This document shows positions 1 through 64,000 of a stretch of DNA of 64,000 nucleotides, in pieces. Position numbers and translations under genes: made by a program. A model generated the notes under the pieces. The model saw only the letters and a list, made by a program, of their open reading frames with translations. It had not been told where the DNA came from and ran no database searches. Within the stretch, counting starts at the first letter, position 1. Every line of letters begins with the position of its first letter. This stretch comes from Actinoallomurus bryophytorum (GTDB taxonomy: Bacteria; Actinomycetota; Actinomycetes; Streptosporangiales; Streptosporangiaceae): positions 6,944,001 through 7,008,000 of the forward strand of contig NZ_VFOZ01000001.1 of NCBI RefSeq assembly GCF_006716425.1, read 5' to 3'.

Positions 1-2
1 GT

Positions 3-1226
3 CGTGCGGTGGTGCGCCAGCGGAACGAGCTTCCGGTCCCCGTGGTGACCCACCTGCACGGTGGAGTGACCCCACCGGCGAGCGACGGATACCCGACCGA
101 CCTGCTCCTGCCGGCCGTCGGCTCGTGGCATGACATGCACGACGCTCGTGCCTCGGTGGCACGTGTCACGCGCCAGTACGACTACCCACATGCCCAGCGC
201 GCGGCCACGCTGTGGTACCACGACCACCGGATGGACTTCACGGGTGCGCAGGTGTGGCGTGGCCTGTTCGGCGTTCACATCGTGCGGGACGAGGTGGAAG
301 ACGCCCTTCCGCTGCCGAAGGGCGAGCGGGACATCCCGCTGATGATCTGCGATCGCTCGTTCAACGCGGACGGTTCCCTGCTCTACCCCTCGGCCGACCG
401 GAACCTGCGGTCGGTGGCGGGCGTCACGGACGACTACCGCGGTGGCGTCCTCGGTGACGTCATCCTGGTGAACGGCGCGCCCTGGCCGGTGCTGGAGGTC
501 ACGGCGACCGCCTACCGGTTCCGCATCCTCAACGCCTCGAACGCGCGTGAGTACAAGCTCGCGCTCGACCCACCGCCACCCGGTGGCAGGGGCATCCAGC
601 AGATCGGTAGCGACGGAGGGCTGCTGGCCGCGCCGGTCGCCCACGACGCCCTGGAGATCGTGCCGGGGGAGCGGTTCGACGTGGTCGTCGACTTCTCCCG
701 TTACCGGGTCGGATCGGTGATCACCCTGCGGAACCCGAACGGCAGTGGAGCGGCCGCCGCCGTCATGCGGTTCCAGGTCACCCGCGCGGCGCGTGGCGAT
801 GGCCCCCTGCCGGCGAAGCTGGCCGAGGTGGAGCGTCTCGACCCGTCGGCGGCGGCCGTCACGCGGAAGTTCAGCTTCCGCTCCGGCATGATCGACGGGC
901 ACTCGGGTTGGAAGATCAACGGCCATGCCTTCGACCCGGCACGCACGGAGGCGCGGCCGCGGCTCGGCTCCGTGGAGAAGTGGCAGCTGACCAGCGACCT
1001 CGACCATCCGGTCCATCTTCACCTGGCCGGCTTCCAGGTGGTGTCGCGGGGAGGCGGCAAGCCGGGCGCGTACGACGTCGGCTGGAAGGACACCGTCGCG
1101 CTGCACTCGAACGAGACCGTGACGATCGTGGCCAGGTTCACCGGCTACCAGGGCAGGTACGTCATGCACTGCCACAATCTGGAGCACGAGGACATGGCCA
1201 TGATGGCCAATTTCGAGGTGATCTGA
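3..1226 (+). CDS. Multicopper oxidase, 5' end outside window
   Basis: Copper-dependent oxidase of the CotA/CueO/bilirubin-oxidase type, oxidising phenols or metal ions with reduction of oxygen to water, normally outside the membrane. All four copper-binding motifs are visible: HLHGG near the start, WYHDH about 70 residues in, HPVHLHL in the last quarter, and the C-terminal HCH followed by HEDMAMM. The frame is open to the window edge; about 405 residues are visible, against 480-520 for the family, so the export signal and first strands are missing. It ends 30 bp before a convergent SHOCT gene. A role in oxidative coupling of a phenolic product from the neighbouring cluster is possible but only inferred from proximity. 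Confidence 0.9.
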   Translation, partial: RAVVRQRNELPVPVVTHLHGGVTPPASDGYPTDLLLPAVGSWHDMHDARASVARVTRQYDYPHAQRAATLWYHDHRMDFTGAQVWRGLFGVHIVRDEVEDALPLPKGERDIPLMICDRSFNADGSLLYPSADRNLRSVAGVTDDYRGGVLGDVILVNGAPWPVLEVTATAYRFRILNASNAREYKLALDPPPPGGRGIQQIGSDGGLLAAPVAHDALEIVPGERFDVVVDFSRYRVGSVITLRNPNGSGAAAAVMRFQVTRAARGDGPLPAKLAEVERLDPSAAAVTRKFSFRSGMIDGHSGWKINGHAFDPARTEARPRLGSVEKWQLTSDLDHPVHLHLAGFQVVSRGGGKPGAYDVGWKDTVALHSNETVTIVARFTGYQGRYVMHCHNLEHEDMAMMANFEVI

Positions 1227-1256
1227 GCTGGTGGTGGGGGGTCGGCGCGTGCCGCC

Positions 1257-1520
1257 TTACCGGAGGTGGTCCATTCGCCGCTGGAACTCCTCCGTGTCGA
1301 TCTCGCCCCTGGCATAGCGTTCGGCGAGGATCTGCCGGGCCCGGTCCAGCGGCGAAGTCTCCTTGCGCGGGGCGCGGCTGGTGATCAGCCAGATGATTCC
1401 GGCGACCACGCTCAGCCAGAAGACGATGGTGGCCGGTCCCCACAGCCACCACCAGCCGTAACCATTGAAGGAGCTCTCCGACCAGTGTTCGGCTGCGTCC
1501 CCATAGGCTGAGTTGCCCAC
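1257..1520 (-). CDS. SHOCT-domain membrane protein
   Basis: Small protein (87 residues) with one transmembrane helix in the middle (around PATIVFWLSVVAGIIWL) and a C-terminal SHOCT domain ending QRRMDHLR. SHOCT domains are short C-terminal helical modules of unknown or oligomerising function. The GTG start was chosen because a GGGGAGGAGGA ribosome site sits a few bases upstream; an in-frame ATG at 1553 lacks one. A second protein of the same build lies at 2956-3186, so the two flank the histidine kinase at 1645-2784. The tryptophan-rich stretch GWWWLWGP before the helix is also found, degenerate, in that paralogue. Confidence 0.75.
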   Translation of the reverse strand: MGNSAYGDAAEHWSESSFNGYGWWWLWGPATIVFWLSVVAGIIWLITSRAPRKETSPLDRARQILAERYARGEIDTEEFQRRMDHLR

Positions 1521-1644
1521 GCATCCTCCTCCCCGACTTAGCCGATAGGCCATAAGCCGCGATAGTGCTCCATTCTGCGGTCATTCCATCCCGGAGAACG
1601 TCCCCCGGAGAGCTGATCTGGCCTGCGCGACGAACGCAGAGCGA

Positions 1645-2784
1645 CTACGTCCTAGCGCGTAGTGGCAGGAGCGTCCGCACCTGGAACCCGCCCTCCGGAC
1701 GCGGCTCGACGGTCAGTTCACCGCCGACCGCGTTCGCGCGTTGCCGCATGCCGGCGACGGTCGCGAAGTCCGATTCGCCGGCGGGGCCCTGCCGATCGTC
1801 GGTGATCTCCAGGCACACGCTCTCGCCGGCGTAGTCGATGAGGACGGTGGCGGTCGTCGACGAGGCGTCCCGTAGCACGTTGGCGAGCGACTGCTGGACG
1901 ATACGGTAGGCGGCCAGATCCACCGCGGCGGTCAGGCCGCCACCGGTGCCCTTGACCACGACCTCCACCTGTAAGCCACTGTCGTTCATGGTGGAGATCA
2001 GGGCGGCGACCTCACGGAGCCCGGGCATCGGGCGCCGGGGTGCCGAGTGCTCACTCTCCTGGCTGAGCATCCCGAGCGTGGCCCGCAGTTGCTCCAGGGC
2101 CTCCTTGCTGTCCTGTTTGATGGCGTTGAGCGTCTCGTGTGTCTGGGAGGGGCGTTTGTCGGCGACGTAGAGGGCGACGGCCGACTGCATGTTGATCGCG
2201 GCCAGCCGTTCACCGGCGACCTCGTGAATCTTGCGCGCGATGCGCAGCCGCTCCTCGTACGCTTTCCGCCGCGCCTCCTCCTCACGCGACTGGGCCACGT
2301 CGTCCCGGCCGATCCGCAGTACGATGCCGACCGCGCAGGGCAGCACCAGCCATCCGATGCCGCCGGCGAGCATCACCGGCACGCTGGGCAGGAGCCGGCC
2401 GCGGGCGGCGATGAGGACCGCGGTGATCACGGCGGTACACGCGAGCAGGCAGACCGCCACCGAACGCCGCCATGGCAAGTGGGCGGCCACGAAGTACATC
2501 GCCAGCCCCATGGCCAGGAACGGCGGCCCGAAGGGGTAGCTGAGCGCGAGATAGCAGGCCGCCGCCGTCGTCGAGACCGCCAGGACCTGGAGTGGCCACG
2601 AACGCCGTGCGATCAGCGCGGCGGAGGCGAGCACCGCCAGCGCGTAACCGGCCGTGTCGATCGGGCGGACCGGTGGCAACTGCCAAGACGAGGTCCCCCA
2701 GGCCCCAAGGCCCGCGAACACGCCCACGGTGACGGTGAGGACCACATCTGCCGGACGGGGCCGCTCCGGGGACCATCGGCTCAT
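1645..2784 (-). CDS. NarL-family sensor histidine kinase, degenerate
   Basis: Membrane sensor kinase of the HisKA_3/HATPase_c class. The N-terminal 150 residues hold several hydrophobic helices, followed by a short coiled linker and the phosphoacceptor region RIARKIHEV with His187. The usual H-D pair is H-E here. The N box (QQSLANVLRDA) is recognisable, but the G-box region reads DDRQGPAG rather than DDGxG. ATP binding may therefore be weak. The ATG at 2784 was preferred over the upstream in-frame ATG at 2838 because the membrane region starts just after it; neither has a strong ribosome site. No response regulator is adjacent. SHOCT genes lie on both sides in the same orientation, suggesting one stress-sensing unit. 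Confidence 0.85.
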   Translation of the reverse strand: MSRWSPERPRPADVVLTVTVGVFAGLGAWGTSSWQLPPVRPIDTAGYALAVLASAALIARRSWPLQVLAVSTTAAACYLALSYPFGPPFLAMGLAMYFVAAHLPWRRSVAVCLLACTAVITAVLIAARGRLLPSVPVMLAGGIGWLVLPCAVGIVLRIGRDDVAQSREEEARRKAYEERLRIARKIHEVAGERLAAINMQSAVALYVADKRPSQTHETLNAIKQDSKEALEQLRATLGMLSQESEHSAPRRPMPGLREVAALISTMNDSGLQVEVVVKGTGGGLTAAVDLAAYRIVQQSLANVLRDASSTTATVLIDYAGESVCLEITDDRQGPAGESDFATVAGMRQRANAVGGELTVEPRPEGGFQVRTLLPLRART

Positions 2785-2955
2785 GAGGGGATCATAATTC
2801 CCGCAACCACGATCGGCCGTGCGGAACGTGGGCGGCACCGGACGAGCGGTGTACCCGGCGCGCGGTGGGAAGTAGCCGGCCGGCCCGGGCCTACGTCACG
2901 TGGCTTACTCGTCCCGGGCCGGCTGTGACGCGGTGTCCTGTCGGCGTCATGCCGG

Positions 2956-3186
2956 TCAGCGCAGCCACTTCATTCGCCGCCGGTACTCCTCCTCGGTGAG
3001 CTCACCGCTTTCGATCTGCGATTTCAGCAACTCCCTGGCCTCACGAAGACCGTGCTCGGATCTCGGCTTGGCGGTGCGGGCGACCAGCCAGACCACGACG
3101 GCAACCGAAATGACCCACAAGATGAGCACGACCGGACCCCACACCCACGTCCACTCGTCCACCTTGCTCGCCACCAGGACCGACAT
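2956..3186 (-). CDS. SHOCT-domain membrane protein
   Basis: 76-residue protein: one transmembrane helix (around VVLILWVISVAVVVWLV) and a C-terminal SHOCT domain ending RRRMKWLR. The ATG is preceded by GAGGAGA at good spacing; a TTG codon immediately before it is a less likely start. It resembles the SHOCT protein at 1257-1520 in both halves, including the tryptophan-rich WTWVWGP before the helix, so the pair are probably paralogues. It is the first gene of the leftward group SHOCT-kinase-SHOCT, although 170 bp separate it from the kinase. Confidence 0.75.
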   Translation of the reverse strand: MSVLVASKVDEWTWVWGPVVLILWVISVAVVVWLVARTAKPRSEHGLREARELLKSQIESGELTEEEYRRRMKWLR

Positions 3187-4054
3187 CAAGATCTCTCCTC
3201 AGGTGCGCTGCCGACGGCCCCGCCCGGTCGGCCGGCCAGTCGCCCTCGCTCCATGAACTTCACCTCATGACCCCGCGTTTGTCGTCCGTCTACCGGGGAC
3301 TGTTGAATGTGTGTGTGGCGTACAGGGCGCGGTGCGCGCCCGCCGGCGCGCGAGTCGGCGACTCGCGCACGCGAGATTGGTTCGCCGCGGTCTGAAATTC
3401 GAATTAGTACGCTGCGTAAAGCGGCCGTCGCCGTGATGACCAGTACATACGAGGGAAAGCGTCGGAGTTTCGGTCTCGCGGTCACTCATTCGGTAACGCT
3501 TCGCACAGGACATGGCCTCCGCTCTTCTACGCATTCACCGCAGCGCGAGTACGCCCTGTGACGTACACGTAAGCCGTAATCCATCGGATGATCCGCTGAA
3601 CCGCTGCGCGCATGCTCGGGGATGTACTACGCGAGCCGGGCGGCAAGCGCGCCCACAGTCCCGCTGCGAATTGGAGCTCTTGCCGGTGAAGCTGCGAGTG
3701 GTGCCCTCGCGGATGCCGGGGCGGGCGTCCCAGTGGTGTGCGGGCCGCCGTCCGCCCGCTCTTCGGCCGCCTGAGCCGGTCGCTGATCCGACGGGGCCAC
3801 GCTGTGTGGTGGCCGGTCGAGATCACTTGACTGACGATGGCGGATGCCGTCTATTGGATGGGACCTGAATTCAACGGTGAATTCGCACTCTGTAAACCCG
3901 GCGTGACTATTCGGAAGTAGGTACTCAAGGCGTGGCCGACACTGGCCGTATTGCTCGATTACGGAAGGTCCATAAATATGTTAGCGTGGTGACTGATAGT
4001 GAGTAAGTCTCAGATGCGCATATGTCTCGGATATTTCTTGTAGAGGGGTGCAGG
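3187..4054. other. Non-coding stretch between divergent genes
   Basis: About 870 bp with no convincing gene: the short open frames show no family resemblance, poor ribosome sites and no protein-like composition. It contains a perfect inverted repeat, GCGCGAGTC-GGC-GACTCGCGC, at 3348-3368, which could be an operator or factor-dependent terminator. Two GAATTC-centred palindromes, TGAATTCA and GTGAATTC, lie 4 bp apart at 3868-3885. The last 130 bp are clearly more AT-rich and probably carry the promoter of the kinase gene that follows. Confidence 0.5.
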
Positions 4055-5515
4055 ATGGCGGGATGGGCGGATGGCCGAGTCGAGTGCGCACGGTCGGATA
4101 GCTCTTTCGTGGACGCGGACGAGGAGATGTCCGAGGACCATTATGCGCCGGGGACGGCCCAGCCGTGGGCAGATGAGGCGGAGGGCGGGGCGCTGTTCGA
4201 GGTGGGTGGCTTAGCAGGTGACATGGCCCCTGTCGACGCGGTGCGGCCGGCGGAGGAGGACTTCGACGCTCCCCCCGCGCCCGCGCTGGAGACCAGGGTA
4301 CGTTCTCTGTTGTTGCGGGGTGTTAACAAAGGAAGCGCAAAGGATCTCCCGCTGATCGTGGTGGCTTTCCTGGTGTCCTGCGCTCTTTCCTTTCCGGTCG
4401 CTTTTCTTGATCAAACGGTAAATCTTCCCGGCGGAATAACTCCGTCTCGTATCGGCGTCATACTGACCTTACTCGCCGCGATCGTGTGTTTACGGTGGGA
4501 AATGCGTAACCGCAGTGACGCCCATTACCTCTCACTTCGCTGCAGCCGGCTCGTGCAGATCGCGAGAAAGATAATCGAGCAGGGCGACTCTCCTGACGTT
4601 CTCGCGTCCGTCATGCGGTCGGCCGTCGACGTGCTGGCACTCAAGAACGCCGAGTTGGAGATACGTATCGGCGGCGGCCGCGTGTCAAGAGCGGTCGCCT
4701 TGCCGAACCGGCGCGGTAGCCGGATCTACCCGATCGACGTGGCGTACCGCGACAAGAGTTACGGCCGCTTCATCGCCTACGTGGACGAGGACACGGTCCC
4801 CACCTCCACCGACCAGATGCTCTTCGAGTGGTTCGCCCGGGAGCTCGCGGCCAGCGTGTACTACCTCCGACACGGAACGTTCCAGCGCGGCGTGGCCGCC
4901 AGGGCACGCAACGACGTCCAGCACCGGATCCAACGGGATCTCCACGACGGGCTCGGTCCGATCCTCGCCGCGGTCAAGATGCAGGTGGACTCGGCGCGTG
5001 CGCTCCTGCCCACCGACCTGAACGCCGCGGACACGCTGCTTCAGCAGGTGGGCACCGAGACCCAGAACGCCGTGGCGGACGTCCGGCGGCTGGTCGGCGA
5101 ACTGCGCACGCCGGCGATGCACAGCACCGGTCTGACCGCCGCGCTGTCCGAACAGGTGAAGCGCTTCGAACGGGCCGCCGCCGGGAGACTGCGGGTGCGG
5201 ATGGAGACGCCGCCCCGGCTGCCGGATCTGCCCGACCCGGTGGCCGTGGCCGTGTTCCGGATCGCGAGCGAGGCGCTGACCAACGTGGCCAAGCACGCGC
5301 AGGCCCGCAACTGCGTCATCCGCCTGGAGGTGGACGACGACCTGCGGCTCGAGATCGTCGACGACGGAGTCGGGATCTGCGCGAAGTCGCGCACCGGCAT
5401 CGGGCTGGTGTCGATGCGCGCACGGGCACAAGAGCTCGGCGGTGAGTGCGGCATCACCCGGCGCGGGGTGGGCGGTACCCGGGTGGCGGTCCGGCTTCCG
5501 CTCGACCACCTCTGA
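4055..5515 (+). CDS. Orphan NarL-family sensor histidine kinase
   Basis: Sensor kinase of 486 residues. The first 85 are acidic and low in order, then come two transmembrane helices (LPLIVVAFLVSCALSFPVAFL and IGVILTLLAAIVCLRW), a GAF-like middle region, the phosphoacceptor segment RIQRDLHDGLGPIL with His297, and an intact HATPase domain (EALTNVAKHA; VDDGVGI; GIGLVSMRARA). The start at 4055 has GAGGGG six bases upstream; the in-frame ATG at 4022 has none. No response regulator adjoins it. Two NarL-type regulators lie at 22.1 and 39.5 kb and are natural candidate partners, but that pairing is inference. The final catalytic blocks are complete, unlike the kinase at 1645-2784. Confidence 0.88.
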   Translation: MAGWADGRVECARSDSSFVDADEEMSEDHYAPGTAQPWADEAEGGALFEVGGLAGDMAPVDAVRPAEEDFDAPPAPALETRVRSLLLRGVNKGSAKDLPLIVVAFLVSCALSFPVAFLDQTVNLPGGITPSRIGVILTLLAAIVCLRWEMRNRSDAHYLSLRCSRLVQIARKIIEQGDSPDVLASVMRSAVDVLALKNAELEIRIGGGRVSRAVALPNRRGSRIYPIDVAYRDKSYGRFIAYVDEDTVPTSTDQMLFEWFARELAASVYYLRHGTFQRGVAARARNDVQHRIQRDLHDGLGPILAAVKMQVDSARALLPTDLNAADTLLQQVGTETQNAVADVRRLVGELRTPAMHSTGLTAALSEQVKRFERAAAGRLRVRMETPPRLPDLPDPVAVAVFRIASEALTNVAKHAQARNCVIRLEVDDDLRLEIVDDGVGICAKSRTGIGLVSMRARAQELGGECGITRRGVGGTRVAVRLPLDHL

Positions 5516-5559
5516 CGGCGACGGGCATCTGATGTCCCTCTCGAACCCTGCCACCAAAA

Positions 5560-5596
5560 CACCGCGGGGTTCGAGAAGGTCTCGAACCCCGCGGTG
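5560..5596. terminator. Bidirectional terminator hairpin
   Basis: Perfect 17-bp inverted repeat (left arm 5560-5576, right arm 5580-5596) with a 3-base AGG loop, lying between the convergent kinase gene (ends 5515) and LLM oxidoreductase gene (ends 5604). An AAAA run precedes it on the top strand, which gives a U run for leftward transcripts. Confidence 0.85.
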
Positions 5597-5603
5597 GTGG
5601 CGG

Positions 5604-6482
5604 TCAGGCGACGTTCGCCCCGGCTGTGATCTCGGCCAGCCGGGTCACCTGGTCGAGTTCGGCCGAGCACGGCACAAAGATCAACTCATCGCACTCCGCG
5701 GACTCGAATCTGCTGATCAGCCCTCGGACACCGGCCTCGGAGACCGCGGCCTGCCGGAACGCCATCTCGGCGAAGGGCCCGGCGGATGCGTAGTAATCAC
5801 GGATATAACGCTCGGCGATCCGCTCGGCGTCCGCGCCGAGCGCGTAGTAGGCGAGCGATAGCCGCCGGGGCTCACCCGGCCGGCCGTGCTGCCGCCAGCG
5901 CTCGGTGAACGCCCGGGCTCCGTGGCCGAACGCCTCCGGGCCGGCACCGCCGGCGATCCATCCCTGGGCGATCCGCGCGGCCCGGTCCAGGGCGGCCGGC
6001 GTGTGGCCGCCGAGGATGACGGGTGGGCCGTCCGGCGCGCCCGGGGCGGGGCCGGTGCCCAGGCCCGGATGCTCCCCGTCACCGCGCCACAGCCGGTCCA
6101 TCTCGACGAGCTGGGCCTCCAGCCGGGCGCCGCGCCCGGCCAGCGGCACCCCGCTGACCTCGAAGTCGTCAGGCCGGGCGCCGACCGCCAGGCCGAGCGT
6201 CAGCCGATGCCCGGACAGCCGGTCGACGGTGGCCACCTGCTTTGTCAGCAACGCCGTGTTGGCGTGCAGCGGGCTGATCAGGATGGCGGTCATGAGACCG
6301 ATACGCTCGGTCACCGCCGCGGCGGCCGCCAGCGTGGTGAGCGGCTCGTAGCTGTCGTAGACGATGCGGTCGATCGTGGTGAGCGTGGCGAAGCCGGCCT
6401 GCTCCGCGGCGCGTGCCCAGGCGGGGATCGTCGTCCCCGGTGTGCCGGGCACCGACGCGGGCAGTCCGATGCTGATGTCCAT
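5604..6482 (-). CDS. LLM-class F420/flavin-dependent oxidoreductase
   Basis: TIM-barrel oxidoreductase of the luciferase-like monooxygenase superfamily (292 residues), many of which use F420 or FMN in actinomycetes. Typical signatures are the opening ISIGLPAS, the AEQAGFATLTTIDR segment and the RLTLGLAVGARPDDFEVSG core. The ATG at 6482 is five bases after the stop of the upstream gene; a GTG at 6491 overlaps that stop (GTGA), so either start gives tight translational coupling. It is the last gene of the leftward operon amidohydrolase-SDR-SchA/CurD-LLM. The substrate cannot be read from the sequence; in polyketide clusters such enzymes reduce or hydroxylate quinones. Confidence 0.85.
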   Translation of the reverse strand: MDISIGLPASVPGTPGTTIPAWARAAEQAGFATLTTIDRIVYDSYEPLTTLAAAAAVTERIGLMTAILISPLHANTALLTKQVATVDRLSGHRLTLGLAVGARPDDFEVSGVPLAGRGARLEAQLVEMDRLWRGDGEHPGLGTGPAPGAPDGPPVILGGHTPAALDRAARIAQGWIAGGAGPEAFGHGARAFTERWRQHGRPGEPRRLSLAYYALGADAERIAERYIRDYYASAGPFAEMAFRQAAVSEAGVRGLISRFESAECDELIFVPCSAELDQVTRLAEITAGANVA

Positions 6483-6487
6483 GGCCG

Positions 6488-6871
6488 TCACCCGGCCACG
6501 TCGGTGGGCTCGTCGTGGCGGCGGGACAGTACGCACTCCAGCGAGGCGCGCTGGAAGAACTCCCGTGCGCCTTCCGGACTGCGCATGTCGCGCGGCTCGC
6601 TGAGGTGCTCCTCAAGCTGCCGCTCGAACTCCCGTACCTCTGGCTGGCGGCTCATGTGGGCGGCCACCTGGGGCAGCGATCCGTCGACCTCGATGACGCG
6701 GACGGCCATCTCCTTGCCGACGAACGCCATCGTGCCGAGCAGCCGGCCGACCACACGGCCGTCGGCCTCGGTCACGTCGAACACCGGGCGTCCGCTGCTG
6801 CGGAACAGCTCCTTGACCTTGTCCTCGCTTCCGGCCTTGAGCGGGTAGAACAGTGCGTGCCAAGTACCCAT
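6488..6871 (-). CDS. SchA/CurD-like polyketide-cluster protein
   Basis: 127-residue protein with the SchA/CurD-type ferredoxin-like fold seen in WhiE ORF I and related spore-pigment and pentangular polyphenol clusters; members are thought to act as cyclase- or monooxygenase-like accessories. The recognisable block is the central MAVRVIEVDGSLPQVAAHMSR and the following REFERQLEEHL. A GAAGGAGAAAG ribosome site precedes the ATG. It lies 12 bp after the SDR gene stop and 5 bp before the LLM gene start, so the three are co-translated. The family strengthens the aromatic-polyketide reading of the region, although this gene is not in the motif-defined regulon further right. Confidence 0.75.
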   Translation of the reverse strand: MGTWHALFYPLKAGSEDKVKELFRSSGRPVFDVTEADGRVVGRLLGTMAFVGKEMAVRVIEVDGSLPQVAAHMSRQPEVREFERQLEEHLSEPRDMRSPEGAREFFQRASLECVLSRRHDEPTDVAG

Positions 6872-6883
6872 CGACTTTCTCCT

Positions 6884-7633
6884 TCACTGAGTTGAGCTGA
6901 CGCCACCGTCGACGTACAGCACCTGTCCGGTGACGAAACTGGCCTTCGGGGATGCCAGATAGACGACCGCGTCCGCGACCTCCTTCACCTCGGCGGTGCG
7001 GCCGAGCGGCGTGCGCGAGATGACCATCTGCAGGAACTTCTGGTCCTGTCCCGCCTCGGAGACGAAATCGGTCCGTACGAAGCCGGGGGCCACCGCGTTG
7101 ATCGTGATCCCATGCTGGCCCCACTCCGCGGCGAGTTGCCGGACGAGGAGGTTGAGCCCCGCCTTGCTGGCCCCGTACGCGGTGAAGCCGCGGCGGGCGC
7201 CCAGCGCGCCGCGTACCGACGAGAGGTGCACGATCCGCCCCCCGCCGGCATCGATCATCACCCGGCCCACCGCCTGGGAGAGCCAGAAGGCGCCGGACAG
7301 GTTGGTGTCGAGGATCGTGGCCCAGTCGGTGTCCTCGAACGCCTCGGCGGGCCGGGTGATCAGAGCGCTCGCGCAGTTGACGAGGATGTCCACCCCGCCC
7401 CACGCCGCGACCACCTCTTTGACCAGGCTGTTCACGCTCGCACGGTCGGCGATGTCGACCTGTAGCCCGGCCGTGCGCGGTCCGTTCCCGGCGAGTTCCC
7501 GGGCGAGTTCGGCGGCCTTGTCCGCGGAGCGACCGGCGACGGCGACGTCGATGCCCTCGGCCACCAGCGACTCGCTGACCGCACGTCCGATGGCGCCGTA
7601 GCCACCGACGACGAGGGCGCGTTGGGGGGTCAT
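6884..7633 (-). CDS. SDR-family oxidoreductase
   Basis: Classical short-chain dehydrogenase/reductase, 249 residues. The cofactor motif is GGYGAIG (variant of TGxxxGIG), the structural NNAG motif appears as NCAS, and the catalytic residues are Ser in HLSSVRG and the pair in YGASK. It ends with the usual FVTGQVLYVDGG. The ATG has AAGGAG at 7 bases. It is the second gene of the leftward operon, 64 bp behind the amidohydrolase gene. Probably a ketoreductase or alcohol dehydrogenase for an aromatic or polyketide intermediate; the exact substrate is unknown. Confidence 0.88.
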   Translation of the reverse strand: MTPQRALVVGGYGAIGRAVSESLVAEGIDVAVAGRSADKAAELARELAGNGPRTAGLQVDIADRASVNSLVKEVVAAWGGVDILVNCASALITRPAEAFEDTDWATILDTNLSGAFWLSQAVGRVMIDAGGGRIVHLSSVRGALGARRGFTAYGASKAGLNLLVRQLAAEWGQHGITINAVAPGFVRTDFVSEAGQDQKFLQMVISRTPLGRTAEVKEVADAVVYLASPKASFVTGQVLYVDGGVSSTQ

Positions 7634-7697
7634 GAACTCTCCTTCGTCGGAGGAGTGACCATGGGGGCTGTGCTTCCGGCTCCCTCGCTCCGGTCGG

Positions 7698-8669
7698 TCA
7701 TGAGCCGGCTCCCGTCTGGACCGGAGCCTGGATGCCGAACAGGTCCGCGGCGTTCCCCGACAGGATGCGCTCGCGGTCTTCGGGGGACAGGCCGAGCTGG
7801 TCCAGGATCCGCAGCGCGTTCTGCGCCGGCGCGTTCATCGGCGGTGTGTCGGTGCCGAAGAGCACGTTGCCGGCGCCGAAGACGCGGACGGCCGCGCCGA
7901 GCGCCGCCGGGCTGGGTGTGGCCGTGTCGACGTACACCTGGCCCAGCGAGGCGCTGGGCGGTCGTTCGGCGGTGAGCGGGGGCTCGGCGCCCGCTGGGCC
8001 CATGCGCTGGGGCATCCGATGGGCGATCTCCAGTTTCTGGACGAGCAGCGCCAGGCCACCGCCGGCGGTCGGGGCGATGATCCGCAACTCCGGGTACTTC
8101 TCCAGCCAGCCGGCGAAGATGATCGCCGCGACCCCGGTGGCCACGTCACCGGGCCGGGCGACGTGCTCGACGAGCCGTGGATCCCGCAGACCGGCGCTGC
8201 CGGCCGGCTCGGCGGGCGGGTGCAGCATGACGGGGACCCGGTGTTCGGCGGCCATGGCGAAGAAGTCGCCGGCGCGCTCGGTGTCGAGGAACTCGCCGTT
8301 GATGCTGGAGTTGACGATCAGGCCGACGAACTCCTCCTGCTCGAGCAGCCGGGCCGCCGCGTCGAGGATCCCGTCGCCGCCGTGCGGATCCGTGTACGCG
8401 TAGGCGCGCAGGCGCCCCGGGCGGGCGCGGACCTGCTCGGCCACCCATTCGTGGAAGGCGGCCAGCTGGTCGAGCGGCTGCCGGTAGTTGTCCAGGTCGG
8501 GGACCCGGACCATGGTCCCGGCGCCCACCGGGCTGCCGACGATCGTCGTATCGATGCCGGCCTCGGCCTTCTTCTCCACCATCCCGTCGATGTCGGCGAG
8601 GCTGGGCGGCATCGGGAAACGCTCGAAGAGCGTGGGTGAGGTGACGTGTCCGTGGACGTCTATCGCCAT
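7698..8669 (-). CDS. Amidohydrolase family 2 (ACMSD-like) enzyme
   Basis: Metal-dependent hydrolase or decarboxylase with a TIM-barrel fold, about 323 residues. The N-terminal metal motif is DVHGH, a further His lies in VMLHPPAE, and the late catalytic Asp is in LFGTDTPP. Related enzymes decarboxylate aromatic acids (ACMSD, gamma-resorcylate decarboxylase) or open rings. The ATG at 8669 has GGAGGAG upstream; an in-frame ATG at 8735 would cross the operator region. It is the first gene of the leftward operon and is divergent from the dehydrogenase gene at 8800. Aromatic decarboxylation is a plausible role in this setting but is not shown. Confidence 0.8.
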   Translation of the reverse strand: MAIDVHGHVTSPTLFERFPMPPSLADIDGMVEKKAEAGIDTTIVGSPVGAGTMVRVPDLDNYRQPLDQLAAFHEWVAEQVRARPGRLRAYAYTDPHGGDGILDAAARLLEQEEFVGLIVNSSINGEFLDTERAGDFFAMAAEHRVPVMLHPPAEPAGSAGLRDPRLVEHVARPGDVATGVAAIIFAGWLEKYPELRIIAPTAGGGLALLVQKLEIAHRMPQRMGPAGAEPPLTAERPPSASLGQVYVDTATPSPAALGAAVRVFGAGNVLFGTDTPPMNAPAQNALRILDQLGLSPEDRERILSGNAADLFGIQAPVQTGAGS

Positions 8670-8719
8670 CGATGGTTCTCCTCCGCACTTGGCCTCCGCG
8701 TCCGGCCCGGAAGAAATGG

Positions 8720-8758
8720 GTGAACGCTCACTCAAATGTGTGAGTGCTCACTTATACT
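8720..8758. promoter_or_regulatory. Double TetR-type operator over divergent promoter
   Basis: Two copies of a short palindrome, GTGAACGCTCAC at 8720-8731 and GTGAGTGCTCAC at 8740-8751, spaced 20 bp centre to centre (two helical turns). They lie in the 130-bp gap between the divergent genes starting at 8669 and 8800. The second copy runs into a -10-like TATACT at 8753-8758 facing right. Nearly the same sequence, GTGAGTGCCCAC, stands directly upstream of the TetR gene at 30450, so that protein is the likely binder. Confidence 0.65.
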
Positions 8759-8799
8759 GAACACCAGGAAGATGACCGTCAAGGGCAAGGAGTGGTCAG

Positions 8800-9699
8800 A
8801 TGGAGGCCCCAGACATCCCGGCGATCGGCATCGTCGGGCTCGGCACCATGGGCGGCGGAATGGCCGCACGTCTTCTGGAGCAGGGCGTGACCGTCACCGT
8901 GCACAACCGGACCCTCGCCAGAACCGGCCCGTACGAGCGGGACGGTGCGACGGTCATGAAGACACCGGCAGAGCTCGCCGAGAGCGTCGACACGGTCCTG
9001 CTCAGCCTGGCCGACCAGGCCGCGGTCGAATCCGTGTTGTCTGGACCCGACGGGATCATGGCCACCCTGCGACCGGGTGGCGTCATCATCGACACCAGCA
9101 CCGTCGCACCGGGGTTCGCCCGCGCCACGGCCGAGCGGGTTGCCGCGGGCGGCCACGAGGTCCTCGACGCGTGCATCATCGGCAACGGCGACCACGCTCG
9201 CGCCGGCGAGTTGCGGTTCCTCGTGGGGGGTGCGGAGCCGGTGCTGGCGCGCGTCAAGCCGCTCCTGTCACTCCTGGGCAAGGAGGTGACCCACCTCGGC
9301 GAGCACGGCCGCGGCGCGACCATGAAGATCCTGCTGAACATGCTCATGGGCATCGAGATGCAGGCGCTGGCCGAGGCGGTGGTCTTCGGCGAGCGGGCCG
9401 GGCTGTCGCGCGACGTCGTGCTGCGCACCATCGCCGCCAGCGGTTTCAGCTCGCCGGTCATGAAGTTCAAGTGCGGCGTGATGGGCCGGCGGGCCTTCGA
9501 GAAGGCCGACTTCCGGCTGTCCCTCATGCGCAAGGACCTGGCGCTGGTACGTGCCGAGGCGCAGGAGCTCGGCGTTCCGATGGCGGCCGCCGAGGGCGCG
9601 TACGCGACGCTCACCGCCGCGACGCAGCGCGGGTACGGCGAGCTGGACGTCGCGGCGGTCCTCGCGTACATGGAGGAGATCTCCGGGGTGGCGAAATGA
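8800..9699 (+). CDS. NAD(P)-dependent beta-hydroxyacid dehydrogenase family protein
   Basis: 299-residue member of the 3-hydroxyisobutyrate/6-phosphogluconate dehydrogenase family. The Rossmann motif GLGTMGGGMA opens the protein, GGVIIDTSTVAP is the substrate-loop region, and the catalytic Lys is in GATMKILLNML. AAGGAG precedes the ATG. It is the first gene of a rightward two-gene operon under the double operator at 8720-8758. Members reduce beta-hydroxy acids, succinic semialdehyde or, in imine-reductase relatives, C=N bonds; the Lys seen here favours an alcohol/ketone reaction. Confidence 0.85.
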   Translation: MEAPDIPAIGIVGLGTMGGGMAARLLEQGVTVTVHNRTLARTGPYERDGATVMKTPAELAESVDTVLLSLADQAAVESVLSGPDGIMATLRPGGVIIDTSTVAPGFARATAERVAAGGHEVLDACIIGNGDHARAGELRFLVGGAEPVLARVKPLLSLLGKEVTHLGEHGRGATMKILLNMLMGIEMQALAEAVVFGERAGLSRDVVLRTIAASGFSSPVMKFKCGVMGRRAFEKADFRLSLMRKDLALVRAEAQELGVPMAAAEGAYATLTAATQRGYGELDVAAVLAYMEEISGVAK

Positions 9700-10346
9700 G
9701 CGAGCCGACGAAGGTCGTGGTGTTCGGGGCGACCGGCGGCACCGGACGCCGCATCATCGAGCAGGGCCTCGAAGCCGGGCACCGCGTCACCGCCGTCGCC
9801 CGCCGGCCGTCCGCCATCGAGGTACGCCACGAGCGCCTGGAGGTCGTGGAGGGCGACGTGCTGCGGCCGGAGACGCTGGAAAAGCCGGTGGCCGACGCCG
9901 ACGCGGTGCTGTCCGCGCTCGGCATCGGGTACAGCCGGGCGCACACCACGGTCTACTCCGAGGGCACGGCCAACATCATGGCCGCGATGCGGGCGGCCGG
10001 CGTGCGCCGGCTCGGCGTCATCTCCACCACCAGCCTCGACCCGCCGCCGGTCCTGAGCGACCCGCTGCAGTGGCTGTTCTTCCGCGGCGTGCTGCACCAG
10101 GTTTTGCGCAGGCCGTACGCGGACGTCCGGGTCATGGAGGGGGAGGTTCGGGCCAGCGAATTGGACTGGACCGTACTGCGCGCCGCGCGGCTCACCAACG
10201 GGCCACGTACCGGGAAATACCGGACCGCTTTCGACGGCCGGATCCGCGGCGGCTGGTCCATCTCCCGCGCTGACGTGGCCGACTTTCTGCTCACCCGGAT
10301 CGAGGACGCCCGCACCTACCGCGTGGCCGTGGACATCGCCTACTGA
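9696..10346 (+). CDS. NAD(P)H-binding atypical SDR (NmrA-like)
   Basis: 216-residue protein with the atypical SDR cofactor motif GATGGTGRRI near the N-terminus and a following R/K-rich strand typical of NADPH binding. No YxxxK pair is obvious, as in the flavin-reductase/NmrA-like group. Its ATG overlaps the stop of the dehydrogenase gene (ATGA), so the two are translationally coupled. It ends just before a strong terminator. Function could be quinone or flavin reduction, or redox sensing. Confidence 0.82.
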   Translation: MSEPTKVVVFGATGGTGRRIIEQGLEAGHRVTAVARRPSAIEVRHERLEVVEGDVLRPETLEKPVADADAVLSALGIGYSRAHTTVYSEGTANIMAAMRAAGVRRLGVISTTSLDPPPVLSDPLQWLFFRGVLHQVLRRPYADVRVMEGEVRASELDWTVLRAARLTNGPRTGKYRTAFDGRIRGGWSISRADVADFLLTRIEDARTYRVAVDIAY

Positions 10347-10362
10347 CCCCGCCGAAGGAGAC

Positions 10363-10388
10363 GAGTGCCTCCCGTGCGGGAGGCACTC
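10363..10388. terminator. Bidirectional terminator hairpin
   Basis: Perfect 11-bp stem (10363-10373 with 10378-10388) and GTGC loop, 17 bp after the rightward NmrA-like gene and 58 bp beyond the leftward GtrA gene end, serving both convergent transcripts. Confidence 0.8.
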
Positions 10389-10445
10389 GCGCGCCGGGAG
10401 CGGCGGCTCGGTAACCGGTGCGCCGACACCGTTCTGATCGCGGGG

Positions 10446-11027
10446 TCAGCGGGCCTGCTCAGCGGGACCGGACGAAGCGGAGACACCTGGGGGGACCGGC
10501 TCTTCGTCCTCGCCCTTCTCTGCCGTGTCGGTGGCCGCGGGCAGGCCCGTGTGCGGGTCGGCCGGCGGCGCGGACTCGGGCAGGAACACCCACCTCTTGT
10601 ACGCCCAGTAGCGGAACACCGTCGCGGCGCCCGTGCCGACGACCTGCGCGCCGTTGTAGGCGATGCCGTCGTGGAGGCCGAGGACGTAGTGCGTGAGGCC
10701 GATGAACACCCAGGTGATCACCAGGGCGACGGTGTTGAGGACGAAGAACACGACGTACTCGCGGCCGAGGCCGCTGGTGTCGCGGTGCCGGAAGGTCCAG
10801 TAACGGTTGGCGAAGTAGGAGAACGTCGTCGCGACGACGGTGCCGACGGCGACGGACGTCAGCGGCCCCACGCCGAGGACCAGGTGCAGGGTGTCGGAGA
10901 TCCCGGTCGTGATGACGAAGTTGAGGACGCCGATCGTGCCGAACCTCGCCAGCTCGCGTGCGAGACGGGCGAAGCGCCGGTAGAGATCTACGGCGACAAC
11001 GGCCACGGGGGGCCGGCGATGACGCAT
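10446..11027 (-). CDS. GtrA-family membrane protein
   Basis: 193-residue protein with four transmembrane helices, containing the GtrA signature FGTIGVLNFVI, FSYFANRYWTF and VFRYWAYKRWVF. GtrA proteins are small membrane partners of polyprenyl-phosphate glycosyltransferases in cell-wall or O-antigen glycosylation. The ATG at 11027 has GGAGGAA upstream; the frame extends further upstream but without a protein-like composition. The C-terminal 45 residues are acidic and disordered. It stands alone between two terminators. A link with the membrane GT39 enzyme at 20.1 kb is attractive because that class uses lipid-linked sugars, but the two genes are 9 kb apart. Confidence 0.85.
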   Translation of the reverse strand: MRHRRPPVAVVAVDLYRRFARLARELARFGTIGVLNFVITTGISDTLHLVLGVGPLTSVAVGTVVATTFSYFANRYWTFRHRDTSGLGREYVVFFVLNTVALVITWVFIGLTHYVLGLHDGIAYNGAQVVGTGAATVFRYWAYKRWVFLPESAPPADPHTGLPAATDTAEKGEDEEPVPPGVSASSGPAEQAR

Positions 11028-11085
11028 GGTTCCTCCTGCCGACGTCCGGAGCCGGCGGCGCACCGGCCCCGTCTCAACAGAACGC

Positions 11086-11109
11086 GCCTCGTGCGGAGTC
11101 GCACGAGGC
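11086..11109. terminator. Terminator of the accC-SnoaL operon
   Basis: Perfect 9-bp stem (11086-11094 with 11101-11109), 6-base loop, 17 bp after the stop of the SnoaL-like gene in the leftward direction, closing the polyketide operon before gtrA. Confidence 0.75.
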
Positions 11110-11125
11110 ACGCTCGGATGAGGCC

Positions 11126-11521
11126 CTAGTCGGCCCAGAACTCGTCGACCGCGTACTGGTCGTCGGGGTAGGTCCAGAACTCCGCGATCTTCCCGTTCTC
11201 GATCCGGGAGATGTTCACGAACGGCATGTCCTTCAGCGACTTGCCGTCGCGCGCGTACGAGGTACGGACCAGGGCGAACGCGTAGCCGTCGCTGGCACCG
11301 ATGTCCAGGATCTCCATCTGGATGTTGCCCTGGCACAGCTCGAACATCTTGCCTGCGAACGCCAGGGCGCTCTCCACACCGCGGTGCGAGCCGGCGAGCC
11401 GGCTGCGGCCCGGGTAGTGGTGCACGCAGTCCTCGGTCCAGTAGCCCGCGGCCGTCTGCACATCACCGACGGTGAAGGCGTCGTAGACGTTCTTCATCAG
11501 TTGGACGTTGGGGTGTTCCAT
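11126..11521 (-). CDS. SnoaL/NTF2-like protein
   Basis: 131-residue cone-shaped alpha+beta protein of the SnoaL/ketosteroid-isomerase group. Typical features are the opening helix NVQLMKNVYDAF, the YWTEDCVHHYPG segment and ISRIENGKIAEFWTYPDD at the end. In aromatic polyketide pathways such proteins act as fourth-ring cyclases, isomerases or hydroxylase partners. It is the last gene of the leftward operon accC-ACP-ARO/CYC-monooxygenase-SnoaL, 20 bp after the monooxygenase stop, with its own AGAGGAG ribosome site. Confidence 0.82.
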   Translation of the reverse strand: MEHPNVQLMKNVYDAFTVGDVQTAAGYWTEDCVHHYPGRSRLAGSHRGVESALAFAGKMFELCQGNIQMEILDIGASDGYAFALVRTSYARDGKSLKDMPFVNISRIENGKIAEFWTYPDDQYAVDEFWAD

Positions 11522-11541
11522 CGCGAGAATCTCCTCTTCTC

Positions 11542-12978
11542 TCAGGCGGCCGCGGTCTCGTTCACGGCCCGGACCAGTTGCTCCCGGCTCGCGCCGGGGA
11601 GACCGTGGCCGTTACTCGCGGCCAGCGCCTTCCTGACACGTACGCGGATCTCCTCGTCGCCGTAGACCGTGTCAGGGGTGGAGAGCGACATCATGACCCT
11701 GACCAGGCGGCGCCAGACCACGGGATCGCTGCCCGCGGCCTCGGCCACCGCACCGAAGGTGATGACGTGCTCGGGCGGCGGCGGCAGGGTCACGCCGGTG
11801 ACGGTCGCCCGCCACAGCCCGCCCCGGCCGCGGTCGTTCTGCACCGCCTCGTTGAACCACGGGGTGAACAGCCGCTCGGCGACCCGCGCCGCCTCACGTG
11901 CCTGGGCCTCGCCGACGTTCGGCTCGTTACGGAGCACCTCGGCCAGGGCGTACGCGTGGGCCAGCGCGAGGGACACGCCTCGCCCGTACGCCGGGTTGGT
12001 GGTGCAGGCCGAGTCGCCGAGGAGGAACAGCCCGGGCACCGGCTCCTGCCGGGTGGTCGCCGCGCCGCGCAGCATGTTGTCCAGCCCGCCCATCGCGTGC
12101 ACTCCCGAGATGGGCTCGGCGTTGCCGGGCGCGATCCAGGGGGCCAGCAGAGGCGTGGCGCGTACGGCGGCGGTGAAGGCCGGCTCCTTCCGCAGCCCCT
12201 TCATCAGCGTGTCCTGGGGCAGGACACCCACCGACACCGAGAACGTGCCGTTGTCGCCGAGGAAGAGCACGGCCGTGTAGTGGTCCCACAGCCCGCCCGC
12301 GCCGAATCCGCGGTTGAGCGGCCCGGCCGGGCCCTTGGTCAGCGACCGGTAGAACCGGGTGTAGTAGGTGATCTCGCAGCTCTCCGACTGGTCGGCGGCG
12401 ACCGGCACGCCGGCCTCGGCCAGCCACTGCGTGACGGGCGACCGGCGCCCCGCGGCGTCGATCACGATGTCGGCGTGGACGACTCGGCCGTCCTCGGTGC
12501 GCACCCCGGTGACGCGTCGTCCGCCGCCGGGGGCGAACTCCAGGCCGCGGACGGTGGTGCCCGGGTGAACGGTGATCCGCGGCCGGCGCAGGACCTCGCG
12601 GCGGAAGACGAGCTCGAACGTGGAGCGGCGCGAGGCGAGCATGTTCAGCTCGGCGTCCTCCGGCTCCTCGCCGGCATCCACGAGCGTCGGGGGCTTGCGC
12701 TCGGCGAGCTGGATCTCGCCCGCACCCGCTGCCACGAGCGCGGCGTAGATGTCCGGGGTGCGCTCGCGGAGCAGATTGACACCCAGCGACGCGAAGGCGT
12801 GCGAGTGCGTCGCCTGTGGCACGGTGGGTCGCGGCCAGCCGTCGTGCGCCTCTTCCGTGGACTCCGGTGGTGGGGACGGATCCCGCTCGAGGATCTCGAC
12901 GTCGTAGCCGATCTCGGACAGCGCGAGCGCGCCGGCGAGCCCGGCGATGCTGCCGCCGATGATGATTGCCCTGGACAT
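11542..12978 (-). CDS. FAD-dependent aromatic monooxygenase
   Basis: 478-residue flavoprotein. The N-terminal dinucleotide fold reads IIGGSIAGLAGALALSE, the second FAD motif is GDSACTTNPAYGRGVSLA, and the middle strand holds DIVIDAAGRRSP. This is the PHBH-like class that hydroxylates or epoxidises aromatic polyketides using NAD(P)H and oxygen. The ATG at 12978 follows GAGGAG; the frame runs further up without a good start. It lies about 100 bp behind the aromatase/cyclase gene in the same operon. Likely task: oxygenation of the cyclised polyketide, possibly quinone formation. Confidence 0.88.
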   Translation of the reverse strand: MSRAIIIGGSIAGLAGALALSEIGYDVEILERDPSPPPESTEEAHDGWPRPTVPQATHSHAFASLGVNLLRERTPDIYAALVAAGAGEIQLAERKPPTLVDAGEEPEDAELNMLASRRSTFELVFRREVLRRPRITVHPGTTVRGLEFAPGGGRRVTGVRTEDGRVVHADIVIDAAGRRSPVTQWLAEAGVPVAADQSESCEITYYTRFYRSLTKGPAGPLNRGFGAGGLWDHYTAVLFLGDNGTFSVSVGVLPQDTLMKGLRKEPAFTAAVRATPLLAPWIAPGNAEPISGVHAMGGLDNMLRGAATTRQEPVPGLFLLGDSACTTNPAYGRGVSLALAHAYALAEVLRNEPNVGEAQAREAARVAERLFTPWFNEAVQNDRGRGGLWRATVTGVTLPPPPEHVITFGAVAEAAGSDPVVWRRLVRVMMSLSTPDTVYGDEEIRVRVRKALAASNGHGLPGASREQLVRAVNETAAA

Positions 12979-13075
12979 GATCTCCTCGCTTCGGATCTGA
13001 TGGTTGAGGATGCGGCGCCTGCCTGCCTGGCGAGCGCGGGGCATCGGATTCGTCGGCCAGGTCGGCCTGGGCCGG

Positions 13076-13555
13076 TCAGCCGCGCCGGCCGCTGCCGACG
13101 CGGGTGGCGCGAGCGGCGGTTTCGAGACGGCGGCGGATGACGTCCAGCTGGGTCCTGCTGTTGTTGTTGATGTGCTCGGTCATGACGGCGTCGTCCACCG
13201 GTGCGGTGGGCTTCATCGCGAAGTCCTGGATCCAGGTCATCCGCGTGGCGGCCCCGTCCTCGCCGTACGCCCACCGGATGTTCATGTACTCGAACGGCCC
13301 GGTCTCGATCCGCCGGGCGGTCACGTTGTGGTTCACCGGATCCATGACCCGCTCGCTGACCCAGCTCCAGACGCGGTCCTCCTCGTCCGGGTACAGGGTG
13401 AGCCGGAACCGCACGGTGTTGCCGTTCTGTTCCAGCACCTCGGCCTTGGCGTACTCGGTGAAGAGATTCGTCCAGTTGGCCACGTCGTTGGTCATCTCCC
13501 AGACCAGGGGGAGTGGCGCATAAATGCGGACGGTGTTCTCCGTGTGGCCGGGCAT
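13076..13555 (-). CDS. Polyketide aromatase/cyclase (WhiE ORF VI/TcmN-N type)
   Basis: 159-residue SRPBCC-fold protein, the helix-grip cyclase that folds and aromatises the first ring of type II polyketides. The diagnostic blocks are all present: GHTENTVRIYAPLPLVWEMT, NWTNLFTEYA, FRLTLYPDEE, VWSWVSER, TGPFEYMNIRWAY and FAMKPTAPVDD. The length equals single-domain WhiE-VI-like enzymes rather than didomain ones. The start ATG is one base after the ACP stop (TGACATG), giving strong coupling. Similarity to spore-pigment cyclases argues for a long-chain polyphenol product rather than an actinorhodin-type octaketide. Confidence 0.92.
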   Translation of the reverse strand: MPGHTENTVRIYAPLPLVWEMTNDVANWTNLFTEYAKAEVLEQNGNTVRFRLTLYPDEEDRVWSWVSERVMDPVNHNVTARRIETGPFEYMNIRWAYGEDGAATRMTWIQDFAMKPTAPVDDAVMTEHINNNSRTQLDVIRRRLETAARATRVGSGRRG

Positions 13556-13556
13556 G

Positions 13557-13817
13557 TCACCGTGTCCTGTTACCGTTGGCGAGCGTAACGATCTCCGAGA
13601 CGGTCATATGCAGCGCCTCCTCTGGAATCTCGATGTCAAACCGGTATTTGGCGACCGCTTGCAATTCGAGGACGGCGAGCGAATCAAGCCCCAGCTCTTC
13701 GAGAGACTCTTCCTGCCCTTCTTTGAAAGCGTCCGGTGGTGCGCCGGCATTGCTGACGAGAATGTCCTTGATCTCTACTTCGGTTATCTCGCCCCGATCT
13801 TCGGTCCACGTCGACAT
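13557..13817 (-). CDS. Type II polyketide acyl carrier protein
   Basis: 86-residue acidic four-helix carrier protein. The phosphopantetheine attachment site is Ser46 within ELGLDSLAVLEL. AGGAG precedes the ATG, and the gene lies 17 bp after accC and 1 bp before the aromatase/cyclase gene. In every usual type II cluster this gene directly follows ketosynthase alpha and the chain-length factor; here the position is taken by accC instead, and no ketosynthase is found in the window. The carrier is intact and looks functional. Confidence 0.92.
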   Translation of the reverse strand: MSTWTEDRGEITEVEIKDILVSNAGAPPDAFKEGQEESLEELGLDSLAVLELQAVAKYRFDIEIPEEALHMTVSEIVTLANGNRTR

Positions 13818-13834
13818 CGTGCTCCTCCTGTTCC

Positions 13835-15193
13835 TTACTTTCCCGGGCCGTCCAGAAGTCTTTCGACGAGGCCGGTCGACTGTCTCTCCGCCCGGAATTC
13901 GTCGTCGCTGATCACTCGTCTGAGGAAGGGGATGGTGGTCGTGACGCCGGGTCCGGCGATATCGAATTCCGCGAGCGCGCGGTCCATCCGGTTCAGCGCC
14001 AGGTCGCGGTCCGGCGCCCAGACGACGGTTTTCGCGAGCAGAGAGTCGTAATGCGGCGCGATGCGGTATCCGGCGTAGCCGTGCGTGTCGACCCGGGTGA
14101 AGGGGCCGCCGGGGGGCGTGAAGCGTTCGAGGGTGCCGGGCGCCGGGGCGAAGCCGCGGTCCGGGTCTTCGGCGTTGACCCGGCATTCGATCGAGACGCC
14201 GCGCAGCTGGATGTCGGCCTGCCGGTGGCGCAGGGGGGTTCCCGAGGCGATGTGGAGTTGCTCGTGGATCAGGTCGATGCCGGTGACCATCTCGGTGACC
14301 GGGTGTTCGACCTGGATCCTGCTGTTGACCTCCATGAAGTAGAAGTTCTCGTCCTCGTCGACGAGGAACTCCGCGGTGCCGGCGCCGCTGAAGCCGACGC
14401 TGAGCGCGCCGCGCACCGCCGATTCGCTCATCGTCTGCAGCGTCTTTTCCGACAGGTTGGGCGCCGGCGCCTCCTCGATCAGCTTCTGGTGGCGGCGCTG
14501 GATGGAGCAGTCGCGTGTGCCAAGGTGGATTCCGTTGCCGTGCTCGTCGCACAGGAACTGCACCTCGACGTGGCGAGCGTGACGCAGGTACCGCTCGACG
14601 TAGACGTGGTCGTCGCCGAAGAACGCCTGCGCCGTTCGCCGTGTCTCCTCGTACGCCGGTACGAACTCATCGGCGGAGTGGACGATCTTCATGCCGCGGC
14701 CGCCGCCGCCGGCGGCGGCCTTGACGATGACCGGATAGCCGATCTGATCGGCGATGTCCTTTCCTTCCGCGGCGGAGGAGACGGTGTCGAGGCTGCCCGG
14801 CAGCAGTGGCAGCAGTGCGTCGTTCATCAACCGGCGTGCCTGTGCCTTGTCGCTGAGCGCCGCCATGACATCGGGGCGGGGGCCGATGAAGGTCAGGCCG
14901 TTGTCGGCACAGATCTCGGCGAAGTCGGGGTCCTCGGACAAGAAGCCGTATCCGGGATGGACGGCCTCCGCGCCGGTGCGCAGTGCCGTCTCGATGATGG
15001 CCGCGGCGTTCTGGTAACTGTTCTTGCTGGGCGGCGGACCGATCCGCACCGACTCATCGGCCTGCCGGACCACGGCCGAGTCACAGTCGGCCGTGGAGTA
15101 CACCGCCACGGTGCGCACACCGAGTTCGCGGCAGGCACGGGCGACGCGCAAGGCGATCTCGCCGCGGTTCGCGATGAGAACCTTCTTGAACAT
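13835..15193 (-). CDS. accC: Acetyl-CoA carboxylase, biotin carboxylase subunit
   Basis: 452-residue ATP-grasp biotin carboxylase. It starts FKKVLIANRGEIALRVARA and has the glycine loop AAGGGGRGM, the metal-binding EAPAPN and MEVNSRIQVEHPVTE motifs and the C-terminal domain. It lacks a fused BCCP domain, so it must work with the separate BCCP and carboxyltransferase encoded at 41.6-43.8 kb, which complete the enzyme. It is the first gene of the polyketide operon, giving pathway-dedicated malonyl-CoA supply. The nearest copy of the three-box motif lies about 280 bp upstream at 15473-15517. Confidence 0.93.
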   Translation of the reverse strand: MFKKVLIANRGEIALRVARACRELGVRTVAVYSTADCDSAVVRQADESVRIGPPPSKNSYQNAAAIIETALRTGAEAVHPGYGFLSEDPDFAEICADNGLTFIGPRPDVMAALSDKAQARRLMNDALLPLLPGSLDTVSSAAEGKDIADQIGYPVIVKAAAGGGGRGMKIVHSADEFVPAYEETRRTAQAFFGDDHVYVERYLRHARHVEVQFLCDEHGNGIHLGTRDCSIQRRHQKLIEEAPAPNLSEKTLQTMSESAVRGALSVGFSGAGTAEFLVDEDENFYFMEVNSRIQVEHPVTEMVTGIDLIHEQLHIASGTPLRHRQADIQLRGVSIECRVNAEDPDRGFAPAPGTLERFTPPGGPFTRVDTHGYAGYRIAPHYDSLLAKTVVWAPDRDLALNRMDRALAEFDIAGPGVTTTIPFLRRVISDDEFRAERQSTGLVERLLDGPGK

Positions 15194-15472
15194 TGTCCAC
15201 CGTCCAGTATGTCGATCAGGGATGAGCCGAACCGCGGGTGCGACTCAGTACGGCGCGCGCCGGGCCGTGACCGAGTGGAACGAGAAGCGATATCGCCGCA
15301 TCGGCGGGATCGACAGTTTTATGATCCGCGGGGTGCCCAGCTGAATACCGGCCGCAGCGAGTACCCGTACGTCGAGAATGCGGCTCGTCATCATGACTCC
15401 ACCAGTAGATGGCCTGGGGTGTGTAACCCGAATACGGCGTTCTGACCTAGAGCGGAGTCTGACTTTTTCGTC

Positions 15473-15517
15473 GTCCCGTGGTCATGAGCCAGTGGTCCAC
15501 ACTCGGCGGGAATCTGC
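15473..15517 (-). promoter_or_regulatory. Three-box motif, copy G (for accC operon)
   Basis: Read on the minus strand: GCAGATTCC, 9 bases, TGGAC, 15 bases, ACGGGAC. The last spacer contains TGGCTCATGACC, which is almost shared with copy E at 40972. It faces accC, 279 bp before its start codon, in the divergent gap that also holds partial copy A. Confidence 0.65.
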
Positions 15518-15580
15518 ACAACCCGGATGGGATCGCTCCGGCTCTCCAGGCAGCGGTTTCGCGAAAAATGGCGACACTGG

Positions 15581-15604
15581 GCAGATTCCCGGGGATGGTG
15601 TGAC
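15581..15604 (+). promoter_or_regulatory. Three-box motif, partial copy A (for quinoprotein gene)
   Basis: GCAGATTCC at 15581-15589, 10 bases, then GTGAC at 15600-15604 in place of GGGAC; the third box is not recognisable. It faces the quinoprotein gene, 77 bp before its start. May be a weak site or a relic. Confidence 0.4.
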
Positions 15605-15681
15605 TCTCGCTCCACGACGGCGCGCGTGCCCGTGTGCGAATCTCCCCGATACCTAATCTCCGACCTTGCCGGGGTGTCGCC

Positions 15682-17313
15682 GTGGTGACCAGATGGAAGA
15701 TCGTAATAGCGGCCATGACGGCCGGGCTGACAGTAGCGTCATGCGGTACGGCCGTGACGCGCAACGTGGCGATGACGTCCCATGACGACGCGGACCGCGG
15801 CTCCGCCGCGAGCTGGCGAATGTGGCAGGGCGACCTGCAGGGCAGCCGTTACAACCCTTCCGAACGCAAGATCACCCCGGCCACCGTCGGGAAGCTCAAG
15901 TTGAAGTGGGCGTTCACCTACGCCAAGTTGCCGTTCTCCAGGACGGGCAGCCAGCCGGCCGTCGTCGACGGTGTCCTGTACGTCGGAGCGCCCGATGCCA
16001 AGTTCTACGCGTTGGACGCGAAGACCGGCGCCCGGAAGTGGGTCTTCGACCTGACGCCGGTGGCCGGCCCGGTCAGCGACTCCAACCTCAACATGGTGCG
16101 CGACGGCGCCGCCGTCGAGGGTGACAAAGTGTACTTCGGCGACGGCCGCGGATACGTGTACGCGCTGAACAAGAAGACGGGGCGGCTGATCTGGGCGCGA
16201 CGGCCCGAACCGAACACGTCGGCGTGGCTGACCAGCTCACCGCTCGTCTACCACGGCCGTGTCTACATCGGGATCTCCAGCACCGAGGCGGGGACGGCCG
16301 GCGACCCGAATTACGCCTGTTGCCGTTTCCGCGGGAGCATGGTCGCGCTCGACGGCAGGACCGGGGCGCTCGACTGGCGCCACTACGTCATGCCGCCCGC
16401 CACCAAGGTGGGGACCTGGCCCAGCGGAGCCGACATGTACGCCCCGTCCGGCGGGGCCGTCTGGTCGAGCCCGGCCGTCGACCCCCGCACGGGGACGCTG
16501 TACGTCGGCACGGGCCAGAACTACACCGGTGAGACCGGCGAGATCGACAGCGTGCTGGCGCTCAACTCACGGACCGGTGCGCTGCGCTGGAAACAGCAGA
16601 TGGCCTTCCCCGACACCTACACGATGGCGTGCATCACGCCCAACCCCAGTGACTACTGCCCATCGCACGGCAGGGGCACGGCGCTCGACAATGACTTCGG
16701 CGCGTCTCCGAACATCATTCGCGTCGGTCACCGCACGATCGTGGCGATCGGCCAGAAGGGCGGCATCTTCCACGCCTTCGACGCCGCCAGCGGGAAGATC
16801 CTCTGGCAGACGCAGCTGTCCGTCATGGATCCGGACAAGCCCGACCCGGGCGACGTGGGCGTGCAGTGGGGCAGCAGCTTCGACGGCAAGCGGCTGTACG
16901 CCGCGACCTGGCGCGCCAACCCCGGAATGCTGTACGCGCTGGACCCGGCGACGGGCCACATACTGTGGAAGACACCGGCCCCGGAGGACGGGTGTACGAC
17001 CGGTGGCGCGGCGGCCAGTCCGGATATGTGCCTGCGAGCCTTCACTCCCGCCGTCAGCAGCACTCCTGGGCTGATCTACGAAGGCAGTTACTCCGGCAAG
17101 ATGTACATTTTCTCCTCGGCCAACGGAAAACTGCTGTGGCAGTTCGACGCGGTACAGGACTTCCAGGGCGTCAACGGGATTCCCGGCCGCGGAATCGGAA
17201 TCTCCGGGAACGGCGGCGCGGTCATCGTCGACGGAATGATGTACGTCCAAGCCGGCTACTACCCCTATTACCCGAGTGACAAGGGCTACACGCTTCTGGC
17301 ATTCGGCCTCTGA
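15682..17313 (+). CDS. PQQ-type quinoprotein dehydrogenase, lipoprotein
   Basis: 543-residue eight-bladed beta-propeller of the polyvinyl-alcohol/alcohol dehydrogenase type. Repeated W-motif blades (YALDAKTGARKWVF, YALNKKTGRLIW, YALDPATGHILW, FSSANGKLLWQF) and the DNDFGASP segment near the cofactor are visible. The N-terminus is a secretion signal ending in a lipobox (VAS followed by Cys), so the enzyme is probably anchored outside the membrane. The start is one of two adjacent GTG codons (15682/15685) after GGGGTG; an upstream ATG at 15634 would interrupt the signal with a charged stretch. It is divergent from accC. Likely oxidises an exported alcohol or phenol; the substrate is unknown. Confidence 0.85.
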   Translation: MVTRWKIVIAAMTAGLTVASCGTAVTRNVAMTSHDDADRGSAASWRMWQGDLQGSRYNPSERKITPATVGKLKLKWAFTYAKLPFSRTGSQPAVVDGVLYVGAPDAKFYALDAKTGARKWVFDLTPVAGPVSDSNLNMVRDGAAVEGDKVYFGDGRGYVYALNKKTGRLIWARRPEPNTSAWLTSSPLVYHGRVYIGISSTEAGTAGDPNYACCRFRGSMVALDGRTGALDWRHYVMPPATKVGTWPSGADMYAPSGGAVWSSPAVDPRTGTLYVGTGQNYTGETGEIDSVLALNSRTGALRWKQQMAFPDTYTMACITPNPSDYCPSHGRGTALDNDFGASPNIIRVGHRTIVAIGQKGGIFHAFDAASGKILWQTQLSVMDPDKPDPGDVGVQWGSSFDGKRLYAATWRANPGMLYALDPATGHILWKTPAPEDGCTTGGAAASPDMCLRAFTPAVSSTPGLIYEGSYSGKMYIFSSANGKLLWQFDAVQDFQGVNGIPGRGIGISGNGGAVIVDGMMYVQAGYYPYYPSDKGYTLLAFGL

Positions 17314-17344
17314 ACAGTCGCCGTTTCCGGATGGTGATGCCGAA

Positions 17345-17378
17345 GCGCCCACGCTGGGCAGGGGACCAGCGTGGGCGC
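17345..17378. terminator. Terminator of quinoprotein gene
   Basis: Perfect 13-bp stem (17345-17357 with 17366-17378), 8-base loop, 32 bp after the quinoprotein stop. Confidence 0.85.
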
Positions 17379-17633
17379 ACGTCCGCGCAGCGCGCGGAAG
17401 TGATGTCTACGCCTTTCGGCGTAGCGTCCCTACGCAGTGACGCGTAAATCCGGGCCGCTCGTGGGGTCAGGCCCTCCCCGATGCGGCCTGTTAGGATCGA
17501 CGTTAAAAACGCGTGCAGGAAGACATCCATTATCTGCGGGTCTTGTTTGAGCACTCCTGGTCGGCCTTGCGCATTAGATGACGGTGTGCACCATTCTTGT
17601 CATCAAGATCCGACGACCCCCCGTGGAGTGACA
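17379..17633 (+). promoter_or_regulatory. Upstream region of DHA2 exporter gene
   Basis: Holds a perfect inverted repeat CTACGCC-TTTC-GGCGTAG at 17407-17424, a sequence TTGAGCACTCCT at 17547-17558 that matches the reverse of the TetR-type palindrome at 8740 in 9 of 12 positions, and an imperfect GATGAC/GTCATC repeat around GGTGTGCACC at 17583-17592. A repressor-controlled exporter promoter is the likely reading. No three-box motif is seen here. Confidence 0.45.
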
Positions 17634-19178
17634 ATGAGCACCGAGGATGCCTCGCCACAACACCTCGACCGCCGTCTGCTGACGATCGCGGGAGTCGTCG
17701 TACTCGGGGCCATCATGACGATCCTCGACACGACGATCATGGGTGTGGCCATCAACACCCTGGCACGCGACTTCGACACGTCACTGTCCACGATCCAGTG
17801 GGTCTCGACCGGCTACATGCTCGCGCTCGCGACCGTCATACCGCTGACCGGCTGGGCGGCCGGCCGGTACGGCGGCAAACGGCTGTGGATCGTCTCGCTG
17901 GTGCTGTTCGTGCTCGGTTCGGTCTTGTCCGGCGCCGCGAGCTCGGTGGGCATGCTCATCGTCTTCCGTGTCCTGCAGGGGCTCGGCGGCGGGATGATCG
18001 TCCCGGTGGGCATGTCGATGCTCGTCCAGGCCGCGGGTCACCAGCGCATGGGGCGCGTGATGGCCATTGTCAGCGTCCCGCTCCTGCTCGGCCCGATCTT
18101 CGGGCCGATGCTCGGCGGCGTGCTGGTCACCGAGGTGTCCTGGCGCTGGATCTTCTACATCAACCTGCCCATCGGCCTGCTCGCGATATTGCTGTCCGGC
18201 CGGGTCCTCGATCGTGACGAGCCCCGTCCGAGTGAGCGGCTGGACCTCCTCGGGCTGGTGCTGCTCTCGCCCGGGCTCGCCCTCTTCACGTACGGGATGT
18301 CCGAGATCACGTCCTCGGCGGGGATCGGATCGGCCGGCGTCCTGGTCCCCGGCCTGGGCGGTCTCGTGCTGCTGGCGCTCTTCGTCGTGCGTTCGCTGGC
18401 CGCCCCCCAACCGCTGCTCGACCTGCGCCTCTTCCGTTCTTCGCCGTTCACCGGCGCGAACCTGGTGAACGTTCTCGGTGGAGCGTCGATGATCGGATCG
18501 GTGCTCGTACTCCCGCTCTACTACCAGGTCGTACGCGGCGAGAGCGCCTTGGCCGCCGGCCTGCTGCTCGTGCCGCAGGGCGTCGGCGCGGCCGTCGTGC
18601 AGCCGATCGCCGGCCGGCTGGTCGACCGCGGCAAGGGCGGCTGGGTGGTCCTGGCCGGGCTGCCGCTGATGGCGCTCGGCTTCGTCCCTTTCACCCAGGT
18701 GACGGCCGACACCAGCTATCTCGTGCTCAGCGCCGCGTTGTTCGTCAACGGCATCGGGGCGGGCTGCTCGATGGGAGCGGTGATCTCTACGGCGATGCGC
18801 ACGATCGACCGGCGGTCCATCCCGCGCGCCTCGGCCACGCTGAACATCATCCTGCGCGTGGGCGGGGCCGTGGGCACCGCCCTGTTCGCCGTCGTCCTGC
18901 AGCACGAGTTCGTCCGGGCCCTCCCGTCCGCGCGCGGTGGTCTGGGCGTGCTCGCCTCGGTCACGCCGGAACAGCGGGCGAAGGCGGCCCCGTCTCTCGC
19001 GGCGGCCTTCGGGCACATGTTCTGGTGGCCGCTGGCGACCGCAGCGATCGGGACTCTCGCCGCGCTGCTCATGATCCGTGACCGGGCCACCGCTCCTGCC
19101 GGCGAGGGTCGCGCCGCCGGCCGTGAAGACGCCGAGACCCGAGGAGACGGACAGGGGTCCGCGGTCGACATCGAATAG
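17634..19178 (+). CDS. MFS multidrug exporter, DHA2 (14-TM) family
   Basis: 514-residue transporter with about 14 hydrophobic helices. The DHA2 signature is visible early: MTILDTTIMGVAINTLARD (motif D1), the GWAAGRYGGKRLW motif A loop, and VFRVLQGLGGGMIVPVG (motif C neighbourhood). Proton-driven efflux of hydrophobic antibiotics is the family role. GGAG precedes the ATG; the frame is open 150 bp further up but without transporter-like sequence. It is followed after 34 bp by a small membrane protein gene, probably co-transcribed. As the only 14-TM pump within the polyketide region it is a self-resistance/export candidate. Confidence 0.9.
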   Translation: MSTEDASPQHLDRRLLTIAGVVVLGAIMTILDTTIMGVAINTLARDFDTSLSTIQWVSTGYMLALATVIPLTGWAAGRYGGKRLWIVSLVLFVLGSVLSGAASSVGMLIVFRVLQGLGGGMIVPVGMSMLVQAAGHQRMGRVMAIVSVPLLLGPIFGPMLGGVLVTEVSWRWIFYINLPIGLLAILLSGRVLDRDEPRPSERLDLLGLVLLSPGLALFTYGMSEITSSAGIGSAGVLVPGLGGLVLLALFVVRSLAAPQPLLDLRLFRSSPFTGANLVNVLGGASMIGSVLVLPLYYQVVRGESALAAGLLLVPQGVGAAVVQPIAGRLVDRGKGGWVVLAGLPLMALGFVPFTQVTADTSYLVLSAALFVNGIGAGCSMGAVISTAMRTIDRRSIPRASATLNIILRVGGAVGTALFAVVLQHEFVRALPSARGGLGVLASVTPEQRAKAAPSLAAAFGHMFWWPLATAAIGTLAALLMIRDRATAPAGEGRAAGREDAETRGDGQGSAVDIE

Positions 19179-19212
19179 GCCGGAAACCGCGAGCTCCCGA
19201 GGAAAGGACGTC

Positions 19213-19794
19213 ATGACATCACCGACCCGAACAACCCAAGAGCCGGCCGAATCATCTCGCCGGGTCGTGCCGCTGATGCCGCCGCGCATCCGCAAGACCA
19301 TTGTCACTCTGCACGTCATTTTCGCGGTGGGCTGGCTCGGGACCGATTTCTCCATGCTCGGCCTGGGGATCACCGGTTTCTCGTCATCGAGCCTCGAGAC
19401 GATGCGCGAAAGCTATCTCTCGATGGAGCGCATCGGCGCCTACGTCGTCATCCCGGTGGCCCTGTGCGCGGTGCTCACCGGCCTCCTGCTCGGTCTGGGC
19501 ACCCGGTGGGGCCTGCTCCGGTACCACTGGGTCACGGTCAAGCTGGTCGTGGGTCTGCTGGCGTTGACGCTCGCGGTGCTCCCCCTGCAGATCCAGCTGC
19601 ACACGGCGGCCACCGCGGTGCAGGAGCCCGGCGCCACCAGCGACATTGGCTTCGTCCAGTACACACTGATCATCGCGCCGGCGGTGGCGCTCGCCCTCTA
19701 CTCGAGCAACGTCGTGCTGTCGATCTTCAAACCGTGGGGCATGAGCGCGTACGGCAAGCGCAGGGCGGCCGGGGAGCGTCGCAACCGCGACTGA
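19213..19794 (+). CDS. DUF2269-like four-helix membrane protein
   Basis: 193-residue protein with about four transmembrane helices (TIVTLHVIFAVGWLG; YVVIPVALCAVLTGLLLG; WVTVKLVVGLLALTLAVL; YTLIIAPAVALALYSSNVV). The histidine in the first helix and the pattern are like predicted integral membrane proteins of the DUF2269 group, often found beside MFS pumps in actinomycetes. The ATG at 19213 follows GAGGAAAGGA. It is in the same transcript as the exporter at 17634. The function is unknown; it may be an accessory to transport. Confidence 0.75.
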   Translation: MTSPTRTTQEPAESSRRVVPLMPPRIRKTIVTLHVIFAVGWLGTDFSMLGLGITGFSSSSLETMRESYLSMERIGAYVVIPVALCAVLTGLLLGLGTRWGLLRYHWVTVKLVVGLLALTLAVLPLQIQLHTAATAVQEPGATSDIGFVQYTLIIAPAVALALYSSNVVLSIFKPWGMSAYGKRRAAGERRNRD

Positions 19795-19819
19795 CCAGGC
19801 CGGGCGGGCGGCCCGTCAG

Positions 19820-19865
19820 GCAGATTCCCGGCGCGATGGGGACTGACGGCTCATGACGTCGGGAC
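19820..19865 (+). promoter_or_regulatory. Three-box motif, copy B (for small ORF/GT39)
   Basis: GCAGATTCC, 10 bases, GGGAC, 15 bases (including GGCTCATGACG), TCGGGAC. It lies 85 bp upstream of the small ORF at 19951. A TTAGCT hexamer stands 16 bp after the last box, where a -10 element would be if the box lay over the -35. Confidence 0.7.
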
Positions 19866-19950
19866 CGGCCGCGGACGAATCTTAGCTGCCGATAAGTACC
19901 GGCATCCGTATTCACTGTCGACGATTTGAACCGTGCGGGAAAGGGTGGCC

Positions 19951-20085
19951 ATGCAGGAAATCTTCAGTGCATGGGGCGGCAGCGCCGGTGGCCAGTTGAG
20001 AGCCGGTGACACCATTGATCAAAGCGTTCTCAGCTCTGGTGGGGGTTTCTTCCTTACGATTCATGCCGGGACGGAGAAGCCATGA
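19951..20085 (+). CDS. Small ORF coupled to GT39 gene
   Basis: 44-codon frame (MQEIFSAWGG...HAGTEKP) with AAAGGGTGG before its ATG and a stop codon overlapping the start of the glycosyltransferase gene (ATGA). About 61 % of its codons end in G or C, well below its neighbours, so it could be young, foreign or a relic. The middle, LRAGDTIDQSVLSSGGGFFL, faintly recalls the first repeat of bulb-type mannose lectins. It may be a leader that couples translation of the glycosyltransferase, a truncated lectin or a peptide product. No family is claimed. Confidence 0.4.
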   Translation: MQEIFSAWGGSAGGQLRAGDTIDQSVLSSGGGFFLTIHAGTEKP

Positions 20086-21983
20086 CATCGGCTGTGTCTT
20101 CGATCGAACGCGGTGACGACGACGCCGTCGAGCCCTCGCGGCGGCTCCCGCGCAGCCCGACCCGCTACACCCTCGCCTTCGTCGGGGTGCTCGTCGGCGG
20201 CGCCGTGTTGAACCTGTGGGGGCTCGCCAACAACGGATACGACGGATACCTGGGCGCGGCGGCGCTCAGCGCCTCGCACAGCTGGAAGGCATGGTTCTTC
20301 GGCTCGCTGGACGCGCATTCGTTCGTCACCATCGACAAGCCGCCGCTGGCGCTCTGGCTGCAGGGCCTCAGCGTACGCATCTTCGGGTTCGGGGCGTTCG
20401 CCGTCCTGCTTCCCCAGGTGCTCTGCGGGATCGCCACGACGGCGGTCGTGCACCGGGCGGTCCGCCTCGCGTGGGGGGACGTCGCCGCGCTCGTGGCCGC
20501 CGCGGCGTTCGCCCTCACCCCGATCGCGGTGGCCATGGCCCGTTCCGACCACCCGGACATGGTTCTCACCTTGATGATGGCCCTCGCGGCCTGGGGCGTG
20601 ATCTCGGCGGTACGTACCGGACGGACGGCACCTCTCCTCTGGGCCGCCGCCGCGATCGGGCTCGGCTACCTGGCGAAGATGTCGGCGGCCATGCTCGTGC
20701 TGCCGGCGCTGGCCGCGACGTACCTGATCACGGCGCCGGTCGAGTTGCGCCGGCGGCTGACACGGCTGGCCGGTGCCGCGGGCGTGCTCGTCGCGGTCGC
20801 CGGCGCGTGGTTCGCCGTGGTGGCCCTCACTCCGGCGAGCAGCCGTCCCTATCTGGGCGGGTCCAAGGACAACGGCGTCTTCGACCTGATCTGGAACTAC
20901 AACGGGCCGGGGCGGCTCTTCGGCCACATCGACAAGCCGGAGAGCGTTCTTCCTCCGGGCACACCGGTCAAGGTGCTCGGCGCGCCTCCCGGTCTCGGCC
21001 GGCTGTTCGCGCCGGACGTCGCGGGGCAGTTCGGCTGGTTGATACCGCTCGCCACCGTGGGTCTCGTGGCAGGCCTGTGGCTGACCCGGCGGGCGGCGCG
21101 CACCGATCTGTCCCGAGCGTCGTTCATCGTGTGGGGCGGCTGGGCGGTCGTGCACTTCGTGGCGTTCAGCTTCGACAAGAGCCAGTGGCACTCCTACTAC
21201 GCCGTGTCCATGGCGCCGGCGATCGCCGCCCTGGTCGGTGGGGGGATCGTGACGCTGGTGCGGGCGCGGGACAAGTGGTCGATGCCGCTGCTGACCCTCG
21301 GCATCGCCGGCAACCTCGTCTGGGACGTGGTGCTGCTGCGTCGCACTCCGCACTATCTGTCCTGGCTGGCGGTCACCATCGGGATCGCCGGCGCGGTCGC
21401 GGTCGTGATCCTCGTCGCTGCGTGGCGTTCGCACCTGGCCGCCCTTCTCGCGACCGGAGCGATCGGCGTCGCGGTGGCCGGCATGCTCGCCGGGCCGCTC
21501 GCGTACGACGTCACGACCGTCCGTGGCGGCGAGCCGAAGGGGCTCACGCAGGCTGGCCCCCTGCAAAAGCCGGTCATGCCGCTGATCCAGTACCAGTCAC
21601 TGCCGGAGATCCTGGCCAAGAACCAGGGCTTCGACCCGCGCATGCTGGCGTTCCTGAAACAGCAGCGTGGCTCGGCCAAATGGCTCCTCGCCGTCCCGGA
21701 CGGCGTGACGGCCGGTTCCTTGATCATCTCGACGGGCCAGCCCATCATGGCGATGGGCGGGTTCCGCGGTACCGACCCGGCGTTGTCGCCCGAACGCATG
21801 GCGCGGCTCGTCGACCGGGGTGAGCTGCGGTTCGTGCTCGATATGCCGCTGCTGGGCAACGTCGCCCCGCCGCCGGAGGTCGCCAGGCTCTACACCTGGA
21901 TCAAGGCCAACTGCAGTCCCGTCGGTGGCGGGCAGCAGGCGGATCCGCAGGCGCCCGCGCTGCGCGACTGCCGTTCCCACTGA
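20082..21983 (+). CDS. GT39/ArnT-like membrane glycosyltransferase
   Basis: 633-residue integral membrane enzyme of the dolichyl/polyprenyl-phosphate-sugar glycosyltransferase (PMT/ArnT) class, which transfers a sugar from a lipid phosphate carrier on the outer face of the membrane. Around a dozen helices are visible; the first external loop carries NNGYDGYLGAAALSASHSW with the conserved acidic residue and then TIDKPPLALWLQ, both typical. The C-terminal 130 residues are a soluble outer domain. GGAG precedes the ATG, which overlaps the stop of the small ORF. Controlled by motif copy B. Probable role: glycosylation of an exported metabolite or surface component; donor and acceptor unknown. Confidence 0.88.
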   Translation: MTSAVSSIERGDDDAVEPSRRLPRSPTRYTLAFVGVLVGGAVLNLWGLANNGYDGYLGAAALSASHSWKAWFFGSLDAHSFVTIDKPPLALWLQGLSVRIFGFGAFAVLLPQVLCGIATTAVVHRAVRLAWGDVAALVAAAAFALTPIAVAMARSDHPDMVLTLMMALAAWGVISAVRTGRTAPLLWAAAAIGLGYLAKMSAAMLVLPALAATYLITAPVELRRRLTRLAGAAGVLVAVAGAWFAVVALTPASSRPYLGGSKDNGVFDLIWNYNGPGRLFGHIDKPESVLPPGTPVKVLGAPPGLGRLFAPDVAGQFGWLIPLATVGLVAGLWLTRRAARTDLSRASFIVWGGWAVVHFVAFSFDKSQWHSYYAVSMAPAIAALVGGGIVTLVRARDKWSMPLLTLGIAGNLVWDVVLLRRTPHYLSWLAVTIGIAGAVAVVILVAAWRSHLAALLATGAIGVAVAGMLAGPLAYDVTTVRGGEPKGLTQAGPLQKPVMPLIQYQSLPEILAKNQGFDPRMLAFLKQQRGSAKWLLAVPDGVTAGSLIISTGQPIMAMGGFRGTDPALSPERMARLVDRGELRFVLDMPLLGNVAPPPEVARLYTWIKANCSPVGGGQQADPQAPALRDCRSH

Positions 21984-21992
21984 AGACGCCCG

Positions 21993-22038
21993 CGCTCCGT
22001 GGTCTCCTCCGCCGCCAGGTGGGGGAGACCACGGAGCG
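21993..22038. terminator. Bidirectional terminator
   Basis: Perfect 15-bp stem (21993-22007 with 22024-22038) with a 16-base loop, 9 bp after the GT39 stop and 61 bp beyond the convergent response regulator gene. Confidence 0.85.
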
Positions 22039-22099
22039 CTACGAAGGCCGGGCGGCGCCGGGGTTCGCTCCCGCAGGCCGTCGGTGAAGCCGGGCGCCG

Positions 22100-22822
22100 T
22101 CAGTCCCGGTCGGTGTCGGCCGGCAGTTGCTCCACGGCCCTCGAAGACCCGAACTCGAACCTGCCGTCGGCCTCGGCGACCAGACCCTCACGGCGGGCAC
22201 GTACCGCGGCCTCGGCGCGGTGCGTCACCTGGAGCTTGGCGAAGATCCTGGACAGGTAGTTGCGTACGGTCTTGACCGACAGGCTCAGCTCGTGGGCGAT
22301 CGTCGCGTTCCCCAGGCCTTCCCCGACAAGGCGCAGTATGTCCCGCTCCCGGTCGGTGAGCTCCGGGAACGGGACGGTCTGCGGGGGTGGTTTGGTGATG
22401 TAGTCCACCACGTCGCTCGCCACCTGGCGGCCGAAGACGGCCCCGCCGCGGCTGACCACGTCGATCGCCTGGGCGATCTCCTCAAGCCCCGAGCCCTTGA
22501 GCAGGTAGCCCCGCGCGCCGGCCCGAACCGCGGCGAGGACGGTGTCGATGTCCTCGATGATGGTCAGCATGAGCACGGCGCTGCCCGGGCAGGCCGCGAC
22601 GATGGCCTGCGTGGCGGCGATCCCGTTCATCTGCGGCATGTTGACGTCCATCAGCACGATGTCCGGGCAGAGGCGGCGGGTCAGGTCCAGCGCCGCCTTC
22701 CCGGTCGCCGCCTCCGCGATCACCTCGACGCCGGCGATGGAGCGGAGCAGCATGCGCAGACCCGCACTGAACACCGGGTGGTCGTCCGCGATGAGAACAC
22801 GGACGATCGACGCGGAAGGCAT
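22100..22822 (-). CDS. NarL/LuxR-type response regulator 1
   Basis: 240-residue response regulator: receiver domain with the acidic pair in VLIADDHPVF, phosphoacceptor Asp in DIVLMDVNMPQMNG, the Thr/Lys signalling residues (MLTI; YLLKGSG), then a LuxR helix-turn-helix (ELTDRERDILRLV; IAHELSLSVKTVRNYLSRIFAKL). The start at 22822 follows GAGGAG; the frame begins 33 bases earlier at 22855. It lies downstream of a cupin gene in the same operon, with motif copy H upstream. A close paralogue sits at 39508-40158 beside a paralogous cupin. A C-terminal tail of about 25 residues is absent from that paralogue. Probably the cluster regulator, with the kinase at 4055 as one possible partner. Confidence 0.9.
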   Translation of the reverse strand: MPSASIVRVLIADDHPVFSAGLRMLLRSIAGVEVIAEAATGKAALDLTRRLCPDIVLMDVNMPQMNGIAATQAIVAACPGSAVLMLTIIEDIDTVLAAVRAGARGYLLKGSGLEEIAQAIDVVSRGGAVFGRQVASDVVDYITKPPPQTVPFPELTDRERDILRLVGEGLGNATIAHELSLSVKTVRNYLSRIFAKLQVTHRAEAAVRARREGLVAEADGRFEFGSSRAVEQLPADTDRD

Positions 22823-22907
22823 CGGGTGCAGTCTCCTCGCTTCTGCCTGACCCATACGCCCGCGGGGTCCCCGCCGGGTTAGGGCACGTCGAGCTCGGAA
22901 GCGCCGC

Positions 22908-23387
22908 TCACTGCGGCGGGGGACCGCCCAGTGGCTCGACGCCGTAGGCGGCGAGCGCCCCGATGATCCGTCCGAAGTCCGGCGGCTCGGTCGGCTCCGG
23001 AGGGAGCGTCAGCGACTGTGCCGGCTCGCCCGTTTCGAAGAACCACTGCTCGAATCCGGCCGGCGTGGTGAGGATCAGGAAACGCGACGTCGGCGACTCC
23101 ACGCGGAACGTGTGCGACAGTCCGCGGGGCGCGTAGGTCACCGCGCCGGTGGGCGCCTCATAGTGCTTGCCGTCGATCTCGATGCTGAGTTCGCCCTCCA
23201 GCGTGATGAACAGCTCGTCCTCTCTGCTGTGCCGATGCAGCGGTGAGGCGTACCCCTTTGCGGACGTCTGCTCGGCCAGCCAGAATTGCCCGCCGGTGTC
23301 CTCACCGGTCGCCTTGAACTGCATCAGCGCGCCGAGATGCCACAGGGCGCGCCCCTCGTTCACCGCGGTTTGGAAAGGTACGGTCAC
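22908..23387 (-). CDS. Cupin-domain protein 1
   Basis: 159-residue single-domain cupin. The metal-binding motif 1 reads HRHSREDELFITLEGE and motif 2 is YAPRGLSHTFRV. Cupins occur in type II polyketide clusters, including whiE ORF II as I recall, where they are thought to act in cyclisation or oxygenation. GTG start with GGAGGAGGA seven bases upstream. It is the first gene of a two-gene operon with response regulator 1 (82-bp gap) and diverges from the E1 alpha gene. It is about two-thirds identical to the cupin at 40296-40793, so the cupin-regulator cassette has been duplicated. Confidence 0.85.
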   Translation of the reverse strand: MTVPFQTAVNEGRALWHLGALMQFKATGEDTGGQFWLAEQTSAKGYASPLHRHSREDELFITLEGELSIEIDGKHYEAPTGAVTYAPRGLSHTFRVESPTSRFLILTTPAGFEQWFFETGEPAQSLTLPPEPTEPPDFGRIIGALAAYGVEPLGGPPPQ

Positions 23388-23495
23388 AGGGGTCCTCCTC
23401 CTTCGGTCAGGGTCGGAAGCGGTCCCTCACGATGCTGGTCCTCCCGGACCGATACGAGTCATGAGGTCGCAGTATTCGACTATCGCTCAGCGCCT

Positions 23496-23538
23496 CTATC
23501 CGAGTCGTGAGCACGTAGTCCCTCGGTCGGCAGGAAAA
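23496..23538 (-). promoter_or_regulatory. Three-box motif, copy H (for cupin 1/regulator 1)
   Basis: Minus strand: TTTTCC, 10 bases, GGGAC, 15 bases (with GTGCTCACGACT), then CGGATAG as a degenerate third box. It ends 108 bp before the cupin start and is nearly the same as copy I in front of the paralogous cupin. Confidence 0.6.
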
Positions 23539-23712
23539 CGCCTGGGGAAAAAGGAAATCGTCCCAGTGCGCGTGGGACCGGCGCTGCCGACCGGCGTATA
23601 CGCCCGTCCATTCCTCGACCTGACAGGCTCGGGCCGGCGCGCCCGCACGGCCGGCCGGCACCGAGCACCGGCCGGCGGCCGGCGGGGTGGCGCCGCAGGT
23701 GGTCCCGGCGAG

Positions 23713-23758
23713 GGAGATTCCTGTTCGGGAGATGATTGCAGCCCCATGGCAGTGGGAC
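23713..23758 (+). promoter_or_regulatory. Three-box motif, copy F (for E1 alpha/beta)
   Basis: GGAGATTCC, 10 bases, a weak second box (ATGAT), 15 bases, GTGGGAC. It ends 90 bp before the E1 alpha start. Outer boxes and total spacing fit; the middle box does not. Confidence 0.5.
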
Positions 23759-23848
23759 GCGAACGAGAGACTCTGGCGGGGTAAACGCGAGCAGTCGTGC
23801 CGAACGATTTGTCAGCAATGCCGTGGCACCCACAGAGAGGACATCTCG

Positions 23849-24844
23849 ATGACCACTGCCTCCGTTGTCCTCGACGATTTTACGAAAGTGCAGCTAGAAA
23901 ATGCTTACCGTGTGCTGCGTACGATTCGGGCCTTCGAGGAACGAGTACACGTGGAGTACGCCGAAGGCAACATCCCCGGCGCGACTCACCTTTATGCCGG
24001 ACAGGAGGCGATCGCGGCGGGGTGCTGCGCGGAACTGCGTCCGGACGACTACATCTCCAGTACGCACCGCGGGCACGGCCACGCGATCGCCAAGGGTGCC
24101 GACCTCACCCGGATGATGATGGAGCTCTTCGGCAGGGAGGGCGGTGTCTGCCGTGGAAAAGGCGGCTCCATGCACATCGCCGACTTCTCCGTGGGGATGC
24201 TGGGCGCCAACGGGATCGCCGGTGGCGGCGTCCCGATCGGCTGTGGTGTGGGCCTTTCCGCGAAGGTGCGCGGAACCGATCAGGTCGGCGTCGCGTTCGT
24301 CGGCGACGGCGGTGCGAACCAGGGCGCGTTCCTGGAGAGCCTGAGCCTTGCCTCCGTGTGGCAGCTTCCGGTGGTCTTCGTCGTCGAGGACAACGGGTAC
24401 GCCCAGGCGACCGCCTCCAAGTACCACCTGCGCGGGCTCGACGTCGCGCGCCGCGGCGAGGCGTTCGGCATCCCGGGTGCCGTCGTCGACGGATGTGACT
24501 TCTTCGCCGTCCGCGACGCCGCCGTGGAAGCCGTTCGGCGAGCCAGGTCCGGCGGTGGCCCGTCCATCATCGACTGCAAGACCGCCCGCTTCTTCGGGCA
24601 CATGGAGGGGTTCGACCAGCAGGCGTACCGCGGATCCGGCGAGGCCGAGAAGCTCCGCGCGGAGCGCGACTGCATCCAGCGGTTCACGGCAAGTGTCACC
24701 GGAGCCGGTCTGGTCTCTCCCGAGGAGTTCGACGCGATCGACCGTGAGGTGGCCGACGAGATCGCGCGTGCGGCGGAGGCGGCGAAGGCGGCGGCGGATC
24801 CGGACCCGGCCGAGCTGCTGACCGACGTCTACGTGTCGTACTGA
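23849..24844 (+). CDS. Thiamine-diphosphate dehydrogenase E1, alpha subunit
   Basis: 331-residue alpha subunit of a pyruvate/acetoin/branched-chain 2-oxoacid dehydrogenase E1. The thiamine diphosphate motif GDGGANQG ... VFVVEDN is complete, and the activation-loop histidines are in STHRGHGHAIAKG and HLRGLDV. The opening RTIRAFEERVHVEYAEGNIPG resembles acetoin-dehydrogenase E1. The ATG at 23849 follows GAGAGGA. The beta subunit gene follows after 32 bp. No E2 or E3 gene is nearby. In polyketide clusters such pairs can make an unusual acyl starter; this is inference. Confidence 0.9.
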   Translation: MTTASVVLDDFTKVQLENAYRVLRTIRAFEERVHVEYAEGNIPGATHLYAGQEAIAAGCCAELRPDDYISSTHRGHGHAIAKGADLTRMMMELFGREGGVCRGKGGSMHIADFSVGMLGANGIAGGGVPIGCGVGLSAKVRGTDQVGVAFVGDGGANQGAFLESLSLASVWQLPVVFVVEDNGYAQATASKYHLRGLDVARRGEAFGIPGAVVDGCDFFAVRDAAVEAVRRARSGGGPSIIDCKTARFFGHMEGFDQQAYRGSGEAEKLRAERDCIQRFTASVTGAGLVSPEEFDAIDREVADEIARAAEAAKAAADPDPAELLTDVYVSY

Positions 24845-24876
24845 TCCCTTTTAGCCGGCGGACAAAGGAACGGGCA

Positions 24877-25932
24877 ATGGAGCGGATGCTGACGTACGTG
24901 CAGGCGATCGGCGAGGCGATGTCGCAGGAGATGTCTCGTGATCCCTCGGTCGTCTCCTTCGGCGAGGACAACATCGGCGGCATGGGCTGTGACGGCAAGC
25001 TCGGCAACGCCTGGGGGCCGACACAAGGGCTGCATGAGAAGTTCCCCGACCGGATATTCGACACGCCGATCACCGAAGCGGCCTTCGTCGGCGCCGCCGT
25101 CGGCGCCGCCGCCTCGGGCCTGCGACCGGTCGTCGACCTGCTGTTCGCGGACTTCATGGGCGTGGCATTCGACCAGCTGATCAACCAGGCGGCGAAGCTG
25201 CGGTACATGTTCGGGGGGCAGGGTACGGCGCCGCTCGTCGTCCGGACGTTCTACGGCGCGGGGATGCGCGGCGGTGCCCAGCACTCCCAGTCGCTGTACT
25301 CCCTAGTCACGCACGTGCCCGGGTTGAAGGTCGTGGTCCCGTCCAATCCCTATGACGCCAAGGGACTGATGACCCAGGCGATACGTGACGAGGACCCGGT
25401 CATCTACTTCGAGCACAAGATGCTGTACTGGACGCCCGGAGAGGTGCCCGAGGAGCCCTACACCGTGCCGTTCGGGCAGAGCCGCCTGGTCAGGTCCGGC
25501 ACGGACTGCACGGTCGTGGCGCTCGGGCGGATGGTGGGCTTCGCGGAGACGGCCGCGGAGGAGCTGGCCGCGGGAGGCGTCAGCATCGAGATCATCGATC
25601 CGCGGACGATCTCTCCGCTGGACGAGGACTCGATCTACCGCAGCGTGGAGAAGACCGGCCGGCTGGTCGTCGTGGACGAGTCGCCTCCGCGTTGCAGCGT
25701 CGCCCGCGACATCGTGGCGCTCGTCGCGGAGAACCGTTTCGAGGCGCTGCGCGGGCCCGCACGGACCGTGAACACCCCGCACACCCCGGTTCCGTACAGC
25801 CCGGCACTCGAGGACCGCTACATTCCCGGCCCCGACTCGATCGTCCGCGCGGTGCTCGAGGCGGTCGAGGCCGGCGGATGGAACGGACGCCGCCAGGACC
25901 GGCTCGCCGGCACTCAGTCGCCCGTCGCATGA
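24877..25932 (+). CDS. Thiamine-diphosphate dehydrogenase E1, beta subunit
   Basis: 351-residue beta subunit partnering the preceding gene. Typical segments: SFGEDNIGGMGC, the heterotetramer contact DTPITEAAFVGAAVG, EVVDLLFADFM-like VVDLLFADFMG, and the C-terminal transketolase domain from TDCTVVALGRM to IEIIDPRTISPLDE. AAAGGAA precedes the ATG. The pair is intact and should form an alpha2beta2 enzyme that decarboxylates a 2-oxoacid. Transfer of the acyl group needs an E2 lipoyl partner encoded elsewhere, or a different acceptor in this pathway. Confidence 0.9.
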   Translation: MERMLTYVQAIGEAMSQEMSRDPSVVSFGEDNIGGMGCDGKLGNAWGPTQGLHEKFPDRIFDTPITEAAFVGAAVGAAASGLRPVVDLLFADFMGVAFDQLINQAAKLRYMFGGQGTAPLVVRTFYGAGMRGGAQHSQSLYSLVTHVPGLKVVVPSNPYDAKGLMTQAIRDEDPVIYFEHKMLYWTPGEVPEEPYTVPFGQSRLVRSGTDCTVVALGRMVGFAETAAEELAAGGVSIEIIDPRTISPLDEDSIYRSVEKTGRLVVVDESPPRCSVARDIVALVAENRFEALRGPARTVNTPHTPVPYSPALEDRYIPGPDSIVRAVLEAVEAGGWNGRRQDRLAGTQSPVA

Positions 25933-25951
25933 TCGAGGTACGGCGACGGGA

Positions 25952-25980
25952 CGCCGCGCCGTGGTGCCCTCGGCGCGGCG
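25952..25980. terminator. Bidirectional terminator
   Basis: Perfect 9-bp stem CGCCGCGCC/GGCGCGGCG with 11-base loop, between convergent E1 beta and the quinone oxidoreductase gene. Confidence 0.7.
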
Positions 25981-26079
25981 TGGCGCCGAGGAGCGGGTGA
26001 GACGGTGCGGCGCCGCCGGAGTCAGGACGGCGCTCGGGGCGAGTGCCCTGAGCGCCGTGTTCTCGCGCGATCCCTCCGT

Positions 26080-27105
26080 TCAGGACCGGGCGTCGCAAAG
26101 GAGCACGATTTTTCCGACCACGGATGCCCGTTCGAGCATCTCATGGGCTTTTGCCGCATCCGCGAGCGGCAGGGTCGCGGCGATGATCGGCTCGATCTCC
26201 CCGTTCTTGAGCAGGCGGAGCACCTCCTGCATGTCCTCCCGGTACGCCTGCGGCCGGCTCTTTTCCAGGCTCCACGCGTTGTAGAAGGTCGTCGAGCGCC
26301 CGTCCGGAACGAGCTTCGGCCCGACGATGCCGGTGAGAAGCCCCACGGCCCCGCGTACCTTGCTGACCTTGCCGTCCTTCATCACCTGGCTCTGGCCGTA
26401 TCCGATGAGGATGCCGCCCCGGCGAAGCAGCCGGTAGGACCGCTGGAACTGCGTTCCTCCGATCGGATCGAGCGCGGCATCGAGACCCTCGCTCGCCTGC
26501 GCCCGGATCACCTTGGCGAAATCCTCCTTCCGGTAGTCGATGTGGTGCGCGCCGAGCCGTGTGACCGTTTCCTGCTTTCCGCCGGAGCTGGTCGCGAAGC
26601 ACTCGATGCCGGCGAGGCGGGCCAGTTGCAGCACCGCGATTCCGACCCCGCCGGCCGCCGCGTGCACGACGATCCGCTGTCCGGGCTTCAGTCCGGCGAC
26701 CCGGTGCAGCATCTGATGCGCGATGAAGTAGTTGAGCATGGTGGCCGCGACCACCGTCGGCCGCAGGCCGTCGGGGACCATGACCAGCCGGTCGGCGGGG
26801 AGGCTGATGTACTCGGTGTTGCCGCCGCCCTTCACCAGCGCGGTGACCGGCTGGCCGGGCCGCAGGCCGGTGACCTCGGGGCCCACCGACTCGACGACAC
26901 CGGTGACGTCGAACCCGGGAGTGAACGGCGGTTTCGGTCCTACGGGGACGGCGCCGGCCCGGAAGAGGGGGTCGCCACCCGATACACCCGATGCCTGGAC
27001 GCGGACGAGGACCTCGTTCGGCCGAGGTGGCGCGATCTGTCGTTTGCGGAACTCCAGGACGCCGGGCCCGCCGGCTCGTTCGGCGAAGATGTATCGACCG
27101 TCCAT
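26080..27105 (-). CDS. Medium-chain quinone oxidoreductase
   Basis: 341-residue zinc-free medium-chain dehydrogenase/reductase. The N-terminal GroES-like domain holds VLVRVQASGVSGGDPLFRAG and GFDVTGVVESVG. The NADPH fold is VHAAAGGVGIAVLQLAR. The usual zinc-binding cysteines are missing, as in quinone reductases (Qor) and enoyl reductases. ATG at 27105 with AAGGCGGG upstream. Transcribed alone, convergent with E1 beta and divergent from the SnoaL-like gene at 27365. Reduction of a quinone intermediate of the aromatic pathway is a reasonable guess; no three-box motif is seen in front of it. Confidence 0.88.
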   Translation of the reverse strand: MDGRYIFAERAGGPGVLEFRKRQIAPPRPNEVLVRVQASGVSGGDPLFRAGAVPVGPKPPFTPGFDVTGVVESVGPEVTGLRPGQPVTALVKGGGNTEYISLPADRLVMVPDGLRPTVVAATMLNYFIAHQMLHRVAGLKPGQRIVVHAAAGGVGIAVLQLARLAGIECFATSSGGKQETVTRLGAHHIDYRKEDFAKVIRAQASEGLDAALDPIGGTQFQRSYRLLRRGGILIGYGQSQVMKDGKVSKVRGAVGLLTGIVGPKLVPDGRSTTFYNAWSLEKSRPQAYREDMQEVLRLLKNGEIEPIIAATLPLADAAKAHEMLERASVVGKIVLLCDARS

Positions 27106-27241
27106 TGATACCCGCCTTCTTGCGAAGATATGGAGTTAAAATGCCGATTACTTCATTTGATCTCGTGCGTCCTCGCGTCCAGACATTACTGGTCGACTGA
27201 TTGAGTTTATCGCGAGAAAGCGCCATCGGGCATGGGGCCGG

Positions 27242-27332
27242 AGGCGTACTTCCGCTACGCCTGTATACGCGCCGCGACGTACGAAAGAAGGTCCGTCGGC
27301 CGGTAGGCGGCCGGAGATAGGCGAACTATAAT
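27242..27332 (+). promoter_or_regulatory. Promoter region of SnoaL-like/ABM operon
   Basis: A perfect -10 hexamer TATAAT is at 27327-27332, 33 bp before the start codon. Upstream an inverted repeat AGGCGTA (27242-27248) and TACGCCT (27256-27262) may be an operator; similar GGCGTAG/CTACGCC arms occur at 17407-17424 before the exporter gene. No three-box motif is present. Confidence 0.5.
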
Positions 27333-27364
27333 GGCAAGGAGACCGATTTAAGGAGGGTGAAATT

Positions 27365-27754
27365 ATGACCGTCGAAGAGACGGATGTCACGGAGTTCAGC
27401 CACAAGTGGGCAGAGGCGGAGCTGAACGGTGACGAGACAGCGCTGAAATCACTCCTCGACGACGGATTCTCCTCCGTCGGCCCGGCGGGATTCATACTGG
27501 ACAAGGAACAATGGATCGATCGTTACCGTTCGGGCGACCTGAAGAACCAGGAGTTCGCCTGGCACGATACCGACGTCCGCCGCTACGGCGATACGGCGAT
27601 CATCATCGGCGTGCAGACCCAGAAGACCACGTACAAGGGAAACCCGGTGCCGGCGAACGACCTGCGGTTCACCCAGATCGCGGTGCGCAAGGACGGCCAG
27701 TGGTACGGCGTGGGCATGCACCTCAGCGCGATCATGCAGCCGCCTACTCGGTAA
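27365..27754 (+). CDS. SnoaL-like/DUF4440 protein
   Basis: 129-residue NTF2-fold protein. The pattern FSHKWAEAELNGDETALKSLL, then DKEQWIDRYRSGDL and the closing TQIAVRKDGQWYGVGMHLS is the DUF4440/SnoaL-like form. AAGGAGGGTG precedes the ATG at ideal spacing, so expression should be strong. It is followed after 24 bp by the ABM-domain gene. Possible cyclase, isomerase or ligand-binding role on an aromatic product; no catalytic residues can be assigned with confidence. Confidence 0.8.
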   Translation: MTVEETDVTEFSHKWAEAELNGDETALKSLLDDGFSSVGPAGFILDKEQWIDRYRSGDLKNQEFAWHDTDVRRYGDTAIIIGVQTQKTTYKGNPVPANDLRFTQIAVRKDGQWYGVGMHLSAIMQPPTR

Positions 27755-27778
27755 GTCAGGTTTGGAGGGATCGGGACC

Positions 27779-28099
27779 ATGTCCACCATCAGTGAGGGCG
27801 GTCATCCGCTCACCGTCATCAACGTCTTCACCGTCACCCCCGAGCGGCAGGCGGATGTCGTGCGCATGCTCAGTGAGCTGACCGAGCAGACCGTACGTCA
27901 TCAGGCCGGCTTCATCTCGACGAACATCCACGCCAGCCTCGACGGCATGCGGGTCGTGAACTACGCGCAGTGGGAGGGCAGGGAGCACCTCGAGGCGATG
28001 ATGGCGGTGCCGGAGGCCCGCGAGCGGATGCGTGAACTCACTCAGGTCGCCGCCTCCGAGCCACACCTCTACGAGGTCTCGCGCGTCTACCAGAAGTAG
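27779..28099 (+). CDS. Antibiotic biosynthesis monooxygenase (ABM) domain protein
   Basis: 106-residue dimeric ferredoxin-like protein of the ABM family (ActVA-Orf6/TcmH type), cofactor-free enzymes that oxidise anthrone-type phenols to quinones. Family features: INVFTVTPERQADVVRML, the HQAGFISTNIHASLDGMRVVNYAQWEGREHLEAM block, where the Trp and Tyr lie at the active site, and a short C-terminus. GGAGGGAT precedes the ATG. Operonic with the SnoaL-like gene before it. Quinone formation on the polyketide is a plausible job. Confidence 0.85.
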   Translation: MSTISEGGHPLTVINVFTVTPERQADVVRMLSELTEQTVRHQAGFISTNIHASLDGMRVVNYAQWEGREHLEAMMAVPEARERMRELTQVAASEPHLYEVSRVYQK

Positions 28100-28140
28100 T
28101 GCCCGGACCGCGGCGCCCCGCGCGTCGCGTCCCACGCGTC

Positions 28141-28167
28141 GCGCGCCGCCGGCCCCCGGCGGCGCGC
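28141..28167. terminator. Terminator hairpin
   Basis: Perfect 12-bp GC-rich stem (28141-28152 with 28156-28167) and CCC loop, 42 bp after the ABM gene. Confidence 0.8.
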
Positions 28168-28320
28168 GTTCGCACGGCATCGATCAGCCGCGTGGCACTC
28201 GTGTGATCGACGGCCATTACCGGCAGTTTCGTGCGCACAATCGGCTGGTGCGGCGCGAACAATGGCCGGGCCACTTCGCCCATCGAACGGGCATGTATAA
28301 ATCCATAATGACCAGGGCGA

Positions 28321-28364
28321 GTTCCCGCGGTGTCTCATCACGGTCCCAGCCCTGCCGGGAATGT
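28321..28364 (-). promoter_or_regulatory. Three-box motif, copy K
   Basis: Minus strand: ACATTCC, 10 bases, GGGAC, 15 bases, CGGGAAC. It points away from the acetyltransferase gene at 28513, and no leftward gene follows, so the motif probably works in either orientation. Its first box lies in a perfect 8-bp inverted repeat, GCCGGGAA-TG-TTCCCGGC, at 28354-28371. Confidence 0.55.
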
Positions 28365-28408
28365 TCCCGGCCCGATCGTGATTTACGCCTGTCGGCCGCC
28401 CGGATTTA

Positions 28409-28435
28409 GTCCCTGGATGGGCGGGAAGTTCCCGC
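28409..28435 (-). promoter_or_regulatory. Partial three-box motif, copy L
   Basis: Minus strand: CTTCC, 10 bases, GGGAC (28409-28428); the third box is missing. The first box is part of a palindrome GCGGGAA-G-TTCCCGC at 28421-28435. With copy K it makes a paired site about 80-150 bp upstream of the acetyltransferase gene. Confidence 0.4.
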
Positions 28436-28512
28436 GATAGCCTTGAATTCGATCGCCAATTGAACTTCGCTTATATGCGGAAGGACCCGTCTCGTTTCGG
28501 CAGGAGAATCCG

Positions 28513-29361
28513 ATGCAAGTATCGACCGTTTCGGATCCCGAAGAGTTCATGGCGAATGCCGGCGACTTGCTATATCGCCATCCGGTTCATAACAATGTTC
28601 TGCTCTTTCACGCCGTCGACCCGGCAGGCCTGCCGCCAGGGACGGGGCAGCCGGTGTTCGCCTGGGTCACCGACCCGGGCGGCACGGTCGTGGGCGCCGC
28701 GTTCGCGATGGTCCCGTACCGCATGACCCTCTCGGAGATGCCGGTGCAGGCCGCGCGGGCACTCGCGGACCACTTCGCCGAGCACGAGTCGTGGTTGCCG
28801 GGGGCCAGCGGTCCCGACGACACCGCGTCGGCGTTCGCGGCCCGCTGGTCCGAGATCACCGGGCAACCCGCACGGCGTGAACGTGAGCAGTGGCTGATGC
28901 GGTGTGACGAGACGACCAGGCAGGCGCCGCCGCCCGGACGGCCGCGCCTCGCCACCGCGGCCGACCTCGATGCGGTCGCGGAGTGGTTCTCGGCGACCAT
29001 GCGGCACAGCGGCTTGGACAAGGAGAAGGCGCTGCGGCACACGCGGCACATGGCCGAGGGGCAGCTCGCCGGCAAGCGCCTGATCGTGTGGGAAGGGGAG
29101 GACGGTAAGCCCCTGGGCGCCGCCGGGTGGGCCCCGCCCATCGGCGGTGTCGTGCGCCCCTCAGGCGTCTTCGTCGCCCCCGAGGCGCGCGACGGCGGGT
29201 ACGCGACGGCGCTGCTGGGCGAGGTCACGGCACGGGCGCTCGAAGAGGGCGCCGACACGTGTGTGTGCACTCATTACCTGGCGTACGCATCCATGCTGGC
29301 GGTCGTCGAGAAGGTCGGCTACCAGCGGGTCATGGATCTCACCGAATACCGGTTCGGATGA
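28513..29361 (+). CDS. GNAT-family acetyltransferase
   Basis: 282-residue protein with a C-terminal GNAT fold: the acetyl-CoA loop follows GVFVAPEARDGGYATALLGEVTARALEEG, and the closing strand is VVEKVGYQRVMD. The N-terminal half is a degenerate second GNAT-like domain, a common two-domain build in actinomycetes. AGGAGAAT precedes the ATG. The SDR gene follows after 74 bp. The gene lies behind motif copies K and L, so it is a likely regulon member: tailoring acyltransfer or self-protection by acetylation are both possible. Confidence 0.85.
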   Translation: MQVSTVSDPEEFMANAGDLLYRHPVHNNVLLFHAVDPAGLPPGTGQPVFAWVTDPGGTVVGAAFAMVPYRMTLSEMPVQAARALADHFAEHESWLPGASGPDDTASAFAARWSEITGQPARREREQWLMRCDETTRQAPPPGRPRLATAADLDAVAEWFSATMRHSGLDKEKALRHTRHMAEGQLAGKRLIVWEGEDGKPLGAAGWAPPIGGVVRPSGVFVAPEARDGGYATALLGEVTARALEEGADTCVCTHYLAYASMLAVVEKVGYQRVMDLTEYRFG

Positions 29362-29435
29362 AGTCTGCCCGGTGGGCGCCGGACCAGGCGCCCGCCGGGC
29401 ACGGGCACGGCCCGCAGAAATGAGGAGCGACACGT

Positions 29436-30212
29436 ATGATCACGAATATCCCCACGTTTCCCGACCTGAACGGCAACGTCGCCGTGGTGACCGGCGGCTC
29501 ACGCGGGATCGGTGCCGAGACCTGCCGGTTCTTCGCTGCCAACGGCATGAAGGTGGCGGTCGTCGGCCGCGACAAGGACGCCATCGAGCTCGTGCTCGAG
29601 GAAATCCGCGCGGATGGCGGGCAGGCGACCGGAGTCGTCGCGGACTGCACCGACCGGGAGGCCCTCGAGCACATGCGGGCCACCGTCGAGCAGGAGTTCG
29701 GCCCGGTGGACGTACTGGCCGCCTTCGCCGGCGGCGACCAGGGCGTGGAGGCGGCCGAGCAGATGACCGAGGAGACGTGGCGGTCCATCCTCGACCACAA
29801 CCTCACGGCGACCTTCCTGACCGTGCAGGCCTTTCTCCCCGGCATGATCGAGCGTCGCCGGGGCTCGATCATCACCATGTCCTCCGCGGCGGGCCGGCTG
29901 CCGGGGCACTCATCGGTCGCCTACGCGACGGCGAAGGCCGGCATCTTGATGTTCACCCGCCGCACCGCCATGGACGTGGGCAAGCACAATGTGCGGGTGA
30001 ACTGCATCGCGCCCTCCGCGATTCTCACCGAGCGCAACAAGGCGCGTATTCCGGAGGAGATCCGCGAGCGTGTGGCCGCGGAACAGTTCCTGATCGCTCG
30101 CTGGGGTACGCCCGCCGACTGCGCCAACGCCGCGCTGTTCCTGGCCTCGGAGGCGTCCTCCTGGGTCACCGGCGAGACGATCGACATCGCCGGCGGAAAG
30201 ATCATGATGTAG
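29436..30212 (+). CDS. SDR-family ketoreductase
   Basis: 258-residue classical SDR. TGGSRGIG cofactor motif, Asp in VVADCTD, structural Asn in DHNLTATF, catalytic Ser in TMSSAAGRLPG and YATAK, and a C-terminal WVTGETIDIAGG. NNAG is replaced by AFAGG. GAGGAG precedes the ATG. Similar to FabG-like polyketide ketoreductases, though the ActIII-type specificity motifs are not obvious. Second gene of the acetyltransferase unit and therefore probably inside the motif regulon. Confidence 0.88.
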   Translation: MITNIPTFPDLNGNVAVVTGGSRGIGAETCRFFAANGMKVAVVGRDKDAIELVLEEIRADGGQATGVVADCTDREALEHMRATVEQEFGPVDVLAAFAGGDQGVEAAEQMTEETWRSILDHNLTATFLTVQAFLPGMIERRRGSIITMSSAAGRLPGHSSVAYATAKAGILMFTRRTAMDVGKHNVRVNCIAPSAILTERNKARIPEEIRERVAAEQFLIARWGTPADCANAALFLASEASSWVTGETIDIAGGKIMM

Positions 30213-30230
30213 CGGTATGACGTGCTGTCC

Positions 30231-30273
30231 GACGAAGGTGCGCACCCGGGAAGCAGGGGTGGGCGCCTTCGTC
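30231..30273. terminator. Terminator hairpin
   Basis: Near-perfect 17-bp inverted repeat (30231-30247 with 30257-30273, two mismatches), 19 bp after the SDR stop. Confidence 0.75.
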
Positions 30274-30410
30274 ATCGGCGTCCGGTGCGGGTCACGACGG
30301 CGCATGGCCGGGGCCGGACCCCTACGCCCGAACTCGCGAAGTACGAGTGGCGCGAATCCGGCATCCCGCGGGTCGGCCCTTCTCCTTGGCCAGGAAGTGC
30401 CCGGTGTGAG

Positions 30411-30442
30411 GAGTGAGTGCCCACTCGCAGAAGTGCTATCCT
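30411..30442 (+). promoter_or_regulatory. TetR-type operator and promoter of tetR gene
   Basis: GTGAGTGCCCAC at 30413-30424, within the inverted repeat GAGTG-N6-CACTC at 30411-30426, nearly equals the palindromes at 8720 and 8740. A -10-like TATCCT follows at 30437-30442, only 7 bases before the ATG, so the transcript may be leaderless and the repressor would block its own promoter. Confidence 0.6.
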
Positions 30443-30449
30443 GTAAATC

Positions 30450-31073
30450 ATGGTGATGGCAGGGGAGACCGCGGTACCCCAGACGATGCGCGCGCGCATC
30501 CTCCGGGCGGCCGGACAGGTGATCCGGGACAAGGGCCTGGCTCGCGCGACGACCAAGGAGATCGCCGAGGCCGCGCAGTGCTCGGAGGGTTCGCTGTACC
30601 GCCACTTCGACAGCAAGGAGGATCTCTTCCTCGCCGTGCTGTCCGAGCAGCTGCCCGCCTTCCTGCCCGCCCTGCACGAGCTGACCTCCCGTACGGGCAA
30701 GGGCACGGTGGCGGCGAACCTCGAACGCGTGGGTATGGCGGCGCTCGCCTTCTTCGACGAGTCGATCCCGATGTTCGCCTCCGTGTTCGCCGAGCCGACG
30801 CTGCTCGCCCAGCACAGCGAGTGGATGCGGACCACGGACACCGGGCCCCATCGCGCCGTCGTCCTCGTCGCCGACTACCTGCGCGGCGAGCAGGCGCTGC
30901 GCCGCGTGCACGCCGACGTCAGCGCGGAGGAGGCGGCGGCCATGCTGCTGGGCGCCTGCTACCTGCGTTCCTTCACCCGACAGTCCAATCCGGCCAAACC
31001 CATCAGCGATCAGCGCTTCATCCGCCGGTTGCTGGCGACGCTGTTCGCCGGGCTCACCCCGCCTGCCGCCTGA
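30450..31073 (+). CDS. TetR-family transcriptional regulator
   Basis: 207-residue regulator: N-terminal helix-turn-helix (ARILRAAGQVIRDKGLARAT; TKEIAEAAQCSEGSLYRHFDSKEDLF) and a helical ligand-binding C-terminal half. No ribosome site is seen, in keeping with a leaderless message. The apparent operator in front of it recurs as a tandem pair 22 kb away between the divergent operons at 8669/8800, and more weakly before the exporter gene at 17634. These are the predicted targets. The ligand could be a pathway intermediate. It separates the SDR unit from the AMP-ligase gene. Confidence 0.9.
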   Translation: MVMAGETAVPQTMRARILRAAGQVIRDKGLARATTKEIAEAAQCSEGSLYRHFDSKEDLFLAVLSEQLPAFLPALHELTSRTGKGTVAANLERVGMAALAFFDESIPMFASVFAEPTLLAQHSEWMRTTDTGPHRAVVLVADYLRGEQALRRVHADVSAEEAAAMLLGACYLRSFTRQSNPAKPISDQRFIRRLLATLFAGLTPPAA

Positions 31074-31097
31074 CGCGTACCCACACCGGCGCGCTGG

Positions 31098-31144
31098 GCA
31101 GATTCCCGCCCGTCGCTGGGACCCGTGGATCACGTCCCTGGGAC
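31098..31144 (+). promoter_or_regulatory. Three-box motif, copy C (for AMP ligase)
   Basis: GCAGATTCC, 11 bases, GGGAC, 15 bases, CTGGGAC; it ends 69 bp before the AMP-ligase start. Middle and right parts (GCTGGGACCCGTG and ACGTC) agree closely with copy D. Confidence 0.7.
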
Positions 31145-31213
31145 GCCCACGAGGTCACCCTTGTCACCCGAGCCGACGTTCACCGCCGGCACGTTGTGAA
31201 CAGGGGACGCCAG

Positions 31214-32905
31214 ATGGACACACCGACAGATCCGGGGATGGTGCCGTGGCCGGCCGACCAGGCGGCCCGATACACGGCCGCCGGCCACTGGCGGGGGCGG
31301 CCGCTCGGTCACTGGATGTGGACGTGGGCGCGACGTCGCGGCCCGCACACCGCCGTGGTCGACGGCGACCGGCGGATCAGCTATCTCGAGCTGGCCCGGC
31401 GTGCCGACGCGCTCGCCGACCACCTGCTCGACCACGGCCTGGGCAACGGCGACAAGATCGTCGTCCAGCTGCCGGGCGGCTGGAAGTACCTCACCCTGTT
31501 CTTCGCCTGCCAGCGCATCGGCGTCGTGCCGGTGCTGGCCCTGATGGCGCACCGGGAACGCGAGCTGGCCTACTTCGCGGACCTGGCGGGGGCGAAGGCC
31601 CTCGTCGTGCCGGACGAGTTCAACGACTTCGACCACCAGGAGCTCGCCGCCGACGTCGCCCGTGACGGAGACCGATCGCTCCAGGTGTTCGTCACCGGTC
31701 CGGGCTGCCGGGACGGTCACGTGGCCCTGGACCCCCTCATGGAGATGCCGGACGACGGGGAGGGCCTGCGCGGCAAGCTGAACGCGCTCGCGCCGGGCTC
31801 GCGGCAGCTGGCCCTCCTGCTGCTGTCCGGCGGCACGACCGGCATGTCCAAGCTCGTACCCCGCACCCATGACGACTACGAGTACAACGCCCGGCGGAGC
31901 GCCGAGGTCAGCGGATTCGGACCCGGCACCGTGTACCTCGTCGTGCTCCCGGCGGCGCACAACTTCCCGCTCGGCTCACCGGGAATCCTCGGCACTCTCC
32001 TATCGGGCGGCCGCGTCGTCTTCGCCCCCTCGCCCCGCCCCGAGGTCGCGTTCCCGCTGATCGAGCGCGAACGGGTCACCGTCACGTCCCTCGTGCCCAG
32101 CATCGCCCAGCGCTGGGTCGAGGCGGCCGCCGTGGAGTCGTATGACCTGTCCTGTCTCCACGTGGTCCAGGTCGGCGGCTCGGTGCTGGCCCCCGAGTTC
32201 GCCGCGCGCGTCGGCGCCGCGCTCGGCTGCACACTGCAGCAGGTCTACGGGATGGCGGAGGGGCTGCTCAACTACACGCGGCTCGACGACCCGGAGTCCG
32301 TCGTGCTGCGGACCCAGGGCCGGCCGATCTCCCCCGATGACGAGGTCCGCATCGTCGACGAGTTCAGGCGCCCGGTTCCGCCGGGCACGCCGGGCGAACT
32401 GCAGGCGCGCGGCCCGTACACGATCCGCGGTTACTATGCCGCGCCGGAGTCCAACGCCGTGACGTTCACCTCGGACGGCTGGTACCGCAGCGGCGACATC
32501 GTCCGCATGCATCCGACCGGCAACCTCGTCGTCGAGGGCCGGATCAAGGACGTCATCAACCGCGGCGGCGAGAAGATCTCCGCCACCGAGGTGGAGGCGG
32601 TGGTGAAGGCGCTGCCGCAGGTGGCGCAGGCGGCCGCGATCCCGGTGCCGGACCCGGTGCTCGGCGAGCGTATCTGCGTCTGTGTCGTCCTACGCCCCGG
32701 TGGCGACCTCACGCTCGACGAGCTCCGCCGCGAGGACGGTGTCGCGAAATACAAGATTCCCGAACAGCTCGAGATATTCACCGACCTGCCACTGACGCCG
32801 GTGGGAAAGGTGGACAAAAAAGAATTGTGCATTCTGGTGGAGCGAAGGCGCGGCTCGCGTCAGGAGATCCCCCCGCTAGGAGATGTCGGCGTGCCGACAC
32901 CGTGA
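31214..32905 (+). CDS. Aryl-acid AMP ligase (DhbE/EntE-like)
   Basis: 563-residue adenylate-forming enzyme. The P-loop-like motif LLLSGGTTGMSKLVPRTHDDY, YGMAEGLLNYT, the hinge region GDIVRMHPTGNLVVEGRIKD and the C-terminal catalytic Lys in LTPVGKVDKK are intact. It matches 2,3-dihydroxybenzoate/salicylate-AMP ligases: PAAHNFPLGSPG carries Asn250, which in DhbE contacts the 2-hydroxyl of the aryl acid. GGGGAC precedes the ATG. No aryl-carrier protein, NRPS or siderophore genes are near, so the acceptor is open: the lone ACP, CoA, or an amine. Motif copy C directly upstream places it in the regulon. Confidence 0.88.
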   Translation: MDTPTDPGMVPWPADQAARYTAAGHWRGRPLGHWMWTWARRRGPHTAVVDGDRRISYLELARRADALADHLLDHGLGNGDKIVVQLPGGWKYLTLFFACQRIGVVPVLALMAHRERELAYFADLAGAKALVVPDEFNDFDHQELAADVARDGDRSLQVFVTGPGCRDGHVALDPLMEMPDDGEGLRGKLNALAPGSRQLALLLLSGGTTGMSKLVPRTHDDYEYNARRSAEVSGFGPGTVYLVVLPAAHNFPLGSPGILGTLLSGGRVVFAPSPRPEVAFPLIERERVTVTSLVPSIAQRWVEAAAVESYDLSCLHVVQVGGSVLAPEFAARVGAALGCTLQQVYGMAEGLLNYTRLDDPESVVLRTQGRPISPDDEVRIVDEFRRPVPPGTPGELQARGPYTIRGYYAAPESNAVTFTSDGWYRSGDIVRMHPTGNLVVEGRIKDVINRGGEKISATEVEAVVKALPQVAQAAAIPVPDPVLGERICVCVVLRPGGDLTLDELRREDGVAKYKIPEQLEIFTDLPLTPVGKVDKKELCILVERRRGSRQEIPPLGDVGVPTP

Positions 32906-33181
32906 CCTTCGCGTTCGCCTTTCGGGCGGGCCCGCCGTCGTGACGCCGGCCGGGCCCGCCCGCCGTGTGGTAAGCGGATACGGTGTGCCGGACGCCCCGG
33001 TGCCGCATGCTCGGCACGGGGCCGCGAACACCGGTTCCGGCCTCGGCCCCGGCCGTAAGCGCACCGGATGGCACCCGCAACGTAGCGGGCGTAGTACCGC
33101 CACCGTATACGGCCTGATTCCATCGACGTAAAATGCCGCCGGCCCGCAGCCATCGCCCCGTTCCGCCCTTAGTGTCGAGTT
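32906..33181. terminator. Terminator and promoter gap before ABC genes
   Basis: Perfect 12-bp stem CGGGCGGGCCCG (32923-32934) with its complement (32951-32962), 18 bp after the AMP-ligase stop. Beyond it a TAAAAT hexamer at 33129-33134 may be the -10 of the following gene. No three-box motif is found. Confidence 0.65.
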
Positions 33182-35857
33182 ATGAAACTGCGGCGGGGAC
33201 GATTGCGAATGCTGATCGCAATCACCGTGGCGGCCGTCCTGGCCGCCGGAATGGCCGGCTGGCTGGCGACGCGCGGCGGCGCCGACGGGGTGCGGACGCT
33301 GTCGACGCGCATCGCGGTGACCGACGGCCCGCACGACGACCAGCACGTCAGCCTGGACGCCACCTTCTACACGCCGTCCGGCCGGCACGGCCGGGTGCCC
33401 GCGATCCTCGTGGCCCACGGCTTCGGCGGCAGCAAGGACGACGTACGCGAGGAGGCCGAGACCCTCACCCGGCACGGTTACGCCGTCCTCGCCTGGTCCG
33501 CCCGTGGTTTCGGCCGGACGACGGGAGAGATCAGCCTCGACTCTCCCGACTACGACGTCAAGGACGTCCGGCAGCTCGTCGACTGGCTGGCCCGCCGTCC
33601 GGAGGTCCGGCTCGACGGGCCGGGCGATCCTCGTGTCGGCATCACCGGGGCGTCCTACGGCGGCGCCATCTCCCTGCTCGCGCCGGCCTACGACCCGCGC
33701 ATCGACGCGACCGTCCCGCAGATCACCTGGTACGATCTCGCCGACGCGCTGTTCCCCAACGCCGGCGGCAACGGTGCGCGGACCGGTGTGTTCAAGAAGC
33801 TCTGGGCCGGGATCTTCTTCGCCGGCGGGAGCGCGTCCGGGTCCGGTGGTTCCTGCGGCCGGTTCCTGCCGTCGATCTGCGCGATGTACCAGAAGGTGGC
33901 CGAGACCGGGCGGCCCACCGCCGAGGCCGTCGCCATGCTGCGGCGGTCCAGCCCCTCCTCGGTCGCCGGCCGGATTCACGCGCCGACACTGCTCATCCAG
34001 GGCCAGACCGACTCGCTCTTTCCCTTCGACCAGGCCGACGCCAACGCGCGCGCCATCACCGGCGCACCGGTCTCGGTGCTGTGGTACCAGGGCGGCCACG
34101 ACGGCGGCGACCCCGAGACCGCACGGGTCAACGGCGCGATGAGGGACTGGTTCGGCCGCTACCTCGACGGGAAGGGGCCGGCGCAGCCCGCCTTCACCGT
34201 GACCCGCGCCGGTGGCATCGACTCCTCCACCCAGCAGCAGCGGATCAGCGCGGCCACCTCCGCCCGCTATCCGGGCCTGTTCGGCTCCGGCTCGCGTACG
34301 CTGCCGCTGTCCGGCGCCCCGCAGACGGTGCAGAACCCGGCCGGGGGCGCGCCCGCCTCGTTGTCCGCGCTTCCCGGTTTCGGTGCGCTGTCCACGTTCG
34401 ACACGCTGCCCGGCGAGGCCGGCACGGGCGGCGCCGGAGGCGGTCTCGGCGTCGACACCCCCGGCCAGCAGGCGGTCTTCGACTCGGCTCCGCTCCCGCA
34501 GGCGCTCCGCCTCACCGGATCGGCCCGCGTACGCGTGCACGCCTCCGTGCAGGCGACATTGTTCGCCAAGATCTTCGACGTGGGCTCGGACGGCCGGATC
34601 GCCCTGACACGACGGCTCGTGTCACCGGTCACCATCGCCCCGGGGCAGGCCGACCCGGTGATCTCGCTGCCTCCGATGGACTACCGGTTCGACCGTGGGC
34701 ACCGCATCCGGGTGGTGCTGTCCACGACCGACATGGGATACGCGATGCCCGCGAAGCCCGCCTCGTACCAGGTGTCGATCACCTCACCGCTGTCGGTACC
34801 GGTCGACGCGGACCTGGCGACACCGCCCAGCCCGCTGCCCTGGTGGACCTGGGGCCTGCCGCTCATCGGGCTGGCCGTCATGGCCGGCCTCATGCTCACC
34901 GGCCGCGGCCGCGGCCGCGCCAGGGGCACCGTCGTCGGGGACGAGAACGTACCGCTGAAGATCACCCAGCTGACCAAGCGGTACAAGAACGGGTTGCTCG
35001 CCGTCGACGACCTGTCCTTCGAGGTCGAACGCGGGCAGGTGCTCGGCCTGCTCGGTCCCAACGGGGCGGGTAAGACGACCACCCTGCGCATGCTCATGGG
35101 ACTGATCACACCGGACTCCGGGGCGATCGAGCTGTTCGGGCGGCGAGTCAGCCCCGGAGCGCCCGTTCTGTCGAGGATCGGATCATTCGTCGAAGGGCCG
35201 GGCTTCCTGCCCCACCTGTCCGGCCACGACAACCTCACGCTGTACTGGCGTGCCACCGGGCGACCTGCCGAGGACTCGCACCTGACCGAGGCCCTGGACA
35301 TCGCCGGCCTGGGCGACGCCCTCAGCCGGTCGGTGCGCACCTACTCCCACGGCATGCGGCAGCGGCTGGCCATCGCGCAGGCCATGCTCGGCCTCCCCGA
35401 CCTGCTCGTCCTGGACGAGCCGACGAACGGGCTCGACCCACCGCAGATCGCCGAGATGCGCGAGGTCCTCACCCGGTACGCCGCCGCCGGGCGCACCGTG
35501 ATCGTCTCGAGCCACCTCCTCGCCGAGGTCGAGAAGACCTGCACGCACGTCGTCGTCATGCACCGAGGCACCCAGGTCGCGACCGGACCGGTGGCCCAGA
35601 TCGCGGGCCAGGAGGGCACGTACATCATCGGCACCTCCGACGCCGACCGCGCGGTGGCGGTCCTGGAGTCACTCGAGGGTGTCGGAAAGGTCGAGCCGTA
35701 TCCGCCCGGCGTGCTGGCGCATCTGAACGGCACGCCGCCATCCGACGCGGTGGCCACGCTCGTCGCGGCCGGCCTGAAGGTCGACCGGGTCATGCCGCAC
35801 CGCCGCCTTGAGGACGCCTTCCTCACGCTCATCGGGCAAGGAGCCGACAATGGCTGA
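33182..35857 (+). CDS. Secreted-type S15 hydrolase fused to ABC ATPase
   Basis: 891-residue fusion. Residues 1-35 form a signal anchor; then comes an X-Pro peptidase/CocE-type alpha/beta hydrolase with nucleophile motif GITGASYGG, acid in GQTDSLF and His in QGGHDGG, followed by a beta-sandwich; a second transmembrane helix around residues 560-580; and a full ABC ATPase with Walker A GPNGAGKTTT, a variant signature YSHGMRQRL and Walker B LLVLDEPTNGLDP. The hydrolase would be outside and the ATPase inside. The permease gene overlaps by 8 bases. A processing exporter that trims its cargo is suggested; the start codon lacks a clear ribosome site. Confidence 0.88.
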   Translation: MKLRRGRLRMLIAITVAAVLAAGMAGWLATRGGADGVRTLSTRIAVTDGPHDDQHVSLDATFYTPSGRHGRVPAILVAHGFGGSKDDVREEAETLTRHGYAVLAWSARGFGRTTGEISLDSPDYDVKDVRQLVDWLARRPEVRLDGPGDPRVGITGASYGGAISLLAPAYDPRIDATVPQITWYDLADALFPNAGGNGARTGVFKKLWAGIFFAGGSASGSGGSCGRFLPSICAMYQKVAETGRPTAEAVAMLRRSSPSSVAGRIHAPTLLIQGQTDSLFPFDQADANARAITGAPVSVLWYQGGHDGGDPETARVNGAMRDWFGRYLDGKGPAQPAFTVTRAGGIDSSTQQQRISAATSARYPGLFGSGSRTLPLSGAPQTVQNPAGGAPASLSALPGFGALSTFDTLPGEAGTGGAGGGLGVDTPGQQAVFDSAPLPQALRLTGSARVRVHASVQATLFAKIFDVGSDGRIALTRRLVSPVTIAPGQADPVISLPPMDYRFDRGHRIRVVLSTTDMGYAMPAKPASYQVSITSPLSVPVDADLATPPSPLPWWTWGLPLIGLAVMAGLMLTGRGRGRARGTVVGDENVPLKITQLTKRYKNGLLAVDDLSFEVERGQVLGLLGPNGAGKTTTLRMLMGLITPDSGAIELFGRRVSPGAPVLSRIGSFVEGPGFLPHLSGHDNLTLYWRATGRPAEDSHLTEALDIAGLGDALSRSVRTYSHGMRQRLAIAQAMLGLPDLLVLDEPTNGLDPPQIAEMREVLTRYAAAGRTVIVSSHLLAEVEKTCTHVVVMHRGTQVATGPVAQIAGQEGTYIIGTSDADRAVAVLESLEGVGKVEPYPPGVLAHLNGTPPSDAVATLVAAGLKVDRVMPHRRLEDAFLTLIGQGADNG

Positions 35858-36716
35858 GACCCTGTCCCCGCACGACGGGGCGGCCCACGGCTACCGGCCG
35901 AGAGGCACCCTCCCGCTTCGCGTCGAGGCCGTGCGCCAACTGCGGCGGCGCCGTACCCTCGTGGCCTTCGTGCTGCTGATGGCACTGCCCTTGCTCCTGG
36001 TCCTGGCGTTCAAGGTCCGCGGGGCCTCGACGCCGAGCAGCGGGCCGACCGTGATCTCGCTGGGCAACGCCGGCGGGCTGAACTTCACGGCGTTCGTGCT
36101 GTTCGTCTCCGTGAGCTTCCTGCTGGAGGTCGCGGTCGCGCTCTTCTGCGGCGACAGCGTGGCGAGCGAGGCCAACTGGGCCTCGCTGCGCTACCTGCTG
36201 GCGGCGCCGGTGCCCCGCGCGCGGCTGCTCCGGCAGAAGCTCATCGTCTCCCTCGGCCTGGCCGCGCTGTCGGTGATCGTGCTGCCCCTCATGGCGTTCG
36301 TCGCCGGCACCATCGCGTTCGGCTGGCACAACCTGCGGCTGCCCGGCAACGGCGCGGAGATCCCGATCGGCACCGGGCTGGGGCGGATGGCGATCATCAT
36401 CGGGTACGCCCTGGTCGCGCAGCTCGTCGTCGCCGCCCTGGCGTTCCTGCTGTCCGTCGTGACCGACAGCCCGCTGGGCGCCGTCGGCGGCGCCGTCGGG
36501 CTGGTGATCGTCAGTACGATCCTGGACTCGGTCACCGCCCTCGGCGGATGGCGCGACTTCCTGCCCACCCACTGGATGTTCGCCTGGACGGACGTACTCC
36601 AGGCTCAGCCGCTGTGGTCCGGAATGATAAAGGGGGCGTCGCTGTCGGTGACCTATGCCCTGGTGCTGTTCGGGCTGACCGTGCGCGTCTTCCGCGCCAA
36701 GGACGTCATTTCGTGA
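35850..36716 (+). CDS. ABC-2 type transporter permease
   Basis: 288-residue membrane protein with about six helices, including the long first external loop after LVAFVLLMALPLLLVLAF and the WASLRYLLAAPVPRARLLRQK coupling segment typical of ABC-2 permeases. AAGGAG precedes the ATG, which overlaps the end of the ATPase fusion, so the pair forms one transporter. Substrate unknown; ABC-2 systems export drugs, lipids or carbohydrates. Confidence 0.9.
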   Translation: MAETLSPHDGAAHGYRPRGTLPLRVEAVRQLRRRRTLVAFVLLMALPLLLVLAFKVRGASTPSSGPTVISLGNAGGLNFTAFVLFVSVSFLLEVAVALFCGDSVASEANWASLRYLLAAPVPRARLLRQKLIVSLGLAALSVIVLPLMAFVAGTIAFGWHNLRLPGNGAEIPIGTGLGRMAIIIGYALVAQLVVAALAFLLSVVTDSPLGAVGGAVGLVIVSTILDSVTALGGWRDFLPTHWMFAWTDVLQAQPLWSGMIKGASLSVTYALVLFGLTVRVFRAKDVIS

Positions 36717-36765
36717 GCCGCCGCCGGTCGGTCGTCTCAAGGGCGTCCGGCCGGCGCCGGCTCAC
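36713..36765. terminator. Terminator of ABC operon
   Basis: Inverted repeat with 15-base arms (36713-36727 with 36751-36765, one mismatch), starting at the permease stop codon. Confidence 0.65.
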
Positions 36766-36888
36766 GAGTATCTCCTGCGGTCTCCTCGTGTCCCGGTCTC
36801 TCCCCACGGCCGATGGTGGCGGCCGTATCTGACCGGAGGGTGGCCGCGCCCGTCGCCCCCCGACCGCCAGGGATCCCAGTCGGCTTGG

Positions 36889-36934
36889 GCAAATTCCCAT
36901 GCCCGCTGGGACCCGTGAATGACGTCGTCGGGAC
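36889..36934 (+). promoter_or_regulatory. Three-box motif, copy D (for acyltransferase)
   Basis: GCAAATTCC, 10 bases, GGGAC, 15 bases, TCGGGAC; ends 131 bp before the acyltransferase start. A TTTATA hexamer begins 17 bp after the last box, a good -10 position. Confidence 0.7.
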
Positions 36935-37065
36935 TGTGCCGCGTAACTCTCTTTATATCCAATCGCTGTCGGCCTCGGCATCGGGGAGCCGCAGGCCACC
37001 ATGACTTCGAGGTCGCCCGCTACCTCGCGAGTCCACCCTCCGCAGTAGTAGTTAGGGCATTGCAA

Positions 37066-38274
37066 ATGACGACGACCCCCATCGAACCGCCGCCGACACT
37101 CAAGCCCACCAGCCAGCCTCCGCGCGGTCCCGGCTCTCAGCTGTACGCCCTGACCGGGCTACGCGCCGTGGCGGCGTTCACCATCTTCCTGGCCCATCTC
37201 AACGTCTTCTTCCCGGTCACGCACATGCATGCGGTGTTCGAGCTCGGGGGCGCGAGCGTCGGCTACTTCTTCTTGCTTTCCGGCTTCGTGCTCACCTGGA
37301 CGTTCAAGAGTACGGACACGGCGGCCTGGTTCTACGGGCGTCGCATCGCGCGCGTCTGGCCGCTGGCGCTCCTGTCGGCCGTGATCGGGGTCGCCATCGC
37401 GCTCGGCATCTCCGAGCATTCCAAGGTCTCCGAGACGCTCTGGCTGGGAGCCGCCAGCGCCCTGCTCATCCACGCCTGGTTCCAGAACGGGATCTTGAAC
37501 TCGCCGAACACGGTGTCGTGGCCGGTGTCGGTCGAGGCGTTCTACTATGCGATCTTCCCCTTGGTCGTCCGTCTGTTCGTGAACCGCACCATCCGCCAGC
37601 TCGGCTACCTGGCCGCCGCGCTCGTCCTCCTCGGCTGGGGGATCAAGGTGGCGCTGTGGGTGGCCTATCCGCCGTCCGCGGGGCTGACCCCCTCCGCCGC
37701 CACGGCGTTCGTCTACGGCACGATGTCGCCCCCGGCACGCCTGCACGAGTTCCTCCTCGGCGTGGTGGCGGCCGCGGCTCTGCGCAAGGGCTGGCGCAGC
37801 CCCGTTCCGGTGTGGGCCGTCTTCGGCCTGCTGGTCGCCGCGCTCGGGGTCATGTACTACTTCCACGACGCCGCCTGGCGGAGCAACACCATCGTCGACG
37901 CCCTCGACCCGGTGTGCATGCCGCTGATCACCCTGCTCATCGCGTCCGTCGCCACCCGTGAGCTCTCCGGCCGCCGCACCTGGCTGTCCTCCCGGCCGAT
38001 GGTCACCTTCGGCAACTGGTCCTACGCGTTCTTCCTCTTCCACTACCTGACGCTGTACCTGGTCGCGTTGGCGGTGTTCCACAAGCACTCGATGACCGAG
38101 TTCTTCTTCCAGCCGCCCAAGCCCACGTACGGCAACATCACCTGGGCGATCGTCTCCTTCGCCATCGCGCTGGCGTTCTCCGGGCTGGTCCATCACTTCT
38201 TCGAACGCCCGATCGAGGTTCGGCTGCGGAGCTTCTTCCGCCGGCACTTCGCCCGTAGCGAGGCGCCCGCCTGA
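37066..38274 (+). CDS. Membrane acyltransferase, family 3 (OafA/YrhL-like)
   Basis: 402-residue integral membrane O-acyltransferase with about ten helices. The catalytic His is in FTIFLAHLNVFFP, the early Arg in LTGLRAVAAF, and FYGRRIARVWPL is the conserved RxxR region. The family acylates sugars or other hydroxyls, using an acyl-CoA at the inner face and acting at or across the membrane. The ATG at 37066 is the best start although its ribosome site is weak (TAGGG). Motif copy D makes it a regulon member; acylation of a glycosylated product of the GT39 enzyme is a consistent idea. Confidence 0.88.
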   Translation: MTTTPIEPPPTLKPTSQPPRGPGSQLYALTGLRAVAAFTIFLAHLNVFFPVTHMHAVFELGGASVGYFFLLSGFVLTWTFKSTDTAAWFYGRRIARVWPLALLSAVIGVAIALGISEHSKVSETLWLGAASALLIHAWFQNGILNSPNTVSWPVSVEAFYYAIFPLVVRLFVNRTIRQLGYLAAALVLLGWGIKVALWVAYPPSAGLTPSAATAFVYGTMSPPARLHEFLLGVVAAAALRKGWRSPVPVWAVFGLLVAALGVMYYFHDAAWRSNTIVDALDPVCMPLITLLIASVATRELSGRRTWLSSRPMVTFGNWSYAFFLFHYLTLYLVALAVFHKHSMTEFFFQPPKPTYGNITWAIVSFAIALAFSGLVHHFFERPIEVRLRSFFRRHFARSEAPA

Positions 38275-38299
38275 ACGACCGGAAAGCGAGAAGACCGCA

Positions 38300-38339
38300 C
38301 CTGGGCGGCGCCATCGACGAACAGCGGGCGCCGTCCAGG
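38300..38339. terminator. Terminator of acyltransferase gene
   Basis: 13-base arms (38300-38312 with 38327-38339, one mismatch), 25 bp after the stop. Confidence 0.7.
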
Positions 38340-38394
38340 TCGCGTCGAGGAGGCGCACCGGGACGGGGCATGACTCTTGCCCCTCCGGTGCTAG

Positions 38395-39339
38395 GGCGTG
38401 TCCTCAAAGCTGGCTGGGTTGGTCTGGTTTGATCTTGGTTTGTGGTGCGTAGGCATGAGTTGAGTGATGAGCAGTGGCAGGTGATTGAGCCGTTGCTGCC
38501 TGTTTCGGGTGCTGCTGGGCGGCCGCGGGTGGATGACCGGCGGGTGATCAATGGGATGTTGTTCAAGGCCAAGACCGGGGTGGCCTGGCGGGATCTGCCG
38601 GAGCGGTACGGGCCGTGGAAGACGGTCTACAACCGGTTTTGGCGCTGGTCTCGTAACGGCACGCTCACGATGCTGGTCTCTAAGGCGCAGGTGATCGCCG
38701 AGGCGATCGATGAACTGGACCGGGAGGTGTCGGTGGATTCCTCCATCGTGCGGGCCCATCAGCACGCCGCCGGAGCCCGTCGTCTGGCGGCCGGCCGCAC
38801 AGGGGGCACAATCGCCGGTCGGGCAGGCCGAACCAGTTGATCATGCTATCGGCCGGTCCCGGGGCGGTGTCACGACAAAGATCCATCTTGCCTGTGATGG
38901 TCACGGTCGGCCCCTGTCGGTCGTGCTGACGGGCGGGAACGTCAATGACTGCACCATGTTCGAGCAGGTGATGGCCGGGATCTGCATCCGCCGTCACCCC
39001 GCGCAGCGGCCCGGGCGGCCTTGGCGGCGTCCGGTGCGGGTGATCGCCGATAAGGGTTACAGCTCCCGCGCGATCCGCGCCTACCTGCGCCGCCGTGGTA
39101 TCGCTGCGACCATCCCCGAACGAGTCGACCAGCAAGCCGGCCGTCGGCGCCGCGGCTCACAAGGGGGCCGGCCACCCGCCTTCGACCCCCGCGTCTACCG
39201 CCGGCGCAACGTCGTCGAACGCTGCTTCGGCCGCCTCAAGCAGTACCGCGCCATCGCCACCCGCTATGACAAGACCGCCCAGTCCTACCAAGGGATGATC
39301 GACCTGGCCACCCTGCTCATATGGCTTTGAGGACAGGCT
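38395..39339 (+). mobile_element. IS5-family insertion sequence
   Basis: 945-bp element with 16-bp terminal inverted repeats (GGCGTGTCCTCAAAGC at the left, the complement of AGCCTGTCCTCAAAGC at the right, 14 of 16 matching) and a CTAG target duplication at 38391-38394 and 39340-39343. It carries one transposase in two overlapping frames (IS427 subgroup pattern). Clean ends and duplication indicate recent insertion. It sits between the acyltransferase and regulator 2 and breaks no gene. Its right edge touches a MITE whose ends also begin GGCGTGTC. Confidence 0.85.
38442..39330 (+). CDS. IS5-family transposase, two frames
   Basis: The N-terminal part (38442-38840) has the DUF4096 domain (LSDEQWQVIEPLLP; DLPERYGPWKTVYNRFWRW) and the first catalytic Asp in VSVDSSIVRAHQHAAGA. 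The C-terminal part, in the next frame up to 39330, has IHLACDGHGRPLSVVLTGGNVNDC, the second Asp in VIADKGYSS and the Glu in NVVERCFGRLKQYRAIATRYDK. The frames overlap from about 38710 to 38840, and the switch should fall between the HQHAAGARR and DHAIGRSRGG codons. IS427-type elements use programmed frameshifting here, so the gene may be active rather than broken; a simple frameshift mutation is the alternative. Confidence 0.85.
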
Positions 39340-39342
39340 CTA

Positions 39343-39502
39343 GGGCGTGTCTGACAAACCCTCGTCCTACTGCGCGGCGTCCAGGCGGCGCCTCGCCGCG
39401 TTGTCGTCGGTCGCCAGCCAACACCAGGCTGACTCCCTCCTCCGCCTTGCGACGCACCACCTGGACGCCGCTCGCTACGAACAGGATTTGTCAGACACGC
39501 CC
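39343..39502. repeat. MITE-like 160-bp hairpin element
   Basis: Perfect 16-bp terminal inverted repeats, GGGCGTGTCTGACAAA at 39343-39358 and its complement at 39487-39502, plus an inner pair GCGGCGTCCAGG (39374-39385) and its complement (39460-39471). There is no gene inside. The ends resemble IS5-type termini of actinomycetes, so it is a non-autonomous relative of such an element. Its right end lies 6 bp from the stop codon of regulator 2 and could act as its terminator. Confidence 0.7.
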
Positions 39503-39507
39503 TGCCG

Positions 39508-40158
39508 TCACTCCCCGAGCCCCGCGCGGCGGGCGCGGATCGCGGCCTCGGTGCGGTGGGTCACCTGGAGTTTGCAGAAGATACGGGACAGATAGTTGCG
39601 TACCGTCTTGATGGAGAGGTCCAGCTCGCGCGCGATCACGGAGTTGGGCTGCCCCTCGGCGACCAGACGGAGCACGTCGCGCTCCCGGTCGGTGAGCTCG
39701 GGGAACGGGACGGCCAGCTGAACCGGCTTGGCGATGTGGTCGACGATGCGGTTCGCGATCTGCGAACCGAAGATCGCTTCACCCTGGCCGACGGCCTTGA
39801 CCGCCCGGACGATGTCCTCCAGGCCGGCGCCTTTGAGCAGGTAGCCCCGCGCGCCGGCACGCATGGCGGCCATGACCGAGTCGAGGTCGTCGACGATGGT
39901 CAGGATGAGGACGGCACTGCGCGGGCGTTCCGCCATGATCGCCCTGGTGGCGGCGATCCCGTTCATCTGCGGCATGTCCACGTCCATCAGCACGATATCG
40001 GGCAGTAATCTGCGTGCCTGTTCGACCGCGGACTTGCCGTTTCTTGCCTCAGCCACGACCTCGACCTCGGGGATGGCGTCGAGCGCTATCTTCAAACCCA
40101 TCAGGAAAACCGGATGATCATCTGCAATCAGGACGCGTATGGGACATTCGGTCGGCAT
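39508..40158 (-). CDS. NarL/LuxR-type response regulator 2
   Basis: 216-residue response regulator closely similar to the one at 22100-22822 along its full length. Receiver: VLIADDHPVF, phosphoacceptor DIVLMDVDMPQMNG, YLLKGAG. DNA-binding part: ELTDRERDVLRLVAEGQ and IARELDLSIKTVRNYLSRIFCKL. The recognition helices are almost identical, so both should bind the same DNA. The start at 40158 was chosen at the homologous position; an ATG at 40167 is possible. A palindrome TGAGG-TCG-CCTCA at 40172-40184 lies directly upstream, in the 137-bp gap after cupin 2. Confidence 0.9.
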   Translation of the reverse strand: MPTECPIRVLIADDHPVFLMGLKIALDAIPEVEVVAEARNGKSAVEQARRLLPDIVLMDVDMPQMNGIAATRAIMAERPRSAVLILTIVDDLDSVMAAMRAGARGYLLKGAGLEDIVRAVKAVGQGEAIFGSQIANRIVDHIAKPVQLAVPFPELTDRERDVLRLVAEGQPNSVIARELDLSIKTVRNYLSRIFCKLQVTHRTEAAIRARRAGLGE

Positions 40159-40295
40159 AGTCACCATTCCCTGAGGTCGCCTCACAGATGGAGCTGTATA
40201 CAGCATTACTGCGGACGCGACAAAAGTACACATCGAAATACGGGAGCGGTTTTCCAGTGGCGGACCGTAGCCAAGTCCGTGCTTCGGGTAATGGT

Positions 40296-40793
40296 TCAGT
40301 GCCCGGGCGGTTCGCCAATGCCCGGCGGCATACCGAGCACTTCCACGCCGTACGCCGCCAGTGACGCGACGAGGCGACCGATGTCGGGAACCTCGGTGAC
40401 GGGCGGCGGGATCGTCAGGGATTCGGCGGGACGGCCGGTGTCGAGGAACCAGCGTTCGAAACCGGCAGGCGTGGCGAAGATCAGGAAGCGGACCGTCTCG
40501 GACTCCACCCGGAACGTGTGCGGCAGGCCGCGGGGCGCGTACGCCACCGAGCCGGCCGGGGTCGGGTAGGACTTGCCGTCGACCTCCACCGTGATCTCGC
40601 CCTCGAGAACGATGTAGAGCTCGTCCTCTCGCGTGTGCCGGCGTACCGGCGCGGTATAACCGCGAGCGGACCTGTGCTCGGCCAGCCAGAACAGGCCGTC
40701 GGTATCCTCGCCGGTCGCCTTGAACTGCATCAGGGCGCCCATGTGCCAGATGGCACGGCCCTCCTCCGATGCGGCACGGAACGGTGGGCTCAT
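40296..40793 (-). CDS. Cupin-domain protein 2
   Basis: 165-residue cupin paralogous to the one at 22908-23387: same opening (GRAIWHMGALMQFKATGEDT), metal motif RRHTREDELYIVLEGE and second motif YAPRGLPHTFRV. The first histidine of the HxH pair is Arg here (RRH instead of HRH), so metal binding may differ between the copies. ATG at 40793 with GAGGAGGA upstream. First gene of the cupin 2-regulator 2 cassette, divergent from the TcmI cyclase-carboxylase operon, with motif copy I 46 bp before the start. Confidence 0.85.
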   Translation of the reverse strand: MSPPFRAASEEGRAIWHMGALMQFKATGEDTDGLFWLAEHRSARGYTAPVRRHTREDELYIVLEGEITVEVDGKSYPTPAGSVAYAPRGLPHTFRVESETVRFLIFATPAGFERWFLDTGRPAESLTIPPPVTEVPDIGRLVASLAAYGVEVLGMPPGIGEPPGH

Positions 40794-40839
40794 GGGTCCT
40801 CCTCGACGTCGCACCGAGGCCGACTATCTCCCGGCCGTA

Positions 40840-40882
40840 CGGCCCGCGTCGTGAGCACGGAGTCCCGCCGGCCGCAGGAAAA
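40840..40882 (-). promoter_or_regulatory. Three-box motif, copy I (for cupin 2/regulator 2)
   Basis: Minus strand: CTTTTCC, 10 bases, GGGAC, 15 bases (with GTGCTCACGACG), CGGGCCG. Very close to copy H; together they show that the duplicated cassettes kept their regulatory site. Confidence 0.6.
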
Positions 40883-40971
40883 GACCCGGACGGCCGTCTC
40901 CCGTATCCCGGCCGGCCCGGGACCGGGGCCGGAACAGCGGGTGACCACCCCCGCGTCCCATCCCGGCCGGT

Positions 40972-41016
40972 GCAGATTCCGGCGCCGAAAGGACAGTTGG
41001 CTCATGCCATCGGGAC
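40972..41016 (+). promoter_or_regulatory. Three-box motif, copy E (for cyclase-acc operon)
   Basis: GCAGATTCC, 9 bases, AGGAC, 15 bases (with TTGGCTCATGCCA), TCGGGAC. It ends 251 bp before the TcmI-type cyclase start; the gap between has no convincing gene. Spacing and inner sequence match copy G of the accC operon most closely. Confidence 0.7.
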
Positions 41017-41267
41017 GATCCCGGCGCGAGACTGACGGCACGTCAAGTCACGCCGAGGAGTCACCATGACGGGTCATTCGCATCGCAGGGAGACTCGCGT
41101 GATCGGCCTTCGGACGACGTTTTCCGCCCGGCGAACCGGGCTGGGCCACCGCCGGGCCGGCCGACCGATGACGGCCGCGGATGTTCTGATACCGGGCGCG
41201 ATAAGGGAACGTGACCGCGTGCGGTGCCGCGTAGCGAAAAACCCCCGCCAAGCCAGAGAGGTGGCAC

Positions 41268-41591
41268 ATGTACCGGAGTTTGATAGTGGCCAAAATCGTG
41301 CCGGGAACGGAACACGAGGTCGCGGAGATCTGGACCGAGTCAGATAGGACAGAACTCCCAAGAGTGGCCAAAATTAGACACCGTTCGCTGTATAGCCTCG
41401 GAAATTTGTACGTGCACCTGCTCGAGTCCGCCGAGCCGCCACCGGCCACCTTGAACACCGCCCGCAAGGAACCGGAGTTCGCCCGGATCAGCAAGCGGCT
41501 CGAGCCCTTCATCTCGCCGTACCTTCCCACCTGGCGCTCCCCTCAGGACGCCGTCGCGTCCTGCTTCTACAGCTGGGAGCCGGAGGAGTGA
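41268..41591 (+). CDS. TcmI-family polyketide cyclase
   Basis: 107-residue dimeric ferredoxin-like cyclase of the TcmI/WhiE ORF VII type, which closes the last rings of multi-ring aromatic polyketides. Recognisable blocks: YRSLIVAKIVPGTEHEVAEIWTESD, the HRSLYSLGNLYVHLLE strand pair and the final YLPTWRSPQDAVASCFYSW. GAGAGGTGG precedes the ATG. Its stop overlaps the start of the carboxyltransferase gene (GTGA). Together with the aromatase/cyclase at 13076 it defines a WhiE/pentangular-like folding programme. Confidence 0.9.
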   Translation: MYRSLIVAKIVPGTEHEVAEIWTESDRTELPRVAKIRHRSLYSLGNLYVHLLESAEPPPATLNTARKEPEFARISKRLEPFISPYLPTWRSPQDAVASCFYSWEPEE

Positions 41592-43288
41592 ACGAAGTGA
41601 CCATTTCCGCGCTCCCGGCCGCCGGGACGACGTGGGTGCGCTGCACGTCCTGTGGCCACCTGCTCTACAGCAAGCGGCTGACGAGGAACCTCCAGGTCTG
41701 CCCGGAGTGCGGCCATCACAGCCGCCTCACCGCGAGGCAGCGCATCGAACAGCTGGTCGACCCCGGCTCCTTCACCCCGCTGCCCGTCACCGTCGTCACC
41801 TCCGACGTCCTCGGGTTCAGCGACACCCGGCCCTATCCCGAACGGCTGGCGGACGCGCGGGCGAGCACCGGCCTCGACGAGGCGGTGCTCTGCGGCACCG
41901 CCCGCATCGGTGATCGCCCGGTCGCGATGGCGGTCATGGACTTCGGGTTCATGGGGGGCAGTCTCGGCACGGCCGTCGGCGAGCTCATCACGTGTACCGC
42001 CGAGACGGCGTTGCGCGAGCGGTTCCCGCTCGTCATCGTCACGACCTCGGGCGGGGCCCGGATGCAGGAGGGCGTCCTGTCCCTCATGCAGATGGCCAAG
42101 ACCAGCCAGGCGATCGCCGAGCTGCGCGAGGCCGGGCTGCTGAGCGTCAGCGTCATCACCGACCCGACGTACGGTGGCGTGGCCGCGTCCTTCGCGGGCA
42201 ACACCGACGTACTGATCGCCGAGAGCGGTGCCCGTATGGGCTTCGCCGGCCCCCGCGTGATCCGGCAGACCATCAAGCAGGAGCTACCGGAAGGCTTCCA
42301 GACCGCGCGGTTCCTGATGCGGCACGGACAGCTCGACATCGTCGCCGACCGGCGGACACTCCGCAGCTGGCTGCTGCGGCTCCTCGACGTGGCAGGGCCG
42401 GGCGGAGCGAACGTGCCCGCCGCGGACCCCGTCGTGGTCGACGACCCGCAGCTGATCGCCGCCCGTGACCCCTGGGAGATCGTGAAGCTGGCCCGGCACC
42501 CGGACCGGCCGACGACGCTCGACTACATCAGCGACATCTTCACCTCTTTCATCGAGCTGCACGGCGACCGGATGCAGGGCGACTGCCCGGCGATCGTCGC
42601 CGGCCTCGCGCGGATCGGCGACCTGCGGCTCGCCGTCATCGGCCACCAGAAGGGTCACAACACCAAGGACCTGGTCGCCCGGAACTTCGGCATGGCCCAG
42701 CCCGAGGGGTACCGGAAGGCGCTGCGCGTGATGCGTCTCGCCGCCGGCCTGGAGCTGCCGATCCTCACGCTCGTCGACACACCGGGCGCCTACCCGGGTG
42801 TGGCCGCCGAGGAACACGGCCAGTCCATCGCCATCGCGCAGAACATCCAGGAGATGTCCGGTCTGCGCACGCCGATCGTCACGATCGTGACCGGCGAGGG
42901 CGGCAGCGGCGGAGCGCTCGCCCTGTCCGTCGCCGACCGGGTGCTGATGCTCGAGAACGCCACCTACTCGGTCATCAGCCCCGAGGGGTGCTCCTCGATC
43001 CTGTGGAACACTCCGTCGGCCGGTCCGACCGCGGCCCGCGCCCTGCGGATCACCGCACGGGAGCTGCTGAGCATGGGCATCGTCGACGGCGTCGTGCCGG
43101 AGCCGCCGGGTGGAGCCCATCTCGACCGGACGGCGACGGCCGAGCGGCTGCGCCGCGCCCTGCTGGAGACCCTCGCGGCGCTGCCGGCCACGAAGACGGA
43201 CCGGCTCGTGGAGGAGCGGCGCGCACGCTTCCGCCGATACGGACAGGACGCGGTCCGCGTCAACGACGCCGAGGGGATGACGACCTGA
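41588..43288 (+). CDS. accDA: Acetyl-CoA carboxyltransferase, fused beta-alpha subunits
   Basis: 566-residue fusion of AccD and AccA. The N-terminal zinc ribbon (CTSCGH ... CPECGHH) and LVIVTTSGGARMQEGVLSLMQM belong to AccD. From about residue 290 the AccA part reads DYISDIFTSFIELHGDRMQGDCPAIVAGLA, then PILTLVDTPGAYPGVAAEEHGQS and GEGGSGGALALSVADRVLMLENATYSVISPEG. The GTG start overlaps the cyclase stop; the BCCP gene start overlaps its own stop (TGATG). With BCCP and the remote accC it makes malonyl-CoA for the polyketide pathway. Confidence 0.93.
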   Translation: MNEVTISALPAAGTTWVRCTSCGHLLYSKRLTRNLQVCPECGHHSRLTARQRIEQLVDPGSFTPLPVTVVTSDVLGFSDTRPYPERLADARASTGLDEAVLCGTARIGDRPVAMAVMDFGFMGGSLGTAVGELITCTAETALRERFPLVIVTTSGGARMQEGVLSLMQMAKTSQAIAELREAGLLSVSVITDPTYGGVAASFAGNTDVLIAESGARMGFAGPRVIRQTIKQELPEGFQTARFLMRHGQLDIVADRRTLRSWLLRLLDVAGPGGANVPAADPVVVDDPQLIAARDPWEIVKLARHPDRPTTLDYISDIFTSFIELHGDRMQGDCPAIVAGLARIGDLRLAVIGHQKGHNTKDLVARNFGMAQPEGYRKALRVMRLAAGLELPILTLVDTPGAYPGVAAEEHGQSIAIAQNIQEMSGLRTPIVTIVTGEGGSGGALALSVADRVLMLENATYSVISPEGCSSILWNTPSAGPTAARALRITARELLSMGIVDGVVPEPPGGAHLDRTATAERLRRALLETLAALPATKTDRLVEERRARFRRYGQDAVRVNDAEGMTT

Positions 43289-43818
43289 TGCAGGAAGATC
43301 CGCATACCCACGAACGGCACGTGCTCGCCGAGCTTCGGGAGCACACGCGGATGCTTGCCGAGGAGCTCCCGACTCCGCTACGCCGTATCCGCGTGTGCTC
43401 CGGCGACACCCTGATCGAGGTCGAGTGGCAGGAGTCGGCGGCGGCCCCGGCGGTGGACCCGCCCGCCTCCGGCGGCATCGCCGTGGTGGCGACATCCGTC
43501 AACGGCCACGGCTCGGCATCGCCGCCCGAGGCCGCCACGCCGCCGGCGGGCTTCCACACCGTCACCTCGCCCATGGTGGGCACCTTCTACACGGGCCCGG
43601 AGCCGGGCGCCGACGCGTTCGTCACCGTCGGCGACACCATCACGTCCGGCCAGGTGGTCGGCATCGTCGAGGCGATGAAGCTGATGAACCCGATCGTCGC
43701 GGAGATCGCCGGTGTCGTCACCGAACTGCACGCCGACAACGCGGAGGCGGTCGAGTTCGGCCAGCCCCTGATCACCCTTGCCACGGTCAACGCCGCCGCG
43801 TACAACGGCAGCGCCTGA
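43288..43818 (+). CDS. accB: Biotin carboxyl carrier protein
   Basis: 176-residue BCCP. The C-terminal biotinyl domain starts TVTSPMVGTFYTGPEPGADAFV and carries the biotin site VEAMKLMN with Lys131; an Ala/Pro-rich linker connects it to an N-terminal helix, as in E. coli-type AccB. Start overlaps the carboxyltransferase stop. Last gene of the cyclase-accDA-accB operon. The fit with accC at 13.8 kb completes a pathway-specific acetyl-CoA carboxylase divided over two loci. Confidence 0.93.
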   Translation: MQEDPHTHERHVLAELREHTRMLAEELPTPLRRIRVCSGDTLIEVEWQESAAAPAVDPPASGGIAVVATSVNGHGSASPPEAATPPAGFHTVTSPMVGTFYTGPEPGADAFVTVGDTITSGQVVGIVEAMKLMNPIVAEIAGVVTELHADNAEAVEFGQPLITLATVNAAAYNGSA

Positions 43819-44380
43819 CCGGGCAGGCCGGCCACTGACGAGCGGAGGGAGCGGCCGCCGTCGTACCCGGACATCGGCGAGGAGGAGTCGACCCGGTTCT
43901 TCCACGCCGAGGCGGAAGGGGCCCGCCCCCGGTTGAACTCCAGCGTCGCCGCCGGCCGTGTCTCGTTAGGGACGTCCCGGTGATGGCGGCGCGGGAGGAG
44001 ATGTGGGAAGCGCCCGGCCGGAGACGGTGGACAACGTCACGGACATCCCGACGGTGACCCGCACGACGCCGACACCGACGCCGGCCAAGCGTCCGGACGA
44101 CGGGCTGAGCGCGCTGAGCCGGTCCGCCGCCGAGGTTCCGGCATCCTCCGCCGGGCAGAGCATCCCCCGTGATGCCCTCGCGGACGGCGCCACGGCCGGC
44201 GGGGCGTCGACGGCTTCAGGCGAGGGGTGGGGCTGACGTCCACGCGGGTCGGCGGATTTCGACGACTCGCCGGGTGGAGGGTGAGGGAAATGGACGCTCG
44301 CGGTGGAGAACGGTCGGTGATCCGGCCGTCCGCGCCGCCGGTGACGGGATGGCCCCGGTCAGTGGCGCGATGCTTCGGCC
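43819..44380. other. Gap without a clear gene
   Basis: 560 bp. It contains a perfect 10-bp palindrome GGGACGTCCC at 43969-43978 and a possible but unsupported small frame at 44003-44236 (77 codons, Thr/Pro/Ser/Ala-rich, GTG start too close to a GGAGGAG). No three-box motif is found. This gap probably marks the right edge of the polyketide regulon. Confidence 0.4.
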
Positions 44381-45691
44381 ATGGACGTTGAGAAGGAACT
44401 CGCAGGACCGCCGAGGTCCTCATCCAAGGACGCCGGAGCCGTCGTGGCGGCACGTCGCCTCTCCCACGGACCTTCGGCCGCGCCGGGAAGCACGGAGCCC
44501 TACGGCGGGCGGCTTGGGCTCGTGCTGCTGCTCGGCTCGCTGGTGGCGCTCGGCCCGTTGACGACGGACATGTACCTGCCCGCACTCCCGGCCATCACGA
44601 GCGAGCTGCACGCCTCCCCGGCCGCGGTACAGCTCACGCTGACCGGTGCGCTGGCCGGGCTCGCGCTCGGCCAGGTGCTCGTCGGGCCGCTCTCGGACGC
44701 GATCGGGCGACGGACTCCGCTGCTGGCCGGTGTGACGGTGCACATCGTCGCGTCGGCGCTCTGCCTGCTCGCGCCGGACCTGGCGGTGCTCGACGTCCTG
44801 CGTGTGTCGCAGGGCCTCGGCGCCGCCACCTCCACGGTGATCACCATGGCGATCGTCCGCGACCTGTTCGACGGTGCCGCCGTGGCCGGACTGCTGTCCC
44901 GGCTCATGCTCGTCCTGGGGGTGTCGCCGATCCTGGCTCCCACGCTCGGCGGCATCGTGCTCGCCCGGTCCTCATGGCGCGGTGTCTTCGCCGTCCTCGC
45001 CGTTCTGAGCCTGGTCATCATCGTCGCCGCGGCGTACGCCCTGCCCGAGACACTGCCGGATGAACGGCGGCGCACGGGCGGCCTGCCGAGTACGCTCCGG
45101 GACTTCACGCGACTGCTCGGCGACCGGGCCTTCGTCGGCCTGATCCTGCTGGCGGGCCTGGCGATGAGCACGATCTTCGCCTTCGTGTCCGGCTCGCCGT
45201 TCGTGTTCCAAGGCCACTTCGGCATGAGCGAACAGGAGTTCGGCTATGCCTTCGGCCTCGGTGCGCTCGGCCTGGTGCTCGCCGGCCGGCTCAACGTGCG
45301 CCTGCTCCGCCGTCGATCGCCGACGCAGGTTATGACCCGCTCGTTCGCCGCCGCCGCGGTCGCCGGCGGTCTCCTGCTGACGTGCGCCACCACCGGCTTC
45401 GGCGGCATGGCCGGTACGTTCGTGCCACTGTGGCTCGTACTCTTCACGGTCGGCTTCACGCTGCCCAACGCGTCCGCGCTCGCCCTTTCTCGCCACGGCG
45501 AGGTCGCCGGTACGGCCGCGGCCCTGCTGGGCGCCCTGCAGTTCGGCATCGGAGCGGTCACCGCTCCACTGGTCGGAGTGATCGGTACCGGACCGGCCGC
45601 CATGGCGTCCGTCATCGCCCTCACGTTGGCCATCGCGGTCGTGGTCCTCGTCGCGGTCGTACGCCCGTGGCGCCTGACCACGAACGGATGA
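44381..45691 (+). CDS. MFS transporter, Bcr/CflA family
   Basis: 436-residue 12-helix exporter. After a 40-residue charged N-terminus come the Bcr/CflA features: LTTDMYLPALPAI in the first helix, GQVLVGPLSDAIGRRTPLL (motif A) and VSQGLGAATSTVITMAIVRD. Family members export bicyclomycin, chloramphenicol-like drugs or sulfonamides. The ATG has no strong ribosome site. The Lrp-type regulator gene follows after 24 bp and is probably in the same transcript, which suggests local control of efflux. Membership in the polyketide pathway is uncertain because no shared motif is seen. Confidence 0.88.
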   Translation: MDVEKELAGPPRSSSKDAGAVVAARRLSHGPSAAPGSTEPYGGRLGLVLLLGSLVALGPLTTDMYLPALPAITSELHASPAAVQLTLTGALAGLALGQVLVGPLSDAIGRRTPLLAGVTVHIVASALCLLAPDLAVLDVLRVSQGLGAATSTVITMAIVRDLFDGAAVAGLLSRLMLVLGVSPILAPTLGGIVLARSSWRGVFAVLAVLSLVIIVAAAYALPETLPDERRRTGGLPSTLRDFTRLLGDRAFVGLILLAGLAMSTIFAFVSGSPFVFQGHFGMSEQEFGYAFGLGALGLVLAGRLNVRLLRRRSPTQVMTRSFAAAAVAGGLLLTCATTGFGGMAGTFVPLWLVLFTVGFTLPNASALALSRHGEVAGTAAALLGALQFGIGAVTAPLVGVIGTGPAAMASVIALTLAIAVVVLVAVVRPWRLTTNG

Positions 45692-45715
45692 GACGGCCAT
45701 CGGAGGATCCCTGAG

Positions 45716-46735
45716 ATGACGGCTTCGACGGCGGGATCAGGCCGGCTGGACCTGGACGACCACCGCCTCATCCGCGCCCTGCAGTTGTCCCCGCGCGAAG
45801 GATTCGCGCGGCTGAGTACCGTGCTCGGCGTCTCGGAGGCCACCGTCGCACGCCGGTACCGCCGGCTGCGGCGGTCCGGGGTGCTACGCGTGGTGGGCAT
45901 CGTGGACCCGAGTGTGCTGGGACAGAGCGAGTGGATCGTACGTGTGCAGTGCCGGCCCGACGGCACGCCGGCCGTCGCCGAGGCCCTCGCGTTGCGCGAC
46001 GATGTCAGCTGGGTGTCGCTCAACGCCGCGGGCTCCGAGGTGACGTGCGTGGTGCGTTCACGCTCACGAGAGGACCGGGAACACCTCCTGGTCGAGCTGC
46101 TGCCCCGTGTCGCCACCGTACTCAGCCTCAAAGCGTCGGTGATCATGCATGTCTTCACCACCGTCGGCCGGCAGGACTGGACCGTGCTCGACCAGGCACT
46201 GACGGAGGCCGAGGCCCGCGCGCTCCGCCCCGCCGATCCGGTCCGCCCGCCATCGTCCGCCGACCTGAGCCTCCAGCCGCACGACCAGGCGATCCTGCTC
46301 GGGCTCGCGGCCGACGGCCGAGCCAGTCACGCCGACCTGGCCACGGCCGCCGGCATCAGCCCGGCGCGGACCGCCCGGCGCGTACGTGCCCTGATCGAGA
46401 CGGGCGTCGTCCAGCTCGACGTCGAGCTGTCGCGGGCCGCCCTCGGCTTCACCACGCTCGCGGACCTCTGGCTTCAGGTGGCCCCGGACGCGGTCCGCGC
46501 GGTCGGCAGGGAGCTCAGCCTGATGCCGGAGGTCGCGTTCGCCGCCGCGATCTCCGGCGTGCACAACGTGCACGCCGCCGTGAACTGCCGTGACCTGCAG
46601 GACCTCTTCGGCTTCGTCACCGACCGCATCGGCGCGCTGCGGGGTGTTCAGAGCCTGGAGGTCTCCCCGGTCCTGCGGCAGCTGAAGCAGTTCAACACCC
46701 TCATCAAGGGCGATCGGCTGTCGGGCTTCCCTTAG
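45716..46735 (+). CDS. Double-unit Lrp/AsnC regulator
   Basis: 339-residue protein made of two Lrp/AsnC units in tandem: a helix-turn-helix near residues 20-55 (RLSTVLGVSEATVARRYRRLRRSGVL), an effector-binding RAM domain, then a second helix-turn-helix (HADLATAAGISPARTARRVRALIETGVV) and a second RAM domain. Such tandem forms are found in actinomycetes and may dimerise where single forms make octamers. GGAGGA precedes the ATG. The gene follows the Bcr/CflA exporter and its stop touches the end of the convergent subtilase remnant. Confidence 0.88.
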   Translation: MTASTAGSGRLDLDDHRLIRALQLSPREGFARLSTVLGVSEATVARRYRRLRRSGVLRVVGIVDPSVLGQSEWIVRVQCRPDGTPAVAEALALRDDVSWVSLNAAGSEVTCVVRSRSREDREHLLVELLPRVATVLSLKASVIMHVFTTVGRQDWTVLDQALTEAEARALRPADPVRPPSSADLSLQPHDQAILLGLAADGRASHADLATAAGISPARTARRVRALIETGVVQLDVELSRAALGFTTLADLWLQVAPDAVRAVGRELSLMPEVAFAAAISGVHNVHAAVNCRDLQDLFGFVTDRIGALRGVQSLEVSPVLRQLKQFNTLIKGDRLSGFP

Positions 46736-46968
46736 TCCGTGCTCGGTCCATCCAGCGTGCCGGGCTGCCGGCCGCGGCCCCGCCGGATCGCGGCAATGAG
46801 GAGACAGCCCAGGCCGGCGCAGCCCGCCAGCGACGGGTCCGGAAGCCGCCCGGTCGGGTGGTCCGCGGTGGTCTCCAGGCGCTGCCGTACCTGCGCGGCC
46901 GTCAGCGTGGGCCGGTGGTCACGCACCAGCGCCGCCGTGCCGGCCACGAACGCCGCGGGTAACAGCAT
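46732..46968 (-). pseudogene. C-terminal remnant of a mycosin-like subtilase
   Basis: Only the last 78 residues remain. AAFVAGTAALVRDHRPTLTAAQVRQRLETTADHPTG is typical of the end of type VII secretion subtilases (MycP), and a short hydrophobic helix and basic tail follow. The catalytic Ser loop just before AFVAG is disrupted (MLLPAAFVAG in place of GTSxAAAFVAG), and upstream sequence belongs to a transposase. The gene was evidently cut by the element at 46986-48581. ESX-like proteins at 61.2-62.5 kb show that this secretion type exists in the organism. Confidence 0.6.
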
Positions 46969-46985
46969 CGCGGAGATCGTGCTGG

Positions 46986-48581
46986 TCAGGTCTCCCAGGC
47001 GACGGCGGGCCTAGGCGCGGGTGGGACGGGCGAGGTCTCCGCTTTCGGAGCGCGGGCGGCGGCCACGGGGGCGTGGGCGAGCATCGCGAGGGTGACGCGG
47101 CGGTGCCAGGCGTCGTAGCCGGGGATCTGGTCCAAGCCGACTTCGTTCCTGACCGCGGCGAAGCACTCCTCGATGGCCGAGCGCGTCCCTGCGATGCGCA
47201 CCAGCTCGGCCAAGGGCGTGCCGGCCGGTCCGTAGCACAGGTGGTAGGCCAGTTCGGGAGTGGCCTCGCCGAGTGCGGGCGGGGAACGACGGACCAGTAG
47301 CCATCGGGCGAAGAACTCACCCGCTCCGACGTCGTCCGAGTGAGGCGGCAAGGTGGCCATGGCCCAGTCATGGGACTGCGCTCCCTTGCCCGCGGACAGG
47401 CGCTTCCAGGCATGCCCCGGGGCGCCGGCGGTGATCTGGTCGGCCCGCAGACCGGTGCCGCCATCGTCGATGTCGGTTCCCAGCGGCTGAGTCCGCGGTA
47501 TCGCGACCACATAGCCCAGGTGGCGCCGTTCCAGATAGCGGCGGAACTTGTGGCCCTGGCCGTAGGCCTCATCGGCGGTCACCCATCGCGCCGCGACCCC
47601 GCCGTCCACGGCCCGGCGGATCATCGCCTGGGCCAGTTCCAGTTTGGTCGCGAAACCCACGTCCGCCGGGACGCCGGCCTTCTCGCACTGCCTCCGGTCG
47701 CCGGTCAATGACTTGGGCAGGTACAACTCCGCGTCGATCAATGCGCGGCCACGCGCGGTCGCGTACGCCAGGAACACTCCCCGGCCGGCTGGCCCGCCGC
47801 GCGGTCGCTGGGACACGGTCGGGAGGGTGCCCATTCTGGAGGATCCGGCCTCATCCACCACGAGCACGCCGCCGGTGTCGCCGAACCGTTCGACCACGGA
47901 CCCGCGCAGGTTCTCCCGCCGCAGCCGCGGATCCTCCTGGGCGCCGTTCGACAACCGCCGCATCAGATCGGACCGTGCGTCTCCGGCCACCTCCGCGCCG
48001 TTCTCCTCGGCCGTTTCCAGCGACTCCGTCAGTTGCTCTTCGAGGTGGAGCCGCAGGTTGCGAAGGGCGTGGTGGACACGGGACTTCACGGTTCCGACCG
48101 GTATGCCGAGTGCCTTGGCGGCCTGTGCCGCTGTGCGGTCGGCGAAGTAGACCTCGACTAATGCGGCGCGATGCGCCGGCGCGAGGCGTTCGAGGGCGCG
48201 TCTGACGAACATGGACTCCACCACGTCGTCGGAGTGGTCGGGCAGCATTCGCGTGGGTGTGTCGGCCACGAGAGTTTCCGGCGGCCGTGCCCGGCGAGCC
48301 CGGAGCTTGTCCACGGCGACGTTGTGTGCGACCCGTTTCAGCCAGGCGGCTATGGAGCCGCGCTCGGGCGTGAGCCGGTCGGCGTTCCGCCAGGCCCGCA
48401 CCATCGTCTCCTGGACGACGTCTTCGGCCTGGTACGGATCGGACAGCATTTTGGTGACATAGGCGAGGAGCGCCGAGCGATGCTGGATGTAGAGCGAGGT
48501 GACGAGCCGGCTGGGGTCGGACCCGGCCGAGCATGCGGCGTCCGCCGGGGATACATCATGTTCGAGAACTTGAGTGTCCAT
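46986..48581 (-). CDS. ECF sigma factor fused to IS701-type transposase fragment
   Basis: 531-residue chimera. Residues 1 to about 190 form a complete ECF sigma factor: region 2 (YVTKMLSDPYQAEDVVQETMVRAWRN) and region 4 (ALERLAPAHRAALVEVYFADRTAAQAAKALGIPVGTVKSRVHHALRNLR). From about residue 195 it is IS701-like: GDARSDLMRRL, VVERFGDTGGVLVVDEAG, GVFLAYATARGRALIDAELYLP, WVTADEAYGQ and IEECFAAVRNEVGLDQ. The transposase lacks its first part and the usual RQYSG-type segment, so transposition is unlikely. ATG at 48581 with GGAG upstream. The sigma part may still work with a long tail; its anti-sigma partner is absent. Confidence 0.8.
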   Translation of the reverse strand: MDTQVLEHDVSPADAACSAGSDPSRLVTSLYIQHRSALLAYVTKMLSDPYQAEDVVQETMVRAWRNADRLTPERGSIAAWLKRVAHNVAVDKLRARRARPPETLVADTPTRMLPDHSDDVVESMFVRRALERLAPAHRAALVEVYFADRTAAQAAKALGIPVGTVKSRVHHALRNLRLHLEEQLTESLETAEENGAEVAGDARSDLMRRLSNGAQEDPRLRRENLRGSVVERFGDTGGVLVVDEAGSSRMGTLPTVSQRPRGGPAGRGVFLAYATARGRALIDAELYLPKSLTGDRRQCEKAGVPADVGFATKLELAQAMIRRAVDGGVAARWVTADEAYGQGHKFRRYLERRHLGYVVAIPRTQPLGTDIDDGGTGLRADQITAGAPGHAWKRLSAGKGAQSHDWAMATLPPHSDDVGAGEFFARWLLVRRSPPALGEATPELAYHLCYGPAGTPLAELVRIAGTRSAIEECFAAVRNEVGLDQIPGYDAWHRRVTLAMLAHAPVAAARAPKAETSPVPPAPRPAVAWET

Positions 48582-48668
48582 TGGCGGGGCTCTCCAGTCC
48601 GGTCTTTTGTGGCGTCATGAGGGCGTGCCGGCGGTACCCCGCGGCCCGGGATGCCGCCGCGGAGGGAC

Positions 48669-49358
48669 TCAGCGGGGCGCCGTGGCGGCCTGCTTGATCA
48701 GGTCGGCGACCGCCTGTGGCTGGGACAGGTAGACGGAGTGGCTGGCGGATACCTCGGCCACCGTGGCGCCGGCGCGTTCGGCCATGGCGTGCTGCGCGGG
48801 CGGGGGGATCATCCGGTCGTCGGTGGCGACCAGGTACCAGCTGGGCTTCTGGCGCCATGCGGGCTCGCTGACCGCGCCGGCGAGGGCGTCCATGCCCCAG
48901 GGGACCTGCGAGTCGGCCATGAACTCCGCCTCCTGCAGCGGCACGTCACCGGCGAAGGAGGCGGGGAACTCCGCACGGTCGAGGAAGAGGAAGCCGTCCT
49001 GGGGCGGCAGGATCGGGGGTACCGGCGCACCGGGAGGTGGGTCGGCGATGAGCGTGTTCACCGATTCGCTCTTGTCCGGGGCGAAGGCGGCGATGTAGAC
49101 CAGCGCCACAACGGAGGGATGGAGCCCGGCCTCGGTGATGACCGCTCCGCCGTAGGAGTGACCGACCAGCACCGTGGGGCCGTCCTGGCGCTGCAGGACG
49201 CGGCAAGTGGCCTCGGCATCGCCTTCGAGCGACAGTGTCGGGTTCTGCACGATGCTGACGTTGAAGCCGTCCTGGCGTAGCAGCCGGTAGACCTGCTGCC
49301 AGCCGGAGCCGTCGACGAAGCCGCCGTGTACGAGGACGATATTGCGTGCCGTGTTCAT
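48669..49358 (-). CDS. Alpha/beta hydrolase
   Basis: 229-residue cytosolic hydrolase. The oxyanion region is LVHGGFVDGSGW, the nucleophile elbow GHSYGG, the acid probably in VATDDRMIP and the catalytic His in SASHSVYLS. Similar to small esterases often annotated as salicylate-esterase/pimeloyl-type hydrolases. It diverges from nothing on its left: the sigma-transposase chimera follows in the same direction. A motif shared with the promoter of the secreted hydrolase at 52634 lies 67-80 bp upstream, so the LAL regulator may control it. Confidence 0.85.
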   Translation of the reverse strand: MNTARNIVLVHGGFVDGSGWQQVYRLLRQDGFNVSIVQNPTLSLEGDAEATCRVLQRQDGPTVLVGHSYGGAVITEAGLHPSVVALVYIAAFAPDKSESVNTLIADPPPGAPVPPILPPQDGFLFLDRAEFPASFAGDVPLQEAEFMADSQVPWGMDALAGAVSEPAWRQKPSWYLVATDDRMIPPPAQHAMAERAGATVAEVSASHSVYLSQPQAVADLIKQAATAPR

Positions 49359-49424
49359 CGGTCTCCAGTCCCTCGTTGAGTGGATCTGGAAACGACGTTA
49401 AGAGTTAGGGGCGGTGGCTAGCGT

Positions 49425-49440
49425 CTGTCGAATGACTGGT
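49425..49440 (-). promoter_or_regulatory. Candidate LAL-regulator site 1
   Basis: Contains GTCGAATGACTGGT on the plus strand, matching GTCAAATGACTGGT at 52489-52502 in 13 of 14 positions. It lies between the hydrolase start (49358) and the stop of the LAL gene (49440). Confidence 0.4.
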
Positions 49441-52289
49441 CAGCCCGGCGAGGTCGTGTCGGTGTCGGTCTCGGGCAGGTCGGCGAGCGCGTCGCGCAAC
49501 GCGGCGCGGGAGGTGACGCCCAGCTTGGGGAAGATCTGGTACAGGTGGTAGCCGACGGTGCGCGAGGACAGGAACAGGCGCTCGCCGATCTGCTTGTTCG
49601 ACAGGCCCGCCGCCGCCAGCTGGGCGATCTGGCGCTGCTGCGCGGTGAGACCCGCGTCGCTGGTGGAGGTGGGCCGCTCGCGCTGGATGCCGGTGGCGCG
49701 CAGTTCGCGTGCCGCCCGTGCCGCCCACGGCCGGGCGCCGAGGTGCTCGAAGGCGTCCGCGGCGTCGCTGAGATGGACGCGAGCGTCGGACGGGGACTTG
49801 GTGCGCCGGAGTCGTTCGCCGTACGCCAGGCGGATGCGCGCCAGGTCGAAGGGCCACCGGTCGGCGTCCGGCGTGCGCAGCGCCTGTTCGAACAGGTCCC
49901 GGTGATCATCGTCGGCCGCCGCCATGGCGGCGGCACCGGCGACGGTGAGTGCGAGGCGGGACGACAGCTCGGCGAGGTGCGCCTCCTGCGCGGCCGCGAC
50001 GTGGGCGGCGGCCTCGGCGGGACGGCCGGATCGGGCCGCCGCCTCCACCAGCTCCATGACCAGCCACAGGGCGTTGGGAACATGCGAGGCCAGCTGCCCG
50101 GCCGGGCTGACGGCACCGGCGCACCGGTACGCCTCGTCGAAGTCGCCCTGGGACAGAGCGGCGAAGGTCTTGACGTGCCACGCGTAGGCGGACACGAGGC
50201 CGGCCCGGCGGGGTGCCGCCCAGCGGCTCATCTCTTCGGTCAGGGACCGGCTCGTGGCCTGGTCGCCGCGGCCGGTGGCGACCAGGGCCTGCAGGAACCG
50301 GCCGGTCCACCGCAGCAGCGAGTAGTTGTGGGCCTCGCACAGGGCGACGCCCTCGTCGGTCAGCACCTGAACCTCGTCCCATCGTCCGGCGAAGTAGGCG
50401 TCGTTGCCGAGCAGGAACAGCGCTTCGATGGCGGACGTCACCGCGCCGCCTTCACGGCCGTGACGCACGGCTCGCCACAGCGGCTCGCGGCAGTCGCCGA
50501 CGCGGTCGAGGTAGCTGCCGGCGATGGCGGTGCGAACGATGCGCGCCGGGCTCGTCTCCGTGGGCAGCCGGCCGATCAAGGCGTCCAGCTGACCGAGCAC
50601 GGGCTGGGCGCGCCGGGCGGGGTCACTGAAGGCGTTGGCCAGGATCGACAGCAAGTGCGGCGTTTGCGGCCGTAGCCGGTCGACGGCGGTGTGGAACGCC
50701 GGCCACAGCTCCGGCCGCCCGCCGAAGAACGCCACCATGAGCAGGGTGTAGAGGCCCTCGATCAGCGGCTTGTTGTGGGCGTCGCCCGGCTCCGGGAGCG
50801 CCTCGATGGCGCCGACGAGCAGGCGATGGGCGTTGTCGATGTCGCCGGTCTCGTTCAGCAGGTGGTACGCGCCGGCGACGGCTCCGGCGAGCGAGCCGCC
50901 GTGTTGTGGATCGGCTCGGCGGGCGGCGTCCATCAGGGCCGGCACCTCACGCAGATCGCCGGTGACGATGGCGCCCAGATAGGCGGCCTCCGCCAGGCGG
51001 CTGGAGCGGTCGGTGCCGGCGGGGCTGATATCGGCCGCCCTGAGCAACTGGGTGATGGCGCTCAGCGAGTCGCCGCGGAACAGGTTCGTGTGGGCGACCT
51101 CCTGCAGCAGCGCGGCCACCTCCTCGTCCGGCCCGGTGCACGCCTCCGCCAGGTGCCAGGCACGCCGAGCCGGCTCGTCCGCCCGTCGCTCGGCAAGGAT
51201 CTGGTGGGCACGCCGGCGTTCGTCGTCGGTGGCGAGCTCCACGACGGCCGACCGGATCAGCGGGTGACGAAACGACAGGCGGGCGGTCGCGCCGTGAATG
51301 GAGATCACGTGTGATCGATCGGCCGTCACCAGGTCGGCTGCCTCCGATCCTGGTTCGCCGTACCGCAGGACGTTCAGGTCCCCGGTCCCGTCCAGGACGG
51401 CCAGCAGGAGCGCGTGACGGGTCCGCGTCGGCAGGCCGCGGATACGCGCGGCGAACACTTCCTGGAGGCGGTGCGTCAGTGGCAGCGTGCCGGTGCCCGT
51501 ACGGTCGGCGTGCTGTGAGGTCAGCGCGATCGGCAGCTCCAGCAGTGCCAGGGGGTTGCCCTGAGCCTCCTCCAGCAGCCGGCGCCGCGAACGGAGGCCG
51601 AGAGCCGGGTACCGATTGCCGAGGAGGACTTCCGCCGAGGCGTCGGACAGCGGCCGGAGGTCATGTGCGCGGATGCCGGAGCGGTCTAAGAAACCGTCCT
51701 CGCCGGTACGCGCGGTGGCGAGGAAGCCCACCTTCGTCCCGGCGGCTCTGCGGGCGATGAATCCCAGCACCAGGGTGCTGACCTGGTCCAGCCAGGGCAG
51801 GTCGTCGACGACGATCAGGATCGGAGTGGTGCCGGCGGCTCGCGTGAGCAGTTCCAGCGCCGCGTGGGAGATCGTCATCCGATCCGGCGCCACGCCCTTG
51901 TGCAGTCCGAGGGCGCTGCGCAGCGCCATACGCTGCACATCGTCCAGTTGGTCGAGGTGGCCGCCCAGCAGCGGAAACAACACCTGGTGCAGGCCGGCGA
52001 AGCTGACGTTCGCTTCGAACTGTGCGCCGGCGGCGCGCAGCAGCCGCAACCCGGCCGAGACGGCGTAGGAGCCGGCCGCTTCGGCCAGCGCGGACTTGCC
52101 GACGCCGGCATCACCGGAGATCACCAGGGCGCCGCCGTAAGCCGCGACCTGGTCGACGAACGCGCGTACCGTTGCGACGTCCTCGTCTCGCCCCACCAGC
52201 GGCATCACATCGCCGGGCTGCGCCGAACCTGACGGTACGCCCGGCGTGGGGGCGCGGTTCGCGGGCCGGGCATCTTCAGGCCGGCTCAC
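49440..52289 (-). CDS. LAL-family LuxR regulator with ATPase domain
   Basis: 949-residue STAND-type regulator (large ATP-binding LuxR). Walker A GDAGVGKSALAE near residue 60, Walker B region ILIVVDDLPWLDQ, a long helical TPR-like middle, and a C-terminal LuxR helix-turn-helix (GLTAQQRQIAQLAAAGLSNKQIGERLFLSSRTVGYHLYQIFPKLG). LAL proteins sense a ligand and oligomerise to activate transcription, frequently for secondary metabolism or for sterol and sugar use. It stands at the left of the P450/hydrolase gene set, which it probably regulates. The start codon lacks a strong ribosome site. Confidence 0.9.
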   Translation of the reverse strand: MSRPEDARPANRAPTPGVPSGSAQPGDVMPLVGRDEDVATVRAFVDQVAAYGGALVISGDAGVGKSALAEAAGSYAVSAGLRLLRAAGAQFEANVSFAGLHQVLFPLLGGHLDQLDDVQRMALRSALGLHKGVAPDRMTISHAALELLTRAAGTTPILIVVDDLPWLDQVSTLVLGFIARRAAGTKVGFLATARTGEDGFLDRSGIRAHDLRPLSDASAEVLLGNRYPALGLRSRRRLLEEAQGNPLALLELPIALTSQHADRTGTGTLPLTHRLQEVFAARIRGLPTRTRHALLLAVLDGTGDLNVLRYGEPGSEAADLVTADRSHVISIHGATARLSFRHPLIRSAVVELATDDERRRAHQILAERRADEPARRAWHLAEACTGPDEEVAALLQEVAHTNLFRGDSLSAITQLLRAADISPAGTDRSSRLAEAAYLGAIVTGDLREVPALMDAARRADPQHGGSLAGAVAGAYHLLNETGDIDNAHRLLVGAIEALPEPGDAHNKPLIEGLYTLLMVAFFGGRPELWPAFHTAVDRLRPQTPHLLSILANAFSDPARRAQPVLGQLDALIGRLPTETSPARIVRTAIAGSYLDRVGDCREPLWRAVRHGREGGAVTSAIEALFLLGNDAYFAGRWDEVQVLTDEGVALCEAHNYSLLRWTGRFLQALVATGRGDQATSRSLTEEMSRWAAPRRAGLVSAYAWHVKTFAALSQGDFDEAYRCAGAVSPAGQLASHVPNALWLVMELVEAAARSGRPAEAAAHVAAAQEAHLAELSSRLALTVAGAAAMAAADDDHRDLFEQALRTPDADRWPFDLARIRLAYGERLRRTKSPSDARVHLSDAADAFEHLGARPWAARAARELRATGIQRERPTSTSDAGLTAQQRQIAQLAAAGLSNKQIGERLFLSSRTVGYHLYQIFPKLGVTSRAALRDALADLPETDTDTTSPG

Positions 52290-52633
52290 CGGACGCCCCG
52301 TTCGTCTGCCCGGTCAGTACACATGTCCGTCATGTTCGCCCTTGACGGGCGAACCGTCTACGTTCTCGGGCAGTTCATTCGCTCGCCACTTTCCGCGAGG
52401 CCCCCGCGGTGGCGTCGAACCGCGGGCGGACTGGTCGGTGGAGGCCTCCCTCTCACAGGTTAGGTAGCCGGGCCGTCGGCCAGGTTCAGTCAAATGACTG
52501 GTTCTCTGGCACGGCACCCGATCGCGGTGGTGCCATTCATGGCAGGGTTATACCTTCTCAATGGCAGGAGCAATTCCGGCCCATTGGGCCTCGGGGATTT
52601 CCGTGACGGCCTGCCGACCGAGAGGGCGGATAA
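52290..52633. promoter_or_regulatory. Divergent promoter region, LAL gene and secreted hydrolase
   Basis: Holds CAGTCA-AA-TGACTG at 52487-52500 (perfect 6-bp arms), which extends to the sequence repeated at 49425-49440; GTTCGCCC-TTGAC-GGGCGAAC at 52334-52354 just before the LAL start; and CCCGCGGT-N8-ACCGCGGG at 52403-52426. These are good operator candidates for autoregulation and for the rightward gene. Confidence 0.5.
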
Positions 52634-53701
52634 ATGCCAATCGATTCCGGAGCTTCCCGATCTCGCATGAGGGCGCTAGTAGCGCTCGCGGCCCTGATGG
52701 CCGCCTCGGTCGCCATTCCGGCGCGTGCGAGCGCTGCGGCAGGCGCCACCTGTCGGGATGTTCACATTCCGGTGTCGTTCACACCGGGAGGAGCGAAGAA
52801 CCAGCGCATCTACGGCGAGCTCTGCACGCCGGCGGGATCCCGCCCGCGCGTGATCCAGGTACTTGTCCACGGGACCACCTACGACCACAACTACTGGGAC
52901 CTGCCCGGGTTCGGCGGCCGGTACTCCTACGTGAAGCACACCGTCGCCCGGGGATACGCCGCACTGGCGATCGACCGTATCGGCGTCGGCCGGAGCTCGC
53001 ATCCGCTCAGCGCACTGACCACCGTCGACACCGACGCGGACACCCTGCACCAGGTCGTACAGGCCGTCCGCTCGTCCGCTTTCCCGGGTGGCGCCTACCC
53101 CCACGTCGTGCTGGTCGGCCACTCCTTCGGCACCCTGCTCTCCGAGCTGGAGCTGAGCGAACACCACGACGCCGACGGGATCATCGCCACCGGCTGGTTG
53201 GCCGGCCTGACGAAACCGGTGCCGACGGCCGGTCTGGTCGCGCGAAGTTACAGTGCCCTGCTCGATCCGGCGTTCGCCGGCCGGCGATTCGACCCCGGTT
53301 ACCTGACCACCCGGCCGGGCACCCGCGCCTTCTTCTACCAGGCGGGTACCTACGACCCGGCCGTGCTCGCCGAGGACGAGCGGCTCAAGCAGACCTACAC
53401 GGCCGGCGAACTGGCGACATTCGTCCGGCCACTGGTGCTCGACCGCCCCATCGAGCGGATCACCGGGCCCGTGCTTCTCGTGTTGGGTGAACACGACGTC
53501 TTCTTCTGCGGACTGACCGGGGTGGACTGCTCCACGAGCGAACGGGTCATGCGCAGCCAGGCTCCCCACTGGAAAGTGGCGTCCTCGCTGCAGGTGTACG
53601 TGCAAAAGGGCGCGGGCCATGACATCGGCCTGTCCTACAACAACACGGCCGGTTTCGCCGCCGAGGACACCTGGCTGACCGCCGAGTTCCCCCTCGGCTG
53701 A
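52634..53701 (+). CDS. Secreted alpha/beta hydrolase
   Basis: 355-residue hydrolase with an N-terminal signal peptide (MRALVALAALMAASVAIPARASA). LVHGTTYDHNYWDLP gives the oxyanion region, GHSFGT the nucleophile, GEHDVFF the acid and GAGHDIGLS the His. It is clearly paralogous to the cytosolic hydrolase at 56721-57656 (shared YDHxYWD, YSYV, ALAIDRxGxGxSS blocks), which has no signal. No clear ribosome site is seen. The pair, inside and outside, suggests a pathway whose ester or lactone is cleaved or made on both sides of the membrane. Confidence 0.88.
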   Translation: MPIDSGASRSRMRALVALAALMAASVAIPARASAAAGATCRDVHIPVSFTPGGAKNQRIYGELCTPAGSRPRVIQVLVHGTTYDHNYWDLPGFGGRYSYVKHTVARGYAALAIDRIGVGRSSHPLSALTTVDTDADTLHQVVQAVRSSAFPGGAYPHVVLVGHSFGTLLSELELSEHHDADGIIATGWLAGLTKPVPTAGLVARSYSALLDPAFAGRRFDPGYLTTRPGTRAFFYQAGTYDPAVLAEDERLKQTYTAGELATFVRPLVLDRPIERITGPVLLVLGEHDVFFCGLTGVDCSTSERVMRSQAPHWKVASSLQVYVQKGAGHDIGLSYNNTAGFAAEDTWLTAEFPLG

Positions 53702-53712
53702 GCATATGAGCC

Positions 53713-54882
53713 CTAGTGAAAGGTGACCGGCAGCGTGGTGAGGCCGCGGGTCACCGGACCGCTCCTCCAGTCGGGTTCGTAGCCGTCGGCGATGCGGTAT
53801 CCGGGCGCCATGGCGAGAAGTTCTTCGGCGACGATGCGCATTTCCAGCAGGGCGAGGTGCTCGCCGATGCAGCGGTGGATGCCGGAGCCGAATGCCACGT
53901 GCGGGTTGCGGTCTCGAGGGCAGACGAACTCCTCCGGCCGGTCGAAGACGGCCGGGTCGTGGTTGGCGGAGCCGAACACGAGCAGGGTGCGTTCCCCGTC
54001 CTCCAGTGTCTGCCCGGCCAGCTCGGTGCCTCCGCGTACGGTGCGGGACAGGGTGGCCACCGGAGCCTCCATGCGCAGGCTTTCGTCGATCATGCTCGGG
54101 ATGAGCGCCGGGTCGGCGATCAGCCGGTCCTTGAGGCCGTCGACGGTGGCCACGTGGTAGATCATCGTGCCGATACCGTGGACGGTGGTCTCATGCCCCG
54201 CCGCGACCAGCAGTAAGATCATGCCGAGCTTCTCCTCGGGGGTGAGCGGCCTTCCGTCGAACCGGCCCGTGTTGATCACACTGATGACGGTCTCGTCGTC
54301 GTCGCGGTCGAGGTGGCCGGAGATGTATGTCGCGAACTCCTGCGTCACCCGCTCGTTCTCCGCGTGATCGCCCGTGGCCGCCGTCGTCAGGAGCCGGGTC
54401 GTCCACTCCACGAACTGCTCGCCGTCTTCGGGCGGTAGCCCGAGAATCACGGCGATCGCCATCGGCGGCAGGTAGCGGGCCAGCGTGGGAACGAGATCGG
54501 CGCTGCCCTGCTCGATCAGTTCGGTGAGCCGGTCCCGCACCAGCCGGCGCAGAAGCGGTTCGTAGCGAGCCGCACCCTGCCGGGTGAACTGCCGCTGAAT
54601 GATCCTGCGGTACGCGGTGTGCTCGGGCGGGTCGAAGGCGATCGGCGGCGACAGGATGCCATGGACTCTGGGGATCGAGGCGCCATCGGCACTGCTGTAG
54701 GTGTGCGGATCGCCGGTCACCTCCTTGACGGCCCCGTGAGTCAGCACCGCCCAGAACCCCCCGTACCTGGTGCTGTGCACGACCGGGCAGCCCTCCCGGA
54801 CCTCCGCGAACACCTCGTGCATACGCGGCGCCAGCCATGGGTCGATGTGGTCGAACTCCCACCCGCGAGATTGTGCGGTCAT
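53713..54882 (-). CDS. Cytochrome P450 (1 of 3)
   Basis: 389-residue soluble class I P450. I-helix motif LLVAAGHETT, K-helix ESLRMEAP (ExxR), heme loop FGSGIHRCIGEHLA. Needs a ferredoxin and reductase, which are not encoded nearby. Last gene of the leftward operon P450-hydrolase-methyltransferase-dehydrogenase-P450. Its stop lies 12 bp from the convergent secreted hydrolase. Substrate unknown; the early GILSPPIAFDPPEHTAYRR segment is typical of bacterial secondary-metabolite and terpenoid P450s. Confidence 0.92.
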   Translation of the reverse strand: MTAQSRGWEFDHIDPWLAPRMHEVFAEVREGCPVVHSTRYGGFWAVLTHGAVKEVTGDPHTYSSADGASIPRVHGILSPPIAFDPPEHTAYRRIIQRQFTRQGAARYEPLLRRLVRDRLTELIEQGSADLVPTLARYLPPMAIAVILGLPPEDGEQFVEWTTRLLTTAATGDHAENERVTQEFATYISGHLDRDDDETVISVINTGRFDGRPLTPEEKLGMILLLVAAGHETTVHGIGTMIYHVATVDGLKDRLIADPALIPSMIDESLRMEAPVATLSRTVRGGTELAGQTLEDGERTLLVFGSANHDPAVFDRPEEFVCPRDRNPHVAFGSGIHRCIGEHLALLEMRIVAEELLAMAPGYRIADGYEPDWRSGPVTRGLTTLPVTFH

Positions 54883-54961
54883 GTTGTCGGGCCCTCTCTC
54901 GATACGAGCGGTGGTTCAGGACAAGGCATCCCGGCCACCTCTCCGCGCTGTCATGACCGGC

Positions 54962-55897
54962 TCAGAGCGCGAGTGCGTCGTCGCACTGGTACGCGTGCCG
55001 GCGGATCACATCCGCGGCATGATGCAGCGCGTACCCGTCGTGCTGCGCGAGCTGCCATTCGTGAACAGGCGACACGTGGTTCGAGCCGATGGTGATCGGT
55101 ACACCGATGGCGACGCCGTCGATGTCGTATTCGCCGTGAAGCGGCACGGCGGCGCACCAGTCCGACAACGCACGCGAGGCGAGGTCGTGAATCATGCGGG
55201 CCACGCCGGCCGCCGTGGTCCAGGCGGTCGTGCGGGCGACGCCGAGCGCCGCCCAGCGCGCGTACCAGCCCCTGATCTCAGCGCTGACGGACCGCTGTTG
55301 CTCCGGAGACAGCCGCACGGGCACCCCGCCCACGCGGATGCGGTCGAACAGCGGCACGCACCCATCGCCATGCTCGCCGACCACCCAGCCGACGACGTCG
55401 GAGGCGTGGGCGCCGAGGGCCTGCCCGACGGCGATTCGCAGACGGAGGCTGTCGTTCCAGGAGTAGCCCAGGAGCTGGTGGCGGTCGATCCGCGCGGCAT
55501 GGCCGAGCCAGGTGGTCAGGGGATCGACGGGGTTGGTCACGACGATGACGTGGCCGGACCAGTCCGCGGGCAGCTCGGCGAGCGCGCGGAAGTACGGGCG
55601 CAGGACCTCGATGTTGCGGGACAGGAAGTCCAGACGCGAGGCCAGGGGTTCGAAGGGAACGGAGGCGGTGATCACGACCACGTCGCTGTCCGCGAAGTCG
55701 TCGATGTCGCCGCTCCGTACCGCCGTGTCCCCGAACGGGGTCACGCCGCCCAGGTCCATCAGCTGGCAGGCGACGTACGGGCTGCGACGCCCGAGCAGCG
55801 TCACCTCGCATGGGTCGGCCGAGGTCAGCAGGGTGTAGGCGAGGGCCGACCCGACGCCGCCGTAGCCGCCGACGATGGTGACCTTGGTGGGGCTCAT
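54962..55897 (-). CDS. Lactate/malate-type NAD dehydrogenase
   Basis: 311-residue L-lactate/malate dehydrogenase superfamily protein: VTIVGGYGGVGSALAYTL, the VTNPVDPLTTW segment, the catalytic His in VVGEHGDGCVP and the closing PITIGSNHV. The substrate-binding Arg loop near residue 85 (VPFEPLASRLDFLSRN) is unlike standard LDH or MDH, so the substrate is probably a different 2-hydroxy/2-oxo compound. Its ATG overlaps the methyltransferase stop (ATGA). It is unusual to find this primary-metabolism fold between a methyltransferase and a P450 in one operon; a dedicated tailoring reductase is likely. Confidence 0.82.
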   Translation of the reverse strand: MSPTKVTIVGGYGGVGSALAYTLLTSADPCEVTLLGRRSPYVACQLMDLGGVTPFGDTAVRSGDIDDFADSDVVVITASVPFEPLASRLDFLSRNIEVLRPYFRALAELPADWSGHVIVVTNPVDPLTTWLGHAARIDRHQLLGYSWNDSLRLRIAVGQALGAHASDVVGWVVGEHGDGCVPLFDRIRVGGVPVRLSPEQQRSVSAEIRGWYARWAALGVARTTAWTTAAGVARMIHDLASRALSDWCAAVPLHGEYDIDGVAIGVPITIGSNHVSPVHEWQLAQHDGYALHHAADVIRRHAYQCDDALAL

Positions 55898-56688
55898 CGA
55901 GCGCCTCCTCGGGATGCGCCGGGCGTGCGCCGCCCGGACGCGGCGATCCAGCCGAACGAGCACATGAACGCGCCGGGGTCGGCCGATGCCTCGTGGAACG
56001 CGGTGACGAGGCCGGGGTCGATAGCCCGGCCCAGTCGCGGCCCGGCCGCGTCGACGGTCTGCGAGTAGAACCCCGCCCACGCGGATCCACCGTGGTAGAA
56101 GGGCACTTCCATCACGGTGTCGGCGACCTCGAGGCCGGCGTCGTGCATCGCGCCCGCCAGCTTGTGGCCGAGCCGGAAGTCGATGCCTTCGCGGCGGCCC
56201 CACCGGCACCACGCCGACCAGAAACGGTGGTGCGGTGGTACGGCGTTGAGCATGCTGCTGGTCGCATCGGGCTCGACGATCAGCAGCGATCCGCCGGGCT
56301 TCAGCGCGACGCCGCACTTCTTGATCACCTGCCGCCATTCAGGCAGGTGGTGAAGAAGCGCGCGAACGGTGATGAGGTCGAACGCCGACTCCGGCAGCGG
56401 GTCGTCCACCGCGTCGAGCCTGTCGATGACGACGTTGTCCGGGTGGCGCGCCTGGGACAGAAACCTGGTGTCCAGATCGGTGGCCAGCACGCGACCTGCC
56501 GGCCCCACCCGGGTCGCGATCCAGTCGGAGACGGTGCCCAGCCCCGCGCCGAGTTCGAGGGCGTGCCATCCAGAACCGATCCCCGCGGCCTCCAGGGCTC
56601 TACGGTGCAGGGGGTCGAGCAGACCAGCCAGACCCTGGAGACGGCGGCACTCACGGTCGCCGTCATTGGCAAACACATAAGAATGCAT
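55894..56688 (-). CDS. SAM-dependent methyltransferase
   Basis: 264-residue class I methyltransferase. Motif I is ALELGAGLGTVSDW, the acidic residue after strand 2 is in VLATDLDTRF, and the post-motif LITVRALLHHLPEW resembles UbiE/CmoA-like enzymes. The opening YVFANDGDRECRRLQGL is that of actinomycete small-molecule methyltransferases. Start ATG 56688 with a weak TAAGG site; its stop overlaps the dehydrogenase start. Third gene of the five-gene P450 operon. Confidence 0.87.
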   Translation of the reverse strand: MHSYVFANDGDRECRRLQGLAGLLDPLHRRALEAAGIGSGWHALELGAGLGTVSDWIATRVGPAGRVLATDLDTRFLSQARHPDNVVIDRLDAVDDPLPESAFDLITVRALLHHLPEWRQVIKKCGVALKPGGSLLIVEPDATSSMLNAVPPHHRFWSAWCRWGRREGIDFRLGHKLAGAMHDAGLEVADTVMEVPFYHGGSAWAGFYSQTVDAAGPRLGRAIDPGLVTAFHEASADPGAFMCSFGWIAASGRRTPGASRGGAR

Positions 56689-56720
56689 GAGCCTTACCGC
56701 CCAAACGATCGCATGGCTCG

Positions 56721-57656
56721 TCAGACCAGGGAGTCGAGCCAGTGCAGGATGAGTTCGTAGCTGGTGCGGGCGTTGCGGTGCAGGTTGATGTTGTGACCGG
56801 TGGCCGGGACGACCTGGAAGCTGAAATGCTCGGGGGCCTTTCCCTTCACCCGGTTGACGGCCTGGTAGGTGTCGATCTCGATGTCGTGGTCGAACATCAG
56901 CACGTCGTTCTCTCCGACCATGGCGAGCACGGGAGCGTCGATGAGGTTCCACGCGTCGGCGGCGGTGCCCATGTCGGATATCTCGCCCAGGGTCATGACG
57001 CCCTTGATCTTCTCGTCCAGGTCCAGGACCCGCGGATCGGTGTTCTCGGCCACGTAGAACGTGGGGACCCGGGCCTCCGGCCTGAGGGTGAGGTACCCGT
57101 CGTCGACAAGGCCGTACAGGTGTGCCACCACCGGATCGTCGGTGACGTTGTGGAATATGAGCGCGGACCGGGGGTCATCGTCCCGCGCCCCGGAATCGAT
57201 GCCCACGTGCCCGGTGAAGACCACGGCGTCGACATCCTTGTGGCTGCCGGCCTCCGCGCCGGCCACGGTCGAGCCGAACGAATGACCCACCAGGACGACG
57301 CGGTCGAAGGCCCTCCCCGCGAGGCTGCCGTCGCGTGCGGCGGTGACGATCTGGTGCAGGGCGCCGGCCTGTGCGTGGACGCTGTTGAGCCGGCCCGGTG
57401 GCCGGGAGCTGGCACCTGATCCGACGCGGTCGATGGCCAGCGTGGCGTGCCCGGCACGGCGGCAGTGTTCGACGTAGGAGTAGGTCTCGCGGTCCAGCGG
57501 CCAGTCCCAGTACCGGTGGTCGTAGCCGCCGCCGTGCAGAAGGATCTGGAGCTCGTTGCGGGCAGGGGACTCCGGGACGGTGAGCCAGCCGGCCACCGAC
57601 CATTCGGTGCCGAGTGGGGAGGTGCAGCCGATGCGCACCTCGGTCCGATCGATCAT
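56721..57656 (-). CDS. Cytosolic alpha/beta hydrolase
   Basis: 311-residue hydrolase without signal peptide, paralogous to the secreted one at 52634-53701. LLHGGGYDHRYWDWP, GHSFGST nucleophile, GENDVLMF acid and ATGHNINLH His. AAAGGAG precedes the ATG at 57656; the frame extends further but has no better start. Second gene of the leftward operon, 72 bp after the first P450 gene and 32 bp before the methyltransferase gene. Confidence 0.88.
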   Translation of the reverse strand: MIDRTEVRIGCTSPLGTEWSVAGWLTVPESPARNELQILLHGGGYDHRYWDWPLDRETYSYVEHCRRAGHATLAIDRVGSGASSRPPGRLNSVHAQAGALHQIVTAARDGSLAGRAFDRVVLVGHSFGSTVAGAEAGSHKDVDAVVFTGHVGIDSGARDDDPRSALIFHNVTDDPVVAHLYGLVDDGYLTLRPEARVPTFYVAENTDPRVLDLDEKIKGVMTLGEISDMGTAADAWNLIDAPVLAMVGENDVLMFDHDIEIDTYQAVNRVKGKAPEHFSFQVVPATGHNINLHRNARTSYELILHWLDSLV

Positions 57657-57727
57657 TGCAGTGCTCCTTTCGGGGGAGGGACGGAGCGTGCGGCGCGCCG
57701 GCGGGTGACGGATCGACCGCCCGGAGG

Positions 57728-58960
57728 TCACACCGGATGGGGGACGACGTTCAGATCGGCGAGGCCGTTGGCGACGAACGACGGCAGGCGGGCGGGCTGG
57801 TCCCCGGGACGGGCGAGGGCGAGGTCGGGCAGGCGGGTGAACAGCGTGGCCAGGGCGATCTCGGTCTCAAGCCGCCCGAGGTGCGCCCCGAGGCAGAAGT
57901 GGGGTCCGTCACCGAACGCGAGGTGCTCCTTGCTGGCGCGTGTCGGGTCGAAGCTTTCCGGGCAGTGCGGATGAACCTCCGGGTCGCGTCCGGCGGCGGC
58001 GAAGCCGATGATGATCGGATCGCCCTTGCGGATGACGACGCCTTCGCCGAGATCGATGTCCTCGATGGCGAAGCGCATCGGCATGTGCATGGCGGGGCCC
58101 TCGTACCGCAGGGATTCCTCGACGATGTCCTGCCAGCCGATCGTTCCCTCGCGGACCCGGGCGAGACTGCCGGGGTCGGCGAGCAGAATTCCGACGGCGC
58201 TGGTGATGAGGTTGACGGCGGTCTCGTAGCCCGCGCCGATCACCAGGAACAGGGTGTCGAGCAGCACGGGTTCCGGCATGGGCTCCTCGCCGGCCTCCGC
58301 GGACCGGAGCAGGTCGCTGGCCAGATCGGCGGCCGGATGCTCCCTCTTGTACCGCAGCAACTCGGTGAACCGGCTGTGGACTTCGGCTTGAATGGCCACC
58401 GCCTGCTCCGGGTCGACGGACGGATCCAGGACGGCGTGGATCGCCGCACCGAGTTTTCCGCGCATGTGGTCGGGGACACCGAACAGGTCGCAGATGACGG
58501 TCATGGCCAGCGGCAGCGCCAGGCCCTGCCGTACGTCGACCGTCGTCCCAGGCGGCAGGGCGGCGAGCGCCTCGACCAGGTGGTCAGCGGTCGCCTGGAT
58601 CTGCGGACGCATCTGCGCGACCCGCCGCGGCGAGAACGATGGGGCGATGCGGTGCCGGAACCTGCGGTGTTCCTCACCGTAGGCGTTGAAGAAGCTCTGC
58701 ATGAAGACGATGGGGGCCAGGGGCCAGCCTTCGGGTACGTCGGCCAGACCGGGCCAGTGCCGGCGGGCGTCGCGCGAGACGCGCGGGTCGCGGGTCAGCG
58801 CCTGGATGACGTTGTACCGGGTGACCGACCACGCGTGAACGGGCCCCGGAAGCTCGACGAGCACGGCCGGTCCCTGGGCACGCAACGCGGCGGCCTCCGC
58901 GTGCGTCGCACGGGCGGTGGGATCGAGAACGGGACATGTGGGCTGGGACGAGGACGGCAT
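57728..58960 (-). CDS. Cytochrome P450 (2 of 3)
   Basis: 410-residue P450. The I-helix reads LFLVIGAGYETAVN: Tyr stands in place of the usual His/Asp before the conserved Glu-Thr pair. K-helix ESLRYEGP and heme loop FGDGPHFCLGAHL are standard. It is the first gene of the leftward operon. Similar to CYP105/107-type actinomycete tailoring enzymes by overall pattern; no substrate can be assigned. Confidence 0.92.
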   Translation of the reverse strand: MPSSSQPTCPVLDPTARATHAEAAALRAQGPAVLVELPGPVHAWSVTRYNVIQALTRDPRVSRDARRHWPGLADVPEGWPLAPIVFMQSFFNAYGEEHRRFRHRIAPSFSPRRVAQMRPQIQATADHLVEALAALPPGTTVDVRQGLALPLAMTVICDLFGVPDHMRGKLGAAIHAVLDPSVDPEQAVAIQAEVHSRFTELLRYKREHPAADLASDLLRSAEAGEEPMPEPVLLDTLFLVIGAGYETAVNLITSAVGILLADPGSLARVREGTIGWQDIVEESLRYEGPAMHMPMRFAIEDIDLGEGVVIRKGDPIIIGFAAAGRDPEVHPHCPESFDPTRASKEHLAFGDGPHFCLGAHLGRLETEIALATLFTRLPDLALARPGDQPARLPSFVANGLADLNVVPHPV

Positions 58961-59324
58961 GCGGTGCTCCCCTCACTGGGGCGGCGGGGTGTCAGGGCTT
59001 CGGGCGCGGAGCGGCGTCGCGTCGACGTGCCGAAGGAGGCCGGGTCACCGGCGCTCGGTCAGGAGAACGCGGCCCTGCGTCGTCAGCTCTCATGTCCTCA
59101 ATACGCATCGGCGGACCCGAATGGTTCTCGGCGTCGCTCCTTGCCGTCCTTTCCAACGAGGTTCCTGGATTGATCCCGGCGGGGGACGCCGGCCGTAAGT
59201 ACCCATGGAGGGGTTCGTCAGGAGCAGGGACTCCGGCGGAACAGCCCCTACCAAAGGGAAGAGGGACCGCTGTGGCCGGCGGCACGAAGCCGGCTACAGC
59301 GGTGGAAGGACAGAGGAGCAAGCG
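58961..59324 (+). promoter_or_regulatory. Divergent gap with strong leader hairpin
   Basis: 364 bp between the divergent P450 gene and the hypothetical gene. A 14-bp stem (59267-59280 with 59291-59304, one mismatch, 10-base loop) ends only 6 bases before the GAGGAG ribosome site of the gene at 59325. There is no rightward gene upstream, so the hairpin lies in the leader and may control translation or transcription. No three-box motif is seen. Confidence 0.45.
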
Positions 59325-59876
59325 ATGACAGTGGCGGACCATCTGATCGCCGCGCTCGCCGAGGTGGATTCCGGCACGCCGAGGGTCGAGGTCTTCGACG
59401 ACGGGGCGGTGCCGGCTCCGTACCAGGACGCGGCCCTCGCGGCCGGGGCCGTGGTACGGAATGCGGTCCGGACTTCTCTACGGCTGGCGCGCACGTTCGA
59501 CGGGGCGGACCGCGACCGGGGACCGTTCTTCCGTCCGGATCATCCCCGGCTGGACGGCCCGGTGGGGGAGCGGGTGCTGGCCTATCTGCGTTCGGGAGAG
59601 GTCGTCTTCGACGCGCCGGGCGCAATGGACGACCTGCTCGACGCCGACCGGGTGGCCGCGGTGCCGGTCGGCTTCCGTTCGGACGGCCGGTGGGTCTGGC
59701 CGGAGGCGGTGGCGTACTACCTGAAACGCCATCGCCTCGCGCCCGAACCGGAACTGGTGGCGCACATCCTCGACGCCACGGCTCCGCCGGGCGCGCTGAG
59801 CCGGTTGACCCGGCATCAGGCCCTCGCGACGTTGTTCGCCCCCGGCGACGCCGAACCGGTGTGGCAGGCAGGCTGA
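59325..59876 (+). CDS. Hypothetical protein, unknown family
   Basis: 183-residue soluble protein not recognised. Features: an N-terminal helix (TVADHLIAALAEVDSG), a short FDDGAVPAPYQD stretch, and a C-terminal half with VPVGFRSDGRWVWPEAVAYYLKRHRLAPEPELVAHIL, followed by LSRLTRHQALATLF. It is Asp/Arg-rich, with no Cys and no membrane segment. The ATG has AGAGGAGC upstream, after a strong hairpin. The third P450 gene follows after 43 bp, so the two are probably co-expressed. The Trp-Pro-Glu-Ala segment looks like a binding motif, but I assign no function. Confidence 0.7.
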   Translation: MTVADHLIAALAEVDSGTPRVEVFDDGAVPAPYQDAALAAGAVVRNAVRTSLRLARTFDGADRDRGPFFRPDHPRLDGPVGERVLAYLRSGEVVFDAPGAMDDLLDADRVAAVPVGFRSDGRWVWPEAVAYYLKRHRLAPEPELVAHILDATAPPGALSRLTRHQALATLFAPGDAEPVWQAG

Positions 59877-59919
59877 TCCCGCTCGACCTGCGGGGTCACG
59901 GATGAGATGGAGTTCGTAG

Positions 59920-61128
59920 ATGATCGAACGGGAGCCAGGAGTGCACGGGACCCGGCTTGACTTCCAGGAGCAGGGCTTCATCGACGATCCTTACCCGGCA
60001 CTGCGCGCGCTGCGGGAATTAGGCCCGGTCAGCTATCACGAGGATCTCCAGCAGTACGTCATCGCACGCTACGAAGAATGCCTGACGGTGTTCTCGGATT
60101 CTCATGCGTTCTTCTCACCGCCGGAATTCTTCCGGTCGATGTTCGGCGGCGAGACGATCATGAGCATGGACGTGGACCGACACGATCAGACGCGCGGCAT
60201 CTGGGCTGAGACCTTCACACGTCGCGGCATCGCACCCCAGCGGGACATGATCACTGAGGTGGTCGACACCTGCCTGGCCTCGGTGACCGAGCGGCTGCGT
60301 TCGGGCGAGCGGGTCGACGTGGTGGCGGAGATGACCAGGCCGGTCCCCACCCTGGTGATCGCCCGCATGCTCGGCATTCCGGCGGCCGACCATCCCCAGT
60401 TCAGCGACTGGAGCGATGGCATGGTCAAGGCCGCCGAAGGGGCGACGGACTCCAGTCCGCAAGGCGCGGAGAACCTCCGCCTGGGCATGGAGGCCACCGC
60501 CGCCCTCAACGAGTACCTGACCACCATGATGTTCGCGGGACGCCGGTCGGGCTGTCCCGCCGACCTCATCGGCCAGATGGTCGACTCGCCCCTGTCCAAC
60601 GAGATGACCGCCCAGGAGATGACGGCCTCGGCGGCGCAGCTGGTGTTCGCCGGTAACGAGACCACCGCCAAACTCATGGCGACGACGTTGTACGCGCTGG
60701 CGCGATTCCCGGACCAGCGGCGCGTTCTGCTGGAGAACCGCGATCTCATTCCGCGTGCGCTGGAGGAGATCCACCGGTGGATGTCGGTGATCCACGTGGG
60801 CTGGCGGGTGGCACGCGATGGGAAGGGGCTGATCTCGGGGGTACGGATCCCGGACGGCGAGACGATTCTCGTACTGCAGGGCGCGGCGAACAGGGATCCG
60901 GCGCGATGGGAGGATCCCGACGTCCTGGATGTCCGCCGTGCGCCGCGCTCACATCTCGGCTTCGGATTCGGCATGCACCACTGCCTGGGCATCAGCCTCG
61001 CCCGGCTGGAGATGGCGATCTGGCTCAACCGGATACTGGACGAGATCCCCGACTGGGACGTGCTCGACGTCGACTGGGGCCGTGGCTGGGTCGCGAGAGG
61101 CCCGGTCCGGCTGACGATAGGAATCTAG
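59920..61128 (+). CDS. Cytochrome P450 (3 of 3)
   Basis: 402-residue P450. I-helix LVFAGNETTAKLM (Asn in the acid-alcohol pair region), K-helix EEIHRWMS, heme loop FGFGMHHCLGISLARLE. ExxR is EIHR. Start ATG with a weak site (GATGGAG). It follows the hypothetical gene at 59325 on the same strand and converges with the NlpC/P60 gene. The sequence SMDVDRHDQTRGIWAETFT in the C-helix region suggests an enzyme distinct from the other two. Possibly part of the same pathway. Confidence 0.92.
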   Translation: MIEREPGVHGTRLDFQEQGFIDDPYPALRALRELGPVSYHEDLQQYVIARYEECLTVFSDSHAFFSPPEFFRSMFGGETIMSMDVDRHDQTRGIWAETFTRRGIAPQRDMITEVVDTCLASVTERLRSGERVDVVAEMTRPVPTLVIARMLGIPAADHPQFSDWSDGMVKAAEGATDSSPQGAENLRLGMEATAALNEYLTTMMFAGRRSGCPADLIGQMVDSPLSNEMTAQEMTASAAQLVFAGNETTAKLMATTLYALARFPDQRRVLLENRDLIPRALEEIHRWMSVIHVGWRVARDGKGLISGVRIPDGETILVLQGAANRDPARWEDPDVLDVRRAPRSHLGFGFGMHHCLGISLARLEMAIWLNRILDEIPDWDVLDVDWGRGWVARGPVRLTIGI

Positions 61129-61153
61129 GAGCTTGTCCTTGCCGAGAAACCGG

Positions 61154-62164
61154 TCAAGGCATCCCCGGACGCGTGAAACCGAGGTACCCACCCGGGAAGT
61201 TCTTGTAGCTCTGGATCTGAACGTACGAGCCGGTGTGCGGGGCGACGATCATCGTGCCCTTCACGGGATCCTGGACGATACCCACGTGCTGCACGGTGCT
61301 TGTCCCTTCGGTGAAGAAGACGAGGTCGCCCGGCTGCTCCTGACCGTCGGGGATCCGTGGGCCCTGCGCCCACTGCAGTGCCGCGGAGTGCGGCAGGTGC
61401 ACGCCGATCGCCTCGTAGGCCTTCAGCGTCAGTCCTGAACAATCGAAAGTGTTCGGCCCGGCGGCGCCGAAGACATAGGGGTCACCCCTCTGGGCGAAGG
61501 CATAGGCGAGGACCGCCCTGGCCCGTGGATTAGGAGCGTTGTTCAGCGCATCCGGCGGCATCGGCAGGCCACCGCCCGATCCGCCGCCACCCGGCGAGCC
61601 GCCACCCGGCGAAAAGTCCGCCAGCTCGGTGTCCCCGCCCCCGTTGGCGGAGCGGGGGCCACCGCCCGGCATCACACTGCGGAGGGCGGCTGCCACCTGG
61701 CCGTCGGCCGCAGTGGCGGTCCGCACGGCCTTGTCGATGCTGTTCTGGATGTTCGTCTTCGTCTGCGACAGCTGCGCCCGCTGGTCGCCCGGCGCCCGGC
61801 CTATCACATTGTCCGGGTCCGTTATCTGGCCTTCCCCGGTCACGGAGAAGCCGACGTTGACGGCCTGGTCGCTCGCCGTGATCAGGTCATTGTGCGCCTG
61901 GCTGAACGTCGTGAACGCCGAGTTCAGCACGGTTTTCACCTGGCTCAGCGACTTTGATGACGCGGATGCCTGCAGGTGCGCGTCGGCGACGAGGGTGCGA
62001 GCCTGTTCCGACGCGGCGCCGTCCCACTTCGTCGACACCTTGTCATGGGCGGCGACCAGCCGATTCGCATGGTCGTTCACGGCCGCTGACCATTTGTCCC
62101 ATGCGTCGGCGCTGTCCTTGAGCTTGCCCGGCTGGGCGTTCAGCAACTGACTGAAGGTGACCAT
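61154..62164 (-). CDS. WXG100-like/NlpC-P60 cell-wall hydrolase
   Basis: 336-residue protein. Residues 1-100 form a helical hairpin with WDKWSAAVNDHANRL and STKWDGAASEQARTL, in the style of ESX/WXG100 substrates; then a Gly/Pro-rich linker; then an NlpC/P60 endopeptidase with Cys in NTFDCSGLTLKAYE and two His in VQHVGIVQD and VAPHTGSYV. There is no Sec signal, consistent with type VII export. Such enzymes cut peptide stems of peptidoglycan. Co-transcribed with the small gene upstream (62180-62494). Confidence 0.85.
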   Translation of the reverse strand: MVTFSQLLNAQPGKLKDSADAWDKWSAAVNDHANRLVAAHDKVSTKWDGAASEQARTLVADAHLQASASSKSLSQVKTVLNSAFTTFSQAHNDLITASDQAVNVGFSVTGEGQITDPDNVIGRAPGDQRAQLSQTKTNIQNSIDKAVRTATAADGQVAAALRSVMPGGGPRSANGGGDTELADFSPGGGSPGGGGSGGGLPMPPDALNNAPNPRARAVLAYAFAQRGDPYVFGAAGPNTFDCSGLTLKAYEAIGVHLPHSAALQWAQGPRIPDGQEQPGDLVFFTEGTSTVQHVGIVQDPVKGTMIVAPHTGSYVQIQSYKNFPGGYLGFTRPGMP

Positions 62165-62179
62165 GAGGCGTAACTCTCG

Positions 62180-62494
62180 CTAGACGGGGTGTACGGCCGA
62201 GACGGCACGTTGCGACGCGTCTTCGGCGCCCGCATAGTTGGCACCCGACACGTGATAGTGCTGTCCGATCCTATGGGCGTGCTCGACATGCTGCGTACGG
62301 ACGTGGCCCGCCCATGCATCGGTCAATTCGTAGATGGCGTCTCTGGTCTCGAAACCCTGACAGTGATCACCTGCCGCGCCGCAGGCGAGCAGATGTTGAT
62401 TTACCTGACTCGCCAAGTGGATGGCCGCTTCTCGCACTTCACGGCCGGCGAGTACCAGGTCCTCAGAGTGGGCTACAAGCTGCTCATCGTTCAT
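62180..62494 (-). CDS. Small ESX-type helical protein
   Basis: 104-residue helical protein (LVAHSEDLVLAGREVREAAIHLASQVNQH; TRDAIYELTDAWAGHVRTQ), a WXG100/DUF-type partner with YELTDAWAG at the turn. The gene ends 16 bp before the NlpC/P60 gene and very likely encodes its secretion partner or chaperone. A clear ribosome site is not obvious. Belongs to the type VII-like family by shape and neighbourhood rather than by a strict motif. Confidence 0.65.
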   Translation of the reverse strand: MNDEQLVAHSEDLVLAGREVREAAIHLASQVNQHLLACGAAGDHCQGFETRDAIYELTDAWAGHVRTQHVEHAHRIGQHYHVSGANYAGAEDASQRAVSAVHPV

Positions 62495-62657
62495 TTCCAG
62501 TCGACCACCTAACCGGATGAAAAGCGCGGGTTTTGGATCTTACCAGGAAGATCGATCCAGGAAGGCATTACCTGTCCGTTTGAACTTCAGTGTCCCAATT
62601 CGGCCCTGACCTGCTGCCTCTGTTCTCCGGATAGGCCCCTTATCGCGGCCGGATGCC

Positions 62658-63092
62658 TCACAGGGCAATGCGGCCCATCAGAGTGTTCAGCATGACGCTC
62701 GACCGGGTCTGCGTGATCAGTGGATGGCGACGCAGGTCGAGCAGGAGCGATTCCAGATGGTCCGTGTCGTCGGTCTGTACCAGCATGACGACATCGCAGT
62801 CGCCCGAGGCCGTGAACGCGACCAGCACCTCCAGCCGTTCCTCGACGAGCCGGACGATGTCCTCCCGTTGCGCGTGCCCGGCGCAGAACAGCTCGATCAG
62901 GGCATGCAGCTTGTGCGCGCCGGGTTCGTCGATGAGCGCGGTGTAGCCACGGATGACGCCATCGCGTTCCAGGCGATCGACACGTCGCTTGACCGCCGGC
63001 ACCGACAACGAGACCGCACGTGCGATGTCGGTCAGGCTGGTCCGCGCGTTCCGAACGAGATGGTTAATGATCTGACGATCGACCGCATCCAC
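62658..63092 (-). CDS. Lrp/AsnC-family regulator
   Basis: 144-residue single-unit Lrp: helix-turn-helix DVxxQIIxxLVxNAR-like start (DRQIINHLVRNARTSLTDIARAVSLSVPAVKRRVDRLERDGVI), then a RAM domain (ALIELFCAGHAQREDIVRLVEE; FTASGDCDVVMLVQTDD). A -10-like GATACT lies about 12 bases before the ATG, so the leader is very short. It diverges from the serine hydrolase gene at 63188 with 95 bp between, and probably regulates it. Confidence 0.88.
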   Translation of the reverse strand: MDAVDRQIINHLVRNARTSLTDIARAVSLSVPAVKRRVDRLERDGVIRGYTALIDEPGAHKLHALIELFCAGHAQREDIVRLVEERLEVLVAFTASGDCDVVMLVQTDDTDHLESLLLDLRRHPLITQTRSSVMLNTLMGRIAL

Positions 63093-63187
63093 GTTAAAAA
63101 AGTATCACCGAACGCAAGGAGTGCAGCTGTTCTATGCGTGCCGGCCCTTATAGCGTTTTTCATATCCGCTCAGATATGGAGACCACC

Positions 63188-64000
63188 ATGAGATTGCCCT
63201 TGTGTTCGCGCCGTGTGACGGCCCTCGCTCTGGCCGGTCTGCTGGCCGCGACCGGTTGTGTCAGCGCGGAAGCCGGCACGGTGAACGCCTCGACGAGCAC
63301 CGCGGCCGACACGCTGAAGGCCCGGCTGACGACCCTGGCGGAGGACGATGTGCGGGCCGGTGCGCCTGGGGTGATCGTCCGTATTCAGGACGGGAACAAC
63401 CGGCCGGTGACCGTCGCCCGACAGGCCGTCTGGACGCGGGCGGCCCACAGCCTGTCCGCGGACGACGAGTTCCGGATGGGATCCAACACGAAGACCATGG
63501 TGGCCACCGTGGCGCTGCAGCTGGTGGCCGAGCGGCGGCTCGGCCTCGACGACCCGGTGCACAAGTGGCTGCCGGGCCTCGTCGCCAACGACCGGGCCAT
63601 CACGGTACGGATGCTCCTCGGCCACACCAGCGGCCTGCCCGACTACTCCATCGAGCTGCACAAGGGGAGGTTCGACCCGGACGTACTGCGCTCACTCACC
63701 GGCCAGGACCACCATGTGTGGACACCCCGGCAGCTGCTCGCGGTCGCGGCCAAATACCCGGTCAACTTCGCTCCGGGCACCCAGTACTCCTACAGCAACA
63801 CCAACTACGTCGCGCTCGGCCTGATCCTGGAGCGCGTCACCGGCGACAGCGTCGCCGACCTGCTGCGTGACCGGATCACGCGCCCTCTCCGCCTGCACCA
63901 CACTTACCTCGCGACAAGCGGCAGGTCCCGTGACGGCGACCTGCTCGCACACGGGTACGAACCCGACGCCGCGCACCTCGCGCCGCTGCTGGAAGAGTTC
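63188..64000 (+). CDS. Serine hydrolase lipoprotein (DD-carboxypeptidase/beta-lactamase class C fold), 3' end outside window
   Basis: 271 residues visible. The N-terminal signal ends in a lipobox (LAATG before Cys), so it is likely membrane-anchored outside. The catalytic motif SxxK is Ser99-Asn-Thr-Lys102 in MGSNTKTMVATVALQL; the YxN motif appears as YSYSNTNYVALG; the HTSGLPDYS loop is typical of D-alanyl-D-alanine carboxypeptidases and esterases of family S12. GGAG precedes the ATG. A weak inverted repeat ATATC-N6-GATAT at 63162-63177 overlaps the promoter and could bind the divergent Lrp regulator. Confidence 0.88.
   Translation, partial: MRLPLCSRRVTALALAGLLAATGCVSAEAGTVNASTSTAADTLKARLTTLAEDDVRAGAPGVIVRIQDGNNRPVTVARQAVWTRAAHSLSADDEFRMGSNTKTMVATVALQLVAERRLGLDDPVHKWLPGLVANDRAITVRMLLGHTSGLPDYSIELHKGRFDPDVLRSLTGQDHHVWTPRQLLAVAAKYPVNFAPGTQYSYSNTNYVALGLILERVTGDSVADLLRDRITRPLRLHHTYLATSGRSRDGDLLAHGYEPDAAHLAPLLEEF

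What the first reader, a model, noticed from the sequence alone, without database searches (positions are those of the whole stretch)
48669..61128. Second possible pathway: LAL regulator, three P450s and twin hydrolases, no core enzyme
A five-gene operon (P450, hydrolase, methyltransferase, lactate/malate-type dehydrogenase, P450) with stop/start overlaps stands beside a LAL regulator, a secreted paralogue of the hydrolase and a hypothetical gene plus third P450. No PKS, NRPS, terpene or RiPP core is present. The odd dehydrogenase with an altered substrate loop and the inside/outside hydrolase pair point to an undescribed tailoring or catabolic route.
Basis: partly seen in the sequence, partly recalled or inferred. 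Interest (0 to 1): 0.52.

Follow-up and report, generated by a model that had tools for sequence, protein, structure and literature searches.

The report
Rare tailoring cluster without core enzyme
A soil actinomycete carries a small, rare set of genes that looks built to oxidise, reduce, methylate and de-esterify an unknown acid, and one other species carries the same set; what it makes or breaks down is unknown.

Summary
The observation largely holds. Five co-directional genes (CYP154A-like P450, hydrolase, methyltransferase, LDH/MDH-type dehydrogenase, second P450) stand beside a LAL regulator, a secreted hydrolase and a third P450; no core enzyme was found among 49 window ORFs scanned with Pfam. 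Corrections: only one stop/start overlap is firm, and the hypothetical gene is not in the conserved set.

New: (1) The set is a sharply bounded 14-kb block shared with Actinomadura sp. DC4; single-gene searches found it in no other genome. Ten shared genes are open in both, dN/dS below 1. In DC4 the methyltransferase-dehydrogenase pair is inverted, so the five genes are not an obligate operon. (2) The dehydrogenase keeps the five catalytic residues checked but has Gly-Arg where E. coli Mdh has D34-I35 (the swap that gave an engineered Mdh NADPH preference) and Phe at R81: predicted NADPH-dependent reductase of a non-malate 2-oxo acid. (3) Both paired hydrolases are relatives of StnA, the streptonigrin methyl-ester hydrolase; a P450 lay within 6 kb of StnA-like genes at 6 of 8 other loci inspected.

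Best reading: a biosynthetic tailoring cassette with methyl-ester masking, substrate unknown. No synteny with a known catabolic cluster was found, but catabolism is not excluded.

The parts
46986..48581 (-). Left edge of the conserved block: ECF-type sigma factor fused in frame to a DDE_5 transposase-type domain (531 aa); link to the pathway not shown
   Evidence: Pfam Sigma70_r2, r4 and DDE_5; 71-73% identical, also fused, in DC4
48669..49358 (-). Alpha/beta hydrolase A (229 aa)
   Evidence: Abhydrolase_6; PDB relatives pyrethroid hydrolase E 1e-11 and salicylic acid-binding protein 2 E 1e-5; 89% identical in DC4, dN/dS 0.32
49440..52289 (-). LAL-type (LuxR, large ATP-binding) regulator
   Evidence: AAA_16 and GerE, Walker A; 88-90% identical in DC4
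52634..53701 (+). Secreted StnA-like hydrolase C
   Evidence: StnA (5HDF) E 1.2e-59; hydrophobic N-terminus; Ser-Asp-His aligned with those of G; only 42-43% identical to the gene at the same place in DC4
53713..54882 (-). Cytochrome P450a
   Evidence: PF00067; 85% in DC4; further copies in this genome (77% aa) and in DC4 (82%, and a broken copy at 70%)
54962..55897 (-). LDH/MDH-family dehydrogenase, predicted NADPH-dependent 2-oxo acid reductase
   Evidence: Ldh_1_N and Ldh_1_C; five catalytic residues kept, Gly-Arg at E. coli Mdh D34-I35, Phe at R81
55894..56688 (-). Class I SAM-dependent methyltransferase, 4-base overlap with the dehydrogenase
   Evidence: Methyltransf_11 and related models; overlap; 81% in DC4
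56721..57656 (-). Intracellular StnA-like hydrolase G (start ATG 57656 conserved in DC4)
   Evidence: StnA (5HDF) E 1.4e-40 with the triad residues aligned; 83% in DC4
57728..58960 (-). Cytochrome P450b, CYP154A-like
   Evidence: CYP154A1 (1ODO) E 3.7e-98, about 45% identical; 74-75% in DC4
59325..59876 (+). Hypothetical gene, probably not part of the conserved set
   Evidence: No match in the DC4 block; relatives 60-63% in type-VII-like loci; no Pfam or NCBIfam hit
59920..61128 (+). Cytochrome P450c, right edge of the block
   Evidence: PF00067; 88-89% in DC4, dN/dS 0.15; own genome and DC4 only, 2 of 297 order genomes, at E<=1e-80

Best explanation
A biosynthetic tailoring cassette under a LAL activator. 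Proposed course: the dehydrogenase reduces the keto group of a 2-oxo acid with a hydrophobic or aromatic side chain, using NADPH (residues shown; activity and substrate inferred). The overlapping methyltransferase methylates the product, most simply its carboxylate, giving a methyl ester that masks the charge (inferred). The P450s hydroxylate or couple the masked molecule (families shown; order inferred). StnA-like hydrolase G removes a methyl ester inside the cell, and the secreted StnA-like hydrolase C unmasks exported product outside (family shown; reaction inferred). The backbone comes from primary metabolism or from a core enzyme elsewhere in the genome (unknown).
For: Gly-Arg at E. coli Mdh D34-I35; in an already engineered E. 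[quoted passage not shown] Relative G067, in what reads as a rhamnose-utilisation operon, keeps Asp. R87, N119, D150, R153 and H177 all kept, R81 replaced by Phe. Both paired hydrolases match StnA (5HDF, named as StnA in PMC5225493) at E 1.4e-40 and 1.2e-59, and StnA hydrolyses a methyl ester with a Ser-Asp-His triad (PMC5225493, passages and section 2). StnA-like genes lie within 6 kb of a P450 at 6 of 8 loci outside the block, against one P450 per about 326 kb in this genome (29 matches in 9.47 Mb); two of the eight are close kin of the window genes. One such locus, on a Streptomyces NBC_00490 plasmid, is annotated like a biosynthetic cluster. Ten shared genes open with dN/dS below 1.
Against: No core enzyme in the ORFs scanned. 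The methyltransferase is only generically assigned and has weak relatives in 93 of 297 order genomes, so its 32% match at NBC_00490 says little; nothing shows a carboxyl substrate. Hydrolase C is only 42-43% identical in DC4 while the other shared genes are 71-90%, so it may not be an orthologue. The methyltransferase-dehydrogenase pair is inverted in DC4. The gene finder (50 aa and over) predicts no ferredoxin or exporter in the block; an MFS gene lies just left of it but outside the synteny. Structure models of G and the dehydrogenase were poor (mean pLDDT 58 and 63).
Confidence: 0.42

Rival explanations
1. Catabolic or detoxification route: P450s attack an exogenous compound, the secreted hydrolase cleaves an ester outside and G inside, and the LAL protein senses the compound.
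For: P450s, several hydrolases, a regulator and no core enzyme. Hydrolase A is nearest in the PDB to a pyrethroid hydrolase. The best PDB match of P450a is an entry named CYP125MRCA, with CYP142 (steroid C26-monooxygenase) lower on the list. The closest outside relative of the dehydrogenase (G067) lies in what reads as a sugar-utilisation operon.
Against: The NADP-type residues point to reduction. A methyltransferase is unusual in catabolism (general knowledge). No thiolase, CoA ligase, dioxygenase or uptake gene was found in the block. No synteny with a known catabolic cluster in the genomes searched.
Confidence: 0.25
2. Biosynthetic, but without methyl-ester masking: the methyltransferase makes an O- or N-methyl group and the StnA-like enzymes cleave another ester, amide or lactone; or the methyl ester serves to activate the acid for transfer, as CapS and CapW do in capuramycin biosynthesis.
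For: The methyltransferase matches only broad families, best PDB hit MitM at E 5e-8. The StnA-like gene of G113 stands without a methyltransferase in the 3.9 kb held. Carboxyl methylation as activation is described for CapS/CapW (PMC6384614, passages).
Against: The one characterised relative, StnA, hydrolyses a methyl ester.
Confidence: 0.2
3. No joint pathway: a loose gathering of accessory genes at a plastic site, some recruited from duplicates elsewhere.
For: P450a has extra copies in both genomes. Flanks are unlike in the two species, one pair is inverted, one gene is replaced. Pieces at the block edge have relatives in a type-VII-like locus.
Against: Ten genes, one of them much diverged, kept together in two species at about the divergence of a shared chromosomal locus (84-89% against 84-91% over most of it), all open, dN/dS below 1.
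Confidence: 0.1

Closest known systems
StnA, streptonigrin methyl-ester hydrolase (5HDF/5HDP)
   Same: Sequence match over nearly the whole of both hydrolases; for G the Ser185, Asp308 and His349 positions are aligned
   Different: No streptonigrin-like core family in the block; G is shorter (311 aa against a 383-residue StnA chain); substrate unknown; percent identity not computed
LDH/MDH family; nearest found are the G067 enzyme (44%) and, in the PDB, halophilic malate dehydrogenase
   Same: Five catalytic residues of 2-oxo acid reduction
   Different: Gly-Arg-Arg-Ser where NAD enzymes have Asp; Phe at the malate-binding Arg; sits beside P450s and a methyltransferase. NADP-linked family members as such are known (PDB entries named so)
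CYP154A1 of Streptomyces coelicolor (1ODO; host species recalled)
   Same: P450b about 45% identical over its length
   Different: Substrate unknown here; CYP154A1 surroundings not compared
StnA-like/P450 loci on plasmids of Amycolatopsis sp. AA4, Amycolatopsis sp. FU40 and Streptomyces sp. NBC_00490
   Same: StnA-like hydrolase within 6 kb of a P450; two StnA-like hydrolases in AA4; a LuxR-type regulator in FU40
   Different: No match to the window dehydrogenase in the stretches held

Membership tests
StnA-type methyl-ester hydrolases | Sequence homology to StnA over the catalytic and cap regions | tested here: met
   E 1.4e-40 (G) and 1.2e-59 (C), nearly full length
StnA-type methyl-ester hydrolases | Ser-Asp-His triad | tested here: met
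   G aligned with StnA Ser185, Asp308, His349; C aligned with G at the same residues
StnA-type methyl-ester hydrolases | Helical cap domain holding the substrate pocket | tested here: inconclusive
   Model pLDDT below 50 at residues 150-233
StnA-type methyl-ester hydrolases | Hydrolysis of a methyl ester | not testable with these tools
   Needs an assay
LDH/MDH 2-hydroxy acid dehydrogenases | Both Pfam domains and the catalytic Arg, Asn, Asp, Arg, His | tested here: met
LDH/MDH: malate or lactate dehydrogenase proper | Arg (malate) or Gln (lactate) at the specificity position (recalled); NCBIfam cut-offs | tested here: not met
   Phe at R81; none of the 10 NCBIfam matches reaches its cut-off, best 164 bits against 283
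NADP(H)-dependent variants of MDH | Loss of the NAD-selecting Asp, gain of a positive residue next to it | tested here: met
   G and R at E. coli D34 and I35 in the window and DC4; cofactor use itself not tested
CYP154 P450s | At least about 40% identity to a named CYP154 (recalled naming rule) | tested here: met
   About 45% to CYP154A1
LAL regulators | N-terminal ATPase with Walker A, C-terminal LuxR helix-turn-helix, about 900 aa | tested here: met
Known catabolic cluster (steroid, terpene) | Conserved synteny with such a cluster | tested here: not met
   High-identity dehydrogenase matches only in DC4 among the genomes searched; no named catabolic cluster was compared directly

The most novel reading that the evidence does not exclude
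An MDH-family enzyme with a changed cofactor site (NAD to NADP) and substrate pocket serves as a tailoring 2-oxo acid reductase in a core-less pathway that builds its product from a primary-metabolism acid by P450 chemistry under methyl-ester masking, with separate inside and outside unmasking esterases.
Probability: 0.2. Interest if true: 0.55.

Novelty: new variant of a known kind. Interest (0 to 1): 0.4.

Why it matters
If right, the locus is an orphan biosynthetic route that a search for PKS, NRPS or terpene cores would pass over, and it puts an MDH-family enzyme with an NADP-type cofactor site to work as a tailoring reductase. NADP-linked members of the family are known; it is the setting that would be new. 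The StnA-like/P450 pairing gives a handle for finding further such loci. As it stands the families are ordinary and the product is unknown.

Tried and rejected
Looked for wider synteny with the dehydrogenase (297 order, 8 genus and 396 phylum genomes, own genome counted, and one scan of genome contigs), P450c (297), hydrolase G (297: own, DC4 and two at 40%), P450a (345) and the methyltransferase (297): besides DC4 no genome was seen to share the set. These searches score few candidates per genome and I used strict E-value limits, so distant versions could be missed. The weak relatives of the methyltransferase (93 of 297), of which I looked at seven, stand in mixed surroundings and did not narrow its substrate. 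The LAL gene, hydrolase A and P450b were not searched on their own.

Looked for inverted repeats that could make the methyltransferase-dehydrogenase segment a switch: none convincing. Looked for a shared operator between promoter regions: parts of the LAL/hydrolase C and P450b upstream regions are conserved between species, but no repeated motif stood out. Recent transfer between the two species was considered and not favoured, since the block diverges about as much as the type-VII-like locus. P450c as a cyclodipeptide-associated P450: 163 bits against a 500-bit cut-off. Structure models of G and the dehydrogenase were weak, so I ran no fold search. Paper searches for LDH/MDH-family enzymes in biosynthetic clusters gave no paper or one unrelated by its listing; none names Actinomadura sp. 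DC4. The CYP154A1 search was seen as a listing only.

Full report
What is there. The hypothetical gene has no Pfam or NCBIfam match. No core enzyme family was hit among 49 window ORFs scanned with Pfam (10, 9, 10 each). The 4-base methyltransferase/dehydrogenase overlap is firm; the P450b/hydrolase overlap depends on a GTG start with no counterpart in DC4.

A conserved block. Comparing the window with bases 13000-58800 of the DC4 contig at E<=1e-20, DNA similarity is confined to window 46985-61125: 84-89% identical, starting at the end of a sigma/DDE_5 fusion gene and stopping at the end of P450c. Inside it three stretches differ. Secreted hydrolase C is only 42-43% identical in protein. The methyltransferase-dehydrogenase segment, 54948-56708, is inverted in DC4. 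The hypothetical gene is missing there; DC4 has a bulb-type lectin-domain gene in its place. All ten shared genes are open in both species; dN/dS by a simple Nei-Gojobori count is 0.15-0.54 in nine and 0.64 in hydrolase C. The two genomes are 84-91% identical over most of another chromosomal locus, so the block looks about as old as the split rather than newly exchanged, though its flanks are unlike in the two species. Of 8 genus genomes, own included, 2 carry the dehydrogenase.

Rarity. At E<=1e-40 the dehydrogenase was found in 3 of 297 order genomes (own, DC4 85%, G067 44%) and 2 of 396 phylum genomes (own, G482 36%). A scan of genome contigs gave 14 relatives, of which only DC4 exceeds 40% identity. 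At strict limits P450c was found in 2 of 297, hydrolase G in 4 of 297 and P450a in 2 of 345, with extra copies in both genomes. The G067 relative sits in an operon that I read as rhamnose utilisation from its protein sequences (not run through a family search).

The dehydrogenase. Aligned with E. coli Mdh, R87, N119, D150, R153 and H177 are all present; that these are the catalytic residues is recalled. D34 is Gly, I35 is Arg and A36 is Arg in both the window and DC4. In an already engineered E. [quoted passage not shown] its activity was nearly six-fold higher with NADPH than with NADH (PMC11882521, abstract and passages seen). R81, which binds the malate carboxylate (recalled) and was among the residues changed in that enzyme, is Phe here. 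One of two distant G482 relatives also has Gly-Arg, though the alignment needs a one-residue insertion there. NADP-linked members of the family are known, by the names of PDB entries. The residues predict an NADPH-dependent reductase of a 2-oxo acid that is not malate; that the side chain is bulky or aromatic is inferred from the Phe.

The hydrolases. G and C match StnA of streptonigrin biosynthesis (5HDF and 5HDP; E 1.4e-40 and 1.2e-59); beyond StnA the only PDB match up to E 0.01 was a weak one for C (E 0.003). StnA hydrolyses the methyl ester of a streptonigrin precursor with Ser185-Asp308-His349 (PMC5225493, passages and section 2 seen). The triad residues are in place. C has a signal-like hydrophobic N-terminus, G does not. 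Outside the block I inspected eight StnA-like loci. Six have a P450 within 6 kb: own C2 and DC4 C101, the latter with both genes broken; G113; NBC_00490, AA4 and FU40. Two do not: G149, with 3.9 kb held, and Embleya, where no P450 matched in 16.8 kb. Four of the 12 matching plasmid records were fetched. With one P450 per about 326 kb in this genome the pairing is well above chance, but both kinds of gene gather in biosynthetic clusters, and two of the six are close kin of the window genes, so this is support and not proof.

The P450s. P450b is about 45% identical to CYP154A1. The best PDB match of P450a is an entry named CYP125MRCA, with P450cin and CYP142 further down. A close homologue of P450a in DC4 stands next to an acyl carrier protein and a ketosynthase-like gene. 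P450c had no PDB match at E<=1e-50.

Mechanism and standing. The best-supported reading is a tailoring cassette: reduction of a 2-oxo acid with NADPH, methylation, P450 oxidation, and methyl-ester removal inside and outside the cell. Shown: families, residues, conservation. Inferred: substrate, order, methyl ester, direction. A methyl ester could instead activate an acid for transfer, as CapS does for CapW in capuramycin biosynthesis (PMC6384614, passages seen). Catabolism remains possible because P450s, hydrolases and a LAL sensor would fit it too. The membership tests put the hydrolases with StnA by sequence and triad, with the cap domain inconclusive and the activity untested; the dehydrogenase is an LDH/MDH-family member that fails the marks of malate or lactate dehydrogenase proper.

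Novelty. The families are known. The combination and its core-less make-up make it a new variant of a known kind. Paper searches found no description; they cover open-licence papers only.

Noticed in passing
window 46986-48581: ECF sigma factor (regions 2 and 4) fused in frame to a DDE_5 transposase-type domain, 71-73% conserved and also fused in DC4, at the edge of the block.
   Followed up: partly
window 46732-46968: Apparent remnant of a subtilase gene: about 120-130 bases are 82-93% identical to parts of intact subtilase genes in this genome and DC4; the one in this genome lies next to an FtsK/SpoIIIE gene in a type-VII-secretion-like locus.
   Followed up: partly
window 59325-59876; L024 14163-15185: The hypothetical gene, the sigma domain and the subtilase remnant all have relatives within one 12-kb stretch of the chromosome (G000:C1 about 2048-2060 kb), and likewise in one stretch of DC4 (C30).
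   Followed up: partly
window 54948-56708: The methyltransferase-dehydrogenase segment is inverted between the two species without clear flanking inverted repeats.
   Followed up: yes
L027 7796-19052 (DC4): A P450a homologue beside an acyl carrier protein and a ketosynthase-like protein with GGASASG where I would expect the active-site Cys (by eye, not aligned), near a Met-tRNA-synthetase-like and a saccharopine-dehydrogenase-like gene.
   Followed up: no
L025 10641-12918 (G000:C2): A second pair of P450a and secreted StnA-like hydrolase in the same genome, near ORFs that look like transposase fragments; DC4 has a broken copy of the pair at C101.
   Followed up: partly
window 61154-62164: NlpC/P60 protein with a long N-terminal part right of the block; not part of the DC4 synteny.
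   Followed up: no
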